DNA from: Neotamlana sargassicola
GTDB lineage: Bacteria > Bacteroidota > Bacteroidia > Flavobacteriales > Flavobacteriaceae
DNA: 64,000 bases
Assembly (NCBI RefSeq): GCF_020523965.1
Contig: NZ_JAJAPX010000003.1
Span: forward strand, 248,001-312,000
Direction of reading: 5' to 3'
The notes under the pieces are model-generated. The model saw only the letters and a list, made by a program, of their open reading frames with translations, searched no databases and was not told the DNA's origin. Of this stretch, positions 1-64,000 are shown one piece after another; positions within the stretch are counted from its first letter, which is position 1, and each line of letters opens with the position of its first letter. The position numbers and the translations under genes were made by a program.

Positions 1-696
1 AAATGTGGTTATCAAGTTTTACAAACAGCTTTTCCTGAAGCTATGGTAATTACGGATGAAAGTGAAAATATAATTTCGAATATTGATTTTGATATTGAGC
101 CAACCGTAATTGCATTTGGAGTAGGCGTAGGACAAAACACAGAAACAGTAAAAGCGTTTGAAGCCTTTTTAATAATAAATAAAACACCATTAGTTATTGA
201 CGCTGATGGCTTAAATATTTTAGCTAAAAACCAAAATTTATTAGAATTATTACCGCCAGAATCTGTTTTAACACCACATCCCAAAGAATTAGAACGATTA
301 ATTGGATCGTGGGCAAACGATTTTGAAAAGTTAGATAAAGCCAAAGCTTTCGCCGAAAAACACAACGTTATTTTAGTAATTAAAGGCGCAAATACCATTA
401 CTATTTTTAATAATAAGCAGTATATAAACACAACAGGAAATCCTGGATTAGCAACTGCCGGTAGTGGCGATGTTTTAACAGGAATTATTACAGGATTAAT
501 TTCACAAGGTTATCATCCGTTAAGTGCTACTATTTTTGGAGTATATTTACACGGAAAAGCGGCCGATATAGCTGTTGAAGATTCTGGATATGAAAGTCTT
601 TTAGCTAGCGACGTTATAAATAACATCGGTAAAGCAATTATTGATTTATTTGCGCAACCAGAGCATCAAGAAGCGGCTCAACAAACTCCAGAATAA
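1..696 (+). CDS. nnrD: ADP-dependent NAD(P)H-hydrate dehydratase domain (C-terminal part of Nnr), 5' truncated
   Basis: The reading frame is open from base 1, so the gene begins outside the window; an internal ATG at 43 is not the start. The 231 visible residues are the ribokinase-like YjeF C-terminal domain, which dehydrates NAD(P)H hydrate back to NAD(P)H in the cytosol using ADP or ATP. Visible motifs in order are GVGVGQ, DADGLN, TPHPKELERLIG, VIKGANT and the signature GNPGLATAGSGDVLTGI, whose GSGD holds the catalytic Asp. In this group the domain is usually fused to an N-terminal epimerase domain, which cannot be seen here. The tail after the domain is Gln/Glu-rich. Family assignment is firm; whether the protein is bifunctional is inferred. 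Confidence 0.93.
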   Translation, partial: KCGYQVLQTAFPEAMVITDESENIISNIDFDIEPTVIAFGVGVGQNTETVKAFEAFLIINKTPLVIDADGLNILAKNQNLLELLPPESVLTPHPKELERLIGSWANDFEKLDKAKAFAEKHNVILVIKGANTITIFNNKQYINTTGNPGLATAGSGDVLTGIITGLISQGYHPLSATIFGVYLHGKAADIAVEDSGYESLLASDVINNIGKAIIDLFAQPEHQEAAQQTPE

Positions 697-761
697 AACG
701 TATTTGTATATGGTTAGTTGCGTTGATAAGCAATTGAGTTAGCAAACATTTACGAAATCAT

Positions 762-782
762 GAATATTCCGCAGGAATATTC
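762..782. repeat. Perfect 9-bp inverted repeat downstream of the toxin gene
   Basis: GAATATTCC, a 3-base loop GCA, then GGAATATTC. It lies in the 129-bp gap between nnr and the toxin-antitoxin pair and has no T-run, so it is a poor terminator. The surrounding bases look like the structured spacers that often flank accessory genes in Flavobacteriaceae; that resemblance is from memory. Confidence 0.6.
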
Positions 783-825
783 GCAAGTAGGGAAGAACAA
801 AGCAAATTGGTGGCTTCAAGTGCTT

Positions 826-1119
826 TTATTTTATCGGTTTTTGTTTCGTTCCTCTAAAGTTAATGATTTCAATTAATTCCTTTTTTGGTTGAATTCTGTA
901 GATTATATAATTGTTTTTGTCAACCAATCCTTTGTGAACATTATTATACTTTCCAGTTTGAGGATAAATTGTAGGATATTTGCTTATTCGAGTTAAAAGG
1001 TCATTAATATTCTGTTCTAAATTCAGAATTTCCATTATAGTCCATTCTTTCTCTAAATAATCTAAAACCTTGTCTAATCCATTTTCAGCTTGTGGTGTCC
1101 AAACGATTTTCAATGCCAT
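826..1119 (-). CDS. RelE/ParE family toxin
   Basis: A 97-residue basic protein with the RelE/ParE toxin layout: N-terminal strand KIVWTPQAENGLDKVLDYL, a long helix pair, then KYPTIYPQT, the strand NNYIIYRI and the closing strand IEIINFRGTKQ. This family acts either as a ribosome-dependent mRNA interferase (RelE) or a gyrase poison (ParE); the spacing around 'W.....Y' and the R near the end suit ParE-like members of Bacteroidetes but do not decide the target. Its start overlaps the end of the upstream antitoxin by 10 bp, as expected for translational coupling in a type II module. No catalytic test is possible from sequence alone. Confidence 0.85.
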   Translation of the reverse strand: MALKIVWTPQAENGLDKVLDYLEKEWTIMEILNLEQNINDLLTRISKYPTIYPQTGKYNNVHKGLVDKNNYIIYRIQPKKELIEIINFRGTKQKPIK

Positions 1120-1337
1120 TTTTCAAATCGTTTCATAACTGTTTCATTAGCTTTATATTCCTCATTATCAGCTTGCACCAAACCAGTCTTGATTTCTTCT
1201 TGTTCCTTTTTAGACATTTCACTCCACCAATCCACTTGCTCTTCCTCAAAAACAGATTTGATTTTTTTTAAAATGCTTTCTTTCTGTGTTTGAAGTAAAA
1301 GATGCATTAATTCTAGTTTTGTAGTCTCTATACTCAT
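1110..1337 (-). CDS. Antitoxin partner of the RelE/ParE toxin
   Basis: A 75-residue, highly charged, mostly helical protein with no obvious N-terminal DNA-binding domain. It sits directly upstream of the toxin and overlaps it by 10 bp. The acidic C-terminal half, with the segment VDWWSEMSKKEQEEI and the repeated 'WW..ms..E...I..G' pattern common in Bacteroidetes antitoxins, probably wraps the toxin. Function is inferred mainly from size, charge and position. It may repress its own promoter, but no clear operator was seen. Confidence 0.78.
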   Translation of the reverse strand: MSIETTKLELMHLLLQTQKESILKKIKSVFEEEQVDWWSEMSKKEQEEIKTGLVQADNEEYKANETVMKRFEKWH

Positions 1338-1357
1338 AATCCTAACTTTTATTATAA

Positions 1358-1365
1358 CAAAGATA
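1358..1365 (-). promoter_or_regulatory. Candidate -7 box for the toxin-antitoxin pair
   Basis: On the minus strand this reads TATCTTTG, a full match to the Bacteroidetes -7 consensus TAnnTTTG, 20 bp upstream of the antitoxin ATG. No well-spaced TTG -33 element was found. Confidence 0.5.
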
Positions 1366-1474
1366 GTTTTTTATCTACAAACTTTATTTCGAATTATTTA
1401 GATAATAATATTTTTAAGTTTGGACTTGAAATTTGATGATTTTCGATGTCTTCCAGCATTAAAGCCAACTAAAT

Positions 1475-2461
1475 TTAAGAATACTTGAGGCCAATTATAT
1501 TCGAAACTTCGTCGAGTAATGCAATTAATTTTCTGCTAAAATCGAAAGTCATTATGTCGCTTTCGGTTTTTCCAGATTTTATTAGGTCATTAAAATGAAT
1601 AGTTTCGAAGTTATAACCAATGGTTGTATAACCAAAATCTTTTGTTTCTTCAACGCCGTTTTTTGTAATGGTTACCGTTGACGGTTGATGAAACATGGTG
1701 TTTATTTTTATAGAAGCATCTTCAAAGGTAAAAATAGCTTCTGTGGGTAAAACTTCTTTAATAGAGCTTTTTAACTGTGCTTCAACACCATTTTTATAAT
1801 TAAAAGTCATAGTGCATGAAGCATCTACTTCATTTTCAAAAAAGGTAGCATCGGCGTTAATATGTTCCGGTATTCCTAAAGTTGATAGTGCCACAAAAAT
1901 AGGGTAAATGCCAATATCTAAAAGGCTTCCGCCACCAAGGTTTTTACCAAATAAACGTTTGCTTTCATCAAATGGTCTTGAAAAGCCAAAATCGGCTTTC
2001 AGGTTTAACAACTTTCCGTGAGTCTCGTTTTTTATTTCGTTTAACACGAATTGATAATGCGGTAAAAATGCTGTCCAAAGTGCTTCCATGAGCAAGGTGT
2101 TGTTTTCCTTTGCACAGGTAATCATATCTTCAACTTCGTTGGCATTCATGGCAAAAGGCTTTTCGCATAAAACGGCAATTCCTTTTTGTAAGCACATTAT
2201 GGTATTTTCCTTATGGAACACGTGTGGTGTGGCAATGTAAACAGCATCAATATTACTGTCGTTTGCTAAATCTTCATAGCTTGCATAGGCTTTTTTCGCT
2301 TGGTATGTATTAGCAAAATCATCGGCTTTTTCTTGAGTTCTAGAAGCCACAGCATATAATTCGGCATCGGGAATTGTAAGTAAATCTTTGGCAAATTTAT
2401 GGGCTATATTTCCTAAGCCAATAATGCCCCATTTAATAACTTTTTTATCTTGTTTCAACAT
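1475..2461 (-). CDS. Gfo/Idh/MocA family NAD(P)-dependent oxidoreductase
   Basis: A 328-residue cytosolic dehydrogenase. The N-terminal Rossmann fold shows the nucleotide-binding motif WGIIGLGNIAHKFA near residues 11-24, and the family EKP motif occurs as CEKPFA near residue 100, with the Lys expected in catalysis. The second domain carries MEALWTAFLPHY and GGGSLLDIGIYP, typical of the dihydrodiol dehydrogenase/glucose-fructose oxidoreductase branch. Its start overlaps the end of the symporter gene by 17 bp, so it is the last gene of the PIG-L operon. A role in oxidising or epimerising the sugar derivative brought in by that symporter is inferred; the substrate is unknown. Confidence 0.9.
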   Translation of the reverse strand: MLKQDKKVIKWGIIGLGNIAHKFAKDLLTIPDAELYAVASRTQEKADDFANTYQAKKAYASYEDLANDSNIDAVYIATPHVFHKENTIMCLQKGIAVLCEKPFAMNANEVEDMITCAKENNTLLMEALWTAFLPHYQFVLNEIKNETHGKLLNLKADFGFSRPFDESKRLFGKNLGGGSLLDIGIYPIFVALSTLGIPEHINADATFFENEVDASCTMTFNYKNGVEAQLKSSIKEVLPTEAIFTFEDASIKINTMFHQPSTVTITKNGVEETKDFGYTTIGYNFETIHFNDLIKSGKTESDIMTFDFSRKLIALLDEVSNIIGLKYS

Positions 2462-4250
2462 CTTTCGTGTTTAGTTTTTGAATTAAATATGCAATACACA
2501 TGACCAATACACAGCCGAATAAATTAAGCCATAAATAAGGCATCCAGTTAAACCACCAACCGACAATTACTATTATTTGAGTAATAATTGCGGCGGTAAA
2601 AACGGCATTTGCTTTTATAAATTTTGTAAAAAAGGCCAGTAAAAATATTCCTAAAACATTACCGTAAAAAATCGACCCGATAATATTTACCAGTTGTATT
2701 AAATTTTCGGCAAGATTTGCAAAACAAGCAATAATTATGGCAACAACACCCCAAACTAAAGTGAAAATTTTGGTCATTTTTACCATGTGCTTTTCATCTT
2801 TTTCACCTTTGTAATTTCTGCCGTATAAATCTATAGATGTTATTGTAGCCAAGGCATTAACCTCGGATGCAGTTGACGACATGGCAGCACTTAAAATTAC
2901 GGCTAACAGCAAACCGATCAATCCTTTAGGTAAATAGATTAAAATAAAGGTGATAAACATATAATCTCTGTCGTTGGTTTGGGTGTCTTTTGCAGAGGCT
3001 TTATAGAATGTGGATAATGCTTCTTTTTTAGTTTTATAAGCTTCAGAATTTTTATTTAATGCATTTAATTCTGATGCAAGCTTTTGGTATTGCCTAGCAT
3101 AACTAGTATCTACCGCTTGCTTTATTAAAAATTTAGAATGTAAACGGTAGGTTTTGTCAATACTATCTAATTTATTTAATTGTTGTTTAGTTGCTTCCGA
3201 TTTTTTTTCAGCATAAGCAATACTTAAACTTTTTTTCTGATTAAATAATTCATGTTGTTGTTGTTGAAGGCTTTTGTATTCCGAAGCATATTCCGAAGCC
3301 AATACTTTTTTGGTTGAAGTATCAATAAAATTTAATGGCGACGGGTTAAATTGATAAAACACAAATACCATAACGCCAACTAAAAGAATAAAAAATTGCA
3401 TAGGCACTTTTAGTAAACCGTTAAAAATTAATCCCATCTGCATTTCTTTTTTATTCTTTCCAGATAAATAACGTTGCACCTGGCTTTGGTCGGTACCAAA
3501 ATAAGAGAGCATTAAAAATGTACCACCAATTAAACCGGTCCAAACGGTATATCTGTTTTCTAAATCGAACGAAAAATCGAGTATTTCCATACGATTATTT
3601 GCACCTGCAATTTCAAGCGCATCGGTAAACGAAACATCGTCTGGAATTAAGTTTAAAATAATAAACAAAGCAGCGAGCATGCCAGCGAAAATGACAAACA
3701 TTTGCTGCTTTTGGGTTACGGTAACAGCTTTTGTGCCTCCAGAAACGGTGTAAATAATTACTAAAACACCAATAATAATGTTAAGTGTTACTATGTTCCA
3801 ACCTAAAACAATCGATAAAATAATGGCAGGAGCAAAAATGGTAATACCAGCAGCTAAACCGCGTTGTATTAAAAATAAAGTTGCTGTTAACGTTCTGGTT
3901 TTTAAATCGAAACGGTCTTCAAGAAATTCGTAAGCCGTATAAACTTTTAAGCGATGATATAGTGGAATAAAAACCAAACAAATAATTACCATGGCAATAG
4001 GTAAACCAAAGTAAAATTGTACAAATCCCATACCATCGGAAAAGGCTTGACCGGTAGTTGATAAAAATGTAATGGCACTGGCTTGTGTTGCCATAACCGA
4101 TAAACCAATAGTCCACCACTGCGTGCTGTTACCGCCTTTTACATAATCTTGCACGCTTTTGCTTCCGCGGGTTTTCCAAGTACCATAACCAACAATAGTT
4201 AATAAGGTTACAATAAGAACTGCCCAATCTATCCAATTTAAACTATGCAT
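2445..4250 (-). CDS. Sodium:solute symporter (SSS family) with a long hydrophilic insertion
   Basis: A 601-residue inner-membrane transporter of the SSS/SGLT fold. Hydrophobic segments begin at residue 9, and family motifs include VKGGNSTQWWTIGLSVMATQ near residues 37-56, a GGTKAV turn near 170, and SAAMSSTASEVNALAT near 450-465. Between two membrane segments, about residues 305-425, is an unusually long charged, helix-forming insertion rich in Gln, Lys and Ala; many Bacteroidetes SSS proteins have something similar. The start lies two bases after the stop of a 38-residue membrane peptide. Substrate is not readable; the operon (deacetylase and Gfo/Idh/MocA enzyme) suggests a sugar or amino-sugar derivative. 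Confidence 0.92.
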   Translation of the reverse strand: MHSLNWIDWAVLIVTLLTIVGYGTWKTRGSKSVQDYVKGGNSTQWWTIGLSVMATQASAITFLSTTGQAFSDGMGFVQFYFGLPIAMVIICLVFIPLYHRLKVYTAYEFLEDRFDLKTRTLTATLFLIQRGLAAGITIFAPAIILSIVLGWNIVTLNIIIGVLVIIYTVSGGTKAVTVTQKQQMFVIFAGMLAALFIILNLIPDDVSFTDALEIAGANNRMEILDFSFDLENRYTVWTGLIGGTFLMLSYFGTDQSQVQRYLSGKNKKEMQMGLIFNGLLKVPMQFFILLVGVMVFVFYQFNPSPLNFIDTSTKKVLASEYASEYKSLQQQQHELFNQKKSLSIAYAEKKSEATKQQLNKLDSIDKTYRLHSKFLIKQAVDTSYARQYQKLASELNALNKNSEAYKTKKEALSTFYKASAKDTQTNDRDYMFITFILIYLPKGLIGLLLAVILSAAMSSTASEVNALATITSIDLYGRNYKGEKDEKHMVKMTKIFTLVWGVVAIIIACFANLAENLIQLVNIIGSIFYGNVLGIFLLAFFTKFIKANAVFTAAIITQIIVIVGWWFNWMPYLWLNLFGCVLVMCIAYLIQKLNTKDVETR

Positions 4251-4252
4251 AA

Positions 4253-4369
4253 TTAAAAAGCTCGCATGATTAAGTAAAAAATAACAAGATATGCCAAATT
4301 AGCGATTAAAACTATGGAGTATAATTTTAACCAAGGTTGTTTGGTGTTGTTTTCGTTTTCTGGGGTCAT
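4253..4369 (-). CDS. 38-residue single-span membrane peptide, translationally coupled
   Basis: This small gene encodes MTPENENNTKQPWLKLYSIV and then a hydrophobic stretch ending YLIMRAF: a charged N-terminus followed by one membrane span of about 18 residues. Its ATG overlaps the stop of the PIG-L gene as TAATG, and its TAA ends two bases before the symporter ATG. That tight packing on both sides, plus the polar-then-hydrophobic composition, supports a real gene although it is very short. Small peptides of this kind are often companion subunits of transporters; here that role with the SSS symporter is an inference from position only. Confidence 0.7.
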   Translation of the reverse strand: MTPENENNTKQPWLKLYSIVLIANLAYLVIFYLIMRAF

Positions 4370-6894
4370 TAGTCGTTTAGTTTGCTATTGTTTTCAAGAT
4401 TGTCTTTTCCTAGAGAAAGCATGTTCGCGAATAGGCGATAAGCTCCCGAAACACCTTCGGGAAACTCTCTAAAAAAGCTTAAACCTGTATACATGTAATA
4501 GCCTTTGCCATGTTTTGCTACCAGTAAACTTCCTTTTTTAGCCGATTCTTTTTTATCGTGCATGGATAAAATAGGAGTAAAGGCCTTGTCCCATTTATTA
4601 GGAAAATACAAACCGCGCTCTTGAGTCCAACCTTCAAAATCTTTTGCTGTAATTTTGTTAGGTGTATTTAATATGTCGTGATTAGGTTCTAAAAATTTAA
4701 CTTCGGCATTTTCGTCGGTTACACGATCTCTTGAAAGCTCTAAATTATAAGGTGCAATATGGTCGGTTTTTAAACGATGACTTGTGTTGTATTGCACAAT
4801 CATATTTCCTCCGTTTTCAACAAAATTAAATAGGGTTTCCTGCTTAAATTTTAAATCCTCAAGGGTATTGTAAGCTCTAATACCAACTATAACGGCATCG
4901 AAATTACTTAAAGTTTCAGTTGTAATTTCATTGGATTTTAAAATACGAACATGATAGCCAATTTGTTGTAAACTTTCAGGTACCACATCGCCAGAGCCTT
5001 CAATATAAGCAATGTTTTCACCACGTTTTTTTATGTCTAATCTTACTACTTTGCTTTCGCTTGGTAATAAAACGGTTTGGTTAGGAATATGATCGTAGTT
5101 AATTTCTATAAGTTCTTTACTAAAGGTTTTATTATTTAAATGAAGCGCAGGCGAAATATAACCTTCGTGTTGATTTTCTGGGGGAATTACCGTAAAAACA
5201 AGTGTTTGTTCTTCATCTTTATTTTGAATTGAAACGTTTTGCTTTTTCGGGTAAACGCTCCAACCTTCTGGATGATTAAGTTCTAAATAGCCATCAATAT
5301 TATTCGTGCCTGCTTTTACAACTACGGGAATTTCCTTTTGATTGGAAGTATTGAAAATAATTACTTTTTCAGGTATTTTTACTGAAGCTTCAGGAATAAT
5401 TTCGAAAGGTCGGTATAATTCACCTTTATCGGGTTTTGCATAACGTTGAATTACCGGTTTTGTAATGGTAATTGGTGTGTTTTCAATTAATAAATTAAAA
5501 TCTACGTTGTAAACACGAGGCGTTTCGGGTAAGCCAATAAGGTTTTTATCGTTTACTTTATACATGCCTAAAGTACCATTTTCGGTGAGCCAATAGGGTG
5601 TTGTTGGTTCTCGATTCTCGTTTATTTTTAAAACCTCTTTAAAAGTGTATGCTATATTGTTTTTAAGCTGAATATCTTTTGAAATGCTTACTGCATTATC
5701 CTTTTTTATACTAACTAAAGTTATTGGTGTATTGCTTCGGTTTAAAACTTCTAAATTTATTGTAACCAAACCGTTTGGAGTTGCCCAATGGGTGTCTGCT
5801 GAAGCCTCTAAATACAAGCCAGCACACATTTGTATAATATCCTTTAAGGCTTTAGTTTTAAGGTTTTTCCAATGTTTATCTTCAATGTTTTGAAGTAGTT
5901 TATAAGCTTGAACAAGTTGCGGTAAATGCATAGAAGGATTGCTGAAATTGAAGTTATTTTCAACTTCATATAAAATAGCTCCAATAGCTTCGCCACCTTT
6001 TATACGATTCCATGACGTATCAATGCCTTCAAAAATAGAATTTGAGCCCTGTAAAGGTTCTCCTTTTAAAAATTCGATATAGTCTTTACTGCTTCCTCGG
6101 CTAGAAAGACGACCGAAACCTTGACATAGGTGCTGACTCCTAGAAATGGCTGCAATTTCGTTGTTAGATAAGCCTTTATGCGGATAATAAACACCAACAT
6201 CGAGAGCCAACATATTGCTTTTATCAACTTTATCGAATGCTTCGCGACTGCCATAACGCCACCAACTGGTGTTGTAAAACAAGCGTTTAGGTTGCCACGG
6301 ACTTACAATATTGTTTAAGTTTGAAAATGCCGAAGCATTGCCAGCTAAATCGAAAGCCTCAACACTTAACATGGCAGAACTAGTGTGATGGCCATGGGTA
6401 GTTCCGGGTGTTCTGTGGTCGAAACGGTTAATTATTACATCGGGTTTAAATTTTCGTATGGCTAAAACCACATCACTTAAAACTTGGTTTTTATCCCAAA
6501 TTTCTAAGGTCTCGTCTGGGTGTTTTGAGTAGCCAAAATCGTTAGCGCGAGTAAATAGTTGTTCGCCGCCATCTACACGGCGTGCTGCTAAAAGTTCTTG
6601 TGTACGCATAACACCTAAAAGTTCGCGAATTTCTGGTCCTATTAAGTTTTGTCCGCCATCGCCACGCGTTAACGAAAGGTAAGCAGTGCGGGCTTTTTCG
6701 TGATTTGCCATGTAGGCAATTAACGCCGTGTTTTCGTCGTCTGGATGCGCTGCAATATATAAAACCGAACCTAAAAAATTAAGTTTTTGTATGGCTTCGT
6801 AAATGTTTGAAGATGTAGGTTTTGCTGGTTTTTGAGCATGGATTTTATAGCTCGAAAACATTAAAATTATACTTAATAAAATAAGCTTGCGCAT
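4369..6894 (-). CDS. Secreted PIG-L/LmbE-family deacetylase, large Bacteroidetes type
   Basis: From the ATG at 6894 the protein has about 841 residues and begins with a signal peptide (MRKLILLSIILMF...HAQ). A longer frame begins at 6921, but a -7 promoter box overlaps that codon, so the later start is preferred. The PIG-L domain shows the metal motif AAHPDDEN, LTRGDGGQN and, further on, THGHHTSS, matching zinc-dependent N-deacetylases of amino sugars. The middle is beta-sandwich-like and the last 200 residues resemble a ThuA/glutamine-amidotransferase-like fold (DAVIVGIRAYNT, FVENGGNMIVQYN). It is the first gene of the operon with the membrane peptide, symporter and oxidoreductase. Likely a periplasmic deacylase of an amino-sugar compound; substrate unknown. 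Confidence 0.88.
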   Translation of the reverse strand: MRKLILLSIILMFSSYKIHAQKPAKPTSSNIYEAIQKLNFLGSVLYIAAHPDDENTALIAYMANHEKARTAYLSLTRGDGGQNLIGPEIRELLGVMRTQELLAARRVDGGEQLFTRANDFGYSKHPDETLEIWDKNQVLSDVVLAIRKFKPDVIINRFDHRTPGTTHGHHTSSAMLSVEAFDLAGNASAFSNLNNIVSPWQPKRLFYNTSWWRYGSREAFDKVDKSNMLALDVGVYYPHKGLSNNEIAAISRSQHLCQGFGRLSSRGSSKDYIEFLKGEPLQGSNSIFEGIDTSWNRIKGGEAIGAILYEVENNFNFSNPSMHLPQLVQAYKLLQNIEDKHWKNLKTKALKDIIQMCAGLYLEASADTHWATPNGLVTINLEVLNRSNTPITLVSIKKDNAVSISKDIQLKNNIAYTFKEVLKINENREPTTPYWLTENGTLGMYKVNDKNLIGLPETPRVYNVDFNLLIENTPITITKPVIQRYAKPDKGELYRPFEIIPEASVKIPEKVIIFNTSNQKEIPVVVKAGTNNIDGYLELNHPEGWSVYPKKQNVSIQNKDEEQTLVFTVIPPENQHEGYISPALHLNNKTFSKELIEINYDHIPNQTVLLPSESKVVRLDIKKRGENIAYIEGSGDVVPESLQQIGYHVRILKSNEITTETLSNFDAVIVGIRAYNTLEDLKFKQETLFNFVENGGNMIVQYNTSHRLKTDHIAPYNLELSRDRVTDENAEVKFLEPNHDILNTPNKITAKDFEGWTQERGLYFPNKWDKAFTPILSMHDKKESAKKGSLLVAKHGKGYYMYTGLSFFREFPEGVSGAYRLFANMLSLGKDNLENNSKLND

Positions 6895-6918
6895 AATGTT
6901 GATTGGTTTGATAGCTAT

Positions 6919-6926
6919 CAAATATA
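6919..6926 (-). promoter_or_regulatory. Candidate -7 box for the PIG-L operon
   Basis: Minus-strand TATATTTG, matching TAnnTTTG, 25 bp upstream of the ATG at 6894. It overlaps the alternative upstream start codon at 6921 and so argues against it. Confidence 0.6.
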
Positions 6927-6954
6927 AAAAAGAAACCAGCAGAATAGCTGGTTT
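6924..6954 (-). terminator. Rho-independent terminator of the 6988 lipoprotein gene
   Basis: On the minus strand an 8-bp stem AAACCAGC/GCTGGTTT closes a 6-base loop (stem 6933-6954) and is followed by CTTTTTT. It also partly overlaps the PIG-L promoter. Confidence 0.75.
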
Positions 6955-6987
6955 TAAAATTTCTTTAACGATTTAAAACATTAATTA

Positions 6988-7455
6988 TTAAATACGTTTA
7001 TAGTTTATATTTTTTTCCTCTGGCTCTGCGGGTATTAAAGGTTGATTTTTGTTAAAGAATAATTGTTGAATAGAGTCCATACGTTTCATCATGCTTTTTA
7101 TTTGTTGGTCTTGATTGGTAAAACCATCAAAAAAGAAGTTTTTATGATTAAAACTTCCATTTATGGAATCGGTTTTAAAAAAATCATCGAAAAATGAATC
7201 GCTAAAAATAGAATGATTTTTAAAATGTTGTTGAAATTGAAGTTTAAGGCTATCATTAATTTTATTACCAGAAGAATAGCTATAAGAATAAATAGAATCG
7301 TATTTAATTAAATTACCAAATTCATCATACTCCTTATTTACTTGTACGTTTTCGTTGGGCTTAAGGTGGGAATCTGTTTTATTTTGCTGTTTTTCTTGTG
7401 AAGAACAGCTATTGCATAGTAAAAATAAAATCGGAATAACTTTAAGTGTTTTCAT
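6988..7455 (-). CDS. Hypothetical lipoprotein
   Basis: I do not recognise this 155-residue protein. It begins with a lipoprotein signal (MKTLKVIPILFLLCNSC), giving a probable lipidated Cys at residue 17. The mature part is polar, rich in Asn, Lys, Ser and Phe, with KEYDEFGNLIKYDSIYSYSY, a pattern seen in secreted Bacteroidetes proteins, and repeated DSFFDDFFKTDS and MKRMDSIQQLF segments. It is likely anchored in the outer or inner membrane facing the periplasm. It lies alone between the CorA operon and the PIG-L operon, with its own terminator downstream. Confidence 0.65.
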   Translation of the reverse strand: MKTLKVIPILFLLCNSCSSQEKQQNKTDSHLKPNENVQVNKEYDEFGNLIKYDSIYSYSYSSGNKINDSLKLQFQQHFKNHSIFSDSFFDDFFKTDSINGSFNHKNFFFDGFTNQDQQIKSMMKRMDSIQQLFFNKNQPLIPAEPEEKNINYKRI

Positions 7456-7537
7456 TATTTGTACATTTTAAATTAAACAAATTTTTAAGAATTCATTTTC
7501 AAAAAATATACCAAATGAAAAAATGACAGTTAAAATT

Positions 7538-8614
7538 TTACAACCACTTTTTACGTTTAAAATAATACATCATACCTAAAAATATAGCAATCATTACGCC
7601 CCAAACTACAAAATAGCCGTTTTTATAATGTAATTCCGGAATGTATTGAAAATTCATACCGTAAATGCCAGCAATAAAAGTAAGCGGAATAAAAATAGAA
7701 GCCATTATGGTAAGTACTTTCATAACTTCGTTCATTTTATTGCTAATGGTTGTCATGTACATATCCATTAAACTCCAAACCATTTCGCGATAAATTTCAA
7801 TGTTTTCGGAAACTTGAATTAAATGATCGTAAATATCGCGGTAATAGGTAATTGTTTTTGGTTTAATTAAGGTGTTCTCGTTTTTTTCGATGCGATTTAA
7901 AATTTCACGCAAAGGAAACATGGCGCGACGCACTCTTAAAATTTCTCGTTTTAAATTTTGAATATTCTGGCTAGTGTCGTCTTGCACGTTTCCTGAAAAA
8001 ATATCGCTTTCAAAATCTTCAATTTTATTGCCTAAAACTTCAATAACGCTAAAATAATGATCGACAATGGCATCCATTAATGTGTAAAGTAGGTAATCGG
8101 ACTGCATGTTTCGAATGCGACCTTTGGCATGGCGTAAACGATCTCTTACCGAATCGAATACATCGCCTTCGGCTTCTTGAAAACTAAGCACATAATCTTC
8201 TCCAAGAATAAAGCTAACCTGTTCTGAAATTATCGTGTCGTTCGCGTCGTAATACAACATTTTTAACACTACAAAAATATAATCGTCGTATTCATCTATT
8301 TTTGGGCGTTGCGAGGTGTTTACAATATCTTCTAAAACTAATGGATGTAATTCATAATGCTCGCCAATTTTTTCAATTGTATCTACATGGTTTAAACCAT
8401 TAACATTTATCCAGGTTATGGTTCCTGCTTTAAAGGAAAAGCATTCTTCAACATTTGTGAGTTCTTTTTCTATGCAGCTTTCTTTATTATAATCGAAAGA
8501 TTCAATAAAAAGCTTTTGGTCGGTTTTTTTTCCGGTATAAATAACACTTCCAGGGATTTGACCAATGCTTTTTTTAGAAAAAAGATGTCGAACTTTCTTA
8601 GCCTTTTTAATCAT
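7538..8614 (-). CDS. corA: Magnesium/cobalt transporter CorA
   Basis: A 358-residue CorA-family channel for Mg2+ (also Co2+ and Ni2+). The cytosolic funnel domain covers roughly residues 1-290. The two C-terminal membrane helices start with VLTIMASIFIPLTFIAGIYG, and the signature GMN is at about residues 319-321, followed by the periplasmic loop and the second helix VVWGVMIAIFLGMMYYF with a basic tail KRKKWL, all as expected. Length is normal for the family. It is the last gene of the leftward operon, 23 bp after the MscS-like gene, an arrangement that joins ion homeostasis genes. Confidence 0.95.
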   Translation of the reverse strand: MIKKAKKVRHLFSKKSIGQIPGSVIYTGKKTDQKLFIESFDYNKESCIEKELTNVEECFSFKAGTITWINVNGLNHVDTIEKIGEHYELHPLVLEDIVNTSQRPKIDEYDDYIFVVLKMLYYDANDTIISEQVSFILGEDYVLSFQEAEGDVFDSVRDRLRHAKGRIRNMQSDYLLYTLMDAIVDHYFSVIEVLGNKIEDFESDIFSGNVQDDTSQNIQNLKREILRVRRAMFPLREILNRIEKNENTLIKPKTITYYRDIYDHLIQVSENIEIYREMVWSLMDMYMTTISNKMNEVMKVLTIMASIFIPLTFIAGIYGMNFQYIPELHYKNGYFVVWGVMIAIFLGMMYYFKRKKWL

Positions 8615-8637
8615 AAAGTGCTGATATTATTTAATAA

Positions 8638-9177
8638 TCAAATGGTGTTACTATCATCTTCCTGCAATTCTACAATAGCGTCTTTTTTAATTAAAGTTAC
8701 CGCTTTTTGCAGCATAAGATTGTTAGGATATGTTACTAAATCGCCGTTTTCTAATCGTAATATAAGTTGAAATGCTCTAATATCTTCAATAATTACAATC
8801 TCTGGGAAATCGCTATCATGAATTTTAATTTTATCGCCCACTTTATAGGGAAAATTAAAAAACATGATTATTCCAGATGTAATGTTGCTTAAAATAGACC
8901 AGATGGCAAATAATGCAATACCAATAACTGTAAAAACAGAAGAGAAAAAGAAAGCTAAGTCTTTAAAATTTATAAAAATTACACCTTCAATTAAAACAAA
9001 TATAATTATTAGTGTTACCGTAAAGTAGCGCTGAATTAATCTAATTCTGGCATCATTAATACCATTTTTTTTAGCAATTTTAGTTACAGCATAGCTTACA
9101 ATTATTTTTATTAAAATGATTGAAGCTAATACAATAGCCGAAATTATGAGTTCGTTTTTATATTCAACAAGTAGCAT
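8638..9177 (-). CDS. Short MscS-like mechanosensitive channel family protein
   Basis: 179 residues. An N-terminal membrane span (about 9-30) is followed by two more (about 47-67 and 75-105), the last of which, GIALFAIWSILSNITSGII, resembles the pore-lining TM3 helix of MscS. After it comes FFNFPYKVGDKIKI, the entry to the beta domain, and then IVIIEDIRAFQLIL and NGDLVTYPNNLML. The protein stops soon after the beta domain, so it lacks the large C-terminal cage domain of E. coli MscS; short forms like this are common in the phylum. It probably gates a small membrane conductance, but that is family inference. Confidence 0.85.
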   Translation of the reverse strand: MLLVEYKNELIISAIVLASIILIKIIVSYAVTKIAKKNGINDARIRLIQRYFTVTLIIIFVLIEGVIFINFKDLAFFFSSVFTVIGIALFAIWSILSNITSGIIMFFNFPYKVGDKIKIHDSDFPEIVIIEDIRAFQLILRLENGDLVTYPNNLMLQKAVTLIKKDAIVELQEDDSNTI

Positions 9178-9187
9178 GTAATAGTAA

Positions 9188-10126
9188 TTAGTTTAAAAGC
9201 AGAGAGTCTCTAAGCGATTCGTTTTCAATACTTTTTTTGTTCCAATAATCGGTTTTTATTGTTTTTAGTTTGGTGGCTTTGGTGGCGTTGTTATTAACGG
9301 TTTCTTCCCAACTCACAATATCGAACGGAAATTTTGCATTAAAATTTATGGTTAATGTGCGATTTAATTCCGGATAATCAATTTTATACCAATCTGAACC
9401 AAGTGTTGCTTTTGCTTTGTAGGCTTTAAGTGTAAAATGCTGCAGTCTAATGGTTTCTAACGATGGAATTATTTGCAATTCGCCTGTTGGTAATAATTTA
9501 GGGTTTACGCGAAGTTGTACCCATAATTCGTTTTCTAAAATATTTTTGGTTAATGTAGTTGTATTATCGGCTTCTGTTTCAAAATATGAATGTGTGGTAA
9601 TTTCAAAATCATCTTTATTATTAAGTTGCGTGTACACGTGTCCGCACCATTCTTGAATAGATGCCGAAACTTTTAAAGCATGTTTATTGTTTGCTACAGG
9701 ATAAAATGTGCTTTGCATAATGGAATATGGGTAAATTCCTGTTACAAAATTTTTAGTCGCATTCAGTTTTAAAACAGGCGTGTTTTCTTTACTGTAATTA
9801 TCTGCTTTTACTTGTTTTTTGGGTAAAAAATCTTCAGTTACATAAACTAAAACGGCTGTACCTTCACGAAGTTGGCCATAGCGGTATTGCTGTAGTTTAT
9901 ATGATGAAATTTCAGCTTCACTGGCATACCAATATGTTTTAAAGTCTTTTGAAAGTGGTTGTTTTGGTTTGGTAATGTTGTTAACAGAATCTGTTGTTTT
10001 TTTTGAATTTATAACTGCCGCTAGTTTTGCGGTATTTTCACTTTCAGATTTGCAAGCAGTTAAAATAACCAAAAGAAAAATACAACCTGAAAGCAATTTT
10101 TGATGTTTATTTAAAGAGAAAAGCAT
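9188..10126 (-). CDS. Hypothetical lipoprotein encoded next to maf
   Basis: 312 residues; the function is not known to me. A lipoprotein signal (hydrophobic stretch about residues 12-25 ending LLVILTAC) places the lipidated Cys near residue 25. The mature part is beta-rich, with YRYGQLREGTAVLVYVTEDF and SIQEWCGHVYTQLN. It sits between maf and the MscS-like gene, 10 bp before the latter and 26 bp after the former, so it is cotranscribed. A homologue in this position is common in Flavobacteriaceae, where automatic annotation often carries over the 'septum formation' label from Maf, which this protein does not deserve. Confidence 0.7.
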   Translation of the reverse strand: MLFSLNKHQKLLSGCIFLLVILTACKSESENTAKLAAVINSKKTTDSVNNITKPKQPLSKDFKTYWYASEAEISSYKLQQYRYGQLREGTAVLVYVTEDFLPKKQVKADNYSKENTPVLKLNATKNFVTGIYPYSIMQSTFYPVANNKHALKVSASIQEWCGHVYTQLNNKDDFEITTHSYFETEADNTTTLTKNILENELWVQLRVNPKLLPTGELQIIPSLETIRLQHFTLKAYKAKATLGSDWYKIDYPELNRTLTINFNAKFPFDIVSWEETVNNNATKATKLKTIKTDYWNKKSIENESLRDSLLLN

Positions 10127-10152
10127 AATTTTTTATTTAAAATTACGAATAA

Positions 10153-10743
10153 TTAAGCTTCAATTAAATCATTTAACGTTTTATAAAGAAGGTGCACAGG
10201 TAACCCCATTACATTAAAATACGAACCTTCTATTTTGGTTACTGCAATTTGGCCAATCCACTCTTGTATGCCATAAGCGCCAGCTTTATCAAAAGGTTTA
10301 TAAGTGTTAATATAATAATTAATTTCGGCATCTGTTAAAGTTTTAAATGTCACTTTAGTAACATCGAACAGAGTTTTTTGAAAACTTGTGGATGTTACAC
10401 AAATAGAACTTATGACCTCGTGTGCACTGTTGCTCAGAGCTTTTAAAATACTAAAGGCTTCAGCAGCATCGTAAGGTTTTCCCAAGGCTTTATTGTTGTG
10501 CCAAACTATGGTGTCGCTGGTTATTAAAATATCGTTTGGCTTTAATTCGGGTTTATAAGCTAAGGCTTTTAATTCGGCTAAATAATTACTAATTTCAAAA
10601 TGCGTTAATCGGTTCGGGTATTCTTCTTTAATAGATTTTAATCGAATTTCGAATTTTAGGCCTAAGTCTTTTAAAAATTGTTGTCTTCTTGGAGAGCCAG
10701 AAGCTAATATAATATTATGATTTTTAAGTTTTTCTGAAAGCAT
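10153..10743 (-). CDS. maf: Maf family nucleoside triphosphate pyrophosphatase
   Basis: A 196-residue cytosolic enzyme that hydrolyses non-canonical or excess nucleoside triphosphates (dTTP, UTP or modified bases) to monophosphates. The family signature ASGSPRRQQFLKDLGL stands near the N-terminus; SDTIVWHNNKALGKPYD contains the catalytic Asp region, and KAGAYGIQEWIG and IEGSYFNVMGLPV are the conserved C-terminal motifs. Its ATG shares one base with the stop of the preceding UbiA gene. The older name 'septum formation inhibitor' refers to a Bacillus phenotype. Confidence 0.95.
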   Translation of the reverse strand: MLSEKLKNHNIILASGSPRRQQFLKDLGLKFEIRLKSIKEEYPNRLTHFEISNYLAELKALAYKPELKPNDILITSDTIVWHNNKALGKPYDAAEAFSILKALSNSAHEVISSICVTSTSFQKTLFDVTKVTFKTLTDAEINYYINTYKPFDKAGAYGIQEWIGQIAVTKIEGSYFNVMGLPVHLLYKTLNDLIEA

Positions 10744-11666
10744 TAGTTTAAAATTTCATACTTATATAAAAGTAAGGAAAGCATCCCAAAAACCAATACT
10801 ATTTTATAAAGATTGCTTAAATGTTTAAAGGCCTTTTTATCGTTAGAGCTATATGTTTTAATGGCGATATATAATAAAGGCGCAATAACAAACAGTAAAA
10901 AATAAATTACCGCAATCGTGTTTTTGTATAACTGATTAATAACATGTATAATGATAAGAATTAGCGGAATAAAATTTAAAATTGCCAAAAGTATTTTCGT
11001 GTTTTTAAGGCCAAAAACGATAGGTAAGGTTGCCATATTAGCCTCTAAATCGCCTTCGTAATCTTCTAAATCTTTTGCAATTTCTCGAAGTAAATTAATG
11101 CAGAATGCAAATGCAGAATAATTAAAAATTAACTTAAAAAAAGTAAGCTGAATAGTTCTGTTGTCTAGAGTTAAACTGGGTATTAGCTCAAAAACACCAA
11201 CAATTAAAATGCTAAAACCAACTAATGCAGAAATTACCATATTGCCAATTAATGCATAGCGTTTTAAGTAATTAGCATACACATAAAGTAAAACCGAAAC
11301 TATTATAAATATTGAAAAGAAAGCAGGTTTATCAATAATATTCGACACATAAAACCCGCAAACAACGCCAATAACATTTAAAATAATAAAGGCGTTAAAA
11401 GCCACATTTTCTGGTATAAGTTTACCAATTATAACTTTGTTTGGTTTGTTAATTAAATCGGTTTCAACATCGTAAATGTCGTTAATTATATTGCCTGCCG
11501 CAGCAATACAAACGGTAGCTAAAATTAAAATTGAAAATTGAAAAATATTGAGACTTGTTTGCACACCAAAAGCCTCTAAAAGAGCATATTTTACTAATAA
11601 TTGCGATAATACAATTATTAATAAGTTTTTATAACGGATAAGTTTAAAAAATGCAACCAATAACAT
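10743..11666 (-). CDS. UbiA-family prenyltransferase, probable geranylgeranylglycerol-phosphate geranylgeranyltransferase-like
   Basis: 307 residues with eight or nine membrane spans. The first Asp-rich motif is NDIYDVETDLINKPNK near residues 64-79, the second is KDLEDYEGDLEANMATLP near 198-215; both bind the Mg-diphosphate of a prenyl donor. Members in Bacteroidetes are usually labelled as digeranylgeranylglyceryl-phosphate synthase-like, by similarity to an archaeal lipid enzyme; the true acceptor in this organism is not evident. Its ends share single bases with the KdsC-like gene upstream and maf downstream, so the three are translationally coupled. Confidence 0.85.
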   Translation of the reverse strand: MLLVAFFKLIRYKNLLIIVLSQLLVKYALLEAFGVQTSLNIFQFSILILATVCIAAAGNIINDIYDVETDLINKPNKVIIGKLIPENVAFNAFIILNVIGVVCGFYVSNIIDKPAFFSIFIIVSVLLYVYANYLKRYALIGNMVISALVGFSILIVGVFELIPSLTLDNRTIQLTFFKLIFNYSAFAFCINLLREIAKDLEDYEGDLEANMATLPIVFGLKNTKILLAILNFIPLILIIIHVINQLYKNTIAVIYFLLFVIAPLLYIAIKTYSSNDKKAFKHLSNLYKIVLVFGMLSLLLYKYEILN

Positions 11667-12196
11667 TAATCGTTTTTAGCCGAGAAATTTCCAGCCCATT
11701 TACCTTGTACTTTTAAAACCTGCTCGATAACATCTCTAGCAGCGCCTTTACCACCTTTTTTATGAGAAATGTATTTAGAAACATTTTTAACCTCTGGCAC
11801 AGCATCTTGTGGGCAACATGGTAAACCAACAACTTGCATTACAGGAATGTCGGGCATATCGTCGCCCATGTAAAGTATATTTTCTGCTTTAATATTTTGT
11901 GTGGCTAAATAATCGTTAAACTCATTAATTTTTTCATGAGCATTTAAATATATGGCCTTAACACCTAAACCTTCTAAACGTTTTTTTACACCTTGGTTAG
12001 TTCCTCCGGTAATTACACAAAAGTTAAAACCACGTTTTATTGCTGTTTTAATAGCATAACCATCTTTTACATTCATGCTTCTAAGTAATTCCCCATCATT
12101 AGAAACCAATACGGTGCTGTTGGTAAGTACACCATCAACATCGAAAATAAAAGTTGTAATATGTTCTAAATATTCTTTATAGCTTTTTTCTTCCAT
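11666..12196 (-). CDS. kdsC: KdsC-like HAD phosphatase (3-deoxy-D-manno-octulosonate 8-phosphate phosphatase)
   Basis: 176 residues, the expected size of KdsC. HAD motif I is FIFDVDGVLTNS (catalytic Asp pair DxD), motif II is VITGGT, and the loop YMGDDMPDIPVM is motif IV; the C-terminal CCPQDAVPEVK is also characteristic. The enzyme removes phosphate from KDO-8-P in lipopolysaccharide core synthesis. It overlaps the DUF2520 gene upstream by 20 bp and shares a base with the UbiA gene downstream. A close relative acting on other keto-sugar phosphates cannot be excluded. Confidence 0.88.
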   Translation of the reverse strand: MEEKSYKEYLEHITTFIFDVDGVLTNSTVLVSNDGELLRSMNVKDGYAIKTAIKRGFNFCVITGGTNQGVKKRLEGLGVKAIYLNAHEKINEFNDYLATQNIKAENILYMGDDMPDIPVMQVVGLPCCPQDAVPEVKNVSKYISHKKGGKGAARDVIEQVLKVQGKWAGNFSAKND

Positions 12197-12944
12197 GTGT
12201 TATTTGAATAGATTCTGTTAACAACTTATAAATAGTTTCGTGATGTTCGCTATTTAAAAGTTTTAAGTGATTTTTTATGGTTTTTTTATCGTTTCGCTTT
12301 GCAGGACCAGTTTGTGCCATGTAAGGCGAGTGGTCTTGTACTTTTAAAGCGGTTTCTAAAATTAATGGCTTTAGTAAATCGAATTCGGCACCTTCGCTCT
12401 CGGTAATTTCGTGTGCAACACGATATAATTGATTGGTGAAATTATTAACAAAAACGGCTGCTAAATGTAAAACACCTCGCTGATTACTATTTACTTTTTT
12501 TGTTGGACTACCCAAACTAATCGCGATGGCTTTTAAAGTATGATAACACGGTTTTTCAATGGTTTCAATACAAATGGGTACGTTTGCAAAATCTATTTTA
12601 GCATTTTTACTAAAGCTTTGCAAGGGGTAAAATACGCCACGTTTGTGTTTTTTGTCTAAATCGTGAATATTGACACTTCCAGACGTGTGAACCACTAAAC
12701 GATTTTCAAATGGTAACTGCGACGACAATTCTGAAACGGCATCATCACTAACGGCTAAAATATAAACATCGGCTTCAACTAAATCGTTTAAATTATCTGT
12801 TATTTCAACATCATTTTTAAACGATGAAATCGATTTAATATTTCTGTTATACCATTGTTTTACACTAACCTCATTGCTTTTTTGTAAAGCTTTAAATAAA
12901 TGTGTGGCTACATTACCAGCACCCAAAATTACTACTGAAATCAT
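12177..12944 (-). CDS. Rossmann-like and DUF2520 domain protein
   Basis: 255 residues from the ATG at 12944. A longer frame begins at 12971, but a -7 box lies between the two, so the shorter form is chosen. The N-terminal Rossmann fold opens ISVVILGAGNVATHL, an NADP-type binding loop, then YILAVSDDAVSE and VVHTSGSV. The helical DUF2520 half includes RGVLHLAAVFVNNFTNQLY, like ketopantoate-reductase and F420-oxidoreductase relatives. It is the first gene of the leftward operon that ends with corA. The substrate is unknown. Confidence 0.85.
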   Translation of the reverse strand: MISVVILGAGNVATHLFKALQKSNEVSVKQWYNRNIKSISSFKNDVEITDNLNDLVEADVYILAVSDDAVSELSSQLPFENRLVVHTSGSVNIHDLDKKHKRGVFYPLQSFSKNAKIDFANVPICIETIEKPCYHTLKAIAISLGSPTKKVNSNQRGVLHLAAVFVNNFTNQLYRVAHEITESEGAEFDLLKPLILETALKVQDHSPYMAQTGPAKRNDKKTIKNHLKLLNSEHHETIYKLLTESIQITHGRKKL

Positions 12945-12948
12945 TTCG

Positions 12949-12956
12949 CAAAAATA
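12949..12956 (-). promoter_or_regulatory. Candidate -7 box for the DUF2520-to-corA operon
   Basis: Minus-strand TATTTTTG, four bases before the ATG at 12944. At that distance transcription would begin at or next to the start codon, giving a nearly leaderless mRNA. Confidence 0.55.
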
Positions 12957-12988
12957 GAAATAAAAGATCAATAAGTAAGTGATTCTTG

Positions 12989-12996
12989 TATCTTTG
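12989..12996 (+). promoter_or_regulatory. Candidate -7 box for the truncated haemoglobin gene
   Basis: TATCTTTG matches TAnnTTTG and ends six bases before the ATG at 13003. It lies inside the longer reading frame beginning at 12979, which is therefore unlikely to be used in full. Confidence 0.55.
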
Positions 12997-13002
12997 TTTT
13001 AT

Positions 13003-13389
13003 ATGAAAAAAGCCGATTTACAAACTAGAGCAGATGTGTATTTATTAGTGTCGTCATTTTATGAAAAAGTAAAAAATGATGCGGTTTTGGCACCATTTTT
13101 TGAAGGTGTAGAAAATTGGGATTTGCATTTAGAAAATTTAACCAGTTTTTGGGAGTCGAGTTTGTTTTTAAAAACAAAATATTATGGCGACCCTTTAGAG
13201 CAGCATATTAAAGTTGATCAACAGAACAGCAATTTAATAACACAAGAGCACTTTGGCTTATGGTTAAATTTATGGTTAGAAACTGTTAATGAGTTATTTG
13301 AAGGTGAATATGCAGAAATAGCCAAAAATAGAGCCCGCAAAATGAGTACTTTTTTGTATTTGAAAATTTTTGAGGCAAGAATGGAGTAG
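13003..13389 (+). CDS. Group III truncated haemoglobin
   Basis: 128 residues from the ATG at 13003. The N-terminal DVYLLVSSFYEKVKNDAVLAPFF and the segment WDLHLENLTSFWESSLF match bacterial group III globins (trHb3), including the conserved 'FW' in helix E/F. The expected proximal His is in EQHIKVDQQN or the later EHFGLWLNLW; the latter fits the F-helix better. A role in binding oxygen or nitric oxide in the cytosol is family knowledge. It diverges from the DUF2520 gene and lies just upstream of cytochrome c assembly, which suits a respiratory or nitrosative-stress role but does not prove it. Confidence 0.87.
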   Translation: MKKADLQTRADVYLLVSSFYEKVKNDAVLAPFFEGVENWDLHLENLTSFWESSLFLKTKYYGDPLEQHIKVDQQNSNLITQEHFGLWLNLWLETVNELFEGEYAEIAKNRARKMSTFLYLKIFEARME

Positions 13390-13547
13390 TTGCTTGTTGG
13401 TCTTTGGTGTTGTTCTGTTTAGTTTGCGGTGTGTTGTTTTCTAATTTAGATTTTAACGCAACCAGAAACCAGCAACAAGCAACGTGTAACCAAAAGAAAC
13501 AACCTTTATTAAGTTAATTTTAACACCCGCAAATAAACATAATTGGT

Positions 13548-13555
13548 TAAATTTG
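13548..13555 (+). promoter_or_regulatory. Candidate -7 box for the ResB-CcsA gene
   Basis: TAAATTTG, 27 bp upstream of the ATG at 13583. The rest of the 13390-13582 gap is low-complexity sequence with CAGCAACAAGCAAC-like repeats and no gene. Confidence 0.5.
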
Positions 13556-13582
13556 CAAAACCTTTAAAAAAAGGGTGAAATT

Positions 13583-16500
13583 ATGCAAAATAAACTAGCC
13601 AAAATTCTCTTTTCAACACGTCTTACCGCCATTTTATTTATTGTTTTTGCCGCTGCTATGGCAACAGGTACATTTTTAGATGCCGGACAAGAAACATCGC
13701 CAACACCATATACACGAAATTTAATTTACAACACCTGGTGGTTCGAAGCTATTATGGCTGTATTCCTAATTAATTTTATTGGAAATATTAAGCGCTACAA
13801 CCTGCATAAAAAAGAAAATTGGGCAACTTTTATATTGCATATTGCCTTTATTTTCATTCTTTTAGGAGCATTTATTACGCGTTATACTGGGTTTGAAGGT
13901 ATGATGGCAATTCGAGAAGGAGCAACAGAAAGTTCATTTTTATCAAGAGAAACATATATTACGGCCTATATTGATGGTGATTATGAGATTGATGGTGTTC
14001 GCCAAAGGTTAACTGTTCAAGATAAAGTTGATTTTTCAGGAAGAATGGATAACGATTTTAGCTTAGAAACTAAATACAACAATCAGCCAGTTAGTTTTGA
14101 GCTAGAAAAATTTGTTGTTGGTGCAGAAAAAGATATCGTGCCGGATGAAACCGGAGAATCTTACCTAAAACTAGTTGAAGCTGGACAAAACGGACCACAT
14201 AATCATTTTTTAAAAGAAGGTCAAGTAGCAAGTATACACAACATACTTTTTGCACTAAATAAACCAACGCCTGGTGCTATAAATATTACAAATTATGGCG
14301 ATTCTTTAACTATCAATTCTCCTTTTGAAGGTGAGTATATGGTTATGGCAACTATGGCACAGGGTAAGTTAATTAAAGATACCATACAACCATTAGCATT
14401 AAGAGCTAGATATGTAATTGGTAACATGCAAGTGGTGTTTCCTAAACCTGTAGTTAAAGGTGTGTTCGATGTGGTTAAAAAATCAGAGTTATTTAAAAAC
14501 GATGAAGATGGTGTGGTTTTAAACGTTACTGCAAACGGAGAAACTAAAAAGGTAGGATTAATAGGTGGCATGGGAACCAATAGTAAATTTGAGCAAATTG
14601 AAGTTGGAGGATTAGAAATTGCTTTAAACTACGGCTCGAAAGTTTTAGAATTACCATTTTCTGTGAAGCTTAACGATTTTGAAGCTGAAAAATATCCTGG
14701 AACCGAAAAACGCTATTCTGCTTATTCAAGTGAAGTTACGGTTATTGATGAGGAAGCTGAAAGTTTCGACTATAAAATATTTATGAATAACATTTTAGAT
14801 TATAAAGGCTATCGGTTCTTTCAATCTGGTTTCGATCCTGACGAAAAAGGAACAATACTATCTGTAAACCATGATTATTGGGGAACTATGATAACCTATT
14901 TTGGGTATTTAATGTTGTATTTAGGCCTAATGGCTATTTTATTTACTAAAAGTTCGCGTTTTGGCGATTTAAAAAAGCAATTAGATAAGGTTAAAGCCAA
15001 AAAAATAAAAGCCGCCACTATTTTATTGTTATTTGTTGGTTTACATGGTTTAGCTCAAGAACATTCTGCTAACGATGGACATAATCACAGCACGCCACAA
15101 AAATCAAGTAAATCTCAAATAGACTCGCTTTTAAAGGCTAATGTTTCTCCAAAAGATCATGCCGATGAGTTTGGGCATTTGGTAATTCAAGATTTAAGTG
15201 GTCGTATGATGCCTGTTAACACTTATGCTTCAGAGTTGTTAAGAAAGCTAAGTAAAAGCGATGCATACGAAGGTTTATCTGCAGATCAAGTATTTCTTTC
15301 AATGCAAGAAAGTCCGGTATTTTGGTACAATGTGCCAATTATTTATTTGCGTCCAATGGAAACCGATTCTTTAAGAACTATAATTGGTGTACCTAAAGAA
15401 GGAAAACATTTTGCTTTAAACGATTTTATAAACGAAGATGGTTCATATAAATTAAGTCCGTATTTAGAGGAAGCTTACAGTGCTTCAATTCCTAACGGAT
15501 ATCAGAAAAAAATAAAAGAAACAGACGAACGAGTTACTTTACTCTATAATACCATTCAAGGCGCATCTTTAAAATTATTTCCAATTCCAGAGGACGAAAA
15601 CAATAAATGGATTTCTTCCTACGAATACAAATTAGGTGCAGTCCCTATACAAGATTCGCTTTATGCCAATTTTATAAAAAATGGATTAGAGGTATACTTA
15701 TATACTTTAAATCAAGCTAAACAATCGGGTGATTTTTCTCAAGCTTCAAAAATTGTGGAGTCCTTTAAAAAAACTCAGCAAAAGTACGGTGGAGAGGTTA
15801 TGTTAAGCGATAAAAAAATTAAAACTGAAATACTTTATAACAAATACGACATTTTTAAGAAGTTGTTTAGTTGGTATATGTATGCAGGTACTTTAATGTT
15901 TATTTTAATTATAATTCAAATATTTAAAGATAAAAGCAAAGCATTAAACGTATCGGTTAATATTTTTAAGTTTATTATTTATGGCGTTTTTATTTTACAC
16001 ACGGCTGGCTTAATAGCACGTTGGTATATATCTGGTCATGCGCCATGGAGTGATGCCTACGAGTCTATGATTTACGTAGCTTGGGCAACTATGTTTTTTG
16101 GTTTAGCCTTTGGTAGAAAAAGTGATTTAACTTTAGCTTCAACAGCATTTGTTACTTCCATGATTTTAATGATTGCACACTGGAATTGGATGGATCCAGC
16201 AATTGCTAATCTACAACCTGTTTTAAATAGTTATTGGTTAATGATTCACGTTGCAGTTATTGTTGCTAGTTACGGTCCATTTACTTTAGCTATGATTTTA
16301 GGTGTTGTGTCACTATTTTTAATGGCATTTACCAATAAAAATAATAAAGCTAAAATGGATTTAAACATTAAAGAACTTACAATAATTAACGAAATGGCTT
16401 TAACTGTTGGTTTAGTTATGCTAACTATTGGTAACTTTTTAGGTGGTATGTGGGCTAACGAAAGTTGGGGACGTTACTGGGGTTGGGATCCTAAAGAAAC

Positions 16501-16777
16501 TTGGGCTTTAATTAGTATTATGGTTTATGCCTTTGTAATACACATGCGTTTGGTTCCTGGTTTACGTGGGCGTTGGATTTATAACTTATTATCCATAGTT
16601 GCTTTTGCAAGTATAATGATGACTTATTTTGGTGTTAATTTCTACTTAGCAGGTTTACACAGTTATGCAAGTGGCGATCAAATTGTAAGTTTAAAATTTA
16701 TAGGTATTGCTTGTGGAATAATTGCTATTTTAGGTTTTGTTAGCTACAGAGGCTATGCAAAGTTTTACAAAAAGTAG
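13583..16777 (+). CDS. ccsA: Cytochrome c biogenesis protein, ResB-CcsA fusion
   Basis: A 1064-residue membrane protein of system II cytochrome c maturation, which carries haem across the inner membrane and attaches it to apocytochromes. The N-terminal ResB-like half has spans near residues 15-30, 50-65 and 75-95, a large periplasmic region, and a span around 435-460 after DYKGYRFFQSGFDPDEKGT. A second periplasmic region, rich in His near residue 500 (EHSANDGHNHS), links to the CcsA half. CcsA motifs are GHAPWSDAYESMIYVAWA and the haem-handling WGRYWGWDPKETWAL near residue 970, followed by a conserved His. Fusion of the two halves is normal in Bacteroidetes. Confidence 0.93.
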   Translation: MQNKLAKILFSTRLTAILFIVFAAAMATGTFLDAGQETSPTPYTRNLIYNTWWFEAIMAVFLINFIGNIKRYNLHKKENWATFILHIAFIFILLGAFITRYTGFEGMMAIREGATESSFLSRETYITAYIDGDYEIDGVRQRLTVQDKVDFSGRMDNDFSLETKYNNQPVSFELEKFVVGAEKDIVPDETGESYLKLVEAGQNGPHNHFLKEGQVASIHNILFALNKPTPGAINITNYGDSLTINSPFEGEYMVMATMAQGKLIKDTIQPLALRARYVIGNMQVVFPKPVVKGVFDVVKKSELFKNDEDGVVLNVTANGETKKVGLIGGMGTNSKFEQIEVGGLEIALNYGSKVLELPFSVKLNDFEAEKYPGTEKRYSAYSSEVTVIDEEAESFDYKIFMNNILDYKGYRFFQSGFDPDEKGTILSVNHDYWGTMITYFGYLMLYLGLMAILFTKSSRFGDLKKQLDKVKAKKIKAATILLLFVGLHGLAQEHSANDGHNHSTPQKSSKSQIDSLLKANVSPKDHADEFGHLVIQDLSGRMMPVNTYASELLRKLSKSDAYEGLSADQVFLSMQESPVFWYNVPIIYLRPMETDSLRTIIGVPKEGKHFALNDFINEDGSYKLSPYLEEAYSASIPNGYQKKIKETDERVTLLYNTIQGASLKLFPIPEDENNKWISSYEYKLGAVPIQDSLYANFIKNGLEVYLYTLNQAKQSGDFSQASKIVESFKKTQQKYGGEVMLSDKKIKTEILYNKYDIFKKLFSWYMYAGTLMFILIIIQIFKDKSKALNVSVNIFKFIIYGVFILHTAGLIARWYISGHAPWSDAYESMIYVAWATMFFGLAFGRKSDLTLASTAFVTSMILMIAHWNWMDPAIANLQPVLNSYWLMIHVAVIVASYGPFTLAMILGVVSLFLMAFTNKNNKAKMDLNIKELTIINEMALTVGLVMLTIGNFLGGMWANESWGRYWGWDPKETWALISIMVYAFVIHMRLVPGLRGRWIYNLLSIVAFASIMMTYFGVNFYLAGLHSYASGDQIVSLKFIGIACGIIAILGFVSYRGYAKFYKK

Positions 16778-16782
16778 AAAAA

Positions 16783-17661
16783 ATGAATGTTCGCCTTTTT
16801 AAAGTTTTAAATAAGTTAAAAGTTTTTAAATATTTAAGCTTTAAAAAGGAAATCACCCTTAATAACAAGCAAATTACAGTTCCTGTTTACGATAATATGG
16901 GGCAAGCTTATTTGTTCGATTTTGAGCCTTGGATGCTTAGTTTGCTTAATACTATTTCTCCATTTATTACAAATAGTTTTGTTGATGTTGGCGTAAATAT
17001 TGGTCAGACTTTATTGAAGGTTAAAAGTGTTTCACCTACAATTAACTACATTGGTTTTGAGCCAAATCCTGATTGTTATAACTATTTAAAACGATTAGTA
17101 GCTTTAAATAATTTTACTAATACTCGCATTTTTCAATTTGGCATTTCAAACGAAGTAGGAGATGGGGCTTTGTACTTTTCAAATAATAGTAAAACAGATC
17201 CTTCGGCTTCAATAGTAAATGGTTTTAGAAATCAGTCTTCAATAAAAAAAAGTATTGATGTGCCTTTAACAACTTGGAACTCTATTAATGGTAAACATAA
17301 TTTTGATACTGTTTCTGTTTTAAAAATTGATGTGGAAGGTGGTGAATTAGAAGTTTTAAATAGTTTTAAAAGTTGTTTAATTAATGATAAACCCATCATT
17401 ATAATAGAAATTTTACCAACTTATACTCCTGAAAATAGTTTTAGAATTAACCGACAACGTAAAATTGAAGCATTATTAAAGGAGTTAGATTATATCATAT
17501 TTAGAGTAATAAAAAAGAATAACGATTTACAAGGTTTTAAAAAGTTAGATGCCATTGAAGTACATGACAATATTAGTTTATGCGATTATGTTTTAGTGCC
17601 AAAAACTAAAGAAGCAGATTTTTATAAATGCGTTAAAAACTTCCTAAATAAGGTGTATTAA
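16783..17661 (+). CDS. FkbM family methyltransferase
   Basis: 292 residues. A Rossmann-type SAM-binding start, SFVDVGVNIGQTLLKVKS, lies near residues 66-83, then YIGFEPNPDCYNYLKRL (acidic residue for the ribose hydroxyls), and the FkbM hallmark VLKIDVEGGELEVL near residues 180-193. Such enzymes O-methylate sugars or natural products; the substrate here is unknown. The gene starts five bases after the ResB-CcsA stop, so it is probably cotranscribed, although no functional link is evident. Its 3' end overlaps the convergent DUF3307 gene by 18 bp. Confidence 0.88.
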   Translation: MNVRLFKVLNKLKVFKYLSFKKEITLNNKQITVPVYDNMGQAYLFDFEPWMLSLLNTISPFITNSFVDVGVNIGQTLLKVKSVSPTINYIGFEPNPDCYNYLKRLVALNNFTNTRIFQFGISNEVGDGALYFSNNSKTDPSASIVNGFRNQSSIKKSIDVPLTTWNSINGKHNFDTVSVLKIDVEGGELEVLNSFKSCLINDKPIIIIEILPTYTPENSFRINRQRKIEALLKELDYIIFRVIKKNNDLQGFKKLDAIEVHDNISLCDYVLVPKTKEADFYKCVKNFLNKVY

Positions 17662-18360
17662 ATAATTGTACGTAATACCAAATGCCATAGCTAAACCAAA
17701 ACTTAGTAAGGTACCAATTAGAATGTATTCGGTAAGTTTTCTATCGGTAGCTTTCGATAAATCGCTAAACCTAAATACCGATTTTGCTGCAATTAAAAAG
17801 CCAATACCTTCCCAGTGATTTGTAATTATAAAAGCAAAAACAAATAGACGTTCCAGCATACCAATATAAGCGCCTGCTTTTTCTAGAGAGGCTTGTTCGG
17901 TGTATTCGGTTAAGTCCCATTTCGATATTATTGTTTTCATTAAAATTGCCGAAACATAGGTAATACCAACGATGCTTGTAAGGAATAATAGAAATTTTGT
18001 CTCGTAGAGGACCTCAAAGTCTAAGGTATAATTATTATAAATTTTAATAACCAGCGCTATTACAACGAGATGCGCGAGTTGGTCTAGACCAAACAAAATT
18101 CTAGAATTCATTTTTGGTTTTAGGAATAATTTTAAAACATCAAAAATATAATGACTTATTAGTATAATTAAAACACCTAACCAGTAGTTTACATTGGCTT
18201 GTAAAACAACAATTAAAGCAGCGAAATGCACTAAAATATGAAAATACAAGTATTTCGATTTGTGCTTGTAAGTTTCCTTGTGAGTTACCCATTTTTTTGG
18301 TTGCAACAAAAAATCGCCAACAAAATGAGCTAAAATAAGTTTAATGGCTAGGGCAATCAT
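17644..18360 (-). CDS. DUF3307 domain membrane protein
   Basis: 238 residues, mostly hydrophobic, with about six spans. The N-terminal ILAHFVGDFLLQPKKWVTHK is the DUF3307 hallmark (H..GDFLLQ), and a second HFAALIVVLQ and SHYIFDVLKLFL follow, with conserved His that might bind a metal. It starts within the last codons of the satD-like gene (4-bp overlap), an association seen widely in Bacteroidetes and some Firmicutes. The biochemical role is unknown. Confidence 0.85.
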   Translation of the reverse strand: MIALAIKLILAHFVGDFLLQPKKWVTHKETYKHKSKYLYFHILVHFAALIVVLQANVNYWLGVLIILISHYIFDVLKLFLKPKMNSRILFGLDQLAHLVVIALVIKIYNNYTLDFEVLYETKFLLFLTSIVGITYVSAILMKTIISKWDLTEYTEQASLEKAGAYIGMLERLFVFAFIITNHWEGIGFLIAAKSVFRFSDLSKATDRKLTEYILIGTLLSFGLAMAFGITYNYLIHLI

Positions 18361-18956
18361 AAATTAATTATTTGATGTTTGTAAAAATTCATGAGTTTTT
18401 GCATCTCATCAAAACCACCACGTTTTAAACCTTCACTAATATTACTTTGTGATTTGCCTAGTAATTTAGCCAATTGATTTTGGTTTAAATCGGGATTTAA
18501 TAAGGTTGTTTTTATTATGGTTGATGAAATGGTGGTCCAATTATTCATGGTTAATTGTGCCAACTCAAACATAAGGTTTAAAGTTAAGTCTAAATCGTTA
18601 AAATTCGATTTTATAGCTAATGTATTTTTTTTTAAATCTTCAAAACATTCGCCCGAATTAATAAATGCAGTGCCGTTCGATTCGGTTATATTATTAGTTT
18701 CATATGTTTTGTCTCCTAAGCCAATAGCAAGTCGAACATCCATGTTTTTAAATTGCTTTATAACCGATTTTATTAAAATAGCAGCAAAAAGAGCCTCTAT
18801 GGGCTTAACTTCTAATTGAAAGCTATCGCCTCTAAAAATTTCCCAGGTTTTAGGTGCATTTCCAAAAAGGCTAAGTGTTTCTTTTAGTGTGTTTAACCAA
18901 ATTTCAGGTTCGGTTGCCCTTGAGTTTATTATGTCTCCTGTTAGTATGGCTATCAT
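18357..18956 (-). CDS. SatD-like protein with C-terminal helix-turn-helix
   Basis: 199 residues. The start MIAILTGDIINSR and the segment WEIFRGDSFQLEV match the SatD family; VRLAIGLGD and GTAFINSGECFEDLKK also resemble a degraded nucleotide-cyclase-like fold. The C-terminal 50 residues, with LNQNQLAKLLGKSQSNISEGLKR, form a convincing helix-turn-helix like sigma-70 region 4 or MarR-type readers. It overlaps the DUF3307 gene by 4 bp. Four AACTTTA half-sites lie just upstream and could be its own operator. The signal it senses is unknown. Confidence 0.8.
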   Translation of the reverse strand: MIAILTGDIINSRATEPEIWLNTLKETLSLFGNAPKTWEIFRGDSFQLEVKPIEALFAAILIKSVIKQFKNMDVRLAIGLGDKTYETNNITESNGTAFINSGECFEDLKKNTLAIKSNFNDLDLTLNLMFELAQLTMNNWTTISSTIIKTTLLNPDLNQNQLAKLLGKSQSNISEGLKRGGFDEMQKLMNFYKHQIINL

Positions 18957-18961
18957 TGTAA

Positions 18962-19028
18962 TTAACTTTAATTGTAGCTGTTTTATTAATTTAACTTTAG
19001 TTAAAGTTTAAAAGAAACACTAAAGTTG
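18962..19028. promoter_or_regulatory. Cluster of AACTTTA half-sites, candidate operator of the satD-like gene
   Basis: TTAACTTTA at 18962-18970 and 18991-18999, then the inverted forms TTAAAGTTTA at 19001-19010 and CTAAAGTTG at 19020-19028. The middle pair forms a near-perfect 20-bp palindrome centred at about 19000. The cluster lies between the satD-like start and mscL. Its binding protein is inferred, not shown. Confidence 0.5.
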
Positions 19029-19172
19029 TGTCCTTTTACATAAACTGTTCAGCTTCATTTAATTATATATTATGCGAAAATATACTTTTTTTATCAGATA
19101 TTCAAAAATATATGCTAATATTCAGATATATTAAATTATCTTTTTTTTAACGGATAATTAAGGTTAGAATTT

Positions 19173-19180
19173 TAACTTTG
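19173..19180 (+). promoter_or_regulatory. Candidate -7 box for mscL
   Basis: TAACTTTG matches TAnnTTTG, 25 bp upstream of the mscL ATG. It also resembles the AACTTTA half-sites nearby, so it may instead belong to that cluster. Confidence 0.45.
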
Positions 19181-19205
19181 TTATAAATAATTAAAAATTT
19201 AGTTT

Positions 19206-19655
19206 ATGAAAATATTTAAGGAGTTTAAAGAATTTGCTGTAAAAGGTAATATGATGGATATGGCCATAGGTATAATTATTGGTGCCGCCTTTAATAAAGT
19301 TGTAGATGTTTTAGTTAAAAAAGTATTTTTACCACCTTTATCTTTATTAACCGATGGCGTAAATTTCCAAGATAAGCGTATTATATTAAAAGATGCTGTA
19401 AATAATGTAGATGGAACAATAAAAACCGAAGAAGTAGCTATTGGCTACGGTGCTTTAGCTGAAGCTGCTGTAGACTTTTTAATAATAGGTTTTACTGTAT
19501 TTATAATAGTTAAATTTATGAACCGATTACGAAATAAATCTCACGACTCTAAAGATAAAACAGTTGTAACCCCAAAGGATATAGAATTGCTAACAAAACT
19601 TACCGATTTAATGGAAGAGCAAAATAAGTTATTAAAATTAAGTAAAAAGCCGTAA
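19206..19655 (+). CDS. mscL: Large-conductance mechanosensitive channel MscL
   Basis: 149 residues. The N-terminal FKEFAVKGNMMDMAIGIIIGAAFNKVV is the amphipathic helix and TM1 gate, with the glycine spacing of the pore constriction. A periplasmic loop (DGVNFQDKRIILKD) separates it from TM2 (AAVDFLIIGFTVFIIVKFM), and a charged C-terminal helix ends the protein. The channel opens under membrane tension to release solutes on osmotic downshock. It is a single-gene unit between two genes on the minus strand; length is usual. Confidence 0.95.
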   Translation: MKIFKEFKEFAVKGNMMDMAIGIIIGAAFNKVVDVLVKKVFLPPLSLLTDGVNFQDKRIILKDAVNNVDGTIKTEEVAIGYGALAEAAVDFLIIGFTVFIIVKFMNRLRNKSHDSKDKTVVTPKDIELLTKLTDLMEEQNKLLKLSKKP

Positions 19656-19669
19656 ATCTTTCAAAATCA

Positions 19670-20326
19670 CTACAAAACCTTGTTCAATTTATCAAAAGAA
19701 ATAGCATCAAAACTAGTTACAACTAAATTGGCAGTGCTATAATCTTGGTTTGTTGAGTGTAAACTATCGTAACCAACGCAAAAAATACCTGCAGCATTGG
19801 CAGCTTTTATACCGTTTGTAGAATCTTCAATAACCACACATTCTTCATTTGTAAAACCTGTAGATTGCGCCGCTTTTATAAAAATTTCGGGGTGTGGCTT
19901 GCTTTGTTTTAAATCGGCACCACTAAATTTTGCAGAGAAAAAAGGGTCTAAATTAAAACGTTTAAAAACAAGTTCAATACTTTTCATGGATGCCGACGAT
20001 GCCAATACAAGTTTTAATCCGTTTTTATGATAATCTTTTATAGCATCCAAAACACCAGAAATAAGTTGTAAATCATCATCATTTTCAAAAATGTATTTAT
20101 GGTGTTTACGCTTTATTTTTACTAAGGTTTCTGGGGCTTCTTTTAAGCTAAAAGTATCACACAAGCGCTTACAAACATTTAAAGTAGATTGCCCTGTAAA
20201 CGATTCGTATAACTGGCTAGAAACCTTAATGCCTACATCGTTAAACATACGATGATAAGCTTTATAATGCAAGGGTTCACTATCAATAATAACCCCATCC
20301 ATATCGAAAATTACAGCTTTAAGCAT
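19670..20326 (-). CDS. HAD superfamily hydrolase, beta-phosphoglucomutase-like
   Basis: 218 residues. Motif I FDMDGVIIDSEPLH gives the nucleophile Asp and the second Asp of phosphoglucomutase-like HADs; the cap domain follows (about residues 17-85); motif II is LVLASSAS, motif III the Lys in KQSKPHPEIF, and motif IV VIEDSTNGIKAA. The set matches sugar-phosphate phosphatases and beta-phosphoglucomutase relatives (YniC/YcjU type). It converges on mscL with 14 bp between the stops. The physiological substrate is not readable. Confidence 0.9.
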   Translation of the reverse strand: MLKAVIFDMDGVIIDSEPLHYKAYHRMFNDVGIKVSSQLYESFTGQSTLNVCKRLCDTFSLKEAPETLVKIKRKHHKYIFENDDDLQLISGVLDAIKDYHKNGLKLVLASSASMKSIELVFKRFNLDPFFSAKFSGADLKQSKPHPEIFIKAAQSTGFTNEECVVIEDSTNGIKAANAAGIFCVGYDSLHSTNQDYSTANLVVTSFDAISFDKLNKVL

Positions 20327-20419
20327 ATCCCTTTTTTTAGCGAATATATATGAAATTAAAAAGGCTTCCTAAATTTCTTTTGGTGATTTAAAATTATATA
20401 GGCACTTTAGCCTAATAAA

Positions 20420-21319
20420 ATTGAGAATAAAATTAAAAGAAAAGCAGCATTACACCCAAACAACGAACACCAAGCAGGATATAATTTAAATGATTTATGT
20501 TTAATTTATCCAGAGCTTGAAGCTTTTGTTGTTATTAATAAATACGGGAACCAATCAATCGATTTTGCCAATCCTAATGCAGTAAAAGCATTAAACAAAG
20601 CTTTATTGTTTAAATATTACCATGTGAAATTTTGGGATTTTTCCGATGTAAATTTATGTCCTCCAGTTCCTGGGCGTGCGGATTATATTCATTATTTAAA
20701 TGATTTAGTAAACGAAGGTAAACAGCAGAAAAACATAAAAGTTTTAGATATTGGAACAGGAGCTACCTGCATTTATCCGTTACTTGGAAATGCCATATAT
20801 AACTGGAGTTTTGTAGCAACCGATATCGATAAAACATCGTTGAAAAATGCTCAAAATATTATTGATAAAAATGATTTGGGGCCAGTTATTAAATTAAGAT
20901 ATCAGGAGAACAGCCAACAAATTTTAAAAGGTATTATAAAATCCTCGGATGCATTCACGGTAAGCATGTGCAACCCGCCGTTTTATAAAGATGAAGCTGA
21001 AGCCAACGTAGCAACTTTAAGAAAGTTAAAAGGTTTAAAGGCGTCAGAAAAAAACGAATTAGTTAGAAACTTTTCGGGCACAACCAATGAATTGATTTAT
21101 AAAGGTGGAGAAAAAGCATTTCTTCATAACTATATTTACCAGAGTAGTTTGTTTAAAAACCATTGTATTTGGTTTACCTCTTTAGTATCTAAAAAAGAAT
21201 TAATTAAGGACTTAAATACATCGTTAACCAAATTAGGAGCTGTTAAAATTAAAGTGATTAATATGGGGCAAGGTCAAAAAATATCACGAATTTTAGCATG
21301 GACATTTATAAATGAATAA
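20420..21319 (+). CDS. rlmF: 23S rRNA (adenine1618-N6)-methyltransferase RlmF, with no standard start codon
   Basis: The enzyme methylates A1618 of 23S rRNA. Homology runs from ALHPNNEHQAGYNLNDLC through ESIDF-like NQSIDFANPNAVKALNKALL to the SAM motif LDIGTGATCIYPLL and the N6-adenine signature SMCNPPFY. The conserved N-terminal part is upstream of the TTG at 20606, so that TTG is too late. In this frame there is a TAG at 20408 and no ATG, GTG or TTG before the conserved region; the likely start is ATT at 20420 (I-E-N-K-I-K...), giving about 299 residues. Either a rare ATT start is used, the start codon is mutated, or there is a base error. The rest of the frame is intact. Confidence 0.85.
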   Translation: MENKIKRKAALHPNNEHQAGYNLNDLCLIYPELEAFVVINKYGNQSIDFANPNAVKALNKALLFKYYHVKFWDFSDVNLCPPVPGRADYIHYLNDLVNEGKQQKNIKVLDIGTGATCIYPLLGNAIYNWSFVATDIDKTSLKNAQNIIDKNDLGPVIKLRYQENSQQILKGIIKSSDAFTVSMCNPPFYKDEAEANVATLRKLKGLKASEKNELVRNFSGTTNELIYKGGEKAFLHNYIYQSSLFKNHCIWFTSLVSKKELIKDLNTSLTKLGAVKIKVINMGQGQKISRILAWTFINE

Positions 21320-21395
21320 ACTTAAATGCTAATAATTTTATAAAACCGAGTTGTTTTTTATTTAAATTAACGTTTTTAGCTTAAAATTAAAATTT

Positions 21396-22115
21396 ATGAA
21401 ACTAGATATACTTGTTTTTAGTGCACATCCGGACGATGCCGAACTTGGTTGTGGTGGAACGATTGCTAAAGAAGTCGCAAGCGGCAAAAAGGTTGGAATT
21501 ATAGATTTAACAAGGGGCGAATTAGGTACTCGTGGCACTATTGAAACACGTTATAGCGAAGCTAGTGATGCAGCGAAAATTTTAGGAGTTACAGTAAGGG
21601 AAAACTTAAAATTTGATGATGGCTTTTTTGTAAATGATAAAGCACATCAACTTAAAGTAATTGAAAAAATACGACAATACCAGCCTGATATAGTAATATG
21701 TAACGCCATTGATGACAGACATATAGACCATGGCAAAGGCAGTAAATTAGTTAGTGATGCCTGTTTTTTAAGCGGATTGATAAAGATTGAAACCAGAAAT
21801 GAAAATGGCGATTTACAACAAGCTCACAGACCAAAATGTGTTTATCATTATATACAATGGAAACCAATTGATCCGGATTTTGTAGTAGATATTTCTGGGT
21901 ATATGCAGGTTAAAATGAATTCGGTTTTAGCTTATAAAACTCAATTTTATAACGCCGACAGTAAGGAACCAGAAACACCCATATCGAGTAAAAACTTTAC
22001 CGATAGCGTAAACTACCGTGCAAGAGATTTAGGTAGGTTAGTAGGAGTGGAGTATGCCGAAGGTTTTACTGTTGAGCGTTATGTAGCCGTAGATAGTTTG
22101 TTTGATATCAAATAG
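21396..22115 (+). CDS. bshB1: Bacillithiol biosynthesis deacetylase BshB1
   Basis: 239 residues. The LmbE-type zinc motif SAHPDDAELGCGGT, then DLTRGELGTRGTIETRY, FDDGFF and the second metal site DDRHIDHGKGSKLV are diagnostic of BshB, which deacetylates GlcNAc-malate to GlcN-malate in bacillithiol synthesis. The C-terminal VNYRARDLGRLVGVEYAEGF is also typical. The gene stands alone here; bshA and bshC are not in the window. Presence of BshB1 implies a bacillithiol-type thiol redox buffer, common in Bacteroidetes. Confidence 0.94.
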   Translation: MKLDILVFSAHPDDAELGCGGTIAKEVASGKKVGIIDLTRGELGTRGTIETRYSEASDAAKILGVTVRENLKFDDGFFVNDKAHQLKVIEKIRQYQPDIVICNAIDDRHIDHGKGSKLVSDACFLSGLIKIETRNENGDLQQAHRPKCVYHYIQWKPIDPDFVVDISGYMQVKMNSVLAYKTQFYNADSKEPETPISSKNFTDSVNYRARDLGRLVGVEYAEGFTVERYVAVDSLFDIK

Positions 22116-22207
22116 ATAAAAAACATTTAAAAAATAATAAAAAAAGTATTTGTAGAAACCATGTAAATGTTTACATTTGCACTCGCATTTAATTATGCGC
22201 TTAAATG

Positions 22208-22281
22208 GTGGTTGTAGCTCAGTTGGTTAGAGCGCCTGATTGTGGTTCAGGAGGTCGTCGGTTCGAGACCGATCTTCCACC
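22208..22281 (+). tRNA. tRNA-His (GTG anticodon)
   Basis: D stem GCTC/GAGC, anticodon stem CCTGA/TCAGG with loop TTGTGGT (anticodon GTG at 22242-22244), and T arm GTCGG TTCGAGA CCGAT are all well formed. The base before (G at 22207) pairs with the discriminator C, as expected of the extra G-1 in tRNA-His. In the acceptor stem, positions 5-68 and 6-67 are both T against T, an unusual double mismatch. The full CCA is not encoded. A terminator hairpin follows immediately. Confidence 0.93.
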
Positions 22282-22325
22282 CAAAAATAAAAGCCTCTCC
22301 GATTTTGGAGGGGCTTCTTTTGTTT
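22265..22325 (+). repeat. Direct repeat, copy 1: tRNA-His 3' end plus terminator
   Basis: 61 bp, identical to the second copy at 22370-22430 except for two bases in the hairpin loop. Contains the T-loop end, acceptor 3' strand and terminator of the tRNA. Confidence 0.9.
22291..22324 (+). terminator. Rho-independent terminator after tRNA-His
   Basis: 10-bp stem AAGCCTCTCC/GGAGGGGCTT with a 6-base loop and a T-rich tail. Confidence 0.85.
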
Positions 22326-22333
22326 TTAAACTT

Positions 22334-22378
22334 ATCGGTCGAGAAGTTTATCCTGAGCGCAGACGAAGGGAGACCGAT
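22334..22378. repeat. Inverted repeat around a dispersed-repeat-like core
   Basis: ATCGGTC at 22334 pairs with GACCGAT ending at 22378. The core reads TTATCCTGAGCGCAGACGAA, like a short dispersed repeat often seen in Bacteroidetes genomes (recalled, not searched). It sits where a T-arm would be in the second tRNA fragment. Confidence 0.5.
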
Positions 22379-22430
22379 CTTCCACCCAAAAATAAAAGCC
22401 TCTCCTTTTTTGGAGGGGCTTCTTTTGTTT
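22370..22430 (+). repeat. Direct repeat, copy 2: orphan tRNA-His 3' end plus terminator
   Basis: Second copy of the 61-bp unit, 105 bp downstream of the first. It has no tRNA 5' half, so it is a fragment. It includes a second terminator hairpin at 22396-22421. Confidence 0.9.
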
Positions 22431-22459
22431 ACGTGATAAGCCATTAAAAACATAAAAAA

Positions 22460-22498
22460 AGCCTTTTATAAAAATTATAAAAGGCTATTGTTTTTTTC
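22460..22498. terminator. Bidirectional terminator
   Basis: A perfect 12-bp stem AGCCTTTTATAA/TTATAAAAGGCT with a 3-base loop, flanked by an A-run on one side and a T-run on the other. It ends the M28 peptidase gene and backs up the tRNA terminators. Confidence 0.85.
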
Positions 22499-22507
22499 AG
22501 AATAAAG

Positions 22508-23512
22508 TTAATCTACTTTTATTCTTTCCTCTCTATTTGCTATTTCCCAAGCCGTTGCAAAAATTAAACGCGTTCTTGTTTCTAAAAATTCGTAATTAAT
22601 TTTATCTGGAGTATCACTTGGTCTGTGGTAATCAGCATGAGTACCATTAAAATAAAAAATAACGGGTATGTTGTTTTTTGCAAAATTGTAATGATCCGAT
22701 CGGTAATAAAAACGGTTAGGATCGTTTATGGCATTATAGGTATAGTCGAAATTTAAATTAAAATACTTTTTGTTAATTTCTTCGGACAAATCGTGCAATT
22801 CGGTGCTTAATCTATCCGATCCAATTAAATAAAGGTAATTTTCGCCACCTTCATGTTTGGCATCTACACGACCAACCATATCGATATTTAAATCTGCTAC
22901 TGTGTTTTCTAAAGGAAAAATAGGATCGACATTGGTGTAATAACTAGAGCCGTAAAGTCCAAGTTCCTCTCCGGTAACATGTAAAAACAAAATGGAACGT
23001 TTTGGGCCATTTCCTGCTTTTTTGGCTTCGTTAAAAGCTTCAGCAATTTCTAAAAGCGCAACTGTTCCAGAGCCATCATCGTCGGCACCGTTGTTTATTT
23101 CGCCATCGCTTGATATGCCGATGTGGTCTAAATGCGCAGAAATAATAACAATTTCATCTGGTTTTTCAGAGCCTTCAATGTAGGCTAAAACATTTTCTGA
23201 AGCTTTTATGCCATGATGAAAATAGGATTCAGGGATTTCTTGAAAGTAATCATTTTCTGAAATAGGAGAGGGAATGCCGTTTTCAACGTAGACATTTTTT
23301 ATAAACGCGATAGCTTTTTTTTGTCCTGGTTCTCCTGTTTTTCGTCCTTCATATTCATCTGAAGCATAAATGTAGAGCATCTCTTTTAACTCCTCAGCAT
23401 TTATGGTTTGTGCATAAGTTTCAATTAAGTTTTCACTTTTAGACTTGTTTTGCGATGAACTACACGAAATTAATGAAGAAGCAATAATTGCAAATAGTGA
23501 TAATTTTTTCAA
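22508..23512 (-). CDS. M28 family metallopeptidase, lipoprotein
   Basis: 334 residues with a lipoprotein signal (MKKLSLFAIIASSLISC; Cys 17). The catalytic core shows the M28 di-zinc ligands in order: ISAHLDHIG (His, Asp), NNGADDDGSGTVALLE (Asp), TGEELGLYGS (the Glu pair), LNIDMVGR (Asp) and YYRSDHYNFA (His). It is likely an aminopeptidase anchored in the cell envelope, digesting peptides outside the cytosol. It lies alone, with its own promoter and terminator. Confidence 0.92.
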   Translation of the reverse strand: MKKLSLFAIIASSLISCSSSQNKSKSENLIETYAQTINAEELKEMLYIYASDEYEGRKTGEPGQKKAIAFIKNVYVENGIPSPISENDYFQEIPESYFHHGIKASENVLAYIEGSEKPDEIVIISAHLDHIGISSDGEINNGADDDGSGTVALLEIAEAFNEAKKAGNGPKRSILFLHVTGEELGLYGSSYYTNVDPIFPLENTVADLNIDMVGRVDAKHEGGENYLYLIGSDRLSTELHDLSEEINKKYFNLNFDYTYNAINDPNRFYYRSDHYNFAKNNIPVIFYFNGTHADYHRPSDTPDKINYEFLETRTRLIFATAWEIANREERIKVD

Positions 23513-23530
23513 TGTTAATTATAATTTTTA

Positions 23531-23538
23531 CAAATATA
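23531..23538 (-). promoter_or_regulatory. Candidate -7 box for the M28 peptidase gene
   Basis: Minus-strand TATATTTG, 18 bp upstream of the ATG at 23512. Confidence 0.55.
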
Positions 23539-23578
23539 TTATAATTTGCTTACTAAATTTAAAAATTAGAGTTGTTTA

Positions 23579-24088
23579 CTATTCAATTTCGAGATTTTCT
23601 AACTCGGTTTCATCAATTTCAACGTCTTCAAATTCAATAATTTCTAATTCCTGGGCATCAACATTTTCATTAATATCAATATTTTTTAAGTCTTCTGCTT
23701 CAATTTCAAGGTTACTTTCTTCAATATCAATCGCCTCAATTTCGGCTTCATCAATTTCTAACTCTTCAATATCTAGTTCTTCTAATTCTTCAATCGCCTC
23801 TTCTTCAAGTTTAATTTCTGTTTCTTCTAAAACTTTGGTGTCTTCTACAACTGTTTCTGTAAACATGGCTTTATATGTGGTTAATATTAAAGCTAAACCA
23901 GTAAGCATTAAGGTAAATGGTATGATTTTTTTTACTTCCCCCGATTTTTTAGATAAATAGTAAGCAAAACCAGCTAGTGCAAGTGCTATAATCCCAGGAA
24001 TTACTGCCAAGTTAGAAATTGGTAATATCGACAGTATAACAGTAAAAACGGAGGCAATTATGCCTAAAATGGTTAATAGTTTTTTCAT
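23579..24088 (-). CDS. Membrane protein with a highly acidic Glu/Ile repeat tail
   Basis: 169 residues; function not known to me. Two or three membrane spans fill residues 1-80 (LLTILGIIASVFTVIL, ISNLAVIPGIIALALAGFAYYL and IIPFTLMLTGLALIL). The remaining 80 residues are almost only Glu, Asp, Ile and Leu with a loose 3-4 spacing (for example ELEELDIEELEIDEAEIEA), so the tail is extremely acidic and may form a long charged helix or stay disordered. The gene follows the DUF3108 gene by four bases, so they are likely cotranscribed. Confidence 0.7.
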   Translation of the reverse strand: MKKLLTILGIIASVFTVILSILPISNLAVIPGIIALALAGFAYYLSKKSGEVKKIIPFTLMLTGLALILTTYKAMFTETVVEDTKVLEETEIKLEEEAIEELEELDIEELEIDEAEIEAIDIEESNLEIEAEDLKNIDINENVDAQELEIIEFEDVEIDETELENLEIE

Positions 24089-24092
24089 TTTC

Positions 24093-24860
24093 TTAATTTT
24101 TTAAGCCTGATGCCGATTTAATTTTTAATTCGCCATTACCAACAGGGATTTTAAATTTTCCGTAAACAGGTACTTTATTGGCATCGGCTGTAAGCCATAA
24201 CACATTGCTGTTTTTTCCTTGTAAAACGTTGCTGTCGGCAGATCCTATGGCAATTTTATAGCACGATTTAGTACCAATAGCGGTAGAAATAGTTTCTTTA
24301 CCTAAATAAGTTATTTGTACTTTATACTCCTTTCTGTCGAAAATAATATTCTGGGTTATAGTTTTACCATTTGTCATTGAGGAATAATCGAGTAAACGAA
24401 CGGAATAAAGTGTTGATATAATGTCTTTAGTCCCAGAGTTAATAGACACGGTTTTATTTTCTACACGGTTTTTACTTTTAGTTTGAACTGTTTTAACCGT
24501 TTTTGTTTTATGGCTAAAGGTGTATTTCATTTTTTTGAAATAACCGCCTTCATTTATGGAACGGTTATACAAATATGGTGTTAGCGATTTTGGGCTAACA
24601 TAACTTTCGTATAAATCTCTAATTTTAAAAAAGTTATCCCATTTACTGTATGTAGTTGCGGTACATTTTAAACGTAATAGTGTAGCTTTCGATGTTTTAA
24701 CAGGACTAGTTTCCATGTTAATTTGAGCCAAATCTGTTAAAATACCAGACATGTTATAAGATGCCGTGTATACTAATTTTTCGTTATAACCAACTGCTGT
24801 GTTTTGAGCATTTAAAGCAACGGTAAACATAAATAGGCAAATAAAAGATAATCGTAACAT
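24093..24860 (-). CDS. DUF3108 domain secreted protein
   Basis: 255 residues from the ATG at 24860, which begins a clear signal peptide (MLRLSFICLFMFTVALNAQ); the longer frame from 24923 adds 21 residues without signal character. The mature part is beta-rich: GYNEKLVYTASYNMSGILTDLA, LTPYLYNRSINEGGYFKKMKYTF and the ending WLTADANKVPVYGKFKIPVG, which match DUF3108. Members are periplasmic or outer-membrane-associated proteins of unknown function. It is upstream of the acidic membrane protein, four bases apart. Confidence 0.82.
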   Translation of the reverse strand: MLRLSFICLFMFTVALNAQNTAVGYNEKLVYTASYNMSGILTDLAQINMETSPVKTSKATLLRLKCTATTYSKWDNFFKIRDLYESYVSPKSLTPYLYNRSINEGGYFKKMKYTFSHKTKTVKTVQTKSKNRVENKTVSINSGTKDIISTLYSVRLLDYSSMTNGKTITQNIIFDRKEYKVQITYLGKETISTAIGTKSCYKIAIGSADSNVLQGKNSNVLWLTADANKVPVYGKFKIPVGNGELKIKSASGLKN

Positions 24861-25173
24861 AAAGTACTTTTTAGGGTTAATAACGTTAGGTATAACATTT
24901 ATTGTGCCGAAAATACAATGCAAAACACAAATAATCTAATTTTTTAATTTAAAGAATAAAGTATTTTCACGTTAAGATGTCTTGTAACGAATTGTGATGT
25001 TATTTGTTTTTGCCTAAAAGTTATAAATGTATTGGTTATATATGTGTCGTGAATACAAAACGACTTCATTAAGAATGCGATAATAATACCTTTGGTAAGA
25101 ATGAATATCCACTTTATAATTTGAAGAACGATATTTATTTAATGCAATTTTGAAGAAAAAACATTGTAAATTT
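24861..25173. other. Gene-free interval
   Basis: 313 bp between the DUF3108 start and the T9SS gene end. It is A+T-rich; I see no gene, RNA, strong hairpin or full TAnnTTTG box. The promoter for the DUF3108 gene must be here but was not identified. Confidence 0.6.
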
Positions 25174-25929
25174 CTAGTGTTTAATAAACTTAAAGCGTTT
25201 AGTACCCATTGCAGTTTCTAAATTTAAAATATAAATACCATTTTTTAATGCGTTAATAGATACATGTGATGTAATATTGTTTTTAATATTTAAAACACTT
25301 TTACCACTAGTATTGTAAATAGCTAGTTGTTTTATAGCATTGCTTTCAACATTATTTATTTTTAAAACGGCATTATTTTTTAAATAAGTTAAATTTATAT
25401 TTTCTATATTTTCTTTAGAGTCAACATTTAAAAGAGCATTTTTTTCTTGATAGGAGATACTAAATCTGGTAACATCAATAGTTTCGTTAATCCATATTTC
25501 CGCTGGTGTTTCTGATAGATTATAACTTAAATTTGTTTCGTTGTCTTTTAAATAAATATTTATATTCTCAGGAAGGTTCTCTAATTTATTTAATTTAATA
25601 GTGAAATTTCCAGAAGTGTATATATTAAAACCTAAAGGTAATGTTTCGTTTTTATCAAATTCAGGTAGAGCCATTATACATAAATTATGGTTGTTCATTA
25701 CCCAGTACATTTCATTTTTATTATCGTTAAAAGCTCTGGCGTCGTAACCGTTATCGTAGTCGTGTGTAGTGTTTTCAATATAGCCCAGCCCAATGATACG
25801 CATATATTGGTTTGGATCTGTAAAGGAAAGCCATATTTTAATTCGATTATCTTGTGTATTTGCCTGAGCAAATACATTGGTTGCATTTATAAAGGCTAAT
25901 ATGAAATAGATAAATATTTTTTGGGGCAT
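25174..25929 (-). CDS. Secreted protein with T9SS type A sorting domain
   Basis: 251 residues. A signal peptide (MPQKIFIYFILAFINATNVFAQ) is followed by a domain of about 150 residues with no family I recognise. The last 75 residues are a T9SS type A C-terminal domain: LAIYNTSGKSVLNIK, HVSINALKNGIYILNLET and the final KRFKFIKH, which directs export across the outer membrane by the type IX system and possible surface attachment. There is no obvious partner gene. Segments such as SFTDPNQYMRIIGLGYIE suggest a T9SS cargo with a binding rather than catalytic role; that is weak. Confidence 0.8.
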   Translation of the reverse strand: MPQKIFIYFILAFINATNVFAQANTQDNRIKIWLSFTDPNQYMRIIGLGYIENTTHDYDNGYDARAFNDNKNEMYWVMNNHNLCIMALPEFDKNETLPLGFNIYTSGNFTIKLNKLENLPENINIYLKDNETNLSYNLSETPAEIWINETIDVTRFSISYQEKNALLNVDSKENIENINLTYLKNNAVLKINNVESNAIKQLAIYNTSGKSVLNIKNNITSHVSINALKNGIYILNLETAMGTKRFKFIKH

Positions 25930-26005
25930 GTTATTGGGTTTTGTACGAAAATATAAAACCTTAACGATAAAATGTTTAAAAAATCGATAAAATGTAAAAA
26001 ATATA

Positions 26006-26013
26006 TAATTTTG
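26006..26013 (+). promoter_or_regulatory. Candidate -7 box upstream of the DUF4870 gene
   Basis: TAATTTTG, 122 bp upstream of the favoured ATG; a long leader would result. Confidence 0.35.
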
Positions 26014-26135
26014 TAGGATTTATAATATAAAAATTATCGATAAACTGTAAATAACCTCGTTATGGTTTTTATTATCTAAAAAAAATGTAACAAAAAATGC
26101 ATATAAACGTCATATTAATGAAAAACAAATTAATC

Positions 26136-26498
26136 ATGGAAACGAACTACTACACTCTAAAACGAACTGATAACCAATTATTAGCATTAACACATTTGTC
26201 TCAATTACTTACTTGTTTAACAGGATTTGGTGGGTTAATTGTACCATTAATAATTTGGGCAACACAAAAAGATAACGTAGAAGGTTTAGATATTCATGGA
26301 AAATCTATAATTAACTTTCAGTTAAGCATTGTTGTATATTCTGTATTAAGTATTCCTTTAATATTACTATTTGGTTTAGGTCTATTAACACTTATTTTTA
26401 TAGGTATTTTGGCTTTTGTTATGCCAATTATAAACACGATAAAAGCTAGTAATGGCGAATTACCTAGCTACCCATTATCTCTTAATTTTATTAGTTAG
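26136..26498 (+). CDS. DUF4870 domain membrane protein
   Basis: 120 residues from the ATG at 26136 (METNYYTL...); earlier in-frame ATGs at 26097 and 26118 are possible, but the family begins close to this one. DUF4870 features are the start LALTHLSQLLTCLTGFGGLIVPLIIWATQK, the polar link DIHGKSIINFQLS and two further spans ending in a 'MPIINTIKASNG' tail. These are small inner-membrane proteins of unknown role, likely four spans. A strong terminator follows. Confidence 0.85.
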   Translation: METNYYTLKRTDNQLLALTHLSQLLTCLTGFGGLIVPLIIWATQKDNVEGLDIHGKSIINFQLSIVVYSVLSIPLILLFGLGLLTLIFIGILAFVMPIINTIKASNGELPSYPLSLNFIS

Positions 26499-26522
26499 TG
26501 TTATTTTATATTAAGAGATATT

Positions 26523-26553
26523 AAACGCCTACAATTGTAGGCGTTTTTTTGTA
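26523..26553 (+). terminator. Rho-independent terminator after the DUF4870 gene
   Basis: Perfect palindrome AAACGCCTACAATTGTAGGCGTTT (read as two arms of 12) followed by further T residues. Confidence 0.85.
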
Positions 26554-26611
26554 TTTAGAAAAAAAAATAGGGCTTACAGCAAAATACATGTATCATTATT
26601 TACATAAATGT

Positions 26612-26619
26612 TAAGTTTG
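26612..26619 (+). promoter_or_regulatory. Candidate -7 box for the histidine kinase operon
   Basis: TAAGTTTG, matching TAnnTTTG, 13 bp upstream of the kinase ATG. Confidence 0.5.
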
Positions 26620-26632
26620 TTGTTTAGTAATT

Positions 26633-29530
26633 ATGCGGTATTGTTTTAAGTATATACTTGTTTGTTTTTTTTGCTTTGTGTTACAGGCTCAAAATCCGGT
26701 GTCTGTAAATATGGGAAGTATATCTCAACTTCCAGATGTTGAATTTTATGACATTGCTGAAGATGAAGACCATTATATATGGTTAGCAGCAGATAAAGGC
26801 TTGTATAGATATGACGGAAAAACATATCTTAATTTTGATAATCCCGAGAAAAAATCGAATTCAATATTTCAACTACAATTTGATCGCGAAGGAAAACTTT
26901 GGTGTAATAACATTTACGGACAATTTTTTTATGTTGAAAACGATAGTTTGAAATTGTTTTTTGATGCTAGTAAATTCGTTAAAGGTCAATTAGCTTCTTA
27001 TCGTGTTTTAGAAAAAAGTGTTCGTATATTCACAGAAACAGGTATTTACGATATAAATAAAGATTCTAAAAATATCTCAGCAGTTTTTAATGGCATGTGT
27101 ATTAGTAATGCATTTGTAAATGATGCGAACTACACGTTTGTTATTAATTTAGATGGTTCTTTAAAACGTCATAGAGTTTATAAATTTAAAAACGGAATAG
27201 CAAAAAAAATTATTGAAATAACAAGTTCAAAACGCATTCAATCACCAAAGCTTTTTGCATTTAACAATGTTGTGTTTTTTACACATAAAAGTTCTAATGG
27301 TAATGTAATATACCTAGTTGATAAGCAAAGCGACTCATACACTAAGATAGAAACCCCAAAACAGTTGCAAAATGAAACTATTTACAATGTTTTAAGTTTT
27401 AACAATGCGTACTGGTTTTTAACTAATTCAGGTGTATTAATATTTAAATTAAAAGATAAATCATTAATATTTAAAGAACAGCTTTTTAAATCAGAATCTA
27501 TTACAGACATTCAAATAGATTTTAATAAAAATTATTGGTTTACAACTTTAGATAATGGTGTTTTTGTATCACCAAATTTAAATATTAGGCAAGTAGAACA
27601 TAAAAATAAAGTAACTGCATCTGCTGCGTTATACGATAATAATTTTGTTATAGGTACAAACAATGGCAAGTTGTTGTTTTATAACAAAGATAAACTGTAT
27701 AAAACCATTCAATTACCTGGAAAAAAAATTATAGGAAACTTATTTTTTGATGATAAAACCAAACAATTAATTGTAAGCATAAATGCATCAGAATCGTTTA
27801 TTGTAAACTTAAAATCTTTTAAAATTAAGGATGCAAAAAATACATTTTCTGTAGCAAAGAGCTTTTCTAAAATTAATGATAGTACTTTGTTTTACGGCAA
27901 TTACAGGCAAGGTATTGTTTATAAAAAACCATATAGTTTAGATTACAAAAAAGAGCTTCGTTCAAGTCGAGTAAAAGCCTCTACAGTTTGCAACAATAGT
28001 CTGTTTGTATCTTATATTGATGGATTTTTTGTTTATAATTTAGAAAATTTTGAATCAAAAGAAATACACTATAATTCTAATAATTTAATAGTTAATGTTA
28101 TTGCATCAAATAACGAAAAAATAATTTGGTTAGCTACACAGCACAATGGTTTGCTTAAACTTGAAAATAATACACTATCAAAATTAGAAATTGGTTTACC
28201 CAAAAACCTTCATATAAATAATTTAAAATATGATGATAATTTATTGTGGATTTCATCAGATTCTGGACTATTTCAGTACAATATAAACACAACAACATTA
28301 AAGTTTTTAAGTGCTCAAGATGGTTTAAATACTGCTGTAAATAATTTTTTAATACTTAAAAATAAAGTAGTAGTTACTCTGCCAACTTCGTTTTATTTGC
28401 TTCCAAAGCATGAAGGATTATTTAAATCATTTAAAACAGCAAGAGTAAAAATAGAAAGCGTAAAGATAAATGACCGAGATACACTTCTTAAGCCAACTTA
28501 CAAATTACCACATGATTTAAATAAAATTGAAATTCAGTTTAACTCCAATGGCTTTCAAGCTAACCAACAAGTAAATTATAAATACAGGGTTAAACAACTC
28601 GATACAAGTTGGCAAAATATACCCAAAAACACACATTTTGTTAATTTTAATAGTTTGGCTAATGGTAGTTACACGTTCGAGCTTAAAGCAAAAAATAGTA
28701 GCGCCAAAGGTTATGTTTATGCATCGCCAATAACATTTATAATTAGCAAACCCTTTTGGGAAACCTATTGGTTTTATGGTTTAGTAATGTTGTCAATTTT
28801 TGGTTTAATATGGCTGTACTTTATAAATCGTTTAAAGCAAAAGGAAAAACAGCGCATTTTAGAAATTGATAAAATTTTAATCGATAAAAAAATAACGAAT
28901 TTAAGACTAGAAAATCTGCGTTCGCAAATGAATCCGCATTTTATTTTTAATGCGTTAAATTCCATTCAAGATTATATTGTTTCAAACGAAAAAGAATTAG
29001 CAAGTTCTTATTTAGTAAAGTTTAGCCGATTAATCCGAATGTATTTAGATTACAGTCAGCAAAACGAAATTACTTTAGAAGAAGAGCTAAATGCATTAAA
29101 ATTGTATTTAGAATTAGAAAAAGTACGTTTTGAAGATGAGTTAGAATATAAAATATCTGTCGATAATCAGTTGAATACAAAACAGATAAAAGTACCGTCA
29201 TTGTTTATTCAACCTTATGTGGAAAATGCCTTAAAACATGGGTTGTTACACAAATTAAACGACCGAAAATTACATATTAAAGCAGAAGTTATTCAACAAA
29301 ATAAATTAAGAATTACAGTTGAAGATAATGGTATTGGTCGAGAACAATCAGAGAAATTAAAACGTCCTAATAAACAGCATAAACCTTTTGCTACTCGGGC
29401 AAATCAAGAACGAGTATATTTATATAAAAACAAGCTAAAACGTGATATTACTATAATCACAAAAGATTTAGCTACAGATAAAAATATACCATTAGGCACT
29501 CGAGTAATTATAATGATGCCAATACAATAA
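26633..29530 (+). CDS. Sensor histidine kinase with two-component-regulator propeller and LytS-type kinase domain
   Basis: 965 residues. A signal peptide (about 1-19) leads to a periplasmic beta-propeller of repeated blades, each with motifs like YIWLAADKGLYRYDG, KLWCNNIYGQF and NYWFTTLDNGVFVS, then a Y_Y_Y-type domain near 640-705 (KYRVKQLDTSWQNI, NGSYTFELKAKN). One membrane span (FYGLVMLSIFGLIWLYFI) is near 717-737. The cytosolic His_kinase domain has the phosphoacceptor in SQMNPHFIFNALNSIQ (His 769), the N-box PYVENALKHGL and the G-box VEDNGIGRE. It probably senses an extracellular ligand and phosphorylates the LytTR regulator encoded three bases after it. Confidence 0.93.
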   Translation: MRYCFKYILVCFFCFVLQAQNPVSVNMGSISQLPDVEFYDIAEDEDHYIWLAADKGLYRYDGKTYLNFDNPEKKSNSIFQLQFDREGKLWCNNIYGQFFYVENDSLKLFFDASKFVKGQLASYRVLEKSVRIFTETGIYDINKDSKNISAVFNGMCISNAFVNDANYTFVINLDGSLKRHRVYKFKNGIAKKIIEITSSKRIQSPKLFAFNNVVFFTHKSSNGNVIYLVDKQSDSYTKIETPKQLQNETIYNVLSFNNAYWFLTNSGVLIFKLKDKSLIFKEQLFKSESITDIQIDFNKNYWFTTLDNGVFVSPNLNIRQVEHKNKVTASAALYDNNFVIGTNNGKLLFYNKDKLYKTIQLPGKKIIGNLFFDDKTKQLIVSINASESFIVNLKSFKIKDAKNTFSVAKSFSKINDSTLFYGNYRQGIVYKKPYSLDYKKELRSSRVKASTVCNNSLFVSYIDGFFVYNLENFESKEIHYNSNNLIVNVIASNNEKIIWLATQHNGLLKLENNTLSKLEIGLPKNLHINNLKYDDNLLWISSDSGLFQYNINTTTLKFLSAQDGLNTAVNNFLILKNKVVVTLPTSFYLLPKHEGLFKSFKTARVKIESVKINDRDTLLKPTYKLPHDLNKIEIQFNSNGFQANQQVNYKYRVKQLDTSWQNIPKNTHFVNFNSLANGSYTFELKAKNSSAKGYVYASPITFIISKPFWETYWFYGLVMLSIFGLIWLYFINRLKQKEKQRILEIDKILIDKKITNLRLENLRSQMNPHFIFNALNSIQDYIVSNEKELASSYLVKFSRLIRMYLDYSQQNEITLEEELNALKLYLELEKVRFEDELEYKISVDNQLNTKQIKVPSLFIQPYVENALKHGLLHKLNDRKLHIKAEVIQQNKLRITVEDNGIGREQSEKLKRPNKQHKPFATRANQERVYLYKNKLKRDITIITKDLATDKNIPLGTRVIIMMPIQ

Positions 29531-29533
29531 TAT

Positions 29534-30286
29534 ATGAAAGCGATAATTATAGACGACGAAAAACGCGCCAGACATTTACTATCTAACTTGTTAACCCAAC
29601 ATTGCACAAGTATTACCTCTATTAATGAAGCTCAAGATTTGGCATCTGGAGTAGACTTAATAAAAACAACCAAACCTGATGTTGTTTTTTTAGATATAGA
29701 AATGCCAAATCAATCAGGTTTAGATATTTTGAAATACTTTCCAAACAACATAGACTTTAAAATTATTTTTGTAACAGCGTATAATCAATATGCTATTGAA
29801 GCTTTTAAATTATCGGCAGTAGATTATTTATTAAAACCGGTTGATACCACCGAGTTAAAGGAAGCAGTTACTAAAGCCGAAGAAGCGATAAAAGCCAATA
29901 ATTTAAATGACCAGTTAAACAAGTTACGCGACTCTTTAAAACAACTTTCCATAGATAAAATTGCATTAGAAATACCAAAAGGAATTATGTTCGCGTCGCA
30001 CAATGATATTGTCTATTTTGAGGCAGATGGTATGTACACCAATGTACAACTTATTGATGGTAAACAAAAAACCATTTGCAAACCCTTAAAACATTTTGTT
30101 GAGCAGTTAGAGCGTAATACTATGTTTTTTAAATGCCATCGTTCGTATTTAATCAACTTAAAATATGTAGATGAATTGGTTAAAGATGATGGCGATTATT
30201 TATTAATGAATAATCAAAAACGCATTCCCATTTCAAAATCTAAACGCGATCAATTTTTAGAGGTGATAAAGGAAACATTCCTATAA
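29534..30286 (+). CDS. LytTR-family response regulator
   Basis: 250 residues. The receiver domain (1-120) has the acidic pocket DDE at 7-9, phosphoacceptor Asp 54 in VVFLDIEMPNQSG, the Thr of VTAYN and the Lys of LLKPVD. A linker (about 121-140) leads to a LytTR DNA-binding domain with IVYFEADGMYTNVQL, FFKCHRSYLINLKYV and the closing KRIPISKSKRDQF. It is translationally close (3-bp gap) to the kinase. LytTR proteins bind pairs of direct repeats spaced about 21 bp; two such pairs occur at promoters just downstream, making them the best candidate targets. Confidence 0.95.
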   Translation: MKAIIIDDEKRARHLLSNLLTQHCTSITSINEAQDLASGVDLIKTTKPDVVFLDIEMPNQSGLDILKYFPNNIDFKIIFVTAYNQYAIEAFKLSAVDYLLKPVDTTELKEAVTKAEEAIKANNLNDQLNKLRDSLKQLSIDKIALEIPKGIMFASHNDIVYFEADGMYTNVQLIDGKQKTICKPLKHFVEQLERNTMFFKCHRSYLINLKYVDELVKDDGDYLLMNNQKRIPISKSKRDQFLEVIKETFL

Positions 30287-30291
30287 AAAGT

Positions 30292-30359
30292 TTTCAGAAA
30301 AAAAATAGTACTATTCAGAAAAAACAAAATTACAAATAGTGTTTCATCAAGTTATTTTG
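30292..30359 (+). promoter_or_regulatory. Paired direct repeats and -7-like box: candidate LytTR operator 1
   Basis: TTTCAGAAAAAA at 30292-30303 and ATTCAGAAAAAA at 30313-30324 are spaced exactly 21 bp. The box TTATTTTG begins 36 bp after the C of the second repeat (30352-30359). The same layout recurs upstream of the gene at 32337. The first repeat starts 5 bp after the regulator's stop codon. Confidence 0.7.
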
Positions 30360-30382
30360 AAGATAATTAAACACTATTTCAA

Positions 30383-31603
30383 ATGAAAAAAATATTATTA
30401 TTTCTAGTTTTTACTATTTGTTATACTTCTAGTTATGCGCAATTTGGTAAAATGCTAAAAAGTAAAGCTAAAGCTGCTGTCGAGAAAAAAATTAATAAAA
30501 AAACAGAAGGCTCTTCAGAGTCAGAAAAAGATAATTCGGCAACAGGAACGGTTAGTAATTCGTCATCAAATTCAAATGAATATACAGATGAAGAATTTAA
30601 AGCAGAATTAGCCAAAAAATATCCAAATGACCAGGCGAAACAAGATTTATACTATCAAAAATATCTTGAAAAAAAACAACAAGAAGCTGAAGCTAATAAG
30701 CCTAAATCTGCAAATACAGTAAGTGACGATTTTTTATACATGTCGTACCCGTTTGCTATGACCAAAGGTATGAGCGCAATTGGTGTTGATCGCGTAAAGT
30801 TAAGACGCCAAATGACAGACATGGGTGATAATGTAGATATATTACCAGCGCAAGATCCAGATTATGCATGGTTACGCTTTTTAACAACACCAGAGCTAGT
30901 AGCCATGTCGCCAGAAGGTTACATTGGTTACGAGTTGGTTTCCGGAATGTTTACAACCAAAGTTGGTGCAGACCGATCGCAAACTTTAGAGCTAGGTACA
31001 GGTATGCCAATTTTAGTAAGAGGAATGTTAATTGCAGACGATGTTTTTGTTATTTATGCTGCATCTCACCAAGGCGGACACGCATTTAATGTACCATCGT
31101 ATATGCATGAAAAAGATATTACCATTTTAAACGTAATTGGTAAAGGAGAACAACAATTTCATTTAGACTGGTTAGAAAAAGCGAAGCCAATTGTAAAAGA
31201 GTTTGAAGCCACGTTAAAAGCAAATTACGATGCTGCTGCAAAATCGACTATGGATGCTATAGAAATGCCAAAAGCAGGTAGCATGAATAGTAATGCTTCA
31301 TTAGTGAGTTTTGCTAAAGAAAATGTATCTAAAACCATTGCAAAAGATGGTGCAAAACTTCTAAAGTTAAACATAGAATCTAACGATTGGAGTATTGTAA
31401 CAAACAAATATACAGGTCGTATTTTATACCGTTGGATTAAAGGCGCATTCACAGAAAAAAATAAAAATAACGACTGCTATTTACAAGGTTTTTTAATCAA
31501 GCAACAGTACAATGGTAGTGGTTATGGTAGCTCACAATTTGGAGGAATTATTCACGGACAAATGCCTTACGGACAAAAAATGAACTGTGAAAATGCCAAT
31601 TAA
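30383..31603 (+). CDS. Secreted protein of unknown function, probable LytTR target
   Basis: 406 residues. A signal peptide (MKKILLFLVFTICYTSSYAQ) is followed by a Lys-rich, then Ser/Glu-rich low-complexity region to about residue 100. The middle (about 110-270) looks globular, with YMSYPFAMTKGMSAIGVDRVKL and AASHQGGHAFNVP, and is not recognised. The last 100 residues form a module shared with the next gene: a helix (AKENVSKTIAKDG), then SNDWSIVTNKYTGRILYRWI and a tail with QFGGIIHG and PYGQKMNC. It is the first gene after the LytTR repeats. Export is supported; function is not. Confidence 0.75.
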   Translation: MKKILLFLVFTICYTSSYAQFGKMLKSKAKAAVEKKINKKTEGSSESEKDNSATGTVSNSSSNSNEYTDEEFKAELAKKYPNDQAKQDLYYQKYLEKKQQEAEANKPKSANTVSDDFLYMSYPFAMTKGMSAIGVDRVKLRRQMTDMGDNVDILPAQDPDYAWLRFLTTPELVAMSPEGYIGYELVSGMFTTKVGADRSQTLELGTGMPILVRGMLIADDVFVIYAASHQGGHAFNVPSYMHEKDITILNVIGKGEQQFHLDWLEKAKPIVKEFEATLKANYDAAAKSTMDAIEMPKAGSMNSNASLVSFAKENVSKTIAKDGAKLLKLNIESNDWSIVTNKYTGRILYRWIKGAFTEKNKNNDCYLQGFLIKQQYNGSGYGSSQFGGIIHGQMPYGQKMNCENAN

Positions 31604-31636
31604 AACGATAAAGGAATAATTAATACATTTTAAAAA

Positions 31637-32143
31637 ATGAAAAAGCTATTTATATTTTTAACTATAATTTTTATAGGTGCAGTACAGCCTTCATATGCAC
31701 AATTCTTAAAAAAAATAAAGGATAATTTAGATAAGCCTCTTATTAAACAGAAGGAGAAAAAAATAAGTGAAGAAGAGCTGGAAAAAAGAAAAAATATTAA
31801 GCTGCCAGATGTCGGTGTCTTGGATAAAGATGAAGCTTTAAAAGCCATTGCAGTTAAAGGTTTAGATTCGTATTACAGTAAGCATAGCATGAGTAATACA
31901 CATCAATATATTACATCGAATACTTGGTCTACTGTAAAACATAAAGATACAGGGCTGCCTTTATACCAATGGGCTGTAGGAGCAGTTGTTCAGAAAAATT
32001 CAGATGGACAATGTATGCTATATGAGTTTATTTTAAGACGAGATTACACAGGTGGAGGGCAGTTTGGAGATTCCTATTTCAACGGTATAAATAGAGGCAC
32101 AATTAAGGCGCCTTATGGTAATTATATAGCTTGCGTAGAATAA
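31637..32143 (+). CDS. Small secreted protein sharing a C-terminal module with its upstream neighbour
   Basis: 168 residues. A signal peptide (MKKLFIFLTIIFIGAVQPSYA) is followed by QFLKKIKDNLDKPLI and a basic-acidic helix (residues 35-60), then the same module as the preceding gene: an Ala-rich helix (ALKAIAVKGLDSYY), SNTWSTVKHKDTGLPLYQWA, a CMLYEFILRRDYTGGGQFG strand pair and APYGNYIAC. It lacks the middle domain of the neighbour, so it is a short paralogue, 33 bp downstream and probably in the same transcript. A terminator follows. Confidence 0.75.
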   Translation: MKKLFIFLTIIFIGAVQPSYAQFLKKIKDNLDKPLIKQKEKKISEEELEKRKNIKLPDVGVLDKDEALKAIAVKGLDSYYSKHSMSNTHQYITSNTWSTVKHKDTGLPLYQWAVGAVVQKNSDGQCMLYEFILRRDYTGGGQFGDSYFNGINRGTIKAPYGNYIACVE

Positions 32144-32172
32144 TATCTAAAAAATATTTGCTTTCATATTTA

Positions 32173-32203
32173 AAAGAGTTTACGAGATGTAGACTCTTTT
32201 TTT
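32173..32203 (+). terminator. Rho-independent terminator of the secreted-protein pair
   Basis: 11-bp stem AAAGAGTTTAC/GTAGACTCTTT, 5-base loop, then a run of T. Confidence 0.85.
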
Positions 32204-32237
32204 ATGAAATAAAACTGTAGTATGATTTAAAAAAATC

Positions 32238-32305
32238 ATTTAGAAAGAAATTAGAACAATTCAGAAAAAAGCATGTTGAAAACCTTTTTATGTACTATTA
32301 TTTTG
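32238..32305 (+). promoter_or_regulatory. Paired direct repeats and -7-like box: candidate LytTR operator 2
   Basis: ATTTAGAAAGAA at 32238-32249 and ATTCAGAAAAAA at 32259-32270, 21 bp apart. TTATTTTG begins at 32298, 36 bp after the C of the second repeat, exactly as at operator 1. Confidence 0.7.
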
Positions 32306-32336
32306 TTCTTGAAAATCATAATAAATCTCAACTACA

Positions 32337-34874
32337 ATGAAAAAAAAATTACTCTTATTTTCCTTTTTAATGGCAACTGCATGGTTTAGTACACATGCAC
32401 AAAATGTTAATATTCCCGATGCTAATTTTAAAGCGTATCTTGTTGGAGATACAGCAATTAATACTAATAGCGATAGCGAAATTTCTGTTGCAGAAGCGCA
32501 AGCATTTTCTGGTGAATTATTGATTAATGGTTTGTCAATTTCAGACTTAACAGGAATTGAAGCCTTTATAAATATTACACGATTAGATTGTTATAGTAAT
32601 AATTTAACGTCATTAGATGTTAGTAATAATTTAGCATTAACACGTTTACATTGTGGTTCTAATCAAATTGAAACTTTAGATATTAGTGCAAATACATCAA
32701 TTACAGATATACAATGCCATAATAATGGCGTGTTATATGAATTAAACATTGCCAATGGTAATAACAGTAATATTAACTGGATGAAAGCCTATGGTAATAG
32801 CTTATCATGCATTCAAATAGATGCTGGTTTTACGCCACCTGCAGATGCTGGAATATACAGCCAAGGTTGGACTAAAGGTAACTCAGCATTTTATAGTGAA
32901 GACTGTGCTGCGTTAAATCAAGTAGTAAACATCCCTGATGCCAATTTTAAAAACTTTTTAGTAAGTGATAACAGTATCAATTTAAATGGAGATGCTGAAA
33001 TAACGATGGCAGAAGCGCAAGCGACTACAGAGTTAATTATGAACGGTATTGGTATTGCAGATTTAACAGGTATTGAAGCTTTTACTAATTTAACGCGTTT
33101 AGATGTTCCTAATAATAGCTTAACTACTATTGATGTTAGTCACAACTTATCATTAACACGTTTGCATGTTGGTTTCAACAACTTAACAAGTTTAGATATT
33201 CGTTTAAATACAAGTATTAATGAATTGTTTTGTTATGAAAATAGTGCATTAGAGAATTTGTTAATCTCAAACGGAAATAATAGCAATTTCACATACATGA
33301 AAGCGTATAGTAATGCAAGTTTAACATGTATTCAAGTAGATGCAGGCTTTTCTCCACCAGCAAATAGCGGTCAATACGTAGTAGGTTGGACTAAAGATGG
33401 TCAAGCAAGTTATAGTGAAAATTGTATACCAGCAGTTTATTATGTAGATGCCAATGCAACAGGTGCTAACGATGGTAGCTCTTGGGCAGATGCTTTTACA
33501 AACGTAACAGACGCTTTAGCACTTACCAATTTAAATGATGCTGTTTGGGTTGCAAAAGGAACTTATACATTGGCAAATAAAAATACACCAATTGGCGTAA
33601 GTACAAACGAAGTAGATGTTATAGGTGGTTTTGCAGGAACCGAAACAACTTTAGCTGATAGAGTTTTAACAGCTATTCACACTACAAATGCAACCATTTT
33701 TACAGGCGATATTAATGGTGATGATATTGATGGAGATTTTTCATCGAACAAAACTGATAATGCGGAGCGTTTATTTGAAGTAACAGCAAGTGATGTGACT
33801 TTTGATGGGATAATTTTTGAAAATATTTACGATACATCTACATCTGGTGGTGTTGAAGAAAACGGCGTAATCTTTATTCCTAATAGTTCAAGTATTAATA
33901 ACTTAAAAATTAAAAATTCGGTATTCAGAAGTAATTATTCTAATGGTTATTTGCTTAAAATGAGAACATTAAATGGAGGGTTGCTTGTTGAAAACACCAA
34001 GTTTATAAATAACACCATTGTTAATAGGGGATTGGTTTATGTGCAATCTGATAGTACAAACGGCTATATTTTTACACGTTGGGCTAACGTTTTAGTGGCA
34101 GATAACGATATTAATCTTACCGCCTTAGATATTTTCAGATCAGATTGGAATAACGGAAACACTTTAGATGTTGTAATCAATAATAGTACGTTTGTTAATA
34201 ACGACTATAATAGTACCTATGGAAATTCAATTACGGCATCAGGAAACGGAAGTGTTAATTTAAATGTTTATAATTCTATCTTTTGGGAGAATATAGTTAA
34301 TGGAGCAGCAACTACCAGAGATATTTCCAACGGAGCTGAAACAAATTATGATGTTGTTATAGCAAATACTGTAGCAAATGTATCGTCAAACGCTGGAACT
34401 AACGGCTCATTCTCTGCAACAAATGTAACAACCTTAGATCCTGCAACTGATAACTTAAATTTAGATAATGAATATAAGCCAACATCAGCTTCAAATTATA
34501 TTGTAGATCAAGGAGATAATACTTACTACGATGTAGCTTTATTTGGTGATTTAGATTTAGCAGGTAATGATAGAATTTTTAACAGTACAATAGATCTTGG
34601 TGCTTTTGAATATGATTCAACATTAGGAATTACTGATGTGTCTTTAAATACAAATTCAATAAAATTATATCCTAATCCTGTAAAGGACCGAATGTTCGTA
34701 AAATCGAATGAGCAAATAGAGAGTGTGTCTATTTACAATATTAACGGACAATTGCTTAAACAATCTAACAATATAGAAAATGGCATTGATGTATCTGTAT
34801 TACCTTCAGGTTTGTACATGATTTACATCAAGACCTCAAACAATGCTATTAATCAGAAGTTCCTTAAGAACTGA
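32337..34874 (+). CDS. Large T9SS-secreted protein with two leucine-rich-repeat blocks and a parallel beta-helix
   Basis: 845 residues. After the signal peptide (about 1-21) come two homologous blocks of about 175 residues, each opening with VNIPDANFK and a calcium-binding-like Asp/Asn stretch, then leucine-rich repeats (LTSLDVSNNLALTRLHCGSN; LTTIDVSHNLSLTRLHVGFN) and ending in a CIQ-DAGF...GWTK tail. Residues about 370-740 start YYVDANATGANDGSSW and look like a right-handed parallel beta-helix. The end is a T9SS type A sorting domain (IKLYPNPVKDRMFV to NQKFLKN). It is probably surface-exposed and adhesive or matrix-binding; that is inference. Its promoter carries the second LytTR repeat pair. 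Confidence 0.88.
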   Translation: MKKKLLLFSFLMATAWFSTHAQNVNIPDANFKAYLVGDTAINTNSDSEISVAEAQAFSGELLINGLSISDLTGIEAFINITRLDCYSNNLTSLDVSNNLALTRLHCGSNQIETLDISANTSITDIQCHNNGVLYELNIANGNNSNINWMKAYGNSLSCIQIDAGFTPPADAGIYSQGWTKGNSAFYSEDCAALNQVVNIPDANFKNFLVSDNSINLNGDAEITMAEAQATTELIMNGIGIADLTGIEAFTNLTRLDVPNNSLTTIDVSHNLSLTRLHVGFNNLTSLDIRLNTSINELFCYENSALENLLISNGNNSNFTYMKAYSNASLTCIQVDAGFSPPANSGQYVVGWTKDGQASYSENCIPAVYYVDANATGANDGSSWADAFTNVTDALALTNLNDAVWVAKGTYTLANKNTPIGVSTNEVDVIGGFAGTETTLADRVLTAIHTTNATIFTGDINGDDIDGDFSSNKTDNAERLFEVTASDVTFDGIIFENIYDTSTSGGVEENGVIFIPNSSSINNLKIKNSVFRSNYSNGYLLKMRTLNGGLLVENTKFINNTIVNRGLVYVQSDSTNGYIFTRWANVLVADNDINLTALDIFRSDWNNGNTLDVVINNSTFVNNDYNSTYGNSITASGNGSVNLNVYNSIFWENIVNGAATTRDISNGAETNYDVVIANTVANVSSNAGTNGSFSATNVTTLDPATDNLNLDNEYKPTSASNYIVDQGDNTYYDVALFGDLDLAGNDRIFNSTIDLGAFEYDSTLGITDVSLNTNSIKLYPNPVKDRMFVKSNEQIESVSIYNINGQLLKQSNNIENGIDVSVLPSGLYMIYIKTSNNAINQKFLKN

Positions 34875-34901
34875 GTTGGTGTGTAACATCAGCTTTATTT
34901 G

Positions 34902-34928
34902 GCGCTCACTTTTGTGGGCGCTTTTTTT
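34902..34928 (+). terminator. Rho-independent terminator after the T9SS protein gene
   Basis: 8-bp stem GCGCTCAC/GTGGGCGC with TTTT loop and a T-run. Confidence 0.85.
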
Positions 34929-34950
34929 AACCAAGTAATTAAAAAATCAC

Positions 34951-35493
34951 ATGAAACATTTAAAAAACAGCTTATTCGTATTCTTAACAATTTTATTAAC
35001 CGCTTGTTCACTTAATGATGATTCCAATACTTCAGAAAGTAATTTTATTCTGGTAGGAGATTCTTCTTTTGAGATGAAAATGGCTGTAGTAGAGCCATCA
35101 TTTAATTCGGTTTTTTTAAGTATAACCAATAAAACTGAAGCAGAAATTAATGCTTCTTTTTCAGGAACAACCCTAAACAATGTCGACTATTTTTCAGCAA
35201 AAATTAGTCATTCCGACCTTTCTCCAGGAGAAACGTATGACCTAGACGATATTTCAAGTCTTGAATTTATTGTTGATGGAGATATTATTAATTCTGAATT
35301 TGAAAATGGTTTTAGTCAATTTTACAACAGCGGTAGCAATTCAGACTTAGAGGTTATATCTGGTAGTATAACTGTAATAGATTATTCTGTGGATGTTATT
35401 AGTTTATCATTTACATTTAACCGAAATGATGGTACACAAATAACAGGAAGTTATACAGGTAGCTTTTTATACTTTAATGTCGAAGATAATTAA
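34951..35493 (+). CDS. Hypothetical lipoprotein
   Basis: 180 residues, not recognised. The lipoprotein signal ends FLTILLTAC (Cys near residue 19), followed by an Asp/Ser/Asn-rich spacer as in surface lipoproteins of the phylum. The rest is beta-rich: FILVGDSSFEMKMAVVEP, VDYFSAKISHSDLSPGETYDLDD, VISGSITVIDYSVDVISLSFTF and TGSYTGSFLYF, suggesting a single beta-sandwich. It lies after a terminator, so it may have its own weak promoter or be read through from the T9SS gene. Confidence 0.7.
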   Translation: MKHLKNSLFVFLTILLTACSLNDDSNTSESNFILVGDSSFEMKMAVVEPSFNSVFLSITNKTEAEINASFSGTTLNNVDYFSAKISHSDLSPGETYDLDDISSLEFIVDGDIINSEFENGFSQFYNSGSNSDLEVISGSITVIDYSVDVISLSFTFNRNDGTQITGSYTGSFLYFNVEDN

Positions 35494-35512
35494 ATTAAAG
35501 TCTCTTAAAATA

Positions 35513-35547
35513 AAAAAGCGCTTATAAATTTTATAAGCGCTTTTTTT
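35513..35547. terminator. Bidirectional terminator between the lipoprotein gene and dnaN
   Basis: Stem AAGCGCTTATA/TATAAGCGCTT with a 5-base loop, flanked by A and T runs; serves both converging genes. Confidence 0.85.
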
Positions 35548-35568
35548 ATATCAGTAATTAAATTTTTA

Positions 35569-36687
35569 CTAGCTATTAAGCATCACAGGCATTACAAGCA
35601 TAGTAACTTGCTCGCCTTCATCTAAACCATCAACAGGTGTTAAAATACCAGCTCTGTTAGGCATACTCATTTCTAACTGTACATTATCTGAGTTTAGGTT
35701 GTTAAGCATTTCAGTTAAAAAGCGCGAATTAAAACCAATTTGCATATCGTCTCCTTGATAATCGCAAGTTAAGCGTTCTTCGGCTTTATTACTGTAATCT
35801 ATATCTTCTGCAGAAATATTTAATTCTGCTCCCGCAATTTTTAAACGAATTTGGTGTGTTGTTTTATTAGAGAAAATACTAACACGTTTTACTGAGTTTA
35901 AAAACTGATTTCTGTCTATTACTAATTTATTCGGGTTTTCTTTAGGTATTACCGCTTCATAATTAGGGTACTTACCATCAATTAAACGACAAATTAACTC
36001 GGAGTTTTCAAAAGTAAACTTAGCGTTAGAGTCGTTATATTCTATGGTTACTTCATCTTCATTAGTTGCTAAAATTCCTTTTAATAAGTTTAAAGGTTTT
36101 TTAGGCATAATAAATTCTGCAACTTCGTTTGCTTTAATATCTTCTCTAGTATATTTTACAAGTTTGTGAGCGTCAGTTGCTACAAAAGTTAAACCTTCTG
36201 AAGTAAACTGAAAAAATACACCGCTCATTACAGGGCGTAAATCGTCGTTTCCGGCAGCAAAAATAGTTTTACTTATGGCGGTTGCTAAAATATCGCCGCT
36301 TACTACAGTTTTACTTGGGTCTTCTAGTGCTACAGCCTTAGGGAACTCATTTCCATCGGCGTAAGCTAAAGCATATTTACCGTGGTTCGAGCTTATTTCT
36401 ACAGTGTTATTTTCATCGGCAACAAATGTTAAAGGTTGCTCTGGAAATGTTTTTAATGTATCTAAAAGTAAACGGGCTGGTATTGCAACACTTCCTTCGC
36501 TATCGCTTTCTACGTCTAAAATTGAAGACATTGTAGTTTCTAAATCGCTAGCCGAAACGGTTAATTTGTTTCCATCTAATTCAAATAAAAAATTATCTAA
36601 AATAGGTAAGGTGTTAGAGTTGTTAATTACACCTCCAAGAACTTGTAATTGTTTTAATAAATATGTGCTCGATACAATAAATTTCAT
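35569..36687 (-). CDS. dnaN: DNA polymerase III beta subunit (sliding clamp)
   Basis: 372 residues, the usual length. It has three repeated clamp domains and family features such as the start MKFIVSSTYLLKQLQVLGGVI, LPILDNFLFE, FVATDAHKLVKYTRE and the C-terminal MSMPNRAGILTPVDG and MLVMPVML(N), the hydrophobic-pocket region. The protein rings DNA and tethers polymerase III and other clamp users. It is downstream of gldG with 85 bp between, containing a -7 box, so it has at least its own promoter. No nearby dnaA or recF. Confidence 0.96.
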   Translation of the reverse strand: MKFIVSSTYLLKQLQVLGGVINNSNTLPILDNFLFELDGNKLTVSASDLETTMSSILDVESDSEGSVAIPARLLLDTLKTFPEQPLTFVADENNTVEISSNHGKYALAYADGNEFPKAVALEDPSKTVVSGDILATAISKTIFAAGNDDLRPVMSGVFFQFTSEGLTFVATDAHKLVKYTREDIKANEVAEFIMPKKPLNLLKGILATNEDEVTIEYNDSNAKFTFENSELICRLIDGKYPNYEAVIPKENPNKLVIDRNQFLNSVKRVSIFSNKTTHQIRLKIAGAELNISAEDIDYSNKAEERLTCDYQGDDMQIGFNSRFLTEMLNNLNSDNVQLEMSMPNRAGILTPVDGLDEGEQVTMLVMPVMLNS

Positions 36688-36724
36688 GTAATAGCTTAGT
36701 TTTAATTGTAAAATGTACTATTTA

Positions 36725-36732
36725 CAAATATA
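36725..36732 (-). promoter_or_regulatory. Candidate -7 box for dnaN
   Basis: Minus-strand TATATTTG, 37 bp upstream of the dnaN ATG. Confidence 0.55.
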
Positions 36733-36771
36733 TTTCAAAGTGTGTATATTATGAAACAAACTTATTAACAT

Positions 36772-38439
36772 TTAAGCGCTGTAATTACGCTTTCTAATAT
36801 AAGTAAAAAGTATACCAAAAATTGCTAATAAAAGTAGCGGAAGCACTATGTTTATTAGCTGCCACATTGTTTTTTGTTCTGCAATTTTTTCTTGATTTAA
36901 AAATGCAACCGATATTTCTTTGGTACGAATGTTTATAAGTCCGTTATCGTCTAGTAGGTAATTTACTGTATTTAGTAAAAATTCTTTGTTACCGTAAAGT
37001 TTTCCCGTCCATTTATCGAAACCTAATTCTTGCGGTATATTTCTAGAAACATCATTTTTAATAATATTTCCATCTGCAATTACAACCATTTTAGTCGGTA
37101 CACTTTTATTTTTTATTTGTGAAAATGAAAATGGTTTAACTCTATTATTGTAGGCTGAGGTAAACTCACCTTCCAACAATACAGCTAAATTCTGTTTACC
37201 TTTATTAAATGTTGAAGGGTCTTGCTCTTGTGTAACAATGTTTAAACTTATTTCTCTTGGAATTCCTTCTAAACGGGTTAGCGGAGCTGTTTCAAGTAAA
37301 ATGGTTTTTTTTATGCTGTTTTTTAAGGTATCAATTTGGTTGGCAAAGTCAAACTTTACTAAATCTAGGTTGTTAGTAATAGCATGAGTATTGTTACTTC
37401 CAGCCAAAGGCGAATACGGCCAACGTAAATGCTGAAATTGTGAATTACTGCCAGTTCCCATAGCTAGTGTAATAGGAGCAGAGTACAAGGTACTCGTAAT
37501 TACAGGGTTTATACGAACTCCATAATTAAAGAAATAATCGGTTAGCTTTAAATCGCGTCCTACAGCAAAATTTCGCCCTGCATCATTGTACAAACTATCT
37601 TTTTCTATAGCCACTTTGTCAATAAGCCATAAGCTTTTGCCACCATTCATGGTGTATTGGTCTAATACAAATTTTTCTTCTTCTGTAAAAGGCTCTAATG
37701 GTTTTGCAGATATTATTAAATCAAACTGGCTTAAATCTTGTAGTGTTTTTTTCGGGTTTGTAGCTACGCTATCTATGGTAAATGGGGCAATTAAATAATA
37801 TTCACCAATGGTTTTTACAAAATCTGCAATGTATTTATCCTCTAATTGTTTGTTACCTTTTAATATGGCAATTTTTTTGCTTTTGGCTTGTGTAAGTTTG
37901 CTAAAAGCATCGGCGAAAGCGTATTCTAAATGTTGTACCGAATTGGTAACTAATTCCTGTTGCGAAGCACCTATTTTATTTTTTACTAATGGAATAATAA
38001 CTGTTTGCTCATTATAACTAGCTAATGCCCAAGGAAAAATTATGGCTTGCGATGACTTTCCGTTTTCTTGAACGGTAAGTTGCATTGGTGTTAAACCGCG
38101 TTGTGTAAGTTGTTCAATATTTCTGTCGCGGGTGTCTTCATTTTCTAACGGATTTATGAAATTGAAAACAATATTTTTATTTTTCGCTTTAAATTCTTCT
38201 AATAATTCAGTGGTTTCGCGTTGTAATCTTCTAAATTCTGAAGGGAAATCGTTTCCTTCTAAAAAAACATCAATAACTAAAGGCGATTCAATATTGGTTA
38301 CAATATTTTCTGCCGCTTCGCTTAATGTATAACGTTTATCTGTAGTTAAGTCAAAACGTTTGTAAGCTTTGTTTGCAATAAAATTAATGGCAAAAAGTAC
38401 AAATACTAATAATGCTATGTGTTTTATGTTTTTATTCAA
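36772..38439 (-). CDS. gldG: Gliding motility-associated ABC transporter component GldG
   Basis: 555 residues. An N-terminal span (IALLVFVLFAINFIANKAY) starts the protein; the long extracytoplasmic part contains RFDLTTDKRYTLSEAAENIV, typical of GldG, then KKIAILKGNKQLED, and VVIADGNIIKNDV; a C-terminal span (LINIVLPLLLLAIFGILFTYI) with a basic tail closes it. GldG works with GldF (permease) and GldA (ATPase, not in this window) in gliding motility of Bacteroidetes. It overlaps the preceding small gene by 8 bp. Length fits the family. Confidence 0.93.
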   Translation of the reverse strand: MNKNIKHIALLVFVLFAINFIANKAYKRFDLTTDKRYTLSEAAENIVTNIESPLVIDVFLEGNDFPSEFRRLQRETTELLEEFKAKNKNIVFNFINPLENEDTRDRNIEQLTQRGLTPMQLTVQENGKSSQAIIFPWALASYNEQTVIIPLVKNKIGASQQELVTNSVQHLEYAFADAFSKLTQAKSKKIAILKGNKQLEDKYIADFVKTIGEYYLIAPFTIDSVATNPKKTLQDLSQFDLIISAKPLEPFTEEEKFVLDQYTMNGGKSLWLIDKVAIEKDSLYNDAGRNFAVGRDLKLTDYFFNYGVRINPVITSTLYSAPITLAMGTGSNSQFQHLRWPYSPLAGSNNTHAITNNLDLVKFDFANQIDTLKNSIKKTILLETAPLTRLEGIPREISLNIVTQEQDPSTFNKGKQNLAVLLEGEFTSAYNNRVKPFSFSQIKNKSVPTKMVVIADGNIIKNDVSRNIPQELGFDKWTGKLYGNKEFLLNTVNYLLDDNGLINIRTKEISVAFLNQEKIAEQKTMWQLINIVLPLLLLAIFGILFTYIRKRNYSA

Positions 38440-38917
38440 AAGATTGTTCTAATTGATATTGTTTTACAGTAACCACTCTATTATTTTTAAAAACCAACTC
38501 TAAACATTCTTGTGTTTGGTTTAATGCTCCGGGTTTAAAACCAAGATTGTAGTTCCACATTTCTGGTGAATTTGCTTTTATAGAATCGTCCCAACTAAAC
38601 CATTCTGCTTTTCCCAATGCTTGCTCTACATCAATTTTGTTTTTTCCAATAAAAATGCTGTCGTTAACTATATAATTACTCATTTCGTAGCGTAATGCAG
38701 GTTTGTTTTCCCATGCGTTAGCATTAAAATATTTTTCATGATGATAGCTAACAAAAATATTAATAAACGGATAAAAAACATAAAAATATACAATAGGCGT
38801 AAGCGCCAAACTTACGATAACCGTAAGCCATTTACGTTTGTCTATGGTATTAACAAATAACCATGTTAAGGCAAAAACAATGATTAAAAATATTATGAAA
38901 AGAGGAGTGAAAATCAT
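38432..38917 (-). CDS. Membrane protein with BamE/SmpA-like domain, inserted between gldF and gldG
   Basis: 161 residues. Two membrane spans (about 3-22 and 33-55) precede an extracytoplasmic domain with NDSIFIGKNKIDVEQALG, then W-Y and LELVFKNNRVVTV, a pattern of the SmpA/OmlA (BamE-like) fold. The start shares a base with the gldF stop (TAATG) and the stop lies inside the gldG start region, so all three are coupled. In genomes I recall, gldF and gldG are adjacent, so an extra gene here deserves notice. A role in gliding is possible but unproven. Confidence 0.75.
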   Translation of the reverse strand: MIFTPLFIIFLIIVFALTWLFVNTIDKRKWLTVIVSLALTPIVYFYVFYPFINIFVSYHHEKYFNANAWENKPALRYEMSNYIVNDSIFIGKNKIDVEQALGKAEWFSWDDSIKANSPEMWNYNLGFKPGALNQTQECLELVFKNNRVVTVKQYQLEQSFE

Positions 38918-39633
38918 TAGTTTTCTTTACTTATATTAAGTTTGGTTAATAACAAAAATAAAGCGGTAATGCTTAAAAAATAAACCAAGTCTCTGGTGTC
39001 TATTACACCGCGACTCATGCTTTTGTAATGCGCACTCATTCCTAATTGATCTATAAAATTGCTTGTGGTAAAATCTGCAATCCCTTCAAAACCAATAAAA
39101 AATATAAAACAGATAAAAACAGCTATTATAAATGCCACTATTTGGTTTTCAGAGAGGGTAGATGTAAAAATACCAATGGCAGTATAGGCCGCTACTAAAA
39201 ATAATAGGCCAAAATATGAGCCAAGTGTACTGCCAAAATCTAAATTACCAATAGGATTTCCTAAACTGTATACAGTATAAACATATATTAAGGTTGGTAT
39301 AAGCGCAACCAATATTAAAATAAAAGCACCTAAATATTTACCTAAAACAATGTTTAATTTGCTTATTGGTTTTGTAAGTAAAAGTTCCATGGTGCCTTGT
39401 TTTTTCTCATCGCTAAAGCTACGCATTGTAACAGCAGGAATTAAAAAAATAAGTATCCAAGGGGCTAATAAAAAAAACGAAGATAAATCTGCAAAGCCAT
39501 AGTTTAAAACGTTAAACTCACCTTTAAATAACCATAAAAATAGTCCGTTTAAAACCAAAAATATAGCAATTACCAAATAGCCAATGGGCGAAGCAAAAAA
39601 CGTGTTTATTTCTTTTTTTAATAATGCTAGCAT
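38917..39633 (-). CDS. gldF: Gliding motility-associated ABC transporter permease GldF
   Basis: 238 residues with six membrane spans. The start LLKKEINTFFASPIGYLVI and the loop MRSFSDEKKQGTMELLLTKPISKLNIVLGKYLG match ABC-2 type permeases of the GldF kind, with the conserved E-K-GT-E-L coupling segment near residues 75-95. It works with GldA and GldG in gliding. It leads the gldF - small gene - gldG unit. gldA is elsewhere, as is common. Confidence 0.94.
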   Translation of the reverse strand: MLALLKKEINTFFASPIGYLVIAIFLVLNGLFLWLFKGEFNVLNYGFADLSSFFLLAPWILIFLIPAVTMRSFSDEKKQGTMELLLTKPISKLNIVLGKYLGAFILILVALIPTLIYVYTVYSLGNPIGNLDFGSTLGSYFGLLFLVAAYTAIGIFTSTLSENQIVAFIIAVFICFIFFIGFEGIADFTTSNFIDQLGMSAHYKSMSRGVIDTRDLVYFLSITALFLLLTKLNISKEN

Positions 39634-39648
39634 GAAATTATTTTACAA

Positions 39649-39656
39649 CAAATGTA
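39649..39656 (-). promoter_or_regulatory. Candidate -7 box for the gldF unit
   Basis: Minus-strand TACATTTG, 15 bp upstream of the gldF ATG. Confidence 0.55.
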
Positions 39657-39689
39657 GTGTTTTGTTTAATAAAACCTAATTATTGATTT

Positions 39690-39986
39690 TTACTCTAAGC
39701 TTAAAAGTTTTTCTACACTCCAAGCTTTTGGTGGTTTACTAAATAATGGCTTTGTTTTACCCCAAACCTGGCTAAATAAATCGGATTTTCTATAGTTTTC
39801 AAGCGCATCTTCATTCTCCCAATAGCTATATGTAAAAAATACGGTAGGATCGTTTACATCGCGATATAGCTCTAAAAACTGGCAGCCTTCAAAATTTCTT
39901 ATGTCTTGTTTATGGGCGTTAAAATCTTCTAAGAATACCTCAATATTCTGTTTGTAAAACCCCATTTTCACTATACGAATTAACAT
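39690..39986 (-). CDS. Antibiotic biosynthesis monooxygenase (ABM) domain protein
   Basis: 98 residues forming a dimeric alpha/beta barrel of the ABM family. Visible pieces are IRIVKMGFYKQNIEVFLEDF, GCQFLELYRDVNDPTVFFTYSYWENEDALENYRKS and FSQVWGKTKPLF, which match the small 'heme-degrading/ABM' fold. Catalysis needs no metal in this family, but many members have unknown substrates. It is 14 bp downstream of the SAM hydrolase gene and probably cotranscribed. Confidence 0.85.
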   Translation of the reverse strand: MLIRIVKMGFYKQNIEVFLEDFNAHKQDIRNFEGCQFLELYRDVNDPTVFFTYSYWENEDALENYRKSDLFSQVWGKTKPLFSKPPKAWSVEKLLSLE

Positions 39987-40000
39987 AGTATAAATTTTAA

Positions 40001-40894
40001 TTAATATTTGTTGGTATTACTTAAAGCTTGCGGCATATTATCAGGTGTGTTAACCACTTTATTTGGTATAAAATGCACACTAATAGTATTTAAAGGTTCT
40101 AGGCCTAAAAGGGTAGAAGCACTGCCAACAGTTGCCGGATTACTTTTATAAACGGCAATTTCCAAAAAGTCACCAGAATTAAAAACAACAAGACGTTTGC
40201 CTTCGTCGTTTCGCTTATTTTCAGCAATGTCAAAATTTACAATATCACTATATTTTTTATAAATCTTTTTAAATTTATAATGACGTGCCGAAATTTCGAA
40301 AGCTCTACCTTTTTGAATGGTTTCAAAAAAGCTTCGTTTTATGTTCGTTACAACATTCCCGTAATTATCAATGTAAATAACACTACCAATAATTTGTGTT
40401 TTATCTTCATTAACGTAAGGCACAATATTCTTTATTGGTTTTATTTCATTAATAGATTTCCCAATAACCTCAAGAGTACCACCTCGTGCAATATGGCAAG
40501 CTACTTTTACAAACACATCGAGCACCGGGAAACTAGAAGTTAGCTTATCATGTATATTAATTTCTACAATTTTTTCAGGAGCTATTTCGGCGCAAATCAT
40601 GCTCATTATACCATTATTAGCGCAAATAAAATAATGGTCGTCTAGTTTTATAGCAATGTGTTTATTTTCTTCATTTAACTCAGAATCTATACCAATAATA
40701 TGTATAGTTCCTTTAGGAAAACTGCTATAAGCATTCTGTATAATATAAGCCGCTTCTGGAATATTAAATGGCGATACTTGGTGAGAGATATCAACAATTG
40801 TAACATCAGGCAACTCACTGTAAATTGCGCCTTTTGTCGCACCAGTAAAGTAATCTTTAGCACCAAAATCGGTGGTTAATGTTATAATTGGCAT
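40001..40894 (-). CDS. S-adenosylmethionine hydrolase (DUF62, SAM hydroxide adenosyltransferase)
   Basis: 297 residues. The N-terminal TLTTDFGAKDYFTGATKG and VDISHQVSPFNIPEAAYI, then FICANNGIMSMI and the second-domain segments IDNYGNVVTNIKRSFF and SNPATVGSASTLLGL match the SAM hydroxide adenosyltransferase/halogenase superfamily; without the Ser-rich halide site it should split SAM into adenosine and methionine. It leads a two-gene unit and diverges from phoH. The physiological role in Bacteroidetes is unclear. Confidence 0.9.
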   Translation of the reverse strand: MPIITLTTDFGAKDYFTGATKGAIYSELPDVTIVDISHQVSPFNIPEAAYIIQNAYSSFPKGTIHIIGIDSELNEENKHIAIKLDDHYFICANNGIMSMICAEIAPEKIVEINIHDKLTSSFPVLDVFVKVACHIARGGTLEVIGKSINEIKPIKNIVPYVNEDKTQIIGSVIYIDNYGNVVTNIKRSFFETIQKGRAFEISARHYKFKKIYKKYSDIVNFDIAENKRNDEGKRLVVFNSGDFLEIAVYKSNPATVGSASTLLGLEPLNTISVHFIPNKVVNTPDNMPQALSNTNKY

Positions 40895-40932
40895 GTGTAA
40901 AATTGTTGATATGTTTTTAGTAAACGGTCTCT

Positions 40933-40940
40933 CAAATTTA
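40933..40940 (-). promoter_or_regulatory. Candidate -7 box for the SAM hydrolase gene
   Basis: Minus-strand TAAATTTG, 38 bp upstream of the ATG at 40894. Confidence 0.5.
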
Positions 40941-40942
40941 TG

Positions 40943-40950
40943 TATTTTTG
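40943..40950 (+). promoter_or_regulatory. Candidate -7 box for phoH
   Basis: TATTTTTG, about 100 bp upstream of the phoH start; nearly back-to-back with the opposite box at 40933. Confidence 0.4.
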
Positions 40951-41051
40951 AGAAGTATCACTTAGTTTTACAAAACTAATAAATCATTTGGTCTGATTTG
41001 GAATTTATTTTTAAATAATCAGAACGAATTTTAAAACCTAAAATTACACTT

Positions 41052-42005
41052 TTGAACGAAATTATCATTGAACTTGAAGAAATTAGCCCAAAAGAGTTTT
41101 TTGGAGCTCAAAATGCTAATATCGAATTATTAAAAAAGTACTTTCCTAAGCTTAAAATTGTTGCACGAGGAAACAAAATTAAAGCCTTTGGCGACGAAGA
41201 ATTACTCGAAGAATTCGATAGGCGAATTACCATGTTGTTAAAACATTTTGGAAAATATAACAAGATTGATGAAAACACCATTGAGCGCGTTTTAACCAGC
41301 CAAAGCAGCGACGATTACACCACCTCTAAGCAAAGTGGCGAAGTAATTGTTCATGGTGTTGGCGGTCGTTTAATTAAAGCACAAACAGCGAACCAGCGTA
41401 AATTAGTTGAAACCATGCACAAAAACGATATGGTTTTTGCTATTGGGCCGGCAGGAACAGGTAAAACCTACACAGGTGTAGCACTGGCAGTTCAAGCTTT
41501 AAAAAATAAAGAAGTTAAGCGCATTATTTTAACGCGTCCTGCTGTTGAGGCTGGCGAAAATTTAGGGTTTTTACCAGGCGATTTACAAGAAAAACTCGAT
41601 CCGTATATGCAGCCACTTTACGATGCCTTACGCGATATGATAGCGCCAGAAAAACTAGCACATTACATCGAAAATGGCACCATTCAAATTGCGCCTTTAG
41701 CCTTTATGCGTGGTCGCACACTCGATAATGCTTTTGTAATTCTAGACGAAGGCCAAAATACAACACATGCCCAAATGAAAATGTTTTTAACACGTATGGG
41801 TAAAAATGCTAAGTTTTTATTAACTGGCGATCCCGGACAAATAGATTTACCGCGTCGTACCATTTCAGGTTTAAAAGAAGCGCTGTTAATTTTAAAAAAT
41901 GTCGAGGGCGTGGGCATGATATTTTTAGACGACAAGGACGTCATTCGTCATTCCCTAGTTAAAAAAGTAATAGAAGCCTACAAAAGTATTGAAAACAGAG
42001 ACTAA
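41052..42005 (+). CDS. phoH: PhoH family ATPase
   Basis: 317 residues beginning at TTG (41052). The first residues NEIIIELEEISPKEFFG are typical of the family, so TTG is the likely true start; no ATG is near. The ATPase core shows Walker A IGPAGTGKTYTG near residue 136, then GENLGFLPGDLQEKLDPYM, Walker B FVILDEGQNT near 231-240, and LTGDPGQIDLP, all like PhoL/YbeZ proteins linked to RNA processing and ribosome maturation. It stands alone between the SAM hydrolase and purC. Confidence 0.93.
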   Translation: MNEIIIELEEISPKEFFGAQNANIELLKKYFPKLKIVARGNKIKAFGDEELLEEFDRRITMLLKHFGKYNKIDENTIERVLTSQSSDDYTTSKQSGEVIVHGVGGRLIKAQTANQRKLVETMHKNDMVFAIGPAGTGKTYTGVALAVQALKNKEVKRIILTRPAVEAGENLGFLPGDLQEKLDPYMQPLYDALRDMIAPEKLAHYIENGTIQIAPLAFMRGRTLDNAFVILDEGQNTTHAQMKMFLTRMGKNAKFLLTGDPGQIDLPRRTISGLKEALLILKNVEGVGMIFLDDKDVIRHSLVKKVIEAYKSIENRD

Positions 42006-42020
42006 TTTTTTATTAGAAGC

Positions 42021-42090
42021 TAATCCCGCTTTCCGCTATATCTTTTTTGCTTTTAATGGCAAAAAAGGATGCCGCTTCAATCGGGGCTAG
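42021..42090. repeat. Probable dispersed palindromic repeat
   Basis: The core is CTTTTTTGC, an 8-base loop, then GCAAAAAAG (9 bp, 42042-42067), flanked by AATCCCGCTTTCCGCT and GCCGCTTCAATCGGGGCTA. I recall similar 'CCCGC ... GCGG' spacers recurring in Flavobacteriaceae genomes. No gene overlaps it. Confidence 0.55.
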
Positions 42091-42110
42091 GGGTAAACCA
42101 ACAAAAAATG

Positions 42111-42118
42111 TACTTTTG
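42111..42118 (+). promoter_or_regulatory. Candidate -7 box for purC
   Basis: TACTTTTG, 80 bp upstream of the purC ATG. Confidence 0.5.
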
Positions 42119-42198
42119 CAATTAATTTTAAGAGCAGAAACAAAAACCAAAAATATTGAGCGCCAATAGCTGAATGCTAAAGGCTAAAAGCCAAAATA

Positions 42199-43146
42199 AT
42201 GAGTAATACAATAACAGATACAAATTTTAACTTTCCCAATCAAAAAAGTGTATATAAAGGAAAAGTAAGAGAAGTATATAATATAAACGACGAACAATTA
42301 GTAATGATTGCAACCGATAGACTTTCGGCATTCGATGTAGTAATGCCAAAAGGTATCCCGTTTAAAGGGCAAATATTAAACCAAATTGCCACAAAAATGA
42401 TGAAGGATACCGAAGATTTGGTTCCTAATTGGTTAGTAGCTACACCCGATCCTAACGTTGCGGTTGGTCATTTATGCGAGCCATTTAAAGTAGAAATGGT
42501 AATTCGTGGTTATATGAGTGGTCATGCAGCTCGCGAATACAAAGCGGGAAAACGCATGCTTTGTGGCGTGCCAATGCCAGAAGGCATGAAAGAAAACGAT
42601 GCGTTTCCAGAACCAATAATTACGCCAGCTACAAAAGCCGAAATGGGCGATCACGATGAAGATATTTCGCGTGAAGACATTTTAAAACGCGGTATCGTTT
42701 CAGAAGAAGATTATATTGTTTTAGAAGATTATACGCGTAAACTTTTTAAACGTGGTACCGAAATTGCTGCAAAACGAGGCCTGATTTTAGTGGATACGAA
42801 GTATGAATTTGGAAAAACTAAGGATGGTAAAATCGTTTTAATTGATGAAATTCACACGCCAGATTCCTCGCGTTATTTTTATGCCGAAGGCTACCAAGAA
42901 CGTCAAGATAAAGGCGAAGCTCAAAAACAATTAAGTAAAGAGTTTGTGCGCCAATGGTTAATTTCAAACAACTTTCAAGGTTTAGAGGGACAGACCGTAC
43001 CACACATGAGCGACGAATATATTGAAACTGTTAGCGAACGTTACATCGAGCTTTACGAAAACATTACAGGGGAAACCTTTGTAAAAGGCGATGTTAGCGA
43101 TATTCAAAGTAGGATAGAAGCTAATGTTTTGGAGTATTTAGGTTAA
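42199..43146 (+). CDS. purC: Phosphoribosylaminoimidazole-succinocarboxamide synthase (SAICAR synthase)
   Basis: 315 residues. Visible family motifs are [11 protein letters not shown] near residue 19, [49 protein letters not shown], and [14 protein letters not shown]; they give the ATP and substrate sites of the ATP-grasp-like PurC fold. The enzyme joins CAIR and aspartate in de novo purine synthesis in the cytosol. Other pur genes are absent nearby. A terminator hairpin follows. Confidence 0.96.
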
Positions 43147-43169
43147 TTCATAAAAAAATTAAATAAAAA

Positions 43170-43200
43170 AAAGGTTTCAGAATTAAATTCCGAAACCTTT
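43170..43200. terminator. Bidirectional terminator between purC and the TlpA-like gene
   Basis: 9-bp arms AAAGGTTTC/GAAACCTTT, extended by a partly paired inner stem, with A-run before and T-run after. Confidence 0.85.
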
Positions 43201-43222
43201 TTTTATATCGTTACTTATCAGT

Positions 43223-44272
43223 TTAAATATTGAGCTCCGATAATAATGTTTTAATTTTTTTACTCGACGGTCTTGGAGCATCAGCAGATACAATATTACC
43301 ATCAGGATCGATTAAAATAAATCGTGGAATACCACTAATTTTATAGTTTTGAATAAAATCGGTTTGCCATCCGTTTGGAGATATTACTTGAATACCACCA
43401 AGGTTTTCATTAGCTATCATTTTTTTCCAGCCTTCTTTGGCTAATTCGGCCGATTTTTCTCTGGTTTCGGCTCTATAACCTCGTCCATCATCCACCGAAA
43501 GACTTACAAAGGCAAGGTTTTTACCATGGTATTCTTTTTCTAAAGCTTTTAATGAAGGAATTTCAACTTTACATGGTCCGCACCAAGTAGCCCAAACATC
43601 TATATAAACATATTTTCCTTTTAAATCGCTTAACGATGTTGTGCCACCTTTAACGTTTTCAAAATTATCGAAAGTAGGCGATGGTGCTCCTTTTGGTAAT
43701 GCCGTTCTTAAAGCAATACCTTGAGATAAATAGCGCTTATAAGAAAGTAGCATAGGTTCTAAACTTTTATTTAGGCCATTTGTTATTAAAGTGTCTATAT
43801 TTTTATTGGCGGAGTAAAAGTTTGATAGTTTTGTTTTTATTCCGTTTAATTCATTTTCAAGCTCTTCTGCATTTAATTCCGAAAGGGCATCAATGTTTAA
43901 TAATTCTTCTTGCATTAAGGCATTTTTAGCTAAAAAAGTACTGTGTTCAGCTCCAGATCCTGTAAAAGTAATAGACTCATCAAAGGCTTTAGTATCAAGA
44001 GCGATATCAATTTCGAAACCATTTTTTAGGAAAATATTTGTTGATTCGGCACCATCATAAAAATTATAAATCCCTGGTTCAACTTTTAAAGTATCACTAA
44101 AGGTTCCGTCTTCGTTAACTTTTATGGTTTTAGAATAGGTACGTGTTCTAATTAAGATTGAATCGCTGTTTTTATCGGTAATTTTTCCAGTAAGGGTTAT
44201 GTAATCTTTGGGGGCTTGTTTACAAGCAATCACAGCTACTAAGGCAAAAGCACCTAAAAGGATTTTCTTCAT
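43223..44272 (-). CDS. TlpA-like thioredoxin-fold lipoprotein with N-terminal DUF4369
   Basis: 349 residues. The lipoprotein signal ends ALVAVIAC (Cys 17). Residues about 22-125 (DYITLTGKITDKNSDSILI, KVNEDGTFSDTLKVEPG) form a DUF4369 beta domain; a helical link follows; and residues about 205-349 are a TlpA/AhpC-like thioredoxin fold with redox motif WATWCGPCK (WCGPC) and cis-Pro in GIPRFILIDPDG. It should reduce or isomerise disulfides in the periplasm, perhaps for cytochrome c. Terminators flank it on one side; it is a single gene. Confidence 0.92.
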   Translation of the reverse strand: MKKILLGAFALVAVIACKQAPKDYITLTGKITDKNSDSILIRTRTYSKTIKVNEDGTFSDTLKVEPGIYNFYDGAESTNIFLKNGFEIDIALDTKAFDESITFTGSGAEHSTFLAKNALMQEELLNIDALSELNAEELENELNGIKTKLSNFYSANKNIDTLITNGLNKSLEPMLLSYKRYLSQGIALRTALPKGAPSPTFDNFENVKGGTTSLSDLKGKYVYIDVWATWCGPCKVEIPSLKALEKEYHGKNLAFVSLSVDDGRGYRAETREKSAELAKEGWKKMIANENLGGIQVISPNGWQTDFIQNYKISGIPRFILIDPDGNIVSADAPRPSSKKIKTLLSELNI

Positions 44273-44467
44273 GCGTTTTAAAATTTTAGATTTTAAAGGT
44301 ATTAATTATGAGAGGGAAAACGGTTTATTTTGGTAAATATTAACATTAGCATATTTGCACAATAAATTATATGTTAAAAGCTCTTATTTTAGTAAATAGG
44401 CTTTCACCAGTAATTAATTATGTAGAGTACAGCTTTTAGTGCTTTTGTAAGTTTTAGTCACATTTAA

Positions 44468-45055
44468 TTAAAATCGTGCGAGAAGCCCGCTTTCGTGTGC
44501 CGCTTCAATTTCTTCTGGAGTAGCTTTGTTATCTCCGTTAACATCAACTAAGTCGAAGAATTTATCTAATCCAATTTTACGATAACTTCGCCCTTTTTCA
44601 TTTGCATAAGCAACAACCTCTTCTCTAGTAACTATGCAGTCTCCATTGGCATCAGTACCATTAAAACTATGATTGGGGTTAACTTTTGTGAACTCTGTGT
44701 CACTTAGTTTTCCATTTTTATCCGTATCAAATAGGTCAAAGAAGTTTATTATAGTTACTCTTCTGTATTCTCCCTGCTGCATAAAAGCTTCTAGCTCTTC
44801 ACGCAAAACTGTTCCATCTCTATTTAGGTCAGCATTGTCCATTGGTCCATGTTCACTACTACCCGTAGGGCCTTCTTTTAAAGCTTCGCATGGAGTACGG
44901 TGGTCTTCATGTCTTGGAGGTCGTGGTGGCCTATTTTCATTGTTTAACATACTGTCTTGTTGGGTAGCATTGTTTTTGGCTTTCTTATTGTTTGCACCAC
45001 AACAAACGAATAAAGTAACACTTAAAGCAATTAAAATTTTCTTTACTATTTTCAT
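44468..45055 (-). CDS. Lipoprotein with four EF-hand calcium-binding loops
   Basis: 195 residues. The lipoprotein signal MKIVKKILIALSVTLFVCC gives a lipid-anchored Cys near residue 19. The spacer is Pro/Arg-rich (ENRPPRPPRHEDHR). Four EF-hand loops follow: DLNRDGTVLREE, DTDKNGKLSDTE, DANGDCIVTREE and DVNGDNKATPEE, each with Asp/Asn at positions 1, 3, 5 and a Glu at 12. The arrangement in two pairs resembles calmodulin-like or bacterial Ca-binding proteins of the cell surface. A structural or Ca-sensing role is inferred. Confidence 0.85.
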   Translation of the reverse strand: MKIVKKILIALSVTLFVCCGANNKKAKNNATQQDSMLNNENRPPRPPRHEDHRTPCEALKEGPTGSSEHGPMDNADLNRDGTVLREELEAFMQQGEYRRVTIINFFDLFDTDKNGKLSDTEFTKVNPNHSFNGTDANGDCIVTREEVVAYANEKGRSYRKIGLDKFFDLVDVNGDNKATPEEIEAAHESGLLARF

Positions 45056-45121
45056 ATTATATTTTTTTACTTTTCGTAAGGTTTTATCAATTTAGTGAAT
45101 AGAGCTTGCGTTAAATTGCAC

Positions 45122-45186
45122 ACAACGGTAACATATAAGAATAGTAGCGGATTTTATGAGCTTACCTTTCAGTATGTTACTGTTGT
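45122..45186. repeat. Imperfect palindrome with 14-bp arms at the edge of the RT island
   Basis: ACAACGGTAACATA (45122-45135) pairs with TATGTTACTGTTGT (45173-45186): 13 Watson-Crick pairs and one G-T. The loop of 37 bases holds a further TAAG/CTTA pairing. The ends ACAAC/GTTGT recur in spacers around accessory genes of the phylum (from memory). Confidence 0.7.
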
Positions 45187-45273
45187 TTAATTTATAAATT
45201 TAGTTTTGTTTAAGCGATTAACCGCTATTATTTTTATACAATGTTGTAGCTAGTACATTTTATTAGTTTAATT

Positions 45274-45379
45274 AAAAGTAGCCCCTGACTCAGACTACTT
45301 TTTAGTAAGAACTCAGCTATAGAGTTTGCTTACACCGTTTGTGTGTGTCGCTATTGCTAGCTGTCAGTTACGGTATGCC
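45274..45379 (-). ncRNA. Candidate non-coding RNA of the DRT3-like system, with ACACACAC loop
   Basis: Minus-strand sequence directly after the Drt3b-like stop. A 10-bp stem, AACT plus CAGCTA against TAGCTG plus AGTT with a 2-base bulge (45310-45319 with 45358-45369), encloses a 38-base loop containing ACACACAC (complement of 45341-45348). It is followed by a terminator-like hairpin with arms AAAAGTAG/CTACTTTT (45274-45281 with 45295-45302). DRT3 systems are known to include an RNA, and as I recall its template segment is an AC repeat used to make GT repeats. The location and exact ends here are inference. Confidence 0.55.
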
Positions 45380-47521
45380 TTAATACACTTCTTGACTTCT
45401 TTTAGCTTGGAGTTCTAATCCAAAATCAAACTCTGTCCATTTTGTAAACCAGAATTTTTCTTGCTCAATTAATGTAATTTGATTGTCCTGAATATCGACT
45501 AAAGATAACAATTCTTTTTTGTACTTATATTTTTCATCTTTTAACTCTTTAATATAGATTTTTAAACTTTTTGAACCTCTTGTTTTAGCATCTTTAACTT
45601 TCCATTTAAGATGTGACCTGACTTCGTTATTTAGATATGGGCAAGTCATTATATCAAAAAAAAGTAATATTAATTCTGTATCATCTTTCCAGCCATAAAT
45701 TTTACCTGTTTTAAATTTTTCTAGAATAACATTTTTCAACTCTTCCAAAATAGGAGAGTAAGCTTTAATGTTTTTAATATAAAAGAGCAAAACAGTTATT
45801 GAAAAATAGTTTAATTCACTATTAAAATTTACAGAATCATTTTGTTTAATTGTTGCATTAAAGTATGAGCATAAAACATTTATATTTAATCTATATTCCC
45901 TTCCTAATTGACTTAATGCAATTAAGAGATAAAGCGTCTCAATTTGAGTTTCTTTTTTGCTTTTATTTTTGTTAAGAATTAAATTTATTTCATCTGATAT
46001 TTTTTTGAAAATGTTATGTTTATTATTAGAAGTGAAAGGTTCTTTATATTGATTTGTTTTGTTTTTTTTCAAAAAACTATTAATTCTGTCAATTATTAGA
46101 CAAACTTTGATTGTTGAATTAACTTTGGGTGAAACAGAGTATAAAAAAAATGTTACATCAAGAATTTCTAAAAACCCTTTTTCAAATTCTTTTTGAGTTT
46201 TAATGGTGATTTCTTCTTCAAAATTTTTATACTTTTTGATTAATTTTTTAGTTTTATTATCTAGGACAGCCAATGTGTAATTCATTATGTCCTTGTATTC
46301 TACTTCAGATTCTTTAATGATTGATTTAAATCGAGTTATTACATTATTAGAACTGAAATATAGTATTGAATTTGATTGCTCATTCTCTTCTTCTATTATT
46401 TCTTTTTCTTTTAAAACTAAATGATTATTAAAGAGGTCATTTATTTTTTGTTTAGCAATACTTATTTCAGTAATTATTGGCTTGGAATATAATAATGACT
46501 TTTTATCGTTCAAGTACATTTTGTACTCTTTTAATGATAACTTAAATGCTTCAGTTATTTTATCAATCTGTGATTCTTCATTGTAAAAGATAAAGTAGTC
46601 ATCTACATATCTAAAAATCTCATAATCGACCTTATGTATTAAATTACTTCCTTTAGAATCTATTGATTTTAGTCTTTCGTAGATATTAACATCTATTTGT
46701 TGTAAAATCAATTCGGCAAATATTCTTGAAAATTCAGGTCCAATAATAATCCCATTTGTTTCATTTGCATTTAGGTCTTGCATTATACAATCAAACTTAC
46801 CACCAAAAGTAGCTTCTAGTGAATTAATATTTGATTTAACTATTCTTTTGTTTGTTAATGCCCAAGGAAGAGTATGAGTGTATATGCTATCGAAACATTT
46901 TGTGATATCTATTTTTAGTAGTTTATTATACTTTTTTTCGCTTCTATGAAATTGATATGATTCATAAAATTTATGGATGTTACTGTATTTTCTGTAACTA
47001 AAAAATGATTTTAAGTTTTCGTACTCACTATCATCTTGTTCAATTTGGGAGTGTTGCAAGTCTTTATCTTCATTTCTTTTATGAAGTACATCATTGTAAA
47101 ATGTAAAATTTGCTACCTTGGATGGCTTTCTAATTGAAAAAGGACTTAATGAGGAATAATAGACTATTATGTTTTTATATTTTTCATAAAAGTCTACCAT
47201 CTTACGTTGGCTAACAGGATGAATTACGCATAATTCCCTAAAATCATTTTTTTTATGTGTGATATTAAACCTAAATGGTTTAGTCTTTTCCTTAACACCA
47301 AAAAGAATTGATTCTATTTCAGAGTATGCTTTTCCGTATTTTAATTTATAATCGGCTTTCTCTTTACCTTTTAACTTGTTATGTTTGTTATGGAATTTTT
47401 GACTGTTTATTAAATATTTATAAAAATATCTATTGGAAAAAGTTACTGGTGTTTCATACGGTAAAACATCCGACAAAACAACTCGTTCTTTGGAATATGA
47501 TATTGGAATTTTCTTTTTCAT
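45380..47521 (-). CDS. drt3b: Reverse transcriptase, probable Drt3b (second RT of DRT type 3 defense)
   Basis: 713 residues. The RT core has motif A KIDITKCFDSIY (Asp 205), then GIIIGPEFSRIFAELILQQ (motif B-like), and FRYVDDYFIF (YVDD 305-308), so the two catalytic aspartates are intact. An N-terminal region (1-190) and a long helical C-terminal region (about 350-700) flank it; neither shows a nuclease, maturase or integrase signature. It follows the first RT with a single base between, so they are cotranscribed and probably coupled. Two different RTs in tandem is the layout of DRT3 (UG3 + UG8), an anti-phage system; the larger second one fits Drt3b. It is more A+T-rich than its neighbours. 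Confidence 0.82.
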   Translation of the reverse strand: MKKKIPISYSKERVVLSDVLPYETPVTFSNRYFYKYLINSQKFHNKHNKLKGKEKADYKLKYGKAYSEIESILFGVKEKTKPFRFNITHKKNDFRELCVIHPVSQRKMVDFYEKYKNIIVYYSSLSPFSIRKPSKVANFTFYNDVLHKRNEDKDLQHSQIEQDDSEYENLKSFFSYRKYSNIHKFYESYQFHRSEKKYNKLLKIDITKCFDSIYTHTLPWALTNKRIVKSNINSLEATFGGKFDCIMQDLNANETNGIIIGPEFSRIFAELILQQIDVNIYERLKSIDSKGSNLIHKVDYEIFRYVDDYFIFYNEESQIDKITEAFKLSLKEYKMYLNDKKSLLYSKPIITEISIAKQKINDLFNNHLVLKEKEIIEEENEQSNSILYFSSNNVITRFKSIIKESEVEYKDIMNYTLAVLDNKTKKLIKKYKNFEEEITIKTQKEFEKGFLEILDVTFFLYSVSPKVNSTIKVCLIIDRINSFLKKNKTNQYKEPFTSNNKHNIFKKISDEINLILNKNKSKKETQIETLYLLIALSQLGREYRLNINVLCSYFNATIKQNDSVNFNSELNYFSITVLLFYIKNIKAYSPILEELKNVILEKFKTGKIYGWKDDTELILLFFDIMTCPYLNNEVRSHLKWKVKDAKTRGSKSLKIYIKELKDEKYKYKKELLSLVDIQDNQITLIEQEKFWFTKWTEFDFGLELQAKRSQEVY

Positions 47522-47522
47522 T

Positions 47523-49004
47523 CTACAAGTTTTTCCAGATTTGAGTCATTTTTCCATTTTTGTATGATTTTGTATTAAATCTTACTAGGCTTTTTGTTTT
47601 AAAACCATTTTCAAAAGACATCTTTTTTAGTTTATCGATAAGTTGACCATTTGTAGAAGAAGGTAATGCTGTTATTTTACCTTTTAAGTACTTGTCGAGT
47701 TTTTTTAAATCAGAATAAGGTATACTTAGAAACTCATTAGAAAAATAAATACCAATAAAAACATTACTTTTCCTTCTTAGTAGTTGATGATTATTAGTTA
47801 AGAACTTTATTCGTTTTAATAGCATTCTTTCAGTTGAGCTTTTCTTAGCTGAATATTTTGCAATTGAAGTATAATAATCTGAAAATGAATTGTCTATTTT
47901 TTTCTTATACCTTTCTAATTTGTCATCAGACATGAAGATTTGAATATCATCTTTGGTAATTGATTTCTCTTTTTTACTGTAAGATATTATAAATTTATAG
48001 CCTAAATATGTTAATTCATATTTGATAGATCTTTTTCTGTCTTGATTGTTCGGTGTCAGGTCAATTACCTTTGTTTTGATTGTGTTTATTTTTAATCTGG
48101 TTGAACTTAATAAGATGTTTTTAACTTCATTTTTATAAGTTTTAATTGACTTACTTTCATTTTTATGATTAGGAGTTATTATGATAACAATGTCATCTAC
48201 ATATCTACAGTAATAGGTTACGTTATTTAATGATTTAACTTTTTTATCAAAACGTCTTAAATATAATTCAGCTAAATAAGCACTAAATCCGATACCTCTT
48301 GGTATTCCTACACGTTCATCATCATTTGTTTTTATCCCGTCTGTTATTAATATTTTCCAGTATTGGTTTAAAACTTGTCTTATGATTTTCTTAGAAGGAT
48401 AGCTAAGTAGACTATTTTCTTCAATTTTGGCTAAAAGTTCCTTATGTGGGATGGACTCGTAGAATTTTTTAATGTCTGTCCTGATAATTATTTTAGGAAA
48501 GCCATCATCAAGTAATAATTTTAATTGGTCAACAATTACCTTTCTGTTAGCTTGTTTAACTTTAAATGTTTTATAGATGTTTCTCTGTAACTGTTTAGTA
48601 ACAAAATAATTTTCAGGATTATGTTCAATCTCATATAATTGACTACCCCACTTTATTTGTCCTTTTTTGATTTTTAATTCATAATCTTCAACATCTGTTT
48701 TTTCTGCTATTTTTATTAAAATGTTTTCAAGTTCTTTTTCTCTAGTTTTTTTAAGTTCGTCCTTCTCTGAGTTTAACTTATCAAGTTTTGTGTAATCCCT
48801 ATCTTCGATTTTCGTTATCGACTTTACTTTGTAAGCCTCTTCCCTTATTTCTTTATTTTTTGCAATTATAGAGTCGGAAACCTCTCTTGATTTTTTAAAA
48901 ATGTCTGTATTGAAAAATACTTTATCTTCAAGGTAACGACCTTTCCTATTTTCAACATCAAGGAGTATTCTAAAATTTTCATATGAGAATGATTGGTCTA
49001 GCAT
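47523..49004 (-). CDS. drt3a: Reverse transcriptase, probable Drt3a (first RT of DRT type 3 defense)
   Basis: 493 residues. After a Lys/Glu-rich helical N-terminus (1-130) comes the RT palm: RTDIKKFYESIPH (Asp 177), GIPRGIGFSAYLAELYLRRF, and the catalytic YVDD at 268-271 (CRYVDDIVIII), then the TKVIDL strand and LTYLGYKF. The C-terminus (about 350-493) is a basic thumb-like helical region. It lacks the retron motifs I would expect (NAxxH, VTG) and any group II intron maturase X or endonuclease domain. It starts the two-RT operon. Size and order fit Drt3a. No -7 box was found in the 81-bp space upstream, so the promoter is unknown. Confidence 0.82.
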   Translation of the reverse strand: MLDQSFSYENFRILLDVENRKGRYLEDKVFFNTDIFKKSREVSDSIIAKNKEIREEAYKVKSITKIEDRDYTKLDKLNSEKDELKKTREKELENILIKIAEKTDVEDYELKIKKGQIKWGSQLYEIEHNPENYFVTKQLQRNIYKTFKVKQANRKVIVDQLKLLLDDGFPKIIIRTDIKKFYESIPHKELLAKIEENSLLSYPSKKIIRQVLNQYWKILITDGIKTNDDERVGIPRGIGFSAYLAELYLRRFDKKVKSLNNVTYYCRYVDDIVIIITPNHKNESKSIKTYKNEVKNILLSSTRLKINTIKTKVIDLTPNNQDRKRSIKYELTYLGYKFIISYSKKEKSITKDDIQIFMSDDKLERYKKKIDNSFSDYYTSIAKYSAKKSSTERMLLKRIKFLTNNHQLLRRKSNVFIGIYFSNEFLSIPYSDLKKLDKYLKGKITALPSSTNGQLIDKLKKMSFENGFKTKSLVRFNTKSYKNGKMTQIWKNL

Positions 49005-49035
49005 TTATAGGTTTCTTTATGTTTTTCTCGTATTG

Positions 49036-49043
49036 GCTACAAC
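49036..49043. repeat. GCTACAAC box, inverted partner of 45243-45250
   Basis: Together with GTTGTAGC at 45243-45250 it brackets the two RT genes and the candidate RNA. Similarity continues a few bases into GTAT on both sides after a 1-base gap. Confidence 0.45.
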
Positions 49044-49069
49044 TCGTATTATAAACACCTTCATTAAGT

Positions 49070-49095
49070 TAGAGTTTAATTAAATTTAAACTCTA
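49070..49095. repeat. 10-bp inverted repeat at the end of the solute-binding-like gene
   Basis: TAGAGTTTAA/TTAAACTCTA with a 6-base loop, overlapping the stop codon at 49086. There is no T-run, so it is only a weak terminator candidate. Confidence 0.4.
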
Positions 49096-49940
49096 AAAAT
49101 CAACTCTTCATAATCTGCAATTTCTGGGATAATATCGAGTGCTAATAATTCTTTTTGCGTTTTCATTACGGTATCTTTATCAATTAAAGATTGCGACCAC
49201 TCGGTAATACTAAGCCATTCTTGTACATCTTCTAATTGTTGTTCGTAACGGTTTGCTATTGTTTTATCTATACTTGGTATGTCTTTAAAATCGAGCGTTG
49301 TATTATTAATTATCTCCAGGATGGTTTTTAATTCTTCAGGATTGTTTTCAATAAATTCTTCTCGTGCAGCAATTACAAAACAAGGCCAAGGTGTAGGGCA
49401 GTTACCAATGCGCCTAAAAGTACCATTATCTACCAACGGTTTTGTGGTAAATTTTTCCCACATAAAATAATCGGCAGCACCTTCTGTTAAGCCTTTTACT
49501 GCGCCATCTAAATCCTTTATTACTTCAAAATTTAAATCGGACTTTAAATCCCAATTATGGTTTTCGGCATTTATGTATGCCATTAAATGTGAACCTGAAC
49601 CATAACGGCTTATTGCTGCTCTTGTACCTTTAATATCTTCGATGGTTTTAAAAGGAGAATTTGCAGCAACGTGAATGCCCCAAACCAAAGGTGTTTGCAC
49701 AAAAGTTTGTACAATTTTGCTTGGGTTTCCTGCAATAATATCTTTAATAATTCCTTCGGTTAAAATTACCGCTAAATCTATTTCTTTATTTCGTAATGCC
49801 TTGCACATGGCTCCTGTACCACCATGATAATCGTGCCAACGTAAATTTATGTTTTCTTCTTTATACTCGCCGTTTTTTAGCGTTAAATACCAAGCTAAAT
49901 TAAAGTGTTCTGGAACTCCTCCAATGTTAATTTTCTTCAT
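49086..49940 (-). CDS. Cytosolic-looking solute-binding (NMT1/TauA-type) protein
   Basis: 284 residues of the type II periplasmic-binding fold (NMT1/ThiY/TauA relatives): NIGGVPEHFNLAWYLTLKNG at the start, DLAVILTEGIIKDIIAGNP, GSGSHLMAYINAEN and KDLDGAVKGLTEGAADYFMWE. No signal peptide precedes it (the first residues are MKKINIGG), so it may work in the cytosol, perhaps as an enzyme of thiamine or menaquinone type, rather than with an ABC transporter. No permease or ATPase gene is nearby. It is the last gene of the leftward operon, 11 bp after the phosphorylase gene. Confidence 0.78.
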   Translation of the reverse strand: MKKINIGGVPEHFNLAWYLTLKNGEYKEENINLRWHDYHGGTGAMCKALRNKEIDLAVILTEGIIKDIIAGNPSKIVQTFVQTPLVWGIHVAANSPFKTIEDIKGTRAAISRYGSGSHLMAYINAENHNWDLKSDLNFEVIKDLDGAVKGLTEGAADYFMWEKFTTKPLVDNGTFRRIGNCPTPWPCFVIAAREEFIENNPEELKTILEIINNTTLDFKDIPSIDKTIANRYEQQLEDVQEWLSITEWSQSLIDKDTVMKTQKELLALDIIPEIADYEELIFRV

Positions 49941-49951
49941 TTAAATCGTGG

Positions 49952-50827
49952 TTAGATTTGTTCTACAATTGTGTTTAGGGCATAAAGTATTAAATCTTCA
50001 ATTACTTTTGAAGGGTTTTCGCTAAAAGTTCCACTTGGCCTATTTGCTATTATCGCATTTAATGAAATAGCATGATGCCCTAAAAGTGCAGACAAACCAT
50101 AAATTCCCGAGGTTTCCATTTCTAAATTTGTGATTTTTAAATTTTCGAAATTGAAACTTTCAAGTTTAGAATTTATATCTGAATCTTGAATGGGCAGGCG
50201 TAACACCCTTCCTTGTGGTCCGTAAAATCCATTGGCAGTAACCGTAATACCTTTATAGGTGTTATTATTAAAAAATATTTTAAATAGCTTTTCGCTAGAT
50301 TTTATAGCTAAAGGATTTGATTTATTTTTACTCCAATTGGTTTGGTTTATAAAAGCTTTCTCGATATTAGAATGACTTATATTATCTGTAACATAAAATT
50401 GAAGTGTGCCATTAATATCTAAACCATATTCGCTAACCAAAACAGAATTTACTGGTATTTCCTTTTGAAGCGAACCCGAAGTTCCTACGCGGATAATATT
50501 TAAACTTGTTAACTCTTTTTTAGGTTGCCTAGTTTGTAAATCGATATTAAAAAGTGCGTCTAATTCGTTTAAAACAATATCAATATTATCAGAACCTATT
50601 CCGGTTGAAATAACTGAAATACGCTTGTTTTTATAATATCCGGTTTGCGTTTTAAACTCGCGTTTATGGGTTGTAAATTCAATGGAATCGAAATGGCAAG
50701 TTACTTTTTCAACCCGATCGGGGTCACCAACAAAAATTATGGTTTTGGCAACATGTTCGGGTTTTAAATTTAAGTGGTATACGCTGCCATCTGGATTAAG
50801 TATGAGTTCAGATTCTTTAATAGACAT
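49952..50827 (-). CDS. Nucleoside phosphorylase (uridine phosphorylase-like)
   Basis: 291 residues of the PNP/UDP family. Motifs are IIFVGDPDRVEKV (phosphate site), VISTGIGSDNIDIVLNEL, IIRVGTSGSLQ, and the ribose-binding LEMETSGIYGLSALLGHHAIS. It splits a nucleoside and phosphate into base and ribose 1-phosphate. Uridine is the likeliest substrate by the family pattern, but the specificity residues cannot be settled by eye. The start overlaps the DUF1835 gene's end by 11 bp. Confidence 0.88.
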   Translation of the reverse strand: MSIKESELILNPDGSVYHLNLKPEHVAKTIIFVGDPDRVEKVTCHFDSIEFTTHKREFKTQTGYYKNKRISVISTGIGSDNIDIVLNELDALFNIDLQTRQPKKELTSLNIIRVGTSGSLQKEIPVNSVLVSEYGLDINGTLQFYVTDNISHSNIEKAFINQTNWSKNKSNPLAIKSSEKLFKIFFNNNTYKGITVTANGFYGPQGRVLRLPIQDSDINSKLESFNFENLKITNLEMETSGIYGLSALLGHHAISLNAIIANRPSGTFSENPSKVIEDLILYALNTIVEQI

Positions 50828-51758
50828 TTAGTGCAGATTTGATTAGCTTGTTTTCGGTTTTACTAAATTGATAATTTAATCGTTCTATACCACCATAGCA
50901 AATGTTATTGTTAACTTCGTTTGAAACATTGTATTTACCTAATAAAGCTTCATGACCCTTCCGGTTTAATACTATCTTATTGTCTTCAACGGTATAAAAT
51001 AAATCAAGCTTATTAATTATTCTAGACATTTGTAAATCGCCAAATCCGTAGTAACCTTGGTAGTTTAGCGCGTATCCTAACAAGTGGTTTTTAGAATTAA
51101 TGTCATGTTCTTTAATTATTTTTAAAATATTTGTTTCTAAAATATTTAAACCCGTTACGCTATCGGGAAATCGTTCTAAATGCGCTTTTAAACAATTGCT
51201 TAAATATTTAAACGAAGATGATTTTACTATAAAAGGTTTTAACAAATTATGATCTATACCGCAATAAATTCCCCAAACGGTTGTTGCGAGATCAATATCT
51301 TCCTTGGTTAAAAGCGTTTTGTTTTTGTAATGTTTTTGTAATTGTTTTGATGAAATTTCAGCTAATCCTTTTAAATCTTTTTCACCCTCAATTCTTCCGC
51401 TACAAACTAAATAAATAGGCAAGTTAATTTTTTTCTGTTGCAACAAACTTATGGCTGCTACCATATTTATATGGCAAAACAAATCATATTCAAACCACAA
51501 CACAATTTCGGAATAAGCATTGGCATTATCAAGTTTTCCAAGTTCAGAAATTATTCTATTTTCATCAATTTCAATATCGTAAGTTTCATCAAAAAAAGTT
51601 TTTCTCTTCTCTAAAAAATCCTGCGAATATATAAATTCTTGTGTAGGCCCTTCGCACAACATTTCGTGCCACACTATAATTTCGCCATCAATATTTAAAT
51701 CAATTAAAACTTGAGTTAATGCATCTCCGTTTGTAATGTGTAGTTGTTTTTTACCCAT
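50817..51758 (-). CDS. DUF1835 domain protein
   Basis: 313 residues. The N-terminal LHITNGDALTQVLIDLNIDGEIIVWHEMLCEGP is the DUF1835 start, followed by IVLWFEYDLFCHINMVAAISLL. The C-terminal half has a helical repeat with LERFPDSVTGLNILETNIL and GYYGFGDLQMSRII, DUF3658-like. Biochemical role unknown; the fold is reminiscent of nucleoside deoxyribosyltransferase-like proteins. It is 3 bp downstream of the SUI1 gene and overlaps the phosphorylase gene. Confidence 0.82.
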   Translation of the reverse strand: MGKKQLHITNGDALTQVLIDLNIDGEIIVWHEMLCEGPTQEFIYSQDFLEKRKTFFDETYDIEIDENRIISELGKLDNANAYSEIVLWFEYDLFCHINMVAAISLLQQKKINLPIYLVCSGRIEGEKDLKGLAEISSKQLQKHYKNKTLLTKEDIDLATTVWGIYCGIDHNLLKPFIVKSSSFKYLSNCLKAHLERFPDSVTGLNILETNILKIIKEHDINSKNHLLGYALNYQGYYGFGDLQMSRIINKLDLFYTVEDNKIVLNRKGHEALLGKYNVSNEVNNNICYGGIERLNYQFSKTENKLIKSALNVY

Positions 51759-51761
51759 AAT

Positions 51762-52091
51762 TTAGCCTCCAACGCGCTTTACTTTAAAGCCTTTATTTTT
51801 AAGAATAGACATGATTTTATCGCGATAATCGCCCTGAATAATAATTTTATCATCCTTAAAACTACCGCCAACACTAAGTGCTGTTTTTATTTCTTTTGCT
51901 AGTTGTTTAAAGTCTTCGGTGGCTCCAGTATAGCCTTCTAAAATAGTAGTTGGTTTACCTTTACGTTTCTCGTATTTACAAATTATAGGATCGTCTTGCA
52001 TCCAAATATCAGATGCATCATCTATATTCGATGGGGTTTCTTCGGGTTTATGATCGGGGAATAAATTTTTGAGCTGGTCTTGTAAATCCAT
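51762..52091 (-). CDS. SUI1/eIF1-like translation factor (YciH family)
   Basis: 109 residues. The Pro/Glu-rich N-terminus is followed by a basic SUI1 domain: RKGKPTTILEGYTGATEDFKQLAKEIK, GGSFKDDKIIIQGDYRDKIMSILKNKGF and the ending KVKRVGG. Bacterial YciH-like proteins can mimic eIF1 and influence start-site choice; their in vivo role is debated. The gene lies between the oxygenase and the DUF1835 gene with 4- and 3-bp gaps, so it is part of the operon. Confidence 0.92.
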   Translation of the reverse strand: MDLQDQLKNLFPDHKPEETPSNIDDASDIWMQDDPIICKYEKRKGKPTTILEGYTGATEDFKQLAKEIKTALSVGGSFKDDKIIIQGDYRDKIMSILKNKGFKVKRVGG

Positions 52092-52095
52092 TTAT

Positions 52096-53046
52096 TTACT
52101 TTTTTATAAGACCAAGTTCAATTAAACGCTCTGTTAAAAATTCACCAGCGGTAATATCTTCGTATTGCTTTGGGTTTTCACTATCTACACAACTATCTAA
52201 AACATCTAATTTCATACTACTAACAGGGTGCATAAAAAATGGAATTGAATAACGCGAAGTTCCCCAAAGTTCTTTTGGCGGATTTACAACACGGTGAATG
52301 GTAGATTTTAATTTATTGTTAGTGTGGCGCGAAAGCATATCGCCAACATTTATCATAAGCTCATCGGGTTCTGCTATAGCATCGATCCAATCACCTTTAT
52401 GGTTTTGTACCTGTAAGCCTTTACCTTGAGCACCCATTAAAAGTGTAATTAAATTAATATCGCCATGTGCTGCTGCACGAACGGCTTCTTTAGGTTCTTC
52501 GGTAATTGGTGGGTAATGTATAGGGCGTAAAATAGAATTGCCGTTGTGTATAAAAGCATCAAAATAAGTTTCTTCTAAACCTAAATGTAATGCTAGGGCA
52601 CGAAGTACATATTTTGCCGTTTTTTCAAGCATTTGGTAAGTTTCTTTTCCTACCTTATTAAATTCTGGCAATTCGCTAACATTTACATTATCTGGATATT
52701 CGGCCTTTAATTCATCATTATCATCAACATACTGCCCAAAATGCCAAAATTCTTTTAAATCACCTTCTTTTTTACCTTTCGCACTTTCTTTACCAAACGA
52801 TACATAACCACGTTGACCACCAATACCTGGAATTTCGTATTTCTGTTTGGTTTCAACAGGTAATTCAAAAAAGTTTTTTACCTCATTGTAAAGTCTTTCA
52901 ACTAAATTATCATCTAAAAAATGCCCTTTTAAAGCTACAAAACCAATTTCTTCGTAGGCCTTTCCAATGGCATTTACAAACTGTTGTTTTTTATCTGGAT
53001 CGTTAGAGGTAAAATCTTTTAAATTTACGCTAGGAATACTATTCAT
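52096..53046 (-). CDS. Isopenicillin-N-synthase-like 2-oxoglutarate/Fe(II) oxygenase
   Basis: 316 residues from the ATG at 53046. The longer frame from 53091 is not favoured because a -7 box lies 29 bp upstream of 53046. The DIOX_N part holds IPSVNLKDF and IGFVALKGHFLD; the jelly-roll domain has the iron ligands HGDIN (His, Asp) and the later His in SRHTNNKLKSTIHRVVN, with the 2-oxoglutarate Arg in TSRYSIPFF. It is a cytosolic dioxygenase of unknown substrate, and the first gene of the operon that ends with the solute-binding-like protein. Confidence 0.9.
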   Translation of the reverse strand: MNSIPSVNLKDFTSNDPDKKQQFVNAIGKAYEEIGFVALKGHFLDDNLVERLYNEVKNFFELPVETKQKYEIPGIGGQRGYVSFGKESAKGKKEGDLKEFWHFGQYVDDNDELKAEYPDNVNVSELPEFNKVGKETYQMLEKTAKYVLRALALHLGLEETYFDAFIHNGNSILRPIHYPPITEEPKEAVRAAAHGDINLITLLMGAQGKGLQVQNHKGDWIDAIAEPDELMINVGDMLSRHTNNKLKSTIHRVVNPPKELWGTSRYSIPFFMHPVSSMKLDVLDSCVDSENPKQYEDITAGEFLTERLIELGLIKK

Positions 53047-53074
53047 TTGAAGTTTTTTAAAATACGTGTAAATA

Positions 53075-53082
53075 CAAATGTA
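53075..53082 (-). promoter_or_regulatory. Candidate -7 box for the oxygenase-led operon
   Basis: Minus-strand TACATTTG, 28 bp upstream of the ATG at 53046. Confidence 0.55.
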
Positions 53083-53140
53083 CGAAAACAATCGAATTTT
53101 CTAGTAACCTGAAACTAATTTACATTTTTACAATTTATAG

Positions 53141-53148
53141 TATATTTG
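53141..53148 (+). promoter_or_regulatory. Candidate -7 box for the E1 dehydrogenase gene
   Basis: TATATTTG, 45 bp upstream of the ATG at 53194. Confidence 0.5.
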
Positions 53149-53193
53149 ATTGTATTCCTTGTTAATTTTTAAAGGTTTAATTGTTAAATATTT

Positions 53194-55170
53194 ATGGACT
53201 TCAAAAAATATAACCTTTCAAAATCTGTTTTAACAGAATTGTATAAAAACATGCTAAAACCTCGGTTAATAGAGGAGAAGATGCTTGTTTTATTACGGCA
53301 AGGAAAAATTAGTAAATGGTTTTCGGGTATTGGGCAAGAAGCCATTTCGGTTGGTGTAACAATGGCTTTAAATAATGAAGAATACATATTACCGATGCAC
53401 CGTAATTTAGGGGTTTTTACAACGCGAAATATACCGTTAAACCGTCTTTTTGCGCAATGGCAAGGTAAAGCTTCAGGTTTTACAAAAGGACGAGATAGGT
53501 CGTTCCATTTTGGTACCCAAGATTATAAAATTATAGGTATGATTTCGCATTTAGGGCCTCAATTAGGGGTTGCCGATGGTATTGCGCTAGCATCTAAACT
53601 TAAAAAATTAAATACAGTTACTGCTGTTTTTACAGGCGAAGGTGGTACAAGCGAAGGCGATTTTCACGAGGCCTTAAACGTAGCTTCTGTTTGGCAATTG
53701 CCTGTTTTATTTTGTATTGAAAATAATGGTTATGGCTTGTCAACACCAACAAACGAACAGTATAACTGCGAACATTTGGCCCATAGAGCTTTAGGTTACG
53801 GTATGGAAAGCCATATTATTGATGGTAATAATATTGTTGAAGTGTTTAAAAAAGTAAGCGAATTAGCAAAAAGTGTTCGAGAAAACCCACGACCTATTTT
53901 ATTGGAATTTAAAACCTTTAGAATGCGTGGACATGAAGAGGCGAGTGGTACCAAATATGTTCCTGATGAACTTTTAGAAGTATGGCGAAGCAAAGATCCT
54001 ATTGATAACTTTAGAAGTTATTTATTCGAGGACTCAATTTTAAATGAAGACTTTGAACTAGAAATTATTGAAGCCATTACAAATGATATTGAAGCTAATT
54101 TACACCTTGTTTTTGAAGAAGAAGAAATAAATTCAACCATAAGTAATGAATTAAATGATGTGTTTAAAAATATTAAATATCAAGAATTTAAGCATGAAGA
54201 AAACACAGAAAATATTCGGTTTGTTGATGCTATAAGTGAAGCTTTAAAACAAAGTATGGAACGCCATAATGATTTGATTATTATGGGACAAGATATTGCT
54301 GAATATGGCGGTGTTTTTAAAATAACTGAAGGTTTTGTTGAGCAGTTTGGTAAAGATCGTGTTAGAAATACACCTATTTGTGAATCTGCCATTGTGGAGA
54401 CCGCCATGGGCTTGTCAATAGCTGGAATGAAATCGATTGTAGAAATGCAATTTGCCGATTTTGCTTCGTCCGGATTTAACCCCATTGTAAATTATTTAGC
54501 AAAATCGTATTACCGTTGGCAACAAGAAGCCAATGTGGTAATTAGAATGCCTTGTGGCGGCGGTGTTGGTGCTGGTCCATTTCATTCGCAAACTAACGAA
54601 GCTTGGTTTACTAAAACGCCAGGACTAAAGGTGGTTTATCCTGCATTTCCTTTTGATGCTAAAGGCTTGTTAAATACAGCTATTAACGACCCGAATCCGG
54701 TGATGTTTTTCGAGCATAAAGCTTTATATAGAAGTATTCGGCAAGATGTACCAACAAATTATTACACTTTACCTTTTGGAAAAGCGAGTATGGTGAAATC
54801 TGGTAGCGATGTTACTATTATCTCATACGGCGCAGGAATACATTGGGCTTTGGATACATTAGAATCCAATTTAGATATTTCGGCAGATTTAATAGATTTA
54901 AGAACACTTCAACCATTAGATACTGAGACTATATATGTATCGGTTAAAAAAACAGGAAAAGCAATTATTTTACAAGAAGATTCGCTTTTTGGTGGTATAG
55001 CAAGTGATATTTCTGCTTTAATTATGGAACATTGTTTTGAGTTTTTGGATGGGCCTGTAAAACGTGTAGCTAGTTTAGATACGCCTATTCCTTTTGCTAA
55101 AAGCTTGGAAAATCAATATCTAGCAAAATCTCGCTTTGTAACCGAATTAAAGGCTTTATTAGCATATTAA
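53194..55170 (+). CDS. Fused 2-oxoacid dehydrogenase E1 component (alpha plus beta)
   Basis: 658 residues joining the E1 alpha and beta subunits of a branched-chain/pyruvate-type dehydrogenase, as is common in Bacteroidetes. Alpha: HRNLGVFTTRNIPLNRLFAQ, GRDRSFHFG, and the thiamine diphosphate motif GEGGTSEGDFHEAL...ENNGYG near 147-178. Beta (from about residue 345): IRFVDAISEALKQSMERH, QDIAEYGGVFKITEGF, PICESAIVETAMGLSIAG and EMQFADF. The enzyme decarboxylates a 2-oxoacid and passes the acyl group to lipoamide of E2, which is not in this window. It likely acts on branched-chain 2-oxoacids. The 3D-domain lipoprotein gene follows by 4 bp. Confidence 0.92.
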   Translation: MDFKKYNLSKSVLTELYKNMLKPRLIEEKMLVLLRQGKISKWFSGIGQEAISVGVTMALNNEEYILPMHRNLGVFTTRNIPLNRLFAQWQGKASGFTKGRDRSFHFGTQDYKIIGMISHLGPQLGVADGIALASKLKKLNTVTAVFTGEGGTSEGDFHEALNVASVWQLPVLFCIENNGYGLSTPTNEQYNCEHLAHRALGYGMESHIIDGNNIVEVFKKVSELAKSVRENPRPILLEFKTFRMRGHEEASGTKYVPDELLEVWRSKDPIDNFRSYLFEDSILNEDFELEIIEAITNDIEANLHLVFEEEEINSTISNELNDVFKNIKYQEFKHEENTENIRFVDAISEALKQSMERHNDLIIMGQDIAEYGGVFKITEGFVEQFGKDRVRNTPICESAIVETAMGLSIAGMKSIVEMQFADFASSGFNPIVNYLAKSYYRWQQEANVVIRMPCGGGVGAGPFHSQTNEAWFTKTPGLKVVYPAFPFDAKGLLNTAINDPNPVMFFEHKALYRSIRQDVPTNYYTLPFGKASMVKSGSDVTIISYGAGIHWALDTLESNLDISADLIDLRTLQPLDTETIYVSVKKTGKAIILQEDSLFGGIASDISALIMEHCFEFLDGPVKRVASLDTPIPFAKSLENQYLAKSRFVTELKALLAY

Positions 55171-55174
55171 ATTT

Positions 55175-55591
55175 ATGAAAAAACTCTGTTTTATATTGCT
55201 GATAGTTTTGTTTTCATGTGAAGACCATAAAACTAAAACATCCACTTTTGAGGATGGATTTAGCTGGAATTCTGCGTTGGTAACTGCAACGGCGTATAAT
55301 TCTTTAAAATATCAAACGAGTTCAAATCCTAATATTACAGCTTTTGGAGATAGTTTAAAACCTGGTTTAAAGTACATTGCAGTGTCGCGCGATCTTTTAA
55401 GTCGGGGACTAAAACATAACACTCCAGTTAAAATTGAAGGATTAACTGGAGTATATTTAGTTAAAGATAAAATGCACTCTCGATGGCGAAACCGTATAGA
55501 TATTTACATGGGTGTAAATGTCGATTCCGCTTTACAATGGGGAAAAAAACGGGTTTGTATAGATTACGGATTACCTAAAAACCAAGAGTAA
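55175..55591 (+). CDS. 3D-domain (double-psi beta-barrel) lipoprotein
   Basis: 138 residues. The lipoprotein signal ends LLIVLFSC (Cys 15). The mature part fits the 3D domain, a small barrel related to RlpA and MltA: LVTATAYNSL, AFGDSLKPGLKYIAVSRDLL, HNTPVKIEGLTGVYLVKDKM and the 'three-Asp' type tail RNRIDIYMGVNVDSALQWGKKRV, with conserved Asp residues. Such proteins bind or act on peptidoglycan. It follows the E1 gene by 4 bp, though no functional link is obvious, and converges on exbD. Confidence 0.82.
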   Translation: MKKLCFILLIVLFSCEDHKTKTSTFEDGFSWNSALVTATAYNSLKYQTSSNPNITAFGDSLKPGLKYIAVSRDLLSRGLKHNTPVKIEGLTGVYLVKDKMHSRWRNRIDIYMGVNVDSALQWGKKRVCIDYGLPKNQE

Positions 55592-55593
55592 TT

Positions 55594-56148
55594 TTATTTT
55601 GTTTCTGCTTCAGACAGTATAAACGGATATGCTTCTTTAACTTGGTTTAGTTCTGTTTTACCTAAATCTTCAGGTAGTTTATTAAATTTTTGTTTGCTGT
55701 AATTACATCTTAAAACATAATATGCTTTCGATAATTCGTTTTGTACTTCTATAAACTTATTGTAGGTTGTTAAATCGCTAACCTGAAGGGAAATAACGGC
55801 TTTATTGGGGTTATCTGAAGCTTTTGGGTTTTGTTCTCCGCTACAATAACCGCAGGATTTATCGCCGTTATTATCAACAAAATTAATAACTATTGTCTGC
55901 AGTTCATTAATGGTAATTCGGTTATTTTGTACCATTAACTCATCTTTTTCATTAATTAAAATGGTTAAGATGTTTCGATCTGCAATTATAGCATTGCAAT
56001 CTCCGGTAGGGCAATTTTTAGGTAGCTGCCTGTTTAAACCTGCATCTGAAGAAATTGTAGCAGTTACTAAAAAGAAAATGAGTAGTAAAAATGCGATATC
56101 GGCCATAGAACCGGCATTTACTTGTGGCGATTGTTGTGAATGTCTCAT
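55594..56148 (-). CDS. exbD: ExbD/TolR family biopolymer transport protein
   Basis: 184 residues. A short cytosolic N-terminus leads to the single span ADIAFLLLIFFLVTATIS with the essential Asp (residue 17) at its start, then a periplasmic domain (about 40-184) with ILTILINEKDELMVQNNRIT and ISLQVSDLTTYNKFIEVQNEL. ExbD uses proton motive force with ExbB to drive TonB-dependent uptake or, as TolR, the Tol system. It has no exbB or tonB next to it here. It is longer than E. coli ExbD, as is usual in Bacteroidetes. Confidence 0.88.
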   Translation of the reverse strand: MRHSQQSPQVNAGSMADIAFLLLIFFLVTATISSDAGLNRQLPKNCPTGDCNAIIADRNILTILINEKDELMVQNNRITINELQTIVINFVDNNGDKSCGYCSGEQNPKASDNPNKAVISLQVSDLTTYNKFIEVQNELSKAYYVLRCNYSKQKFNKLPEDLGKTELNQVKEAYPFILSEAETK

Positions 56149-56346
56149 AATAAAAAGTTTAAAATGTTAATAAAAACTTAAATCACAAAAACAATACCAT
56201 AATATTCTAAAAAACAATCATTTAATAAATTGCGTAAAAAATCAAGAAATTAATATAATTTTCAATTAAAATAGTTTTTAGGTACAATTATTGTTAAACA
56301 GATACTAAAAATTAATTGTCTGTTCGCTGAATGATTAATTATTAAA

Positions 56347-56354
56347 TATATTTG
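56347..56354 (+). promoter_or_regulatory. Candidate -7 box for the secreted protein at 56388
   Basis: TATATTTG. It overlaps a possible TTG start at 56352, which supports the ATG at 56388 instead. Confidence 0.5.
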
Positions 56355-56387
56355 AAGTTGTTATTAAAATTGTTTTTTATAGAATTT

Positions 56388-57056
56388 ATGTCATCTAAAT
56401 ACATTTTAATTTTTATTTTATTGATTTCGTTATCTAGTTATTCTCAAATAGATAGCGGTAAAAAATCAATTTCTATTCCGGCAGTAGAAACTAAAAAAGA
56501 TTCTGCTGTAAGTAATGTATTTTCTAATACTAACCCAAAAAGCAATACTCAATTTGGTTTAAACACACCAAAGGTTTCTCCTAATCTAGAGCTTCCTAAA
56601 AAAGAATTTTCTATGTTTCCTGAGGAAGAATTTGGAAATCCTGGAGAACTTTACTCAAGTAAATTAGATAAATTAAACAAAGTGGTTTTGCCAGAAGGCC
56701 ATGGTGAGTTTTCAGGTTTAAAAGAAGATGCTTATTGGGGCGATTATAGAACAAAATCTGATTACGTTAAAGTGTTATACAGAGATTACGGTCGTGTAGA
56801 CGGCGATGTACTGCGAATTTTAGTAAACGATGATATTGTAAAACCAGCGGCGTATTTAAGTGATGGTTACTCTGGTTTTAAACTAAAATTGGTAGATGGG
56901 TTTAACAAAATAGACTTTTTTGCCGTTAATGAAGGTGAGTTTAAACCTAACACCGCGGCTTATAAAATTGTAGACGAATGGGACAATGTTGTTTCAAAAA
57001 AAGTTTGGGCATTAGCACAAGGCGTAAAAGTGACTATAATAGTTATTAAGGAATAG
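56388..57056 (+). CDS. Hypothetical secreted protein
   Basis: 222 residues from the ATG at 56388; function not recognised. It begins with a signal peptide (MSSKYILIFILLISLSSYSQ). The mature part has a Ser/Asn/Lys/Pro-rich linker to about residue 75, then a domain with KEDAYWGDYRTKSDYVKVLYRDYG and DGDVLRILVNDDIVKPA, AAYLSDGYSGFKLKL, NKIDFFAVNEGEFKPNTAAYK and a final hydrophobic strand. The ending overlaps the convergent aldo/keto reductase gene by 11 bp. A beta-sandwich periplasmic role is a guess. Confidence 0.65.
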   Translation: MSSKYILIFILLISLSSYSQIDSGKKSISIPAVETKKDSAVSNVFSNTNPKSNTQFGLNTPKVSPNLELPKKEFSMFPEEEFGNPGELYSSKLDKLNKVVLPEGHGEFSGLKEDAYWGDYRTKSDYVKVLYRDYGRVDGDVLRILVNDDIVKPAAYLSDGYSGFKLKLVDGFNKIDFFAVNEGEFKPNTAAYKIVDEWDNVVSKKVWALAQGVKVTIIVIKE

Positions 57057-58062
57057 TGATTACATCAATTTCTTTTAATTCTTCAGCTGTAAAACTTAAA
57101 TTATTGAGTGCTTTTATATTTTCTTTGAGTTGATTTGGTGAGCTTGCTCCAATAAGTACAGAGGCTACTTGTTTTTGCCTCAAAATCCACGCAATGGCCA
57201 TTTCAGAGAGTTTTTGGTTTCGGTTTTGCGCAATTTCATTTAATTTTTGAATCTTTTCAATATTTTTATTTACGGTTTCTTTTTGCAAATACGTTAAATT
57301 TTTAGCTGCTCTAGAGTTTTCTGGAATGCCATTCAAATATTTATCGGTAAGCATTCCTTGAGCTAAAGGAGAAAAAGCAATGCAGCCAACACCGTTTGCT
57401 TCTAATGTTTCAAGCAACTCGTTTTCAACCCATCTATCGAGCATAGAATAGCGCGCTTGGTGTAAAATAAACGGTACTTTTAACTCTTTTAATATTTTCG
57501 CAGCTTCGGCCGTTTCTGTAGGATTATAATTCGAAATTCCAACATATAAAGCTTTTCCTTGGCGAACAATATCGGCTAGGGCAAGCATGGTTTCTTCCAA
57601 AGGAGTTTCTGGATCTGGCCTGTGATGATAAAAAATATCAACATAATCGAGCCCCATGCGTTTTAAACTTTGATCTAAACTGGCTATTAAATATTTTCTA
57701 GAGCCAAAATTACCATATGGCCCTGGCCACATATCGAATCCGGCTTTTGTTGCAATAAAAAGTTCATCGCGGTAATTTTTAAAATCATTTTTAAAAATAA
57801 TCCCAAAATTTTCTTCGGCAGAACCAAATGGTGGACCGTAGTTATTGGCTAAATCGAAATGTGTAATTCCAAAATCGAAAGCCGTTCTTAAAATTTCTCT
57901 TCCGTTTTGCAAACTATCAATAAAACCGAAATTATGCCATAAACCTAATGAAATAGCAGGTAAAAGAATGCCGCTTTTTCCGCTTCGGTTATAACTAATT
58001 TCATTATATCTATTTGGGTTTGCTTGGTAGTTTACCACTCCCGATTTATCGTTTATCTGCAT
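57046..58062 (-). CDS. Aldo/keto reductase (L-glyceraldehyde 3-phosphate reductase-like)
   Basis: 338 residues of the TIM-barrel AKR family. Catalytic residues can be placed: Asp and Tyr in FDLANNYGPPFG, Lys in IATKAGFDMWP, and His in FYHHRPDPETP; NADPH-site residues occur in SPNQLKENIKALN. The combination with the N-terminal RSGKSGILLPAISLGLWHNFG and the 'GPPFGSAEENFG' turn matches YghZ/MgrA-like AKRs, which reduce L-glyceraldehyde 3-phosphate and similar aldehydes. It is a single gene, with the stop overlapping the convergent gene by 11 bp. Confidence 0.9.
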   Translation of the reverse strand: MQINDKSGVVNYQANPNRYNEISYNRSGKSGILLPAISLGLWHNFGFIDSLQNGREILRTAFDFGITHFDLANNYGPPFGSAEENFGIIFKNDFKNYRDELFIATKAGFDMWPGPYGNFGSRKYLIASLDQSLKRMGLDYVDIFYHHRPDPETPLEETMLALADIVRQGKALYVGISNYNPTETAEAAKILKELKVPFILHQARYSMLDRWVENELLETLEANGVGCIAFSPLAQGMLTDKYLNGIPENSRAAKNLTYLQKETVNKNIEKIQKLNEIAQNRNQKLSEMAIAWILRQKQVASVLIGASSPNQLKENIKALNNLSFTAEELKEIDVITIP

Positions 58063-58235
58063 GATTTAGTTCAGTTTAAAAATGAAAGTTATGTATAATT
58101 CATTTTATAATTGTAAAAAGATTTGATAAATATATGCTAATATTATTTGATGCAATTATAGCTTACGGTAATTAATTGTTAAAAGAAATTCTACATTTTA
58201 GCTTAATATTACTTTTAGAAACCCTTTAAAGATGT

Positions 58236-58243
58236 TATTTTTG
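58236..58243 (+). promoter_or_regulatory. Candidate -7 box for the helicase gene
   Basis: TATTTTTG, 20 bp upstream of the helicase ATG. Confidence 0.5.
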
Positions 58244-58263
58244 CACGTCAGAAAAATTTAAAC

Positions 58264-59817
58264 ATGTCCGTTTCAAAAACAGAATTAGAAGAAAGAAAAA
58301 CAGGAAAAGACCTTTATAGTTATCAAAAAGGTGCAATAAATAAGATTTTTACAGCTTTCGAAGAATCTCCTTCCGATTACCATTTACTTTATCAGTTACC
58401 AACAGGTGGTGGTAAAACAGTTATCTTCTCTGAAATTGTAAGACAATACCTTAAGCATCATAAAAAGAAGGTTATTGTAATGACGCATCGAATTGAGCTT
58501 TGTAAACAAACCTCGAAAATGCTTACCGAATTTGGAGTTTTAAATAAAGTGGTTGACAGTAAAGCAGATTTAAGCGATCAAGCCGATTACAGCTGTTTCG
58601 TGGCCATGGTTGAAACTTTAAATAACCGCTTAAACGATAACAAATTAGATATTTCTGATATTGGCTTAGTAATTATTGATGAAGCACATTACAATTCATT
58701 TACTAAACTGTTTAAATTTTTTAGTCAGTCGTTTATTTTAGGGGTTACGGCAACACCTTTAAGTTCGAGTATTGAATTACCAATGACTGATAATTACGAT
58801 GAGCTTATTGTTGGTGAAAGTATTGAGTCGTTAATAGAAAACGGGTTTTTGGCGCGTGCCGAAATGTTTACTTATAACGTTGGGCTAACATCGTTAATTG
58901 TTGGAGCTAATGGCGATTATACGGTTAAATCTTCGGAAGATTTATATACGGATAACGATATGTTAACCAAATTGTTACAAGCCTACGAAGAACGCTCGAA
59001 AGGTAAGAAAACACTAATTTTTAATAACGGTATAAATACGTCTTTACACGTTTATGATACGTTTAGAAGAGCGGGTTACCCAATTGCACACCTCGATAAT
59101 ACAAATACTAAAAAGGAGCGTGCCATGATATTAAAATGGTTTAAGAAAACGCCAGATGCGATATTAACATCGGTGAGTATTTTAACCACAGGATTCGATG
59201 AGCCAAGTGTAGAAAGTATTATTTTAAACAGAGCCACCAAATCCTTAACGCTTTACTACCAGATGATTGGTCGTGGTTCGCGTATTTTTAACGATAAAAA
59301 AACGTTTTCGGTAATTGATTTAGGTAACAATTTCCATCGATTTGGTCCATGGGGTGACGATTTAGATTGGCAGCGTATTTTTAAATCTCCAAACTTTTAT
59401 TTAGATAATATTTTAAGTGACGAAGAACTTGAAAGTAATTTTAGGTATGAAATGCCAGATGAGTTGCGCGCAGAATTCGCTAACTCTAAAGATGTGTATT
59501 TCGATATTCAAAAAACCTATGTTAGTTCAATTAGAAACGGAGAATCATCAAAAGTGGTATTGGAGCGTTCTATAGAGCATCATGCTAAAATTTGTATCGA
59601 AAATAGCGAAGATGTTTACGATGCTTTAGCCTTAGCTAAGAAATTAGGAGATGATATTGATTTTAGAATTGGGCGTTATACAAAATGTATTAGTAAAAGT
59701 ACTTTTAACTTTGTTGAATGGTTAAAAGGCGATTATCGTAAAAAATTAAATTCCTATTTACGCAATAATTTCGATGAAGTTTTTGAAGCCATTCACGGAT
59801 ATCCACCAGAGGATTAA
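58264..59817 (+). CDS. DEAD/DEAH-box helicase, SSL2/ComFA-like
   Basis: 517 residues. Superfamily 2 helicase motifs: the N-terminal YQKGAINKIF (Q-motif region), Walker A LPTGGGKTVIFS, Ia VMTHRIELCKQT, II IIDEAHYNSF, III GVTATPL, and in the second RecA-like domain DAILTSVSILTTGFDEPSV and VI YQMIGRGSRIF. The C-terminal 120 residues have no clear domain. It may unwind DNA or RNA; it lacks any nuclease or HSDR fusion. It stands as a single gene. Confidence 0.9.
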   Translation: MSVSKTELEERKTGKDLYSYQKGAINKIFTAFEESPSDYHLLYQLPTGGGKTVIFSEIVRQYLKHHKKKVIVMTHRIELCKQTSKMLTEFGVLNKVVDSKADLSDQADYSCFVAMVETLNNRLNDNKLDISDIGLVIIDEAHYNSFTKLFKFFSQSFILGVTATPLSSSIELPMTDNYDELIVGESIESLIENGFLARAEMFTYNVGLTSLIVGANGDYTVKSSEDLYTDNDMLTKLLQAYEERSKGKKTLIFNNGINTSLHVYDTFRRAGYPIAHLDNTNTKKERAMILKWFKKTPDAILTSVSILTTGFDEPSVESIILNRATKSLTLYYQMIGRGSRIFNDKKTFSVIDLGNNFHRFGPWGDDLDWQRIFKSPNFYLDNILSDEELESNFRYEMPDELRAEFANSKDVYFDIQKTYVSSIRNGESSKVVLERSIEHHAKICIENSEDVYDALALAKKLGDDIDFRIGRYTKCISKSTFNFVEWLKGDYRKKLNSYLRNNFDEVFEAIHGYPPED

Positions 59818-59886
59818 TTTATTTACTTCTTTTATAAACTAAACACAAAATAAGCTTTAAATTAGCATTTTTATTTTAAGCAAACT

Positions 59887-60801
59887 ATGAGTGTTTCCCG
59901 TAAAACAATCTCTATTGTATTAGCCTTTTTTGCTATTTATGTAATTTGGGGATCAACTTATTTACTAAATAAAATTGCGGTTACGCAATTGCCACCGTTT
60001 AAAATTGCCGCTTTACGTTTTATATCTGCTAGTATTATCATTTTTATAATTGCTAAAATTTTAAAATTAGATATTTCAATAACTAAAAAGCAATTAAAAA
60101 ATACTATTATCGCCGGTTTTTTATTTTTAACATTTGGTAATGGCGTAGTGGTTTGGGCCTTAAAGTTTGTAGATAGCGGTTTTACAGCCTTAGAAATTTC
60201 TGCACAACCGCTAGTAGTTCTAATTTTAATGCGCATTTTTCAGAAAAAGAAGATATCTGCTATGTCATATATTGGTGTGGCTTTAGGTTTTATTGGTATA
60301 TATTTACTGGTGAGTCAAAAACAAATAATTAGTCAAGAAAATCAAATTACAGGAATGATTATGATTTTTATTTGTATGATAAGTTGGGCTTATGGTAGTT
60401 TATTTGTTGGAAAAGCCGAATTACCTAAAAATTCGTTTGTAAATACAGCATATCAAATGCTTTTTGGCGGAATTATGCTGCTTATTTTAAGTTTTTGCTT
60501 TGGTGAAACTTGGACAGCACCTAACACTTGGAGCACTAATGTAATATGGTCTTTATCAGGCTTAATTATTTTTGGTAGTACTGTTGCCTTTACGGCATTT
60601 AACTATTTGTTAAAAGAAGTATCACCCGAAAAAGTGGCCACGAGTACTTATGTTAACCCTATAATAGCACTTTTATTAGGTTGGTGGATTTTAGACGAAA
60701 CAATTACTGTGCAATCTGTTATAGCAGCAGTTATATTATTAACAGGCGTTTATTTTATTAATACAAAACGCAAATTTAAACCGAGAAGTATTGGACGTTA
60801 A
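59887..60801 (+). CDS. EamA/DMT family transporter
   Basis: 304 residues, ten spans arranged as two EamA repeats. The start has FAIYVIWGSTYLLNKIAV, a DMT signature; the second repeat has GMIMIFICMISWAYGSLFVGK and SPEKVATSTYVNPIIALLLGWWIL. It resembles YedA/RhtA-type exporters of amino acids or metabolites. The next gene, another EamA protein, begins within its last codons, so they are coupled. Substrate unknown. Confidence 0.9.
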   Translation: MSVSRKTISIVLAFFAIYVIWGSTYLLNKIAVTQLPPFKIAALRFISASIIIFIIAKILKLDISITKKQLKNTIIAGFLFLTFGNGVVVWALKFVDSGFTALEISAQPLVVLILMRIFQKKKISAMSYIGVALGFIGIYLLVSQKQIISQENQITGMIMIFICMISWAYGSLFVGKAELPKNSFVNTAYQMLFGGIMLLILSFCFGETWTAPNTWSTNVIWSLSGLIIFGSTVAFTAFNYLLKEVSPEKVATSTYVNPIIALLLGWWILDETITVQSVIAAVILLTGVYFINTKRKFKPRSIGR

Positions 60802-61642
60802 AGCAGCAATAAAATTCATGTTAATAAGCACTATGGCTTTTGCATGTATGAACACCATAGTAAAATCGCTAGTAAATGTAAATGCATTTCAAATTGTGTT
60901 TTTTCGTTCGGTAGGATCTTTGGTTTTCACGTTTGGGTTTTTATTTAAAAATAAAATTCCAGTATTAGGAAATAATAAAAAATTAATGATAATTCGTGGT
61001 TTAGTAGGTGTTACTTCTATGTCGCTTTACTTTATGTCTACCAAATATTTACCCATTGGTACTGCGGTTACATTACGTTATTTAGCACCTATTTTCGCTT
61101 CGGTTTTGGCTATTTTTATTTTAAAGGAACGTATTAGAAAATGGCAATGGCTATTTTTTGCCATAGCCTTTTTTGGCGTTTTAATTATTAAAGGATTCGA
61201 TACTCAAATAAACACATATGGTTTAGTACTTATTTTGGTTGCGGCACTTTTTAGCGGAATGGTTTACGTTGTTTTAAGCAAAATTGGCAAAAGTGAACAT
61301 CCGGTAGTAGTTGTAAATTATTTTATGGTAATATCTACTATTGTTGGTGGGGTTATTTCAGTTTTTAATTGGACTACGCCAACAGCAATGGAATTAGTTT
61401 TATTGCTAAGTTTGGGGGTTTTTGGTTATTTTGGGCAGGTTTACATGACTAAGGCGTTTCAAGTAGCATCGACAAATCAAGTAGCTCCTTTAAAATATTT
61501 AGAAGTTATTTTTACCGTATTGTTTGGTGTTTTTATGTTTTCCGAAATTTATACGGTTTGGAGTTTATTAGGCATCGCTTTAATTATAACTGGATTAATC
61601 TTAAACGTAGTTTATAAAGCTAAAATGGACAAGAATAAATGA
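60791..61642 (+). CDS. Second EamA/DMT family transporter
   Basis: 283 residues from the TTG at 60791, 11 bp inside the end of the preceding EamA gene. An ATG at 60818 would shorten it by nine residues; the family's usual start (a few residues before FMLIS) fits TTG slightly better. Spans run through residues 5-275, with MAFACMNTIVKSLVNVNAFQIVFFRS, YLPIGTAVTLRYLAPIFASVLAIFIL and QVAPLKYLEVIFTVLFGV. It resembles S-adenosylmethionine or riboflavin-type DMT exporters. Two different DMT proteins in tandem could form a pair or act apart. Confidence 0.88.
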   Translation: MDVKAAIKFMLISTMAFACMNTIVKSLVNVNAFQIVFFRSVGSLVFTFGFLFKNKIPVLGNNKKLMIIRGLVGVTSMSLYFMSTKYLPIGTAVTLRYLAPIFASVLAIFILKERIRKWQWLFFAIAFFGVLIIKGFDTQINTYGLVLILVAALFSGMVYVVLSKIGKSEHPVVVVNYFMVISTIVGGVISVFNWTTPTAMELVLLLSLGVFGYFGQVYMTKAFQVASTNQVAPLKYLEVIFTVLFGVFMFSEIYTVWSLLGIALIITGLILNVVYKAKMDKNK

Positions 61643-62685
61643 AAGTACCCGGTAGTATAAATAACATTAGAAGAAAAATTATGCGAACCATTACCAAAAA
61701 CGTTGGTAAATCGTATAAAATTCCAAATGTTGATGCATCAAAGCCATTGCCTGTAAAAAATGTACTAATAATTAGGCCAAACCACAGGTTAGGAAACCAA
61801 TTATTACTTACTCCAATAGTGCAAGAGGTTATAAATACGTTTCCAAATTGTAATATCGATTTATTTGTAAAAGGAGGTGTGGCTGAACCCGTTTTTCAAA
61901 ATTACGAAGCCGTAAATAAAATTATTCAGCTACCAAAAAAGCCATTCAATCATCTTATTAAATATGTTATGGTTTGGGTTTCAGTAAAACAAAAAAAATA
62001 CGATTTAGTAATAAATGGCGATACAAACTCATCTTCTGGTAAATTATTAACCAATATTAGTCGAGCTAAATTTAAAGTGTTTGGCGAGCATTATGACGAT
62101 ATTGCGAGCAAATTTCCAGATTACAGACATATTTCAAAAAAACCGATTTATAATTTACGCCGATTTTTAGAAAACCTAGGTTTTGCAAAAAACGAAAGTG
62201 AATTACCTGTTTTAAATATAAAATTGAACAATGCTGAAATTGCAAATGGTAATCGAATTTTAAATGATATTATAAAAAACGATAAAAAAACTATATGCAT
62301 TTATACAAATGCTACAGGCTCCAAGTGTTATTCCGAAGCTTGGTGGGGCACTTTTTATGATAGGTTATTAAAAGAATACCCAAATTACAATATAATTGAG
62401 ATGTTACCCATTGAGAATATTTCGAAAATTAATTTTAAAGCACCTCATTTTTACAGTAAAGATATTCGTGAAATGGCAGCAATTATAAAAAATACTGCTG
62501 TTTTTATTGCGGCCGATAATGGCGTAATGCATTTGGCAAGTGCCAGTTTAACGCCAACAGTTGGTTTTTTTGCTCCAACAGATTTAACAGTGTACGGGCC
62601 TTATGGCAACAAAAATATTGCCTTAAATACAAACGAATCCTCTATAAACGATTGGATTAAGGCCATTAGCACCATATTAGATTAA
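61639..62685 (+). CDS. Glycosyltransferase family 9 (heptosyltransferase-like)
   Basis: 348 residues with the GT-B fold of ADP-heptosyltransferases. Signals are VLIIRPNHRLGNQLLLTPIVQEV near residue 40, the linker, then the acceptor/donor half with IAADNGVMHLASASLTPTVGFFAPTDLTVYGPYG near 295-330, where D-N-G-V-M-H-L-A is the family hallmark. It adds a sugar to lipopolysaccharide or a related glycan in the cytosol. The start overlaps the second EamA stop by 4 bp (ATGA). Confidence 0.9.
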   Translation: MKVPGSINNIRRKIMRTITKNVGKSYKIPNVDASKPLPVKNVLIIRPNHRLGNQLLLTPIVQEVINTFPNCNIDLFVKGGVAEPVFQNYEAVNKIIQLPKKPFNHLIKYVMVWVSVKQKKYDLVINGDTNSSSGKLLTNISRAKFKVFGEHYDDIASKFPDYRHISKKPIYNLRRFLENLGFAKNESELPVLNIKLNNAEIANGNRILNDIIKNDKKTICIYTNATGSKCYSEAWWGTFYDRLLKEYPNYNIIEMLPIENISKINFKAPHFYSKDIREMAAIIKNTAVFIAADNGVMHLASASLTPTVGFFAPTDLTVYGPYGNKNIALNTNESSINDWIKAISTILD

Positions 62686-62743
62686 CTATATATTATTCTT
62701 TTTAATTCGGTTATAAAATTGTATTTTAAGGAAAAATAGAGTT

Positions 62744-63289
62744 ATGAAAACGTTTTATGCCTTAATATTAACAGCTGTATTTATTCAGTTTTCTTGTAAA
62801 TCATCAAAAAATAAAGCAAGCGAAAGTGAAATAAAAACTTTAACGCAATTAGTTGAAAATAAAAAATTTATAATAGAGTCTGATTGGGCAAACCCGCAAG
62901 TTACAAATGCCATGCAGCAAGTTTTAAACTCAGGAATATTGCAACCGGGTAGTAATGCGAGTAGTATAAATTTAATTGGTAATTCAAATTATTTAAAAAT
63001 TTCTGGCGATAGCATATATTCTTATTTGCCGTATTTTGGAGAAAGGCAAATGCATGTTAATTATGGTGGCACCGACAGCGCCATTCAATTTAAAGGATTA
63101 ATGAGTGACTATAAAGTTTCGAAACGAAAAGATGCTGGTTATAATATTTCATTTAATGCTAAAAGTAATTCTGAAAACTTTAATGTTTACATTACACTTT
63201 GGCCAAATTTAAAAAGTTCGATGTCTTTAAATAGTTCTTCTCGATTTTCTATAAGCTATACAGGGTCTGTAAATAAAACTGTAGAATAA
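62744..63289 (+). CDS. DUF4251 domain lipoprotein
   Basis: 181 residues. A lipoprotein signal ends VFIQFSC (Cys 18). The mature domain matches DUF4251: LVENKKFIIESDWANPQVTN, SNYLKISGDSIYSYLPYFGERQ, and ISFNAKSNSENFNVYITLWPNLKSSMSLNSSSRFSISYTG. Members are small beta-rich envelope proteins of unknown function in Bacteroidetes. It is a single gene. Confidence 0.85.
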   Translation: MKTFYALILTAVFIQFSCKSSKNKASESEIKTLTQLVENKKFIIESDWANPQVTNAMQQVLNSGILQPGSNASSINLIGNSNYLKISGDSIYSYLPYFGERQMHVNYGGTDSAIQFKGLMSDYKVSKRKDAGYNISFNAKSNSENFNVYITLWPNLKSSMSLNSSSRFSISYTGSVNKTVE

Positions 63290-63416
63290 ATTGGTACGTA
63301 AAGCGGAAAAATAAACGGTTTATCTATTAATCGTATAAATTATTAAATCAAACGAGTTTTTTAGAATCATAGTTATTAGTTGATTAATTTTGAGTTGATT
63401 AATTAATACTTGTTCC

Positions 63417-64000
63417 ATGAAAAAGTCTACCTTCCTTTTTAGTTTATTAATTACTTTATGTGTATTTAATACTTTAAATTCTCAAGAAACGGCAGCTCTT
63501 AGTAATGATATTCCTCAAAATTTTAAGAAGCGAAGTCCTGTTTACGATTATTCCGAAAAACATTTAAATAATGTCGATACTATACCTGATTTTGTTTCAA
63601 AAACAAACAAATTAAAAATTACGGGTACTATTTTTGAGAGTGATGGTGTTACACCGGCTAAAAATGTTATTCTTTTTATACATCAGACCGATGAAAATGG
63701 AAACTTTGAATTAAAACGTGAAAATAAAAAACGTTATGTTCATCATCGAGGTTGGATAAAAACAAATGCAGATGGAAAATATACCTTCTACACATTTGTT
63801 CCAGGTTCTTATTTTAATGGAAAAGAAATTAAACAAATTTTACCTATTATTAAGGCGCCCGGTCAAGACGAAAAGAAAATAGAATCTTATGTTTTTAACG
63901 ATGACCCTTCTTTAAAAGATTCTTGTCGAGAGGATATCGAGAAAACAAATCCGACAAGAATTTTAGACTTAACTTTTAATAAAGAAGAAGGTTTATTTAT
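63417..64000 (+). CDS. Intradiol dioxygenase-like secreted protein, 3' end cut by window
   Basis: The ATG at 63417 starts a frame open to the end of the window (about 194 residues seen). A signal peptide (MKKSTFLFSLLITLCVFNTLNSQ) leads to a domain with the intradiol ring-cleavage fold: LKITGTIFESDGVTPAKNVILFIHQTDENG and RYVHHRGWIKTNADGKYTFYTFVPGSYF, the G-K-Y-x-F-x-T pattern of such enzymes. Many secreted Bacteroidetes members are annotated this way without known substrate. The Fe ligands (two Tyr, two His) cannot all be confirmed because the end is missing. Confidence 0.8.
   Translation, partial: MKKSTFLFSLLITLCVFNTLNSQETAALSNDIPQNFKKRSPVYDYSEKHLNNVDTIPDFVSKTNKLKITGTIFESDGVTPAKNVILFIHQTDENGNFELKRENKKRYVHHRGWIKTNADGKYTFYTFVPGSYFNGKEIKQILPIIKAPGQDEKKIESYVFNDDPSLKDSCREDIEKTNPTRILDLTFNKEEGLF

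Follow-up and report, generated by a model that had tools for sequence, protein, structure and literature searches.

A predicted AC-template RNA with a conserved pseudoknot downstream of the drt3b gene of Neotamlana sargassicola

The drt3 genes and the adjoining predicted RNA

The window, i.e. the whole stretch of DNA that was analysed, comprises 64,000 nt of the marine flavobacterium Neotamlana sargassicola (GCF_020523965.1, NZ_JAJAPX010000003.1, 248,001-312,000, forward strand). It contains two reverse transcriptase (RT) genes, drt3a and, after 1 nt, drt3b, both on the minus strand and followed by a gene-free stretch in which an RNA of the DRT3 type is predicted (Table 1). An earlier note, made from the sequence alone, had called the genes DRT3 with RTs of the UG3 and UG8 classes, and rightly so: Drt3a reaches 421 bits against the NCBIfam equivalog NF041747 (cut-off 200) and Drt3b 815 bits against NF041748 (cut-off 350), both far past the cut-offs, and the PADLOC models are matched by both RTs (Drt3a at 1.5e-105). 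The genome holds a single Drt3b copy. Solved structures matched by sequence are PDB 9z6y (Drt3a/Drt3b; window Drt3a with an E value of 1.1e-19) and PDB 26cz (entitled SUMO / RNA-directed DNA polymerase), the latter of which is taken to be EcoDRT3b, judging from its length and residue numbering.

Table 1. Features of the DRT3 locus in window coordinates
Feature	Position	Strand	Description
drt3a	47523..49004	-	UG3 class reverse transcriptase, 493 aa, YVDD present
drt3b	45380..47521	-	UG8 class reverse transcriptase, 713 aa, YVDD 305-308
DRT3 non-coding RNA (predicted)	45274..45379	-	Ends inferred from structure; previously unannotated
P1	45334..45374	-	45374-45370 pairs with 45338-45334; encloses pseudoknot strand, P2 and template
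Pseudoknot 5' strand CUGAC	45363..45367	-	Pairs with 45289-45285
P2	45350..45361	-	4-bp hairpin, GCAA tetraloop, 1 nt upstream of template
AC-repeat template ACACACACA	45340..45348	-	Single-stranded between P2 and P1
P3	45305..45333	-	10-bp hairpin, 2-nt bulge, 7-nt loop
P4	45274..45302	-	11-bp 3' hairpin; loop carries pseudoknot 3' strand
Pseudoknot 3' strand GUCAG	45285..45289	-	In P4 loop

For Drt3b of EcoDRT3, the excerpted text of PMC13174585 names E22 as the deoxyadenosine gate, R71 as a helper, R241 as the deoxycytidine switch and Y666 as the priming residue. In an alignment to 26cz (tag offset 108) E22, R71 and R241 correspond to E23, R95 and R266 of the window protein and the YVDD motif to Y305-D308, while Y666, which lies beyond the aligned part of 26cz, corresponds to the last residue, Y713, according to position, alignment A1 and residue counts. 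Adjacent drt3a and drt3b genes above the cut-offs, a YVDD motif in both RTs and the gate and priming residues are thus all found in the window. Among 88 distinct DRT3b sequences R241 and the YxDD residues are conserved without exception, E22 is E in 82, D in one and a gap in five, and R71 is R in 82, N in one and a gap in five; the contig of one of the loci, L116, ends within it. In 86 sequences Y666 is conserved, whereas L046 has a gap there and L076 an A, although the L076 protein still ends in AY.

The AC run and the fold around it

For the comparison of loci one genome per species was sampled, which yielded 396 Drt3b relatives; the best 80 of these 396 were used and the set therefore leans to the window's own kind. 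Five further loci came from a search of the class, eight from plasmids and three from E. coli chromosomes, and the window was added. L002, L003 and L004 were dropped as contig duplicates and L031 because it reads like L121, leaving 93 distinct loci.

The run ACACACACA lies 31 nt past the stop codon of drt3b (45382-45380). Shuffled windows contain ACACACAC 0.88 times on average, so that the run is unremarkable alone and derives its significance from its position across relatives. On the coding strand, ACACAC occurs within 350 nt past the drt3b stop in 91 of the 93 distinct loci; in a set of 88 distinct loci it is present in the sense orientation in 86 and in antisense in 3. Same-length segments from elsewhere in the 88 loci, counted on both strands, contain it in 52 of 2498 cases (2%), and loci of other RT genes in 1 of 22 (24 loci were taken, two of which had no complete RT frame; in another two the sequence available downstream was shorter than 350 nt). 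The AC run after drt3b, on the right strand and adjoining the genes, is therefore present as the earlier note had it, and the loss from related loci which that note had named as evidence against the RNA is not what the 93 loci display.

Two loci are of interest in their own right. L111 (Candidatus Schmidhempelia bombi) carries CACACA, not ACACAC, 77 nt past its drt3b stop and is the sole locus with a full-length drt3b among the 93 in which the template is shortened, possibly to a minimum length. In L046 (Empedobacter brevis) the 3' end of drt3b is lost, and the priming tyrosine and the AC run have both gone together with this part of the unit. A degenerate pattern of the template flanks gave no match in the window.

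Loci with the template near the stop codon share one plan, consisting of P1, a short strand, P2, the template, the 3' strand of P1, P3 and P4, and the strand following P1 has its complement in the P4 loop, giving a pseudoknot of 5-7 bp. In the window, about 11 unpaired bases, ACACACACA among them, lie between P2 and P1, and both comparison and prediction place ACACAC in an unpaired loop beside a stem-loop. In the window and its 7 nearest relatives all helices taken together pair in 95.3% of cells (slid versions 28-49%), with two-sided changes in 15 of 32 pairs. In detail, P1 (five pairs, four with two-sided changes), P2 (two of four pairs), the pseudoknot (two of five) and P4 (eight of its pairs counted) pair in 100% of cells and P3 in 84.7% over nine pairs, with 87.5% at the outermost pair; the P2 loop is GNAA in all eight sequences. 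None of 500 shuffles reaches the percentage paired or the covariation score of this group; in the count of further pair types, shuffles do equally well (497 of 500 as high). Folded as a single sequence, the window RNA gives P1-P4 with modest stability (z -2.6, 3 of 200 shuffles as good), and for a longer stretch the values are z -2.1 and 8 of 200.

The same helices were counted in loci outside the window's group. Loci with the template no more than 50 nt past the stop were termed compact; 64 were found, and 48 remained after removal of 8 that were poorly aligned by eye and of the 8 of the window group. Pairs were counted on plain MAFFT alignments, which are blind to structure, with pair lists chosen from the alignments or from the window, and the invariance of the AC run in these alignments is there by construction, since the loci were selected through it. 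In the 48 loci 90.3% of cells pair compared to 38-50% when slid by 1-3 columns, a comparison which favours the chosen pairs because the lists were picked from the same alignments or the window, and none of 500 shuffles does as well. The single helices pair in 91.7% (P1), 89.9% (pseudoknot), 81.6% (P2), 85.2% (P3) and 98.8% (P4) of cells, six of seven pseudoknot pairs show two-sided changes and one pair occurs as five pair types. The two strands read CUGAC/GUCAG in the window, CCGAU/AUCGG in Pedobacter (L040) and CCGAC/GUCGG in Elizabethkingia (L043). In the mixed alignment A2 (56 loci) shuffles equal the observed count of further pair types in 404 of 500 cases; the counts for the window group are lowered there because this group is misaligned by about 5 columns.

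An additional comparison paired the 10 nt after P1 with the loop of the P4-side hairpin of either the same or another locus, in 90 of the 93 loci (L046 has no template, and L054 and L055 no P1 or hairpin by the rule used). The mean score was 12.7 for the own loop and 8.2 for permuted ones (sd 0.33, maximum 9.4 in 2000 permutations), and runs of at least 5 pairs were found in 67 of 90 own combinations compared to 24 swapped ones on average (maximum 33 in 200 permutations). The best run is below 5 pairs in 23 and below 4 in 15 of the 90 loci. Nine long or intermediate RNAs (L005, L033-L038, L119, L120) score 0-11, i.e. at the permuted level, some with weak runs of 5-6, and some compact loci also fail (L072 and L096, for example, score 0), partly because the script took a hairpin other than the aligned P4. 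An earlier version with the whole 5' segment gave 13.8 for own and 10.8 for swapped loops, 31 of 90 loci exceeding 95% of their swaps; it was weak because pairing was allowed anywhere and the hairpin was often not P4. Taken as a sequence signal, covariation supports the predicted helices P1-P4 and the pseudoknot.

The earlier note had drawn the AC run in the 38-nt loop of a different stem, in which AACT-(GA)-CAGCTA (45369-45358) pairs with TAGCTGAGTT (45319-45310) over 10 bp with a 2-nt bulge. This stem exists exactly as described and encloses the AC run. In the window and its 7 nearest relatives it pairs in 73.8% of cells (20-43% when slid), with two-sided changes in none of its 10 pairs and all 500 shuffles at least as good, and its bases overlap those of P2, P3 and a pseudoknot strand. 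It was therefore rejected as the working fold; relatives conserve a different fold in its place. The absence of the stem from related loci, one half of what the note had named as refuting evidence, thus holds for this stem. The accessibility of the AC run in a loop is upheld by comparison and prediction, be it within other helices. Of the terminator-like hairpin that the note had added, the 3' hairpin is present at 45302-45274, whereas a formal terminator scan does not list it.

Searches with a covariance model and the surroundings of the unit

The seed of a covariance model (R2) was the set of 48 loci, none of which belongs to the window's group. In the window it matches 45260-45384 (-) with 31 bits and a rough E value of 8.7e-7 (next best 11.2 bits), a match that is convincing only when position and score are taken together, since unrelated places in 395 genomes of the class reach 30.9 bits. 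Across the whole genome of N. sargassicola the window RNA takes the top place, followed by a match of 19 bits. All 8 members of the window group are found, the 7 others at 22-35 bits. Among the 45 sources outside the seed, these 7 included, 30 are matched at E<=1 and 26 at E<=0.01, an E. coli chromosome (L121) among them; the 15 that are missed are L005, L006, L032-L038, L046, L084, L110, L111, L119 and L120. Among the 395 genomes, 70 have a match at E<=0.01, and only G267 and G081 exceed 60 bits, both at DRT3 genes on the contigs of the seed members L047 and L055. Run with a stricter filter, this search reported neither the window's own RNA (G000) nor the DRT3 loci of G240, G057 and G032. As a genome-wide finder R2 is not specific below about 31 bits.

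A search of Rfam gave nothing at the site of the RNA and, in the window, only a Flavo-1 RNA and a tRNA. The Flavo-1 RNA (RF01705) is situated at 42018-42092 (-) with 69.8 bits, between genes which by eye we take to be PhoH-like and purC-like. The Bacteroidetes-type promoter element TAnnTTTG occurs neither in the last ~420 nt of drt3b nor upstream of drt3a, and sigma-70 matches are at chance level. Because P1 starts a few nucleotides after the drt3b stop codon, the RNA is probably cut from the drt3ab transcript or read through with it.

The unit of drt3a, drt3b and RNA (~3.86 kb) is 97.2% identical to Tamlana sedimentorum (L045), only over 45200-49056, and 92.6% identical to Mariniflexile gromovii (L044), only over 45259-49053; in tblastx, the flanking sequences retrieved for these two loci did not match the window. 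A 5' junction ...AG/TTG... is common to all three and lies at 49043/49042 in the window, and in a repeat search the ends of the unit were not marked by any clear pair of inverted or direct repeats. To the right of the RNA, the segment 45123-45245 is a repeat that recurs on another contig of the genome, C40 (76% over 127 columns, E value 5e-19). A recombinase near the repeats on C40 is XerA/integron-integrase-like with 217 bits (curated cut-off 220) and reaches 200 bits against the integron integrase model (cut-off 265). The limits of the unit, the shared junction and the repeat array near a recombinase suggest that DRT3 and its RNA may travel as an integron-like cassette. The literature listings on integron-borne DRT systems and on flavobacterial integrons contained, in the parts consulted, nothing decisive.

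C40 itself (1-17448; L143, L144) contains repeats with complementary ends that separate genes of almost uniform orientation, namely copies of the 45123-45245 element and a second, related element of ~125-165 nt, and may thus be an integron-like cassette array in a flavobacterium. One of its genes is, judging by its motifs, presumably a cytosine DNA methyltransferase.

Proposed function and relation to known systems

An AC-template RNA has already been published for DRT3 of E. coli (PMC13174585; Wang et al., preprint 2026). According to the excerpted text, an ncRNA downstream of drt3b carries a conserved 5'-ACACAC-3' loop from which Drt3a makes poly(dTdG); poly(dCdA) is the product of Drt3b, which uses no nucleic-acid template, starts from Y666 and is gated by E22 and R241, and the strands anneal. 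Truncated products are put down to read-through into the stem-loop next to the template, and mutations of the ACACAC loop abolish product and defence (PMC13174585). The mechanism which the earlier note had described, with one RT copying an AC template into GT repeats and the other making the AC strand untemplated, agrees with this part of the preprint.

The elements of this mechanism, i.e. the genes, the gate and priming residues, the AC run and the adjoining hairpin, are each kept in the window. By every feature tested at the level of sequence the predicted RNA is a DRT3 RNA, and its AC-repeat loop is almost certainly the template which one of the RTs copies into GT-repeat DNA; by analogy it would be made and would act as in E. 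coli. We put the probability that 45274-45379 (-) is a DRT3 template RNA acting as proposed, P1-P4 and pseudoknot included, at roughly 0.93.

Drt3a would copy ACACACACA 3' to 5' into (TG)n until stopped by P2, which is one base off the 5' side of the template and is probably the template boundary. The product would then slip back by dinucleotide units onto ACACACACA, as in the repeat addition of telomerase, giving poly(dTdG), and the uninterrupted run of nine letters may permit this slippage with no need of a separate alignment segment. By pairing the P1-side strand with the P4 loop, the pseudoknot would fold the 3' hairpin onto the template domain, hold it there and fix its position within the complex of Drt3a. 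In making the complementary poly(dCdA), Drt3b would be primed by Y713, with E23 and R266 as its gates, and the two strands would anneal.

Several other explanations have to be considered. A true DRT3 RNA might be part of a copy that is inactive in its present host, a recent cassette now silent or decayed; the near identity of the unit in two other records with unrelated flanks and the lack of a recognisable promoter in the TAnnTTTG and sigma-70 scans are in line with this. Both genes are however full length with catalytic, gate and priming residues, and both frames are also open in L045 at 97% nucleotide identity, making inactivity unlikely. That the RNA mainly scaffolds the complex, with templating secondary, is suggested by a 6:6:6 complex that has six copies of the RNA in its middle (PMC13314766, excerpted text), but is very unlikely as 91 of 93 loci retain the AC run although the helix sequences vary freely, and as the loop mutations in E. 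coli abolish product and defence (PMC13174585, excerpted text). An ordinary 3' untranslated region, with P4 terminating the drt3ab mRNA and an AC run that arose by chance, could draw on the chance frequency of ACACACAC given above and on the hairpin form of P4, but it is highly improbable given the sense AC run of other DRT3 loci, the covariation of P1, P2 and the pseudoknot, which would have no role in a plain terminator, and the absence of P4 from the terminator scan. Finally, the 38-nt-loop stem of the earlier note as the working fold is hardly credible, its complementarity being real and its excess over slid versions as expected for a stem taken from one member sequence, but with no two-sided change, no advantage over shuffles, no place in the minimum-energy fold and mutual exclusion with the supported P2, P3 and pseudoknot.

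With the DRT3 template RNA as the preferred reading, an RNA of an immune system explained only recently, with an RNA template for one strand and a protein template for the other, is now placed in a lineage unnamed in the main text of the preprint ('bacteroid' and 'flavobacter' both have 0 occurrences in that of PMC13174585), and its structure is open to compensatory swaps. Template and two flanking helices hold their position while the helix sequences vary, and a pseudoknotted template RNA of ~105 nt would be a useful minimal model for telomerase-like repeat synthesis. The word pseudoknot is absent from the main text of PMC13174585, the published covariance model was built from EcoDRT3 and close kin (PMC13174585, excerpted text), and the single use of 'pseudoknot' in the excerpted text of PMC12632851 concerns telomerase; besides that paper, 'DRT3' and 'pseudoknot' occur together in PMC12596737, which deals with DRT2. 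A compact pseudoknotted DRT3 RNA is not described in the literature compared, consulted in part and exclusive of the structural paper of Deng et al. 2026, and there is a real chance that this paper already shows the pseudoknot. We give even odds to the view that there is a widespread compact class of DRT3 RNAs, distinct from the E. coli satellite type and undescribed so far, which has a conserved pseudoknot core, a telomerase-RNA-like template core of ~105 nt, and a distribution over Bacteroidota, Proteobacteria and several other phyla.

E. coli itself has both RNA types, going by a plasmid and by the 3 genomes read out of 22 matching E. coli genomes. The long type (L119, L120) adjoins integrase and phage-polarity-suppression genes and is P4-satellite-like, and the compact type, with the template 41 nt past the stop, is found on a chromosome (L121) and on a plasmid (L031).

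Like the window RNA, the EcoDRT3 ncRNA lies on the same strand downstream of drt3b, has ACACAC in a loop and a stem-loop adjoining the template (PMC13174585, excerpted text). In the satellite-like E. coli loci L119 and L120, which are not necessarily the published EcoDRT3 strain, the template lies 91 and 128 nt past the stop instead of 31 nt as in the compact window RNA, the 3' hairpin is capped by a tetraloop, GAAA or GCAA, whereas the P4 loop of the window carries a pseudoknot strand, and no loop pseudoknot is seen above the permuted level, in contrast to the pseudoknotted window RNA. DRT2 likewise has an RT-bound, pseudoknotted ncRNA beside its gene (PMC12039810, excerpted text), but that RNA is copied by rolling circle and templates a repeated coding cDNA, in place of a short AC run (PMC13314766, excerpted text). 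The ncRNA of DRT10 shares the short template in a loop, the repeat addition and the hairpin as 5' template boundary, but differs in that homologs show little conservation of the template loop and the repeats are longer, and a partner of the Drt3b type is not described for it in the excerpted text of PMC12632851. Telomerase RNA, finally, has a template delimited by a boundary stem-loop or pseudoknot and used for repeat addition as well (PMC12632851, excerpted text), but serves another enzyme and another role, and its likeness to the DRT3 RNA is one of resemblance only.
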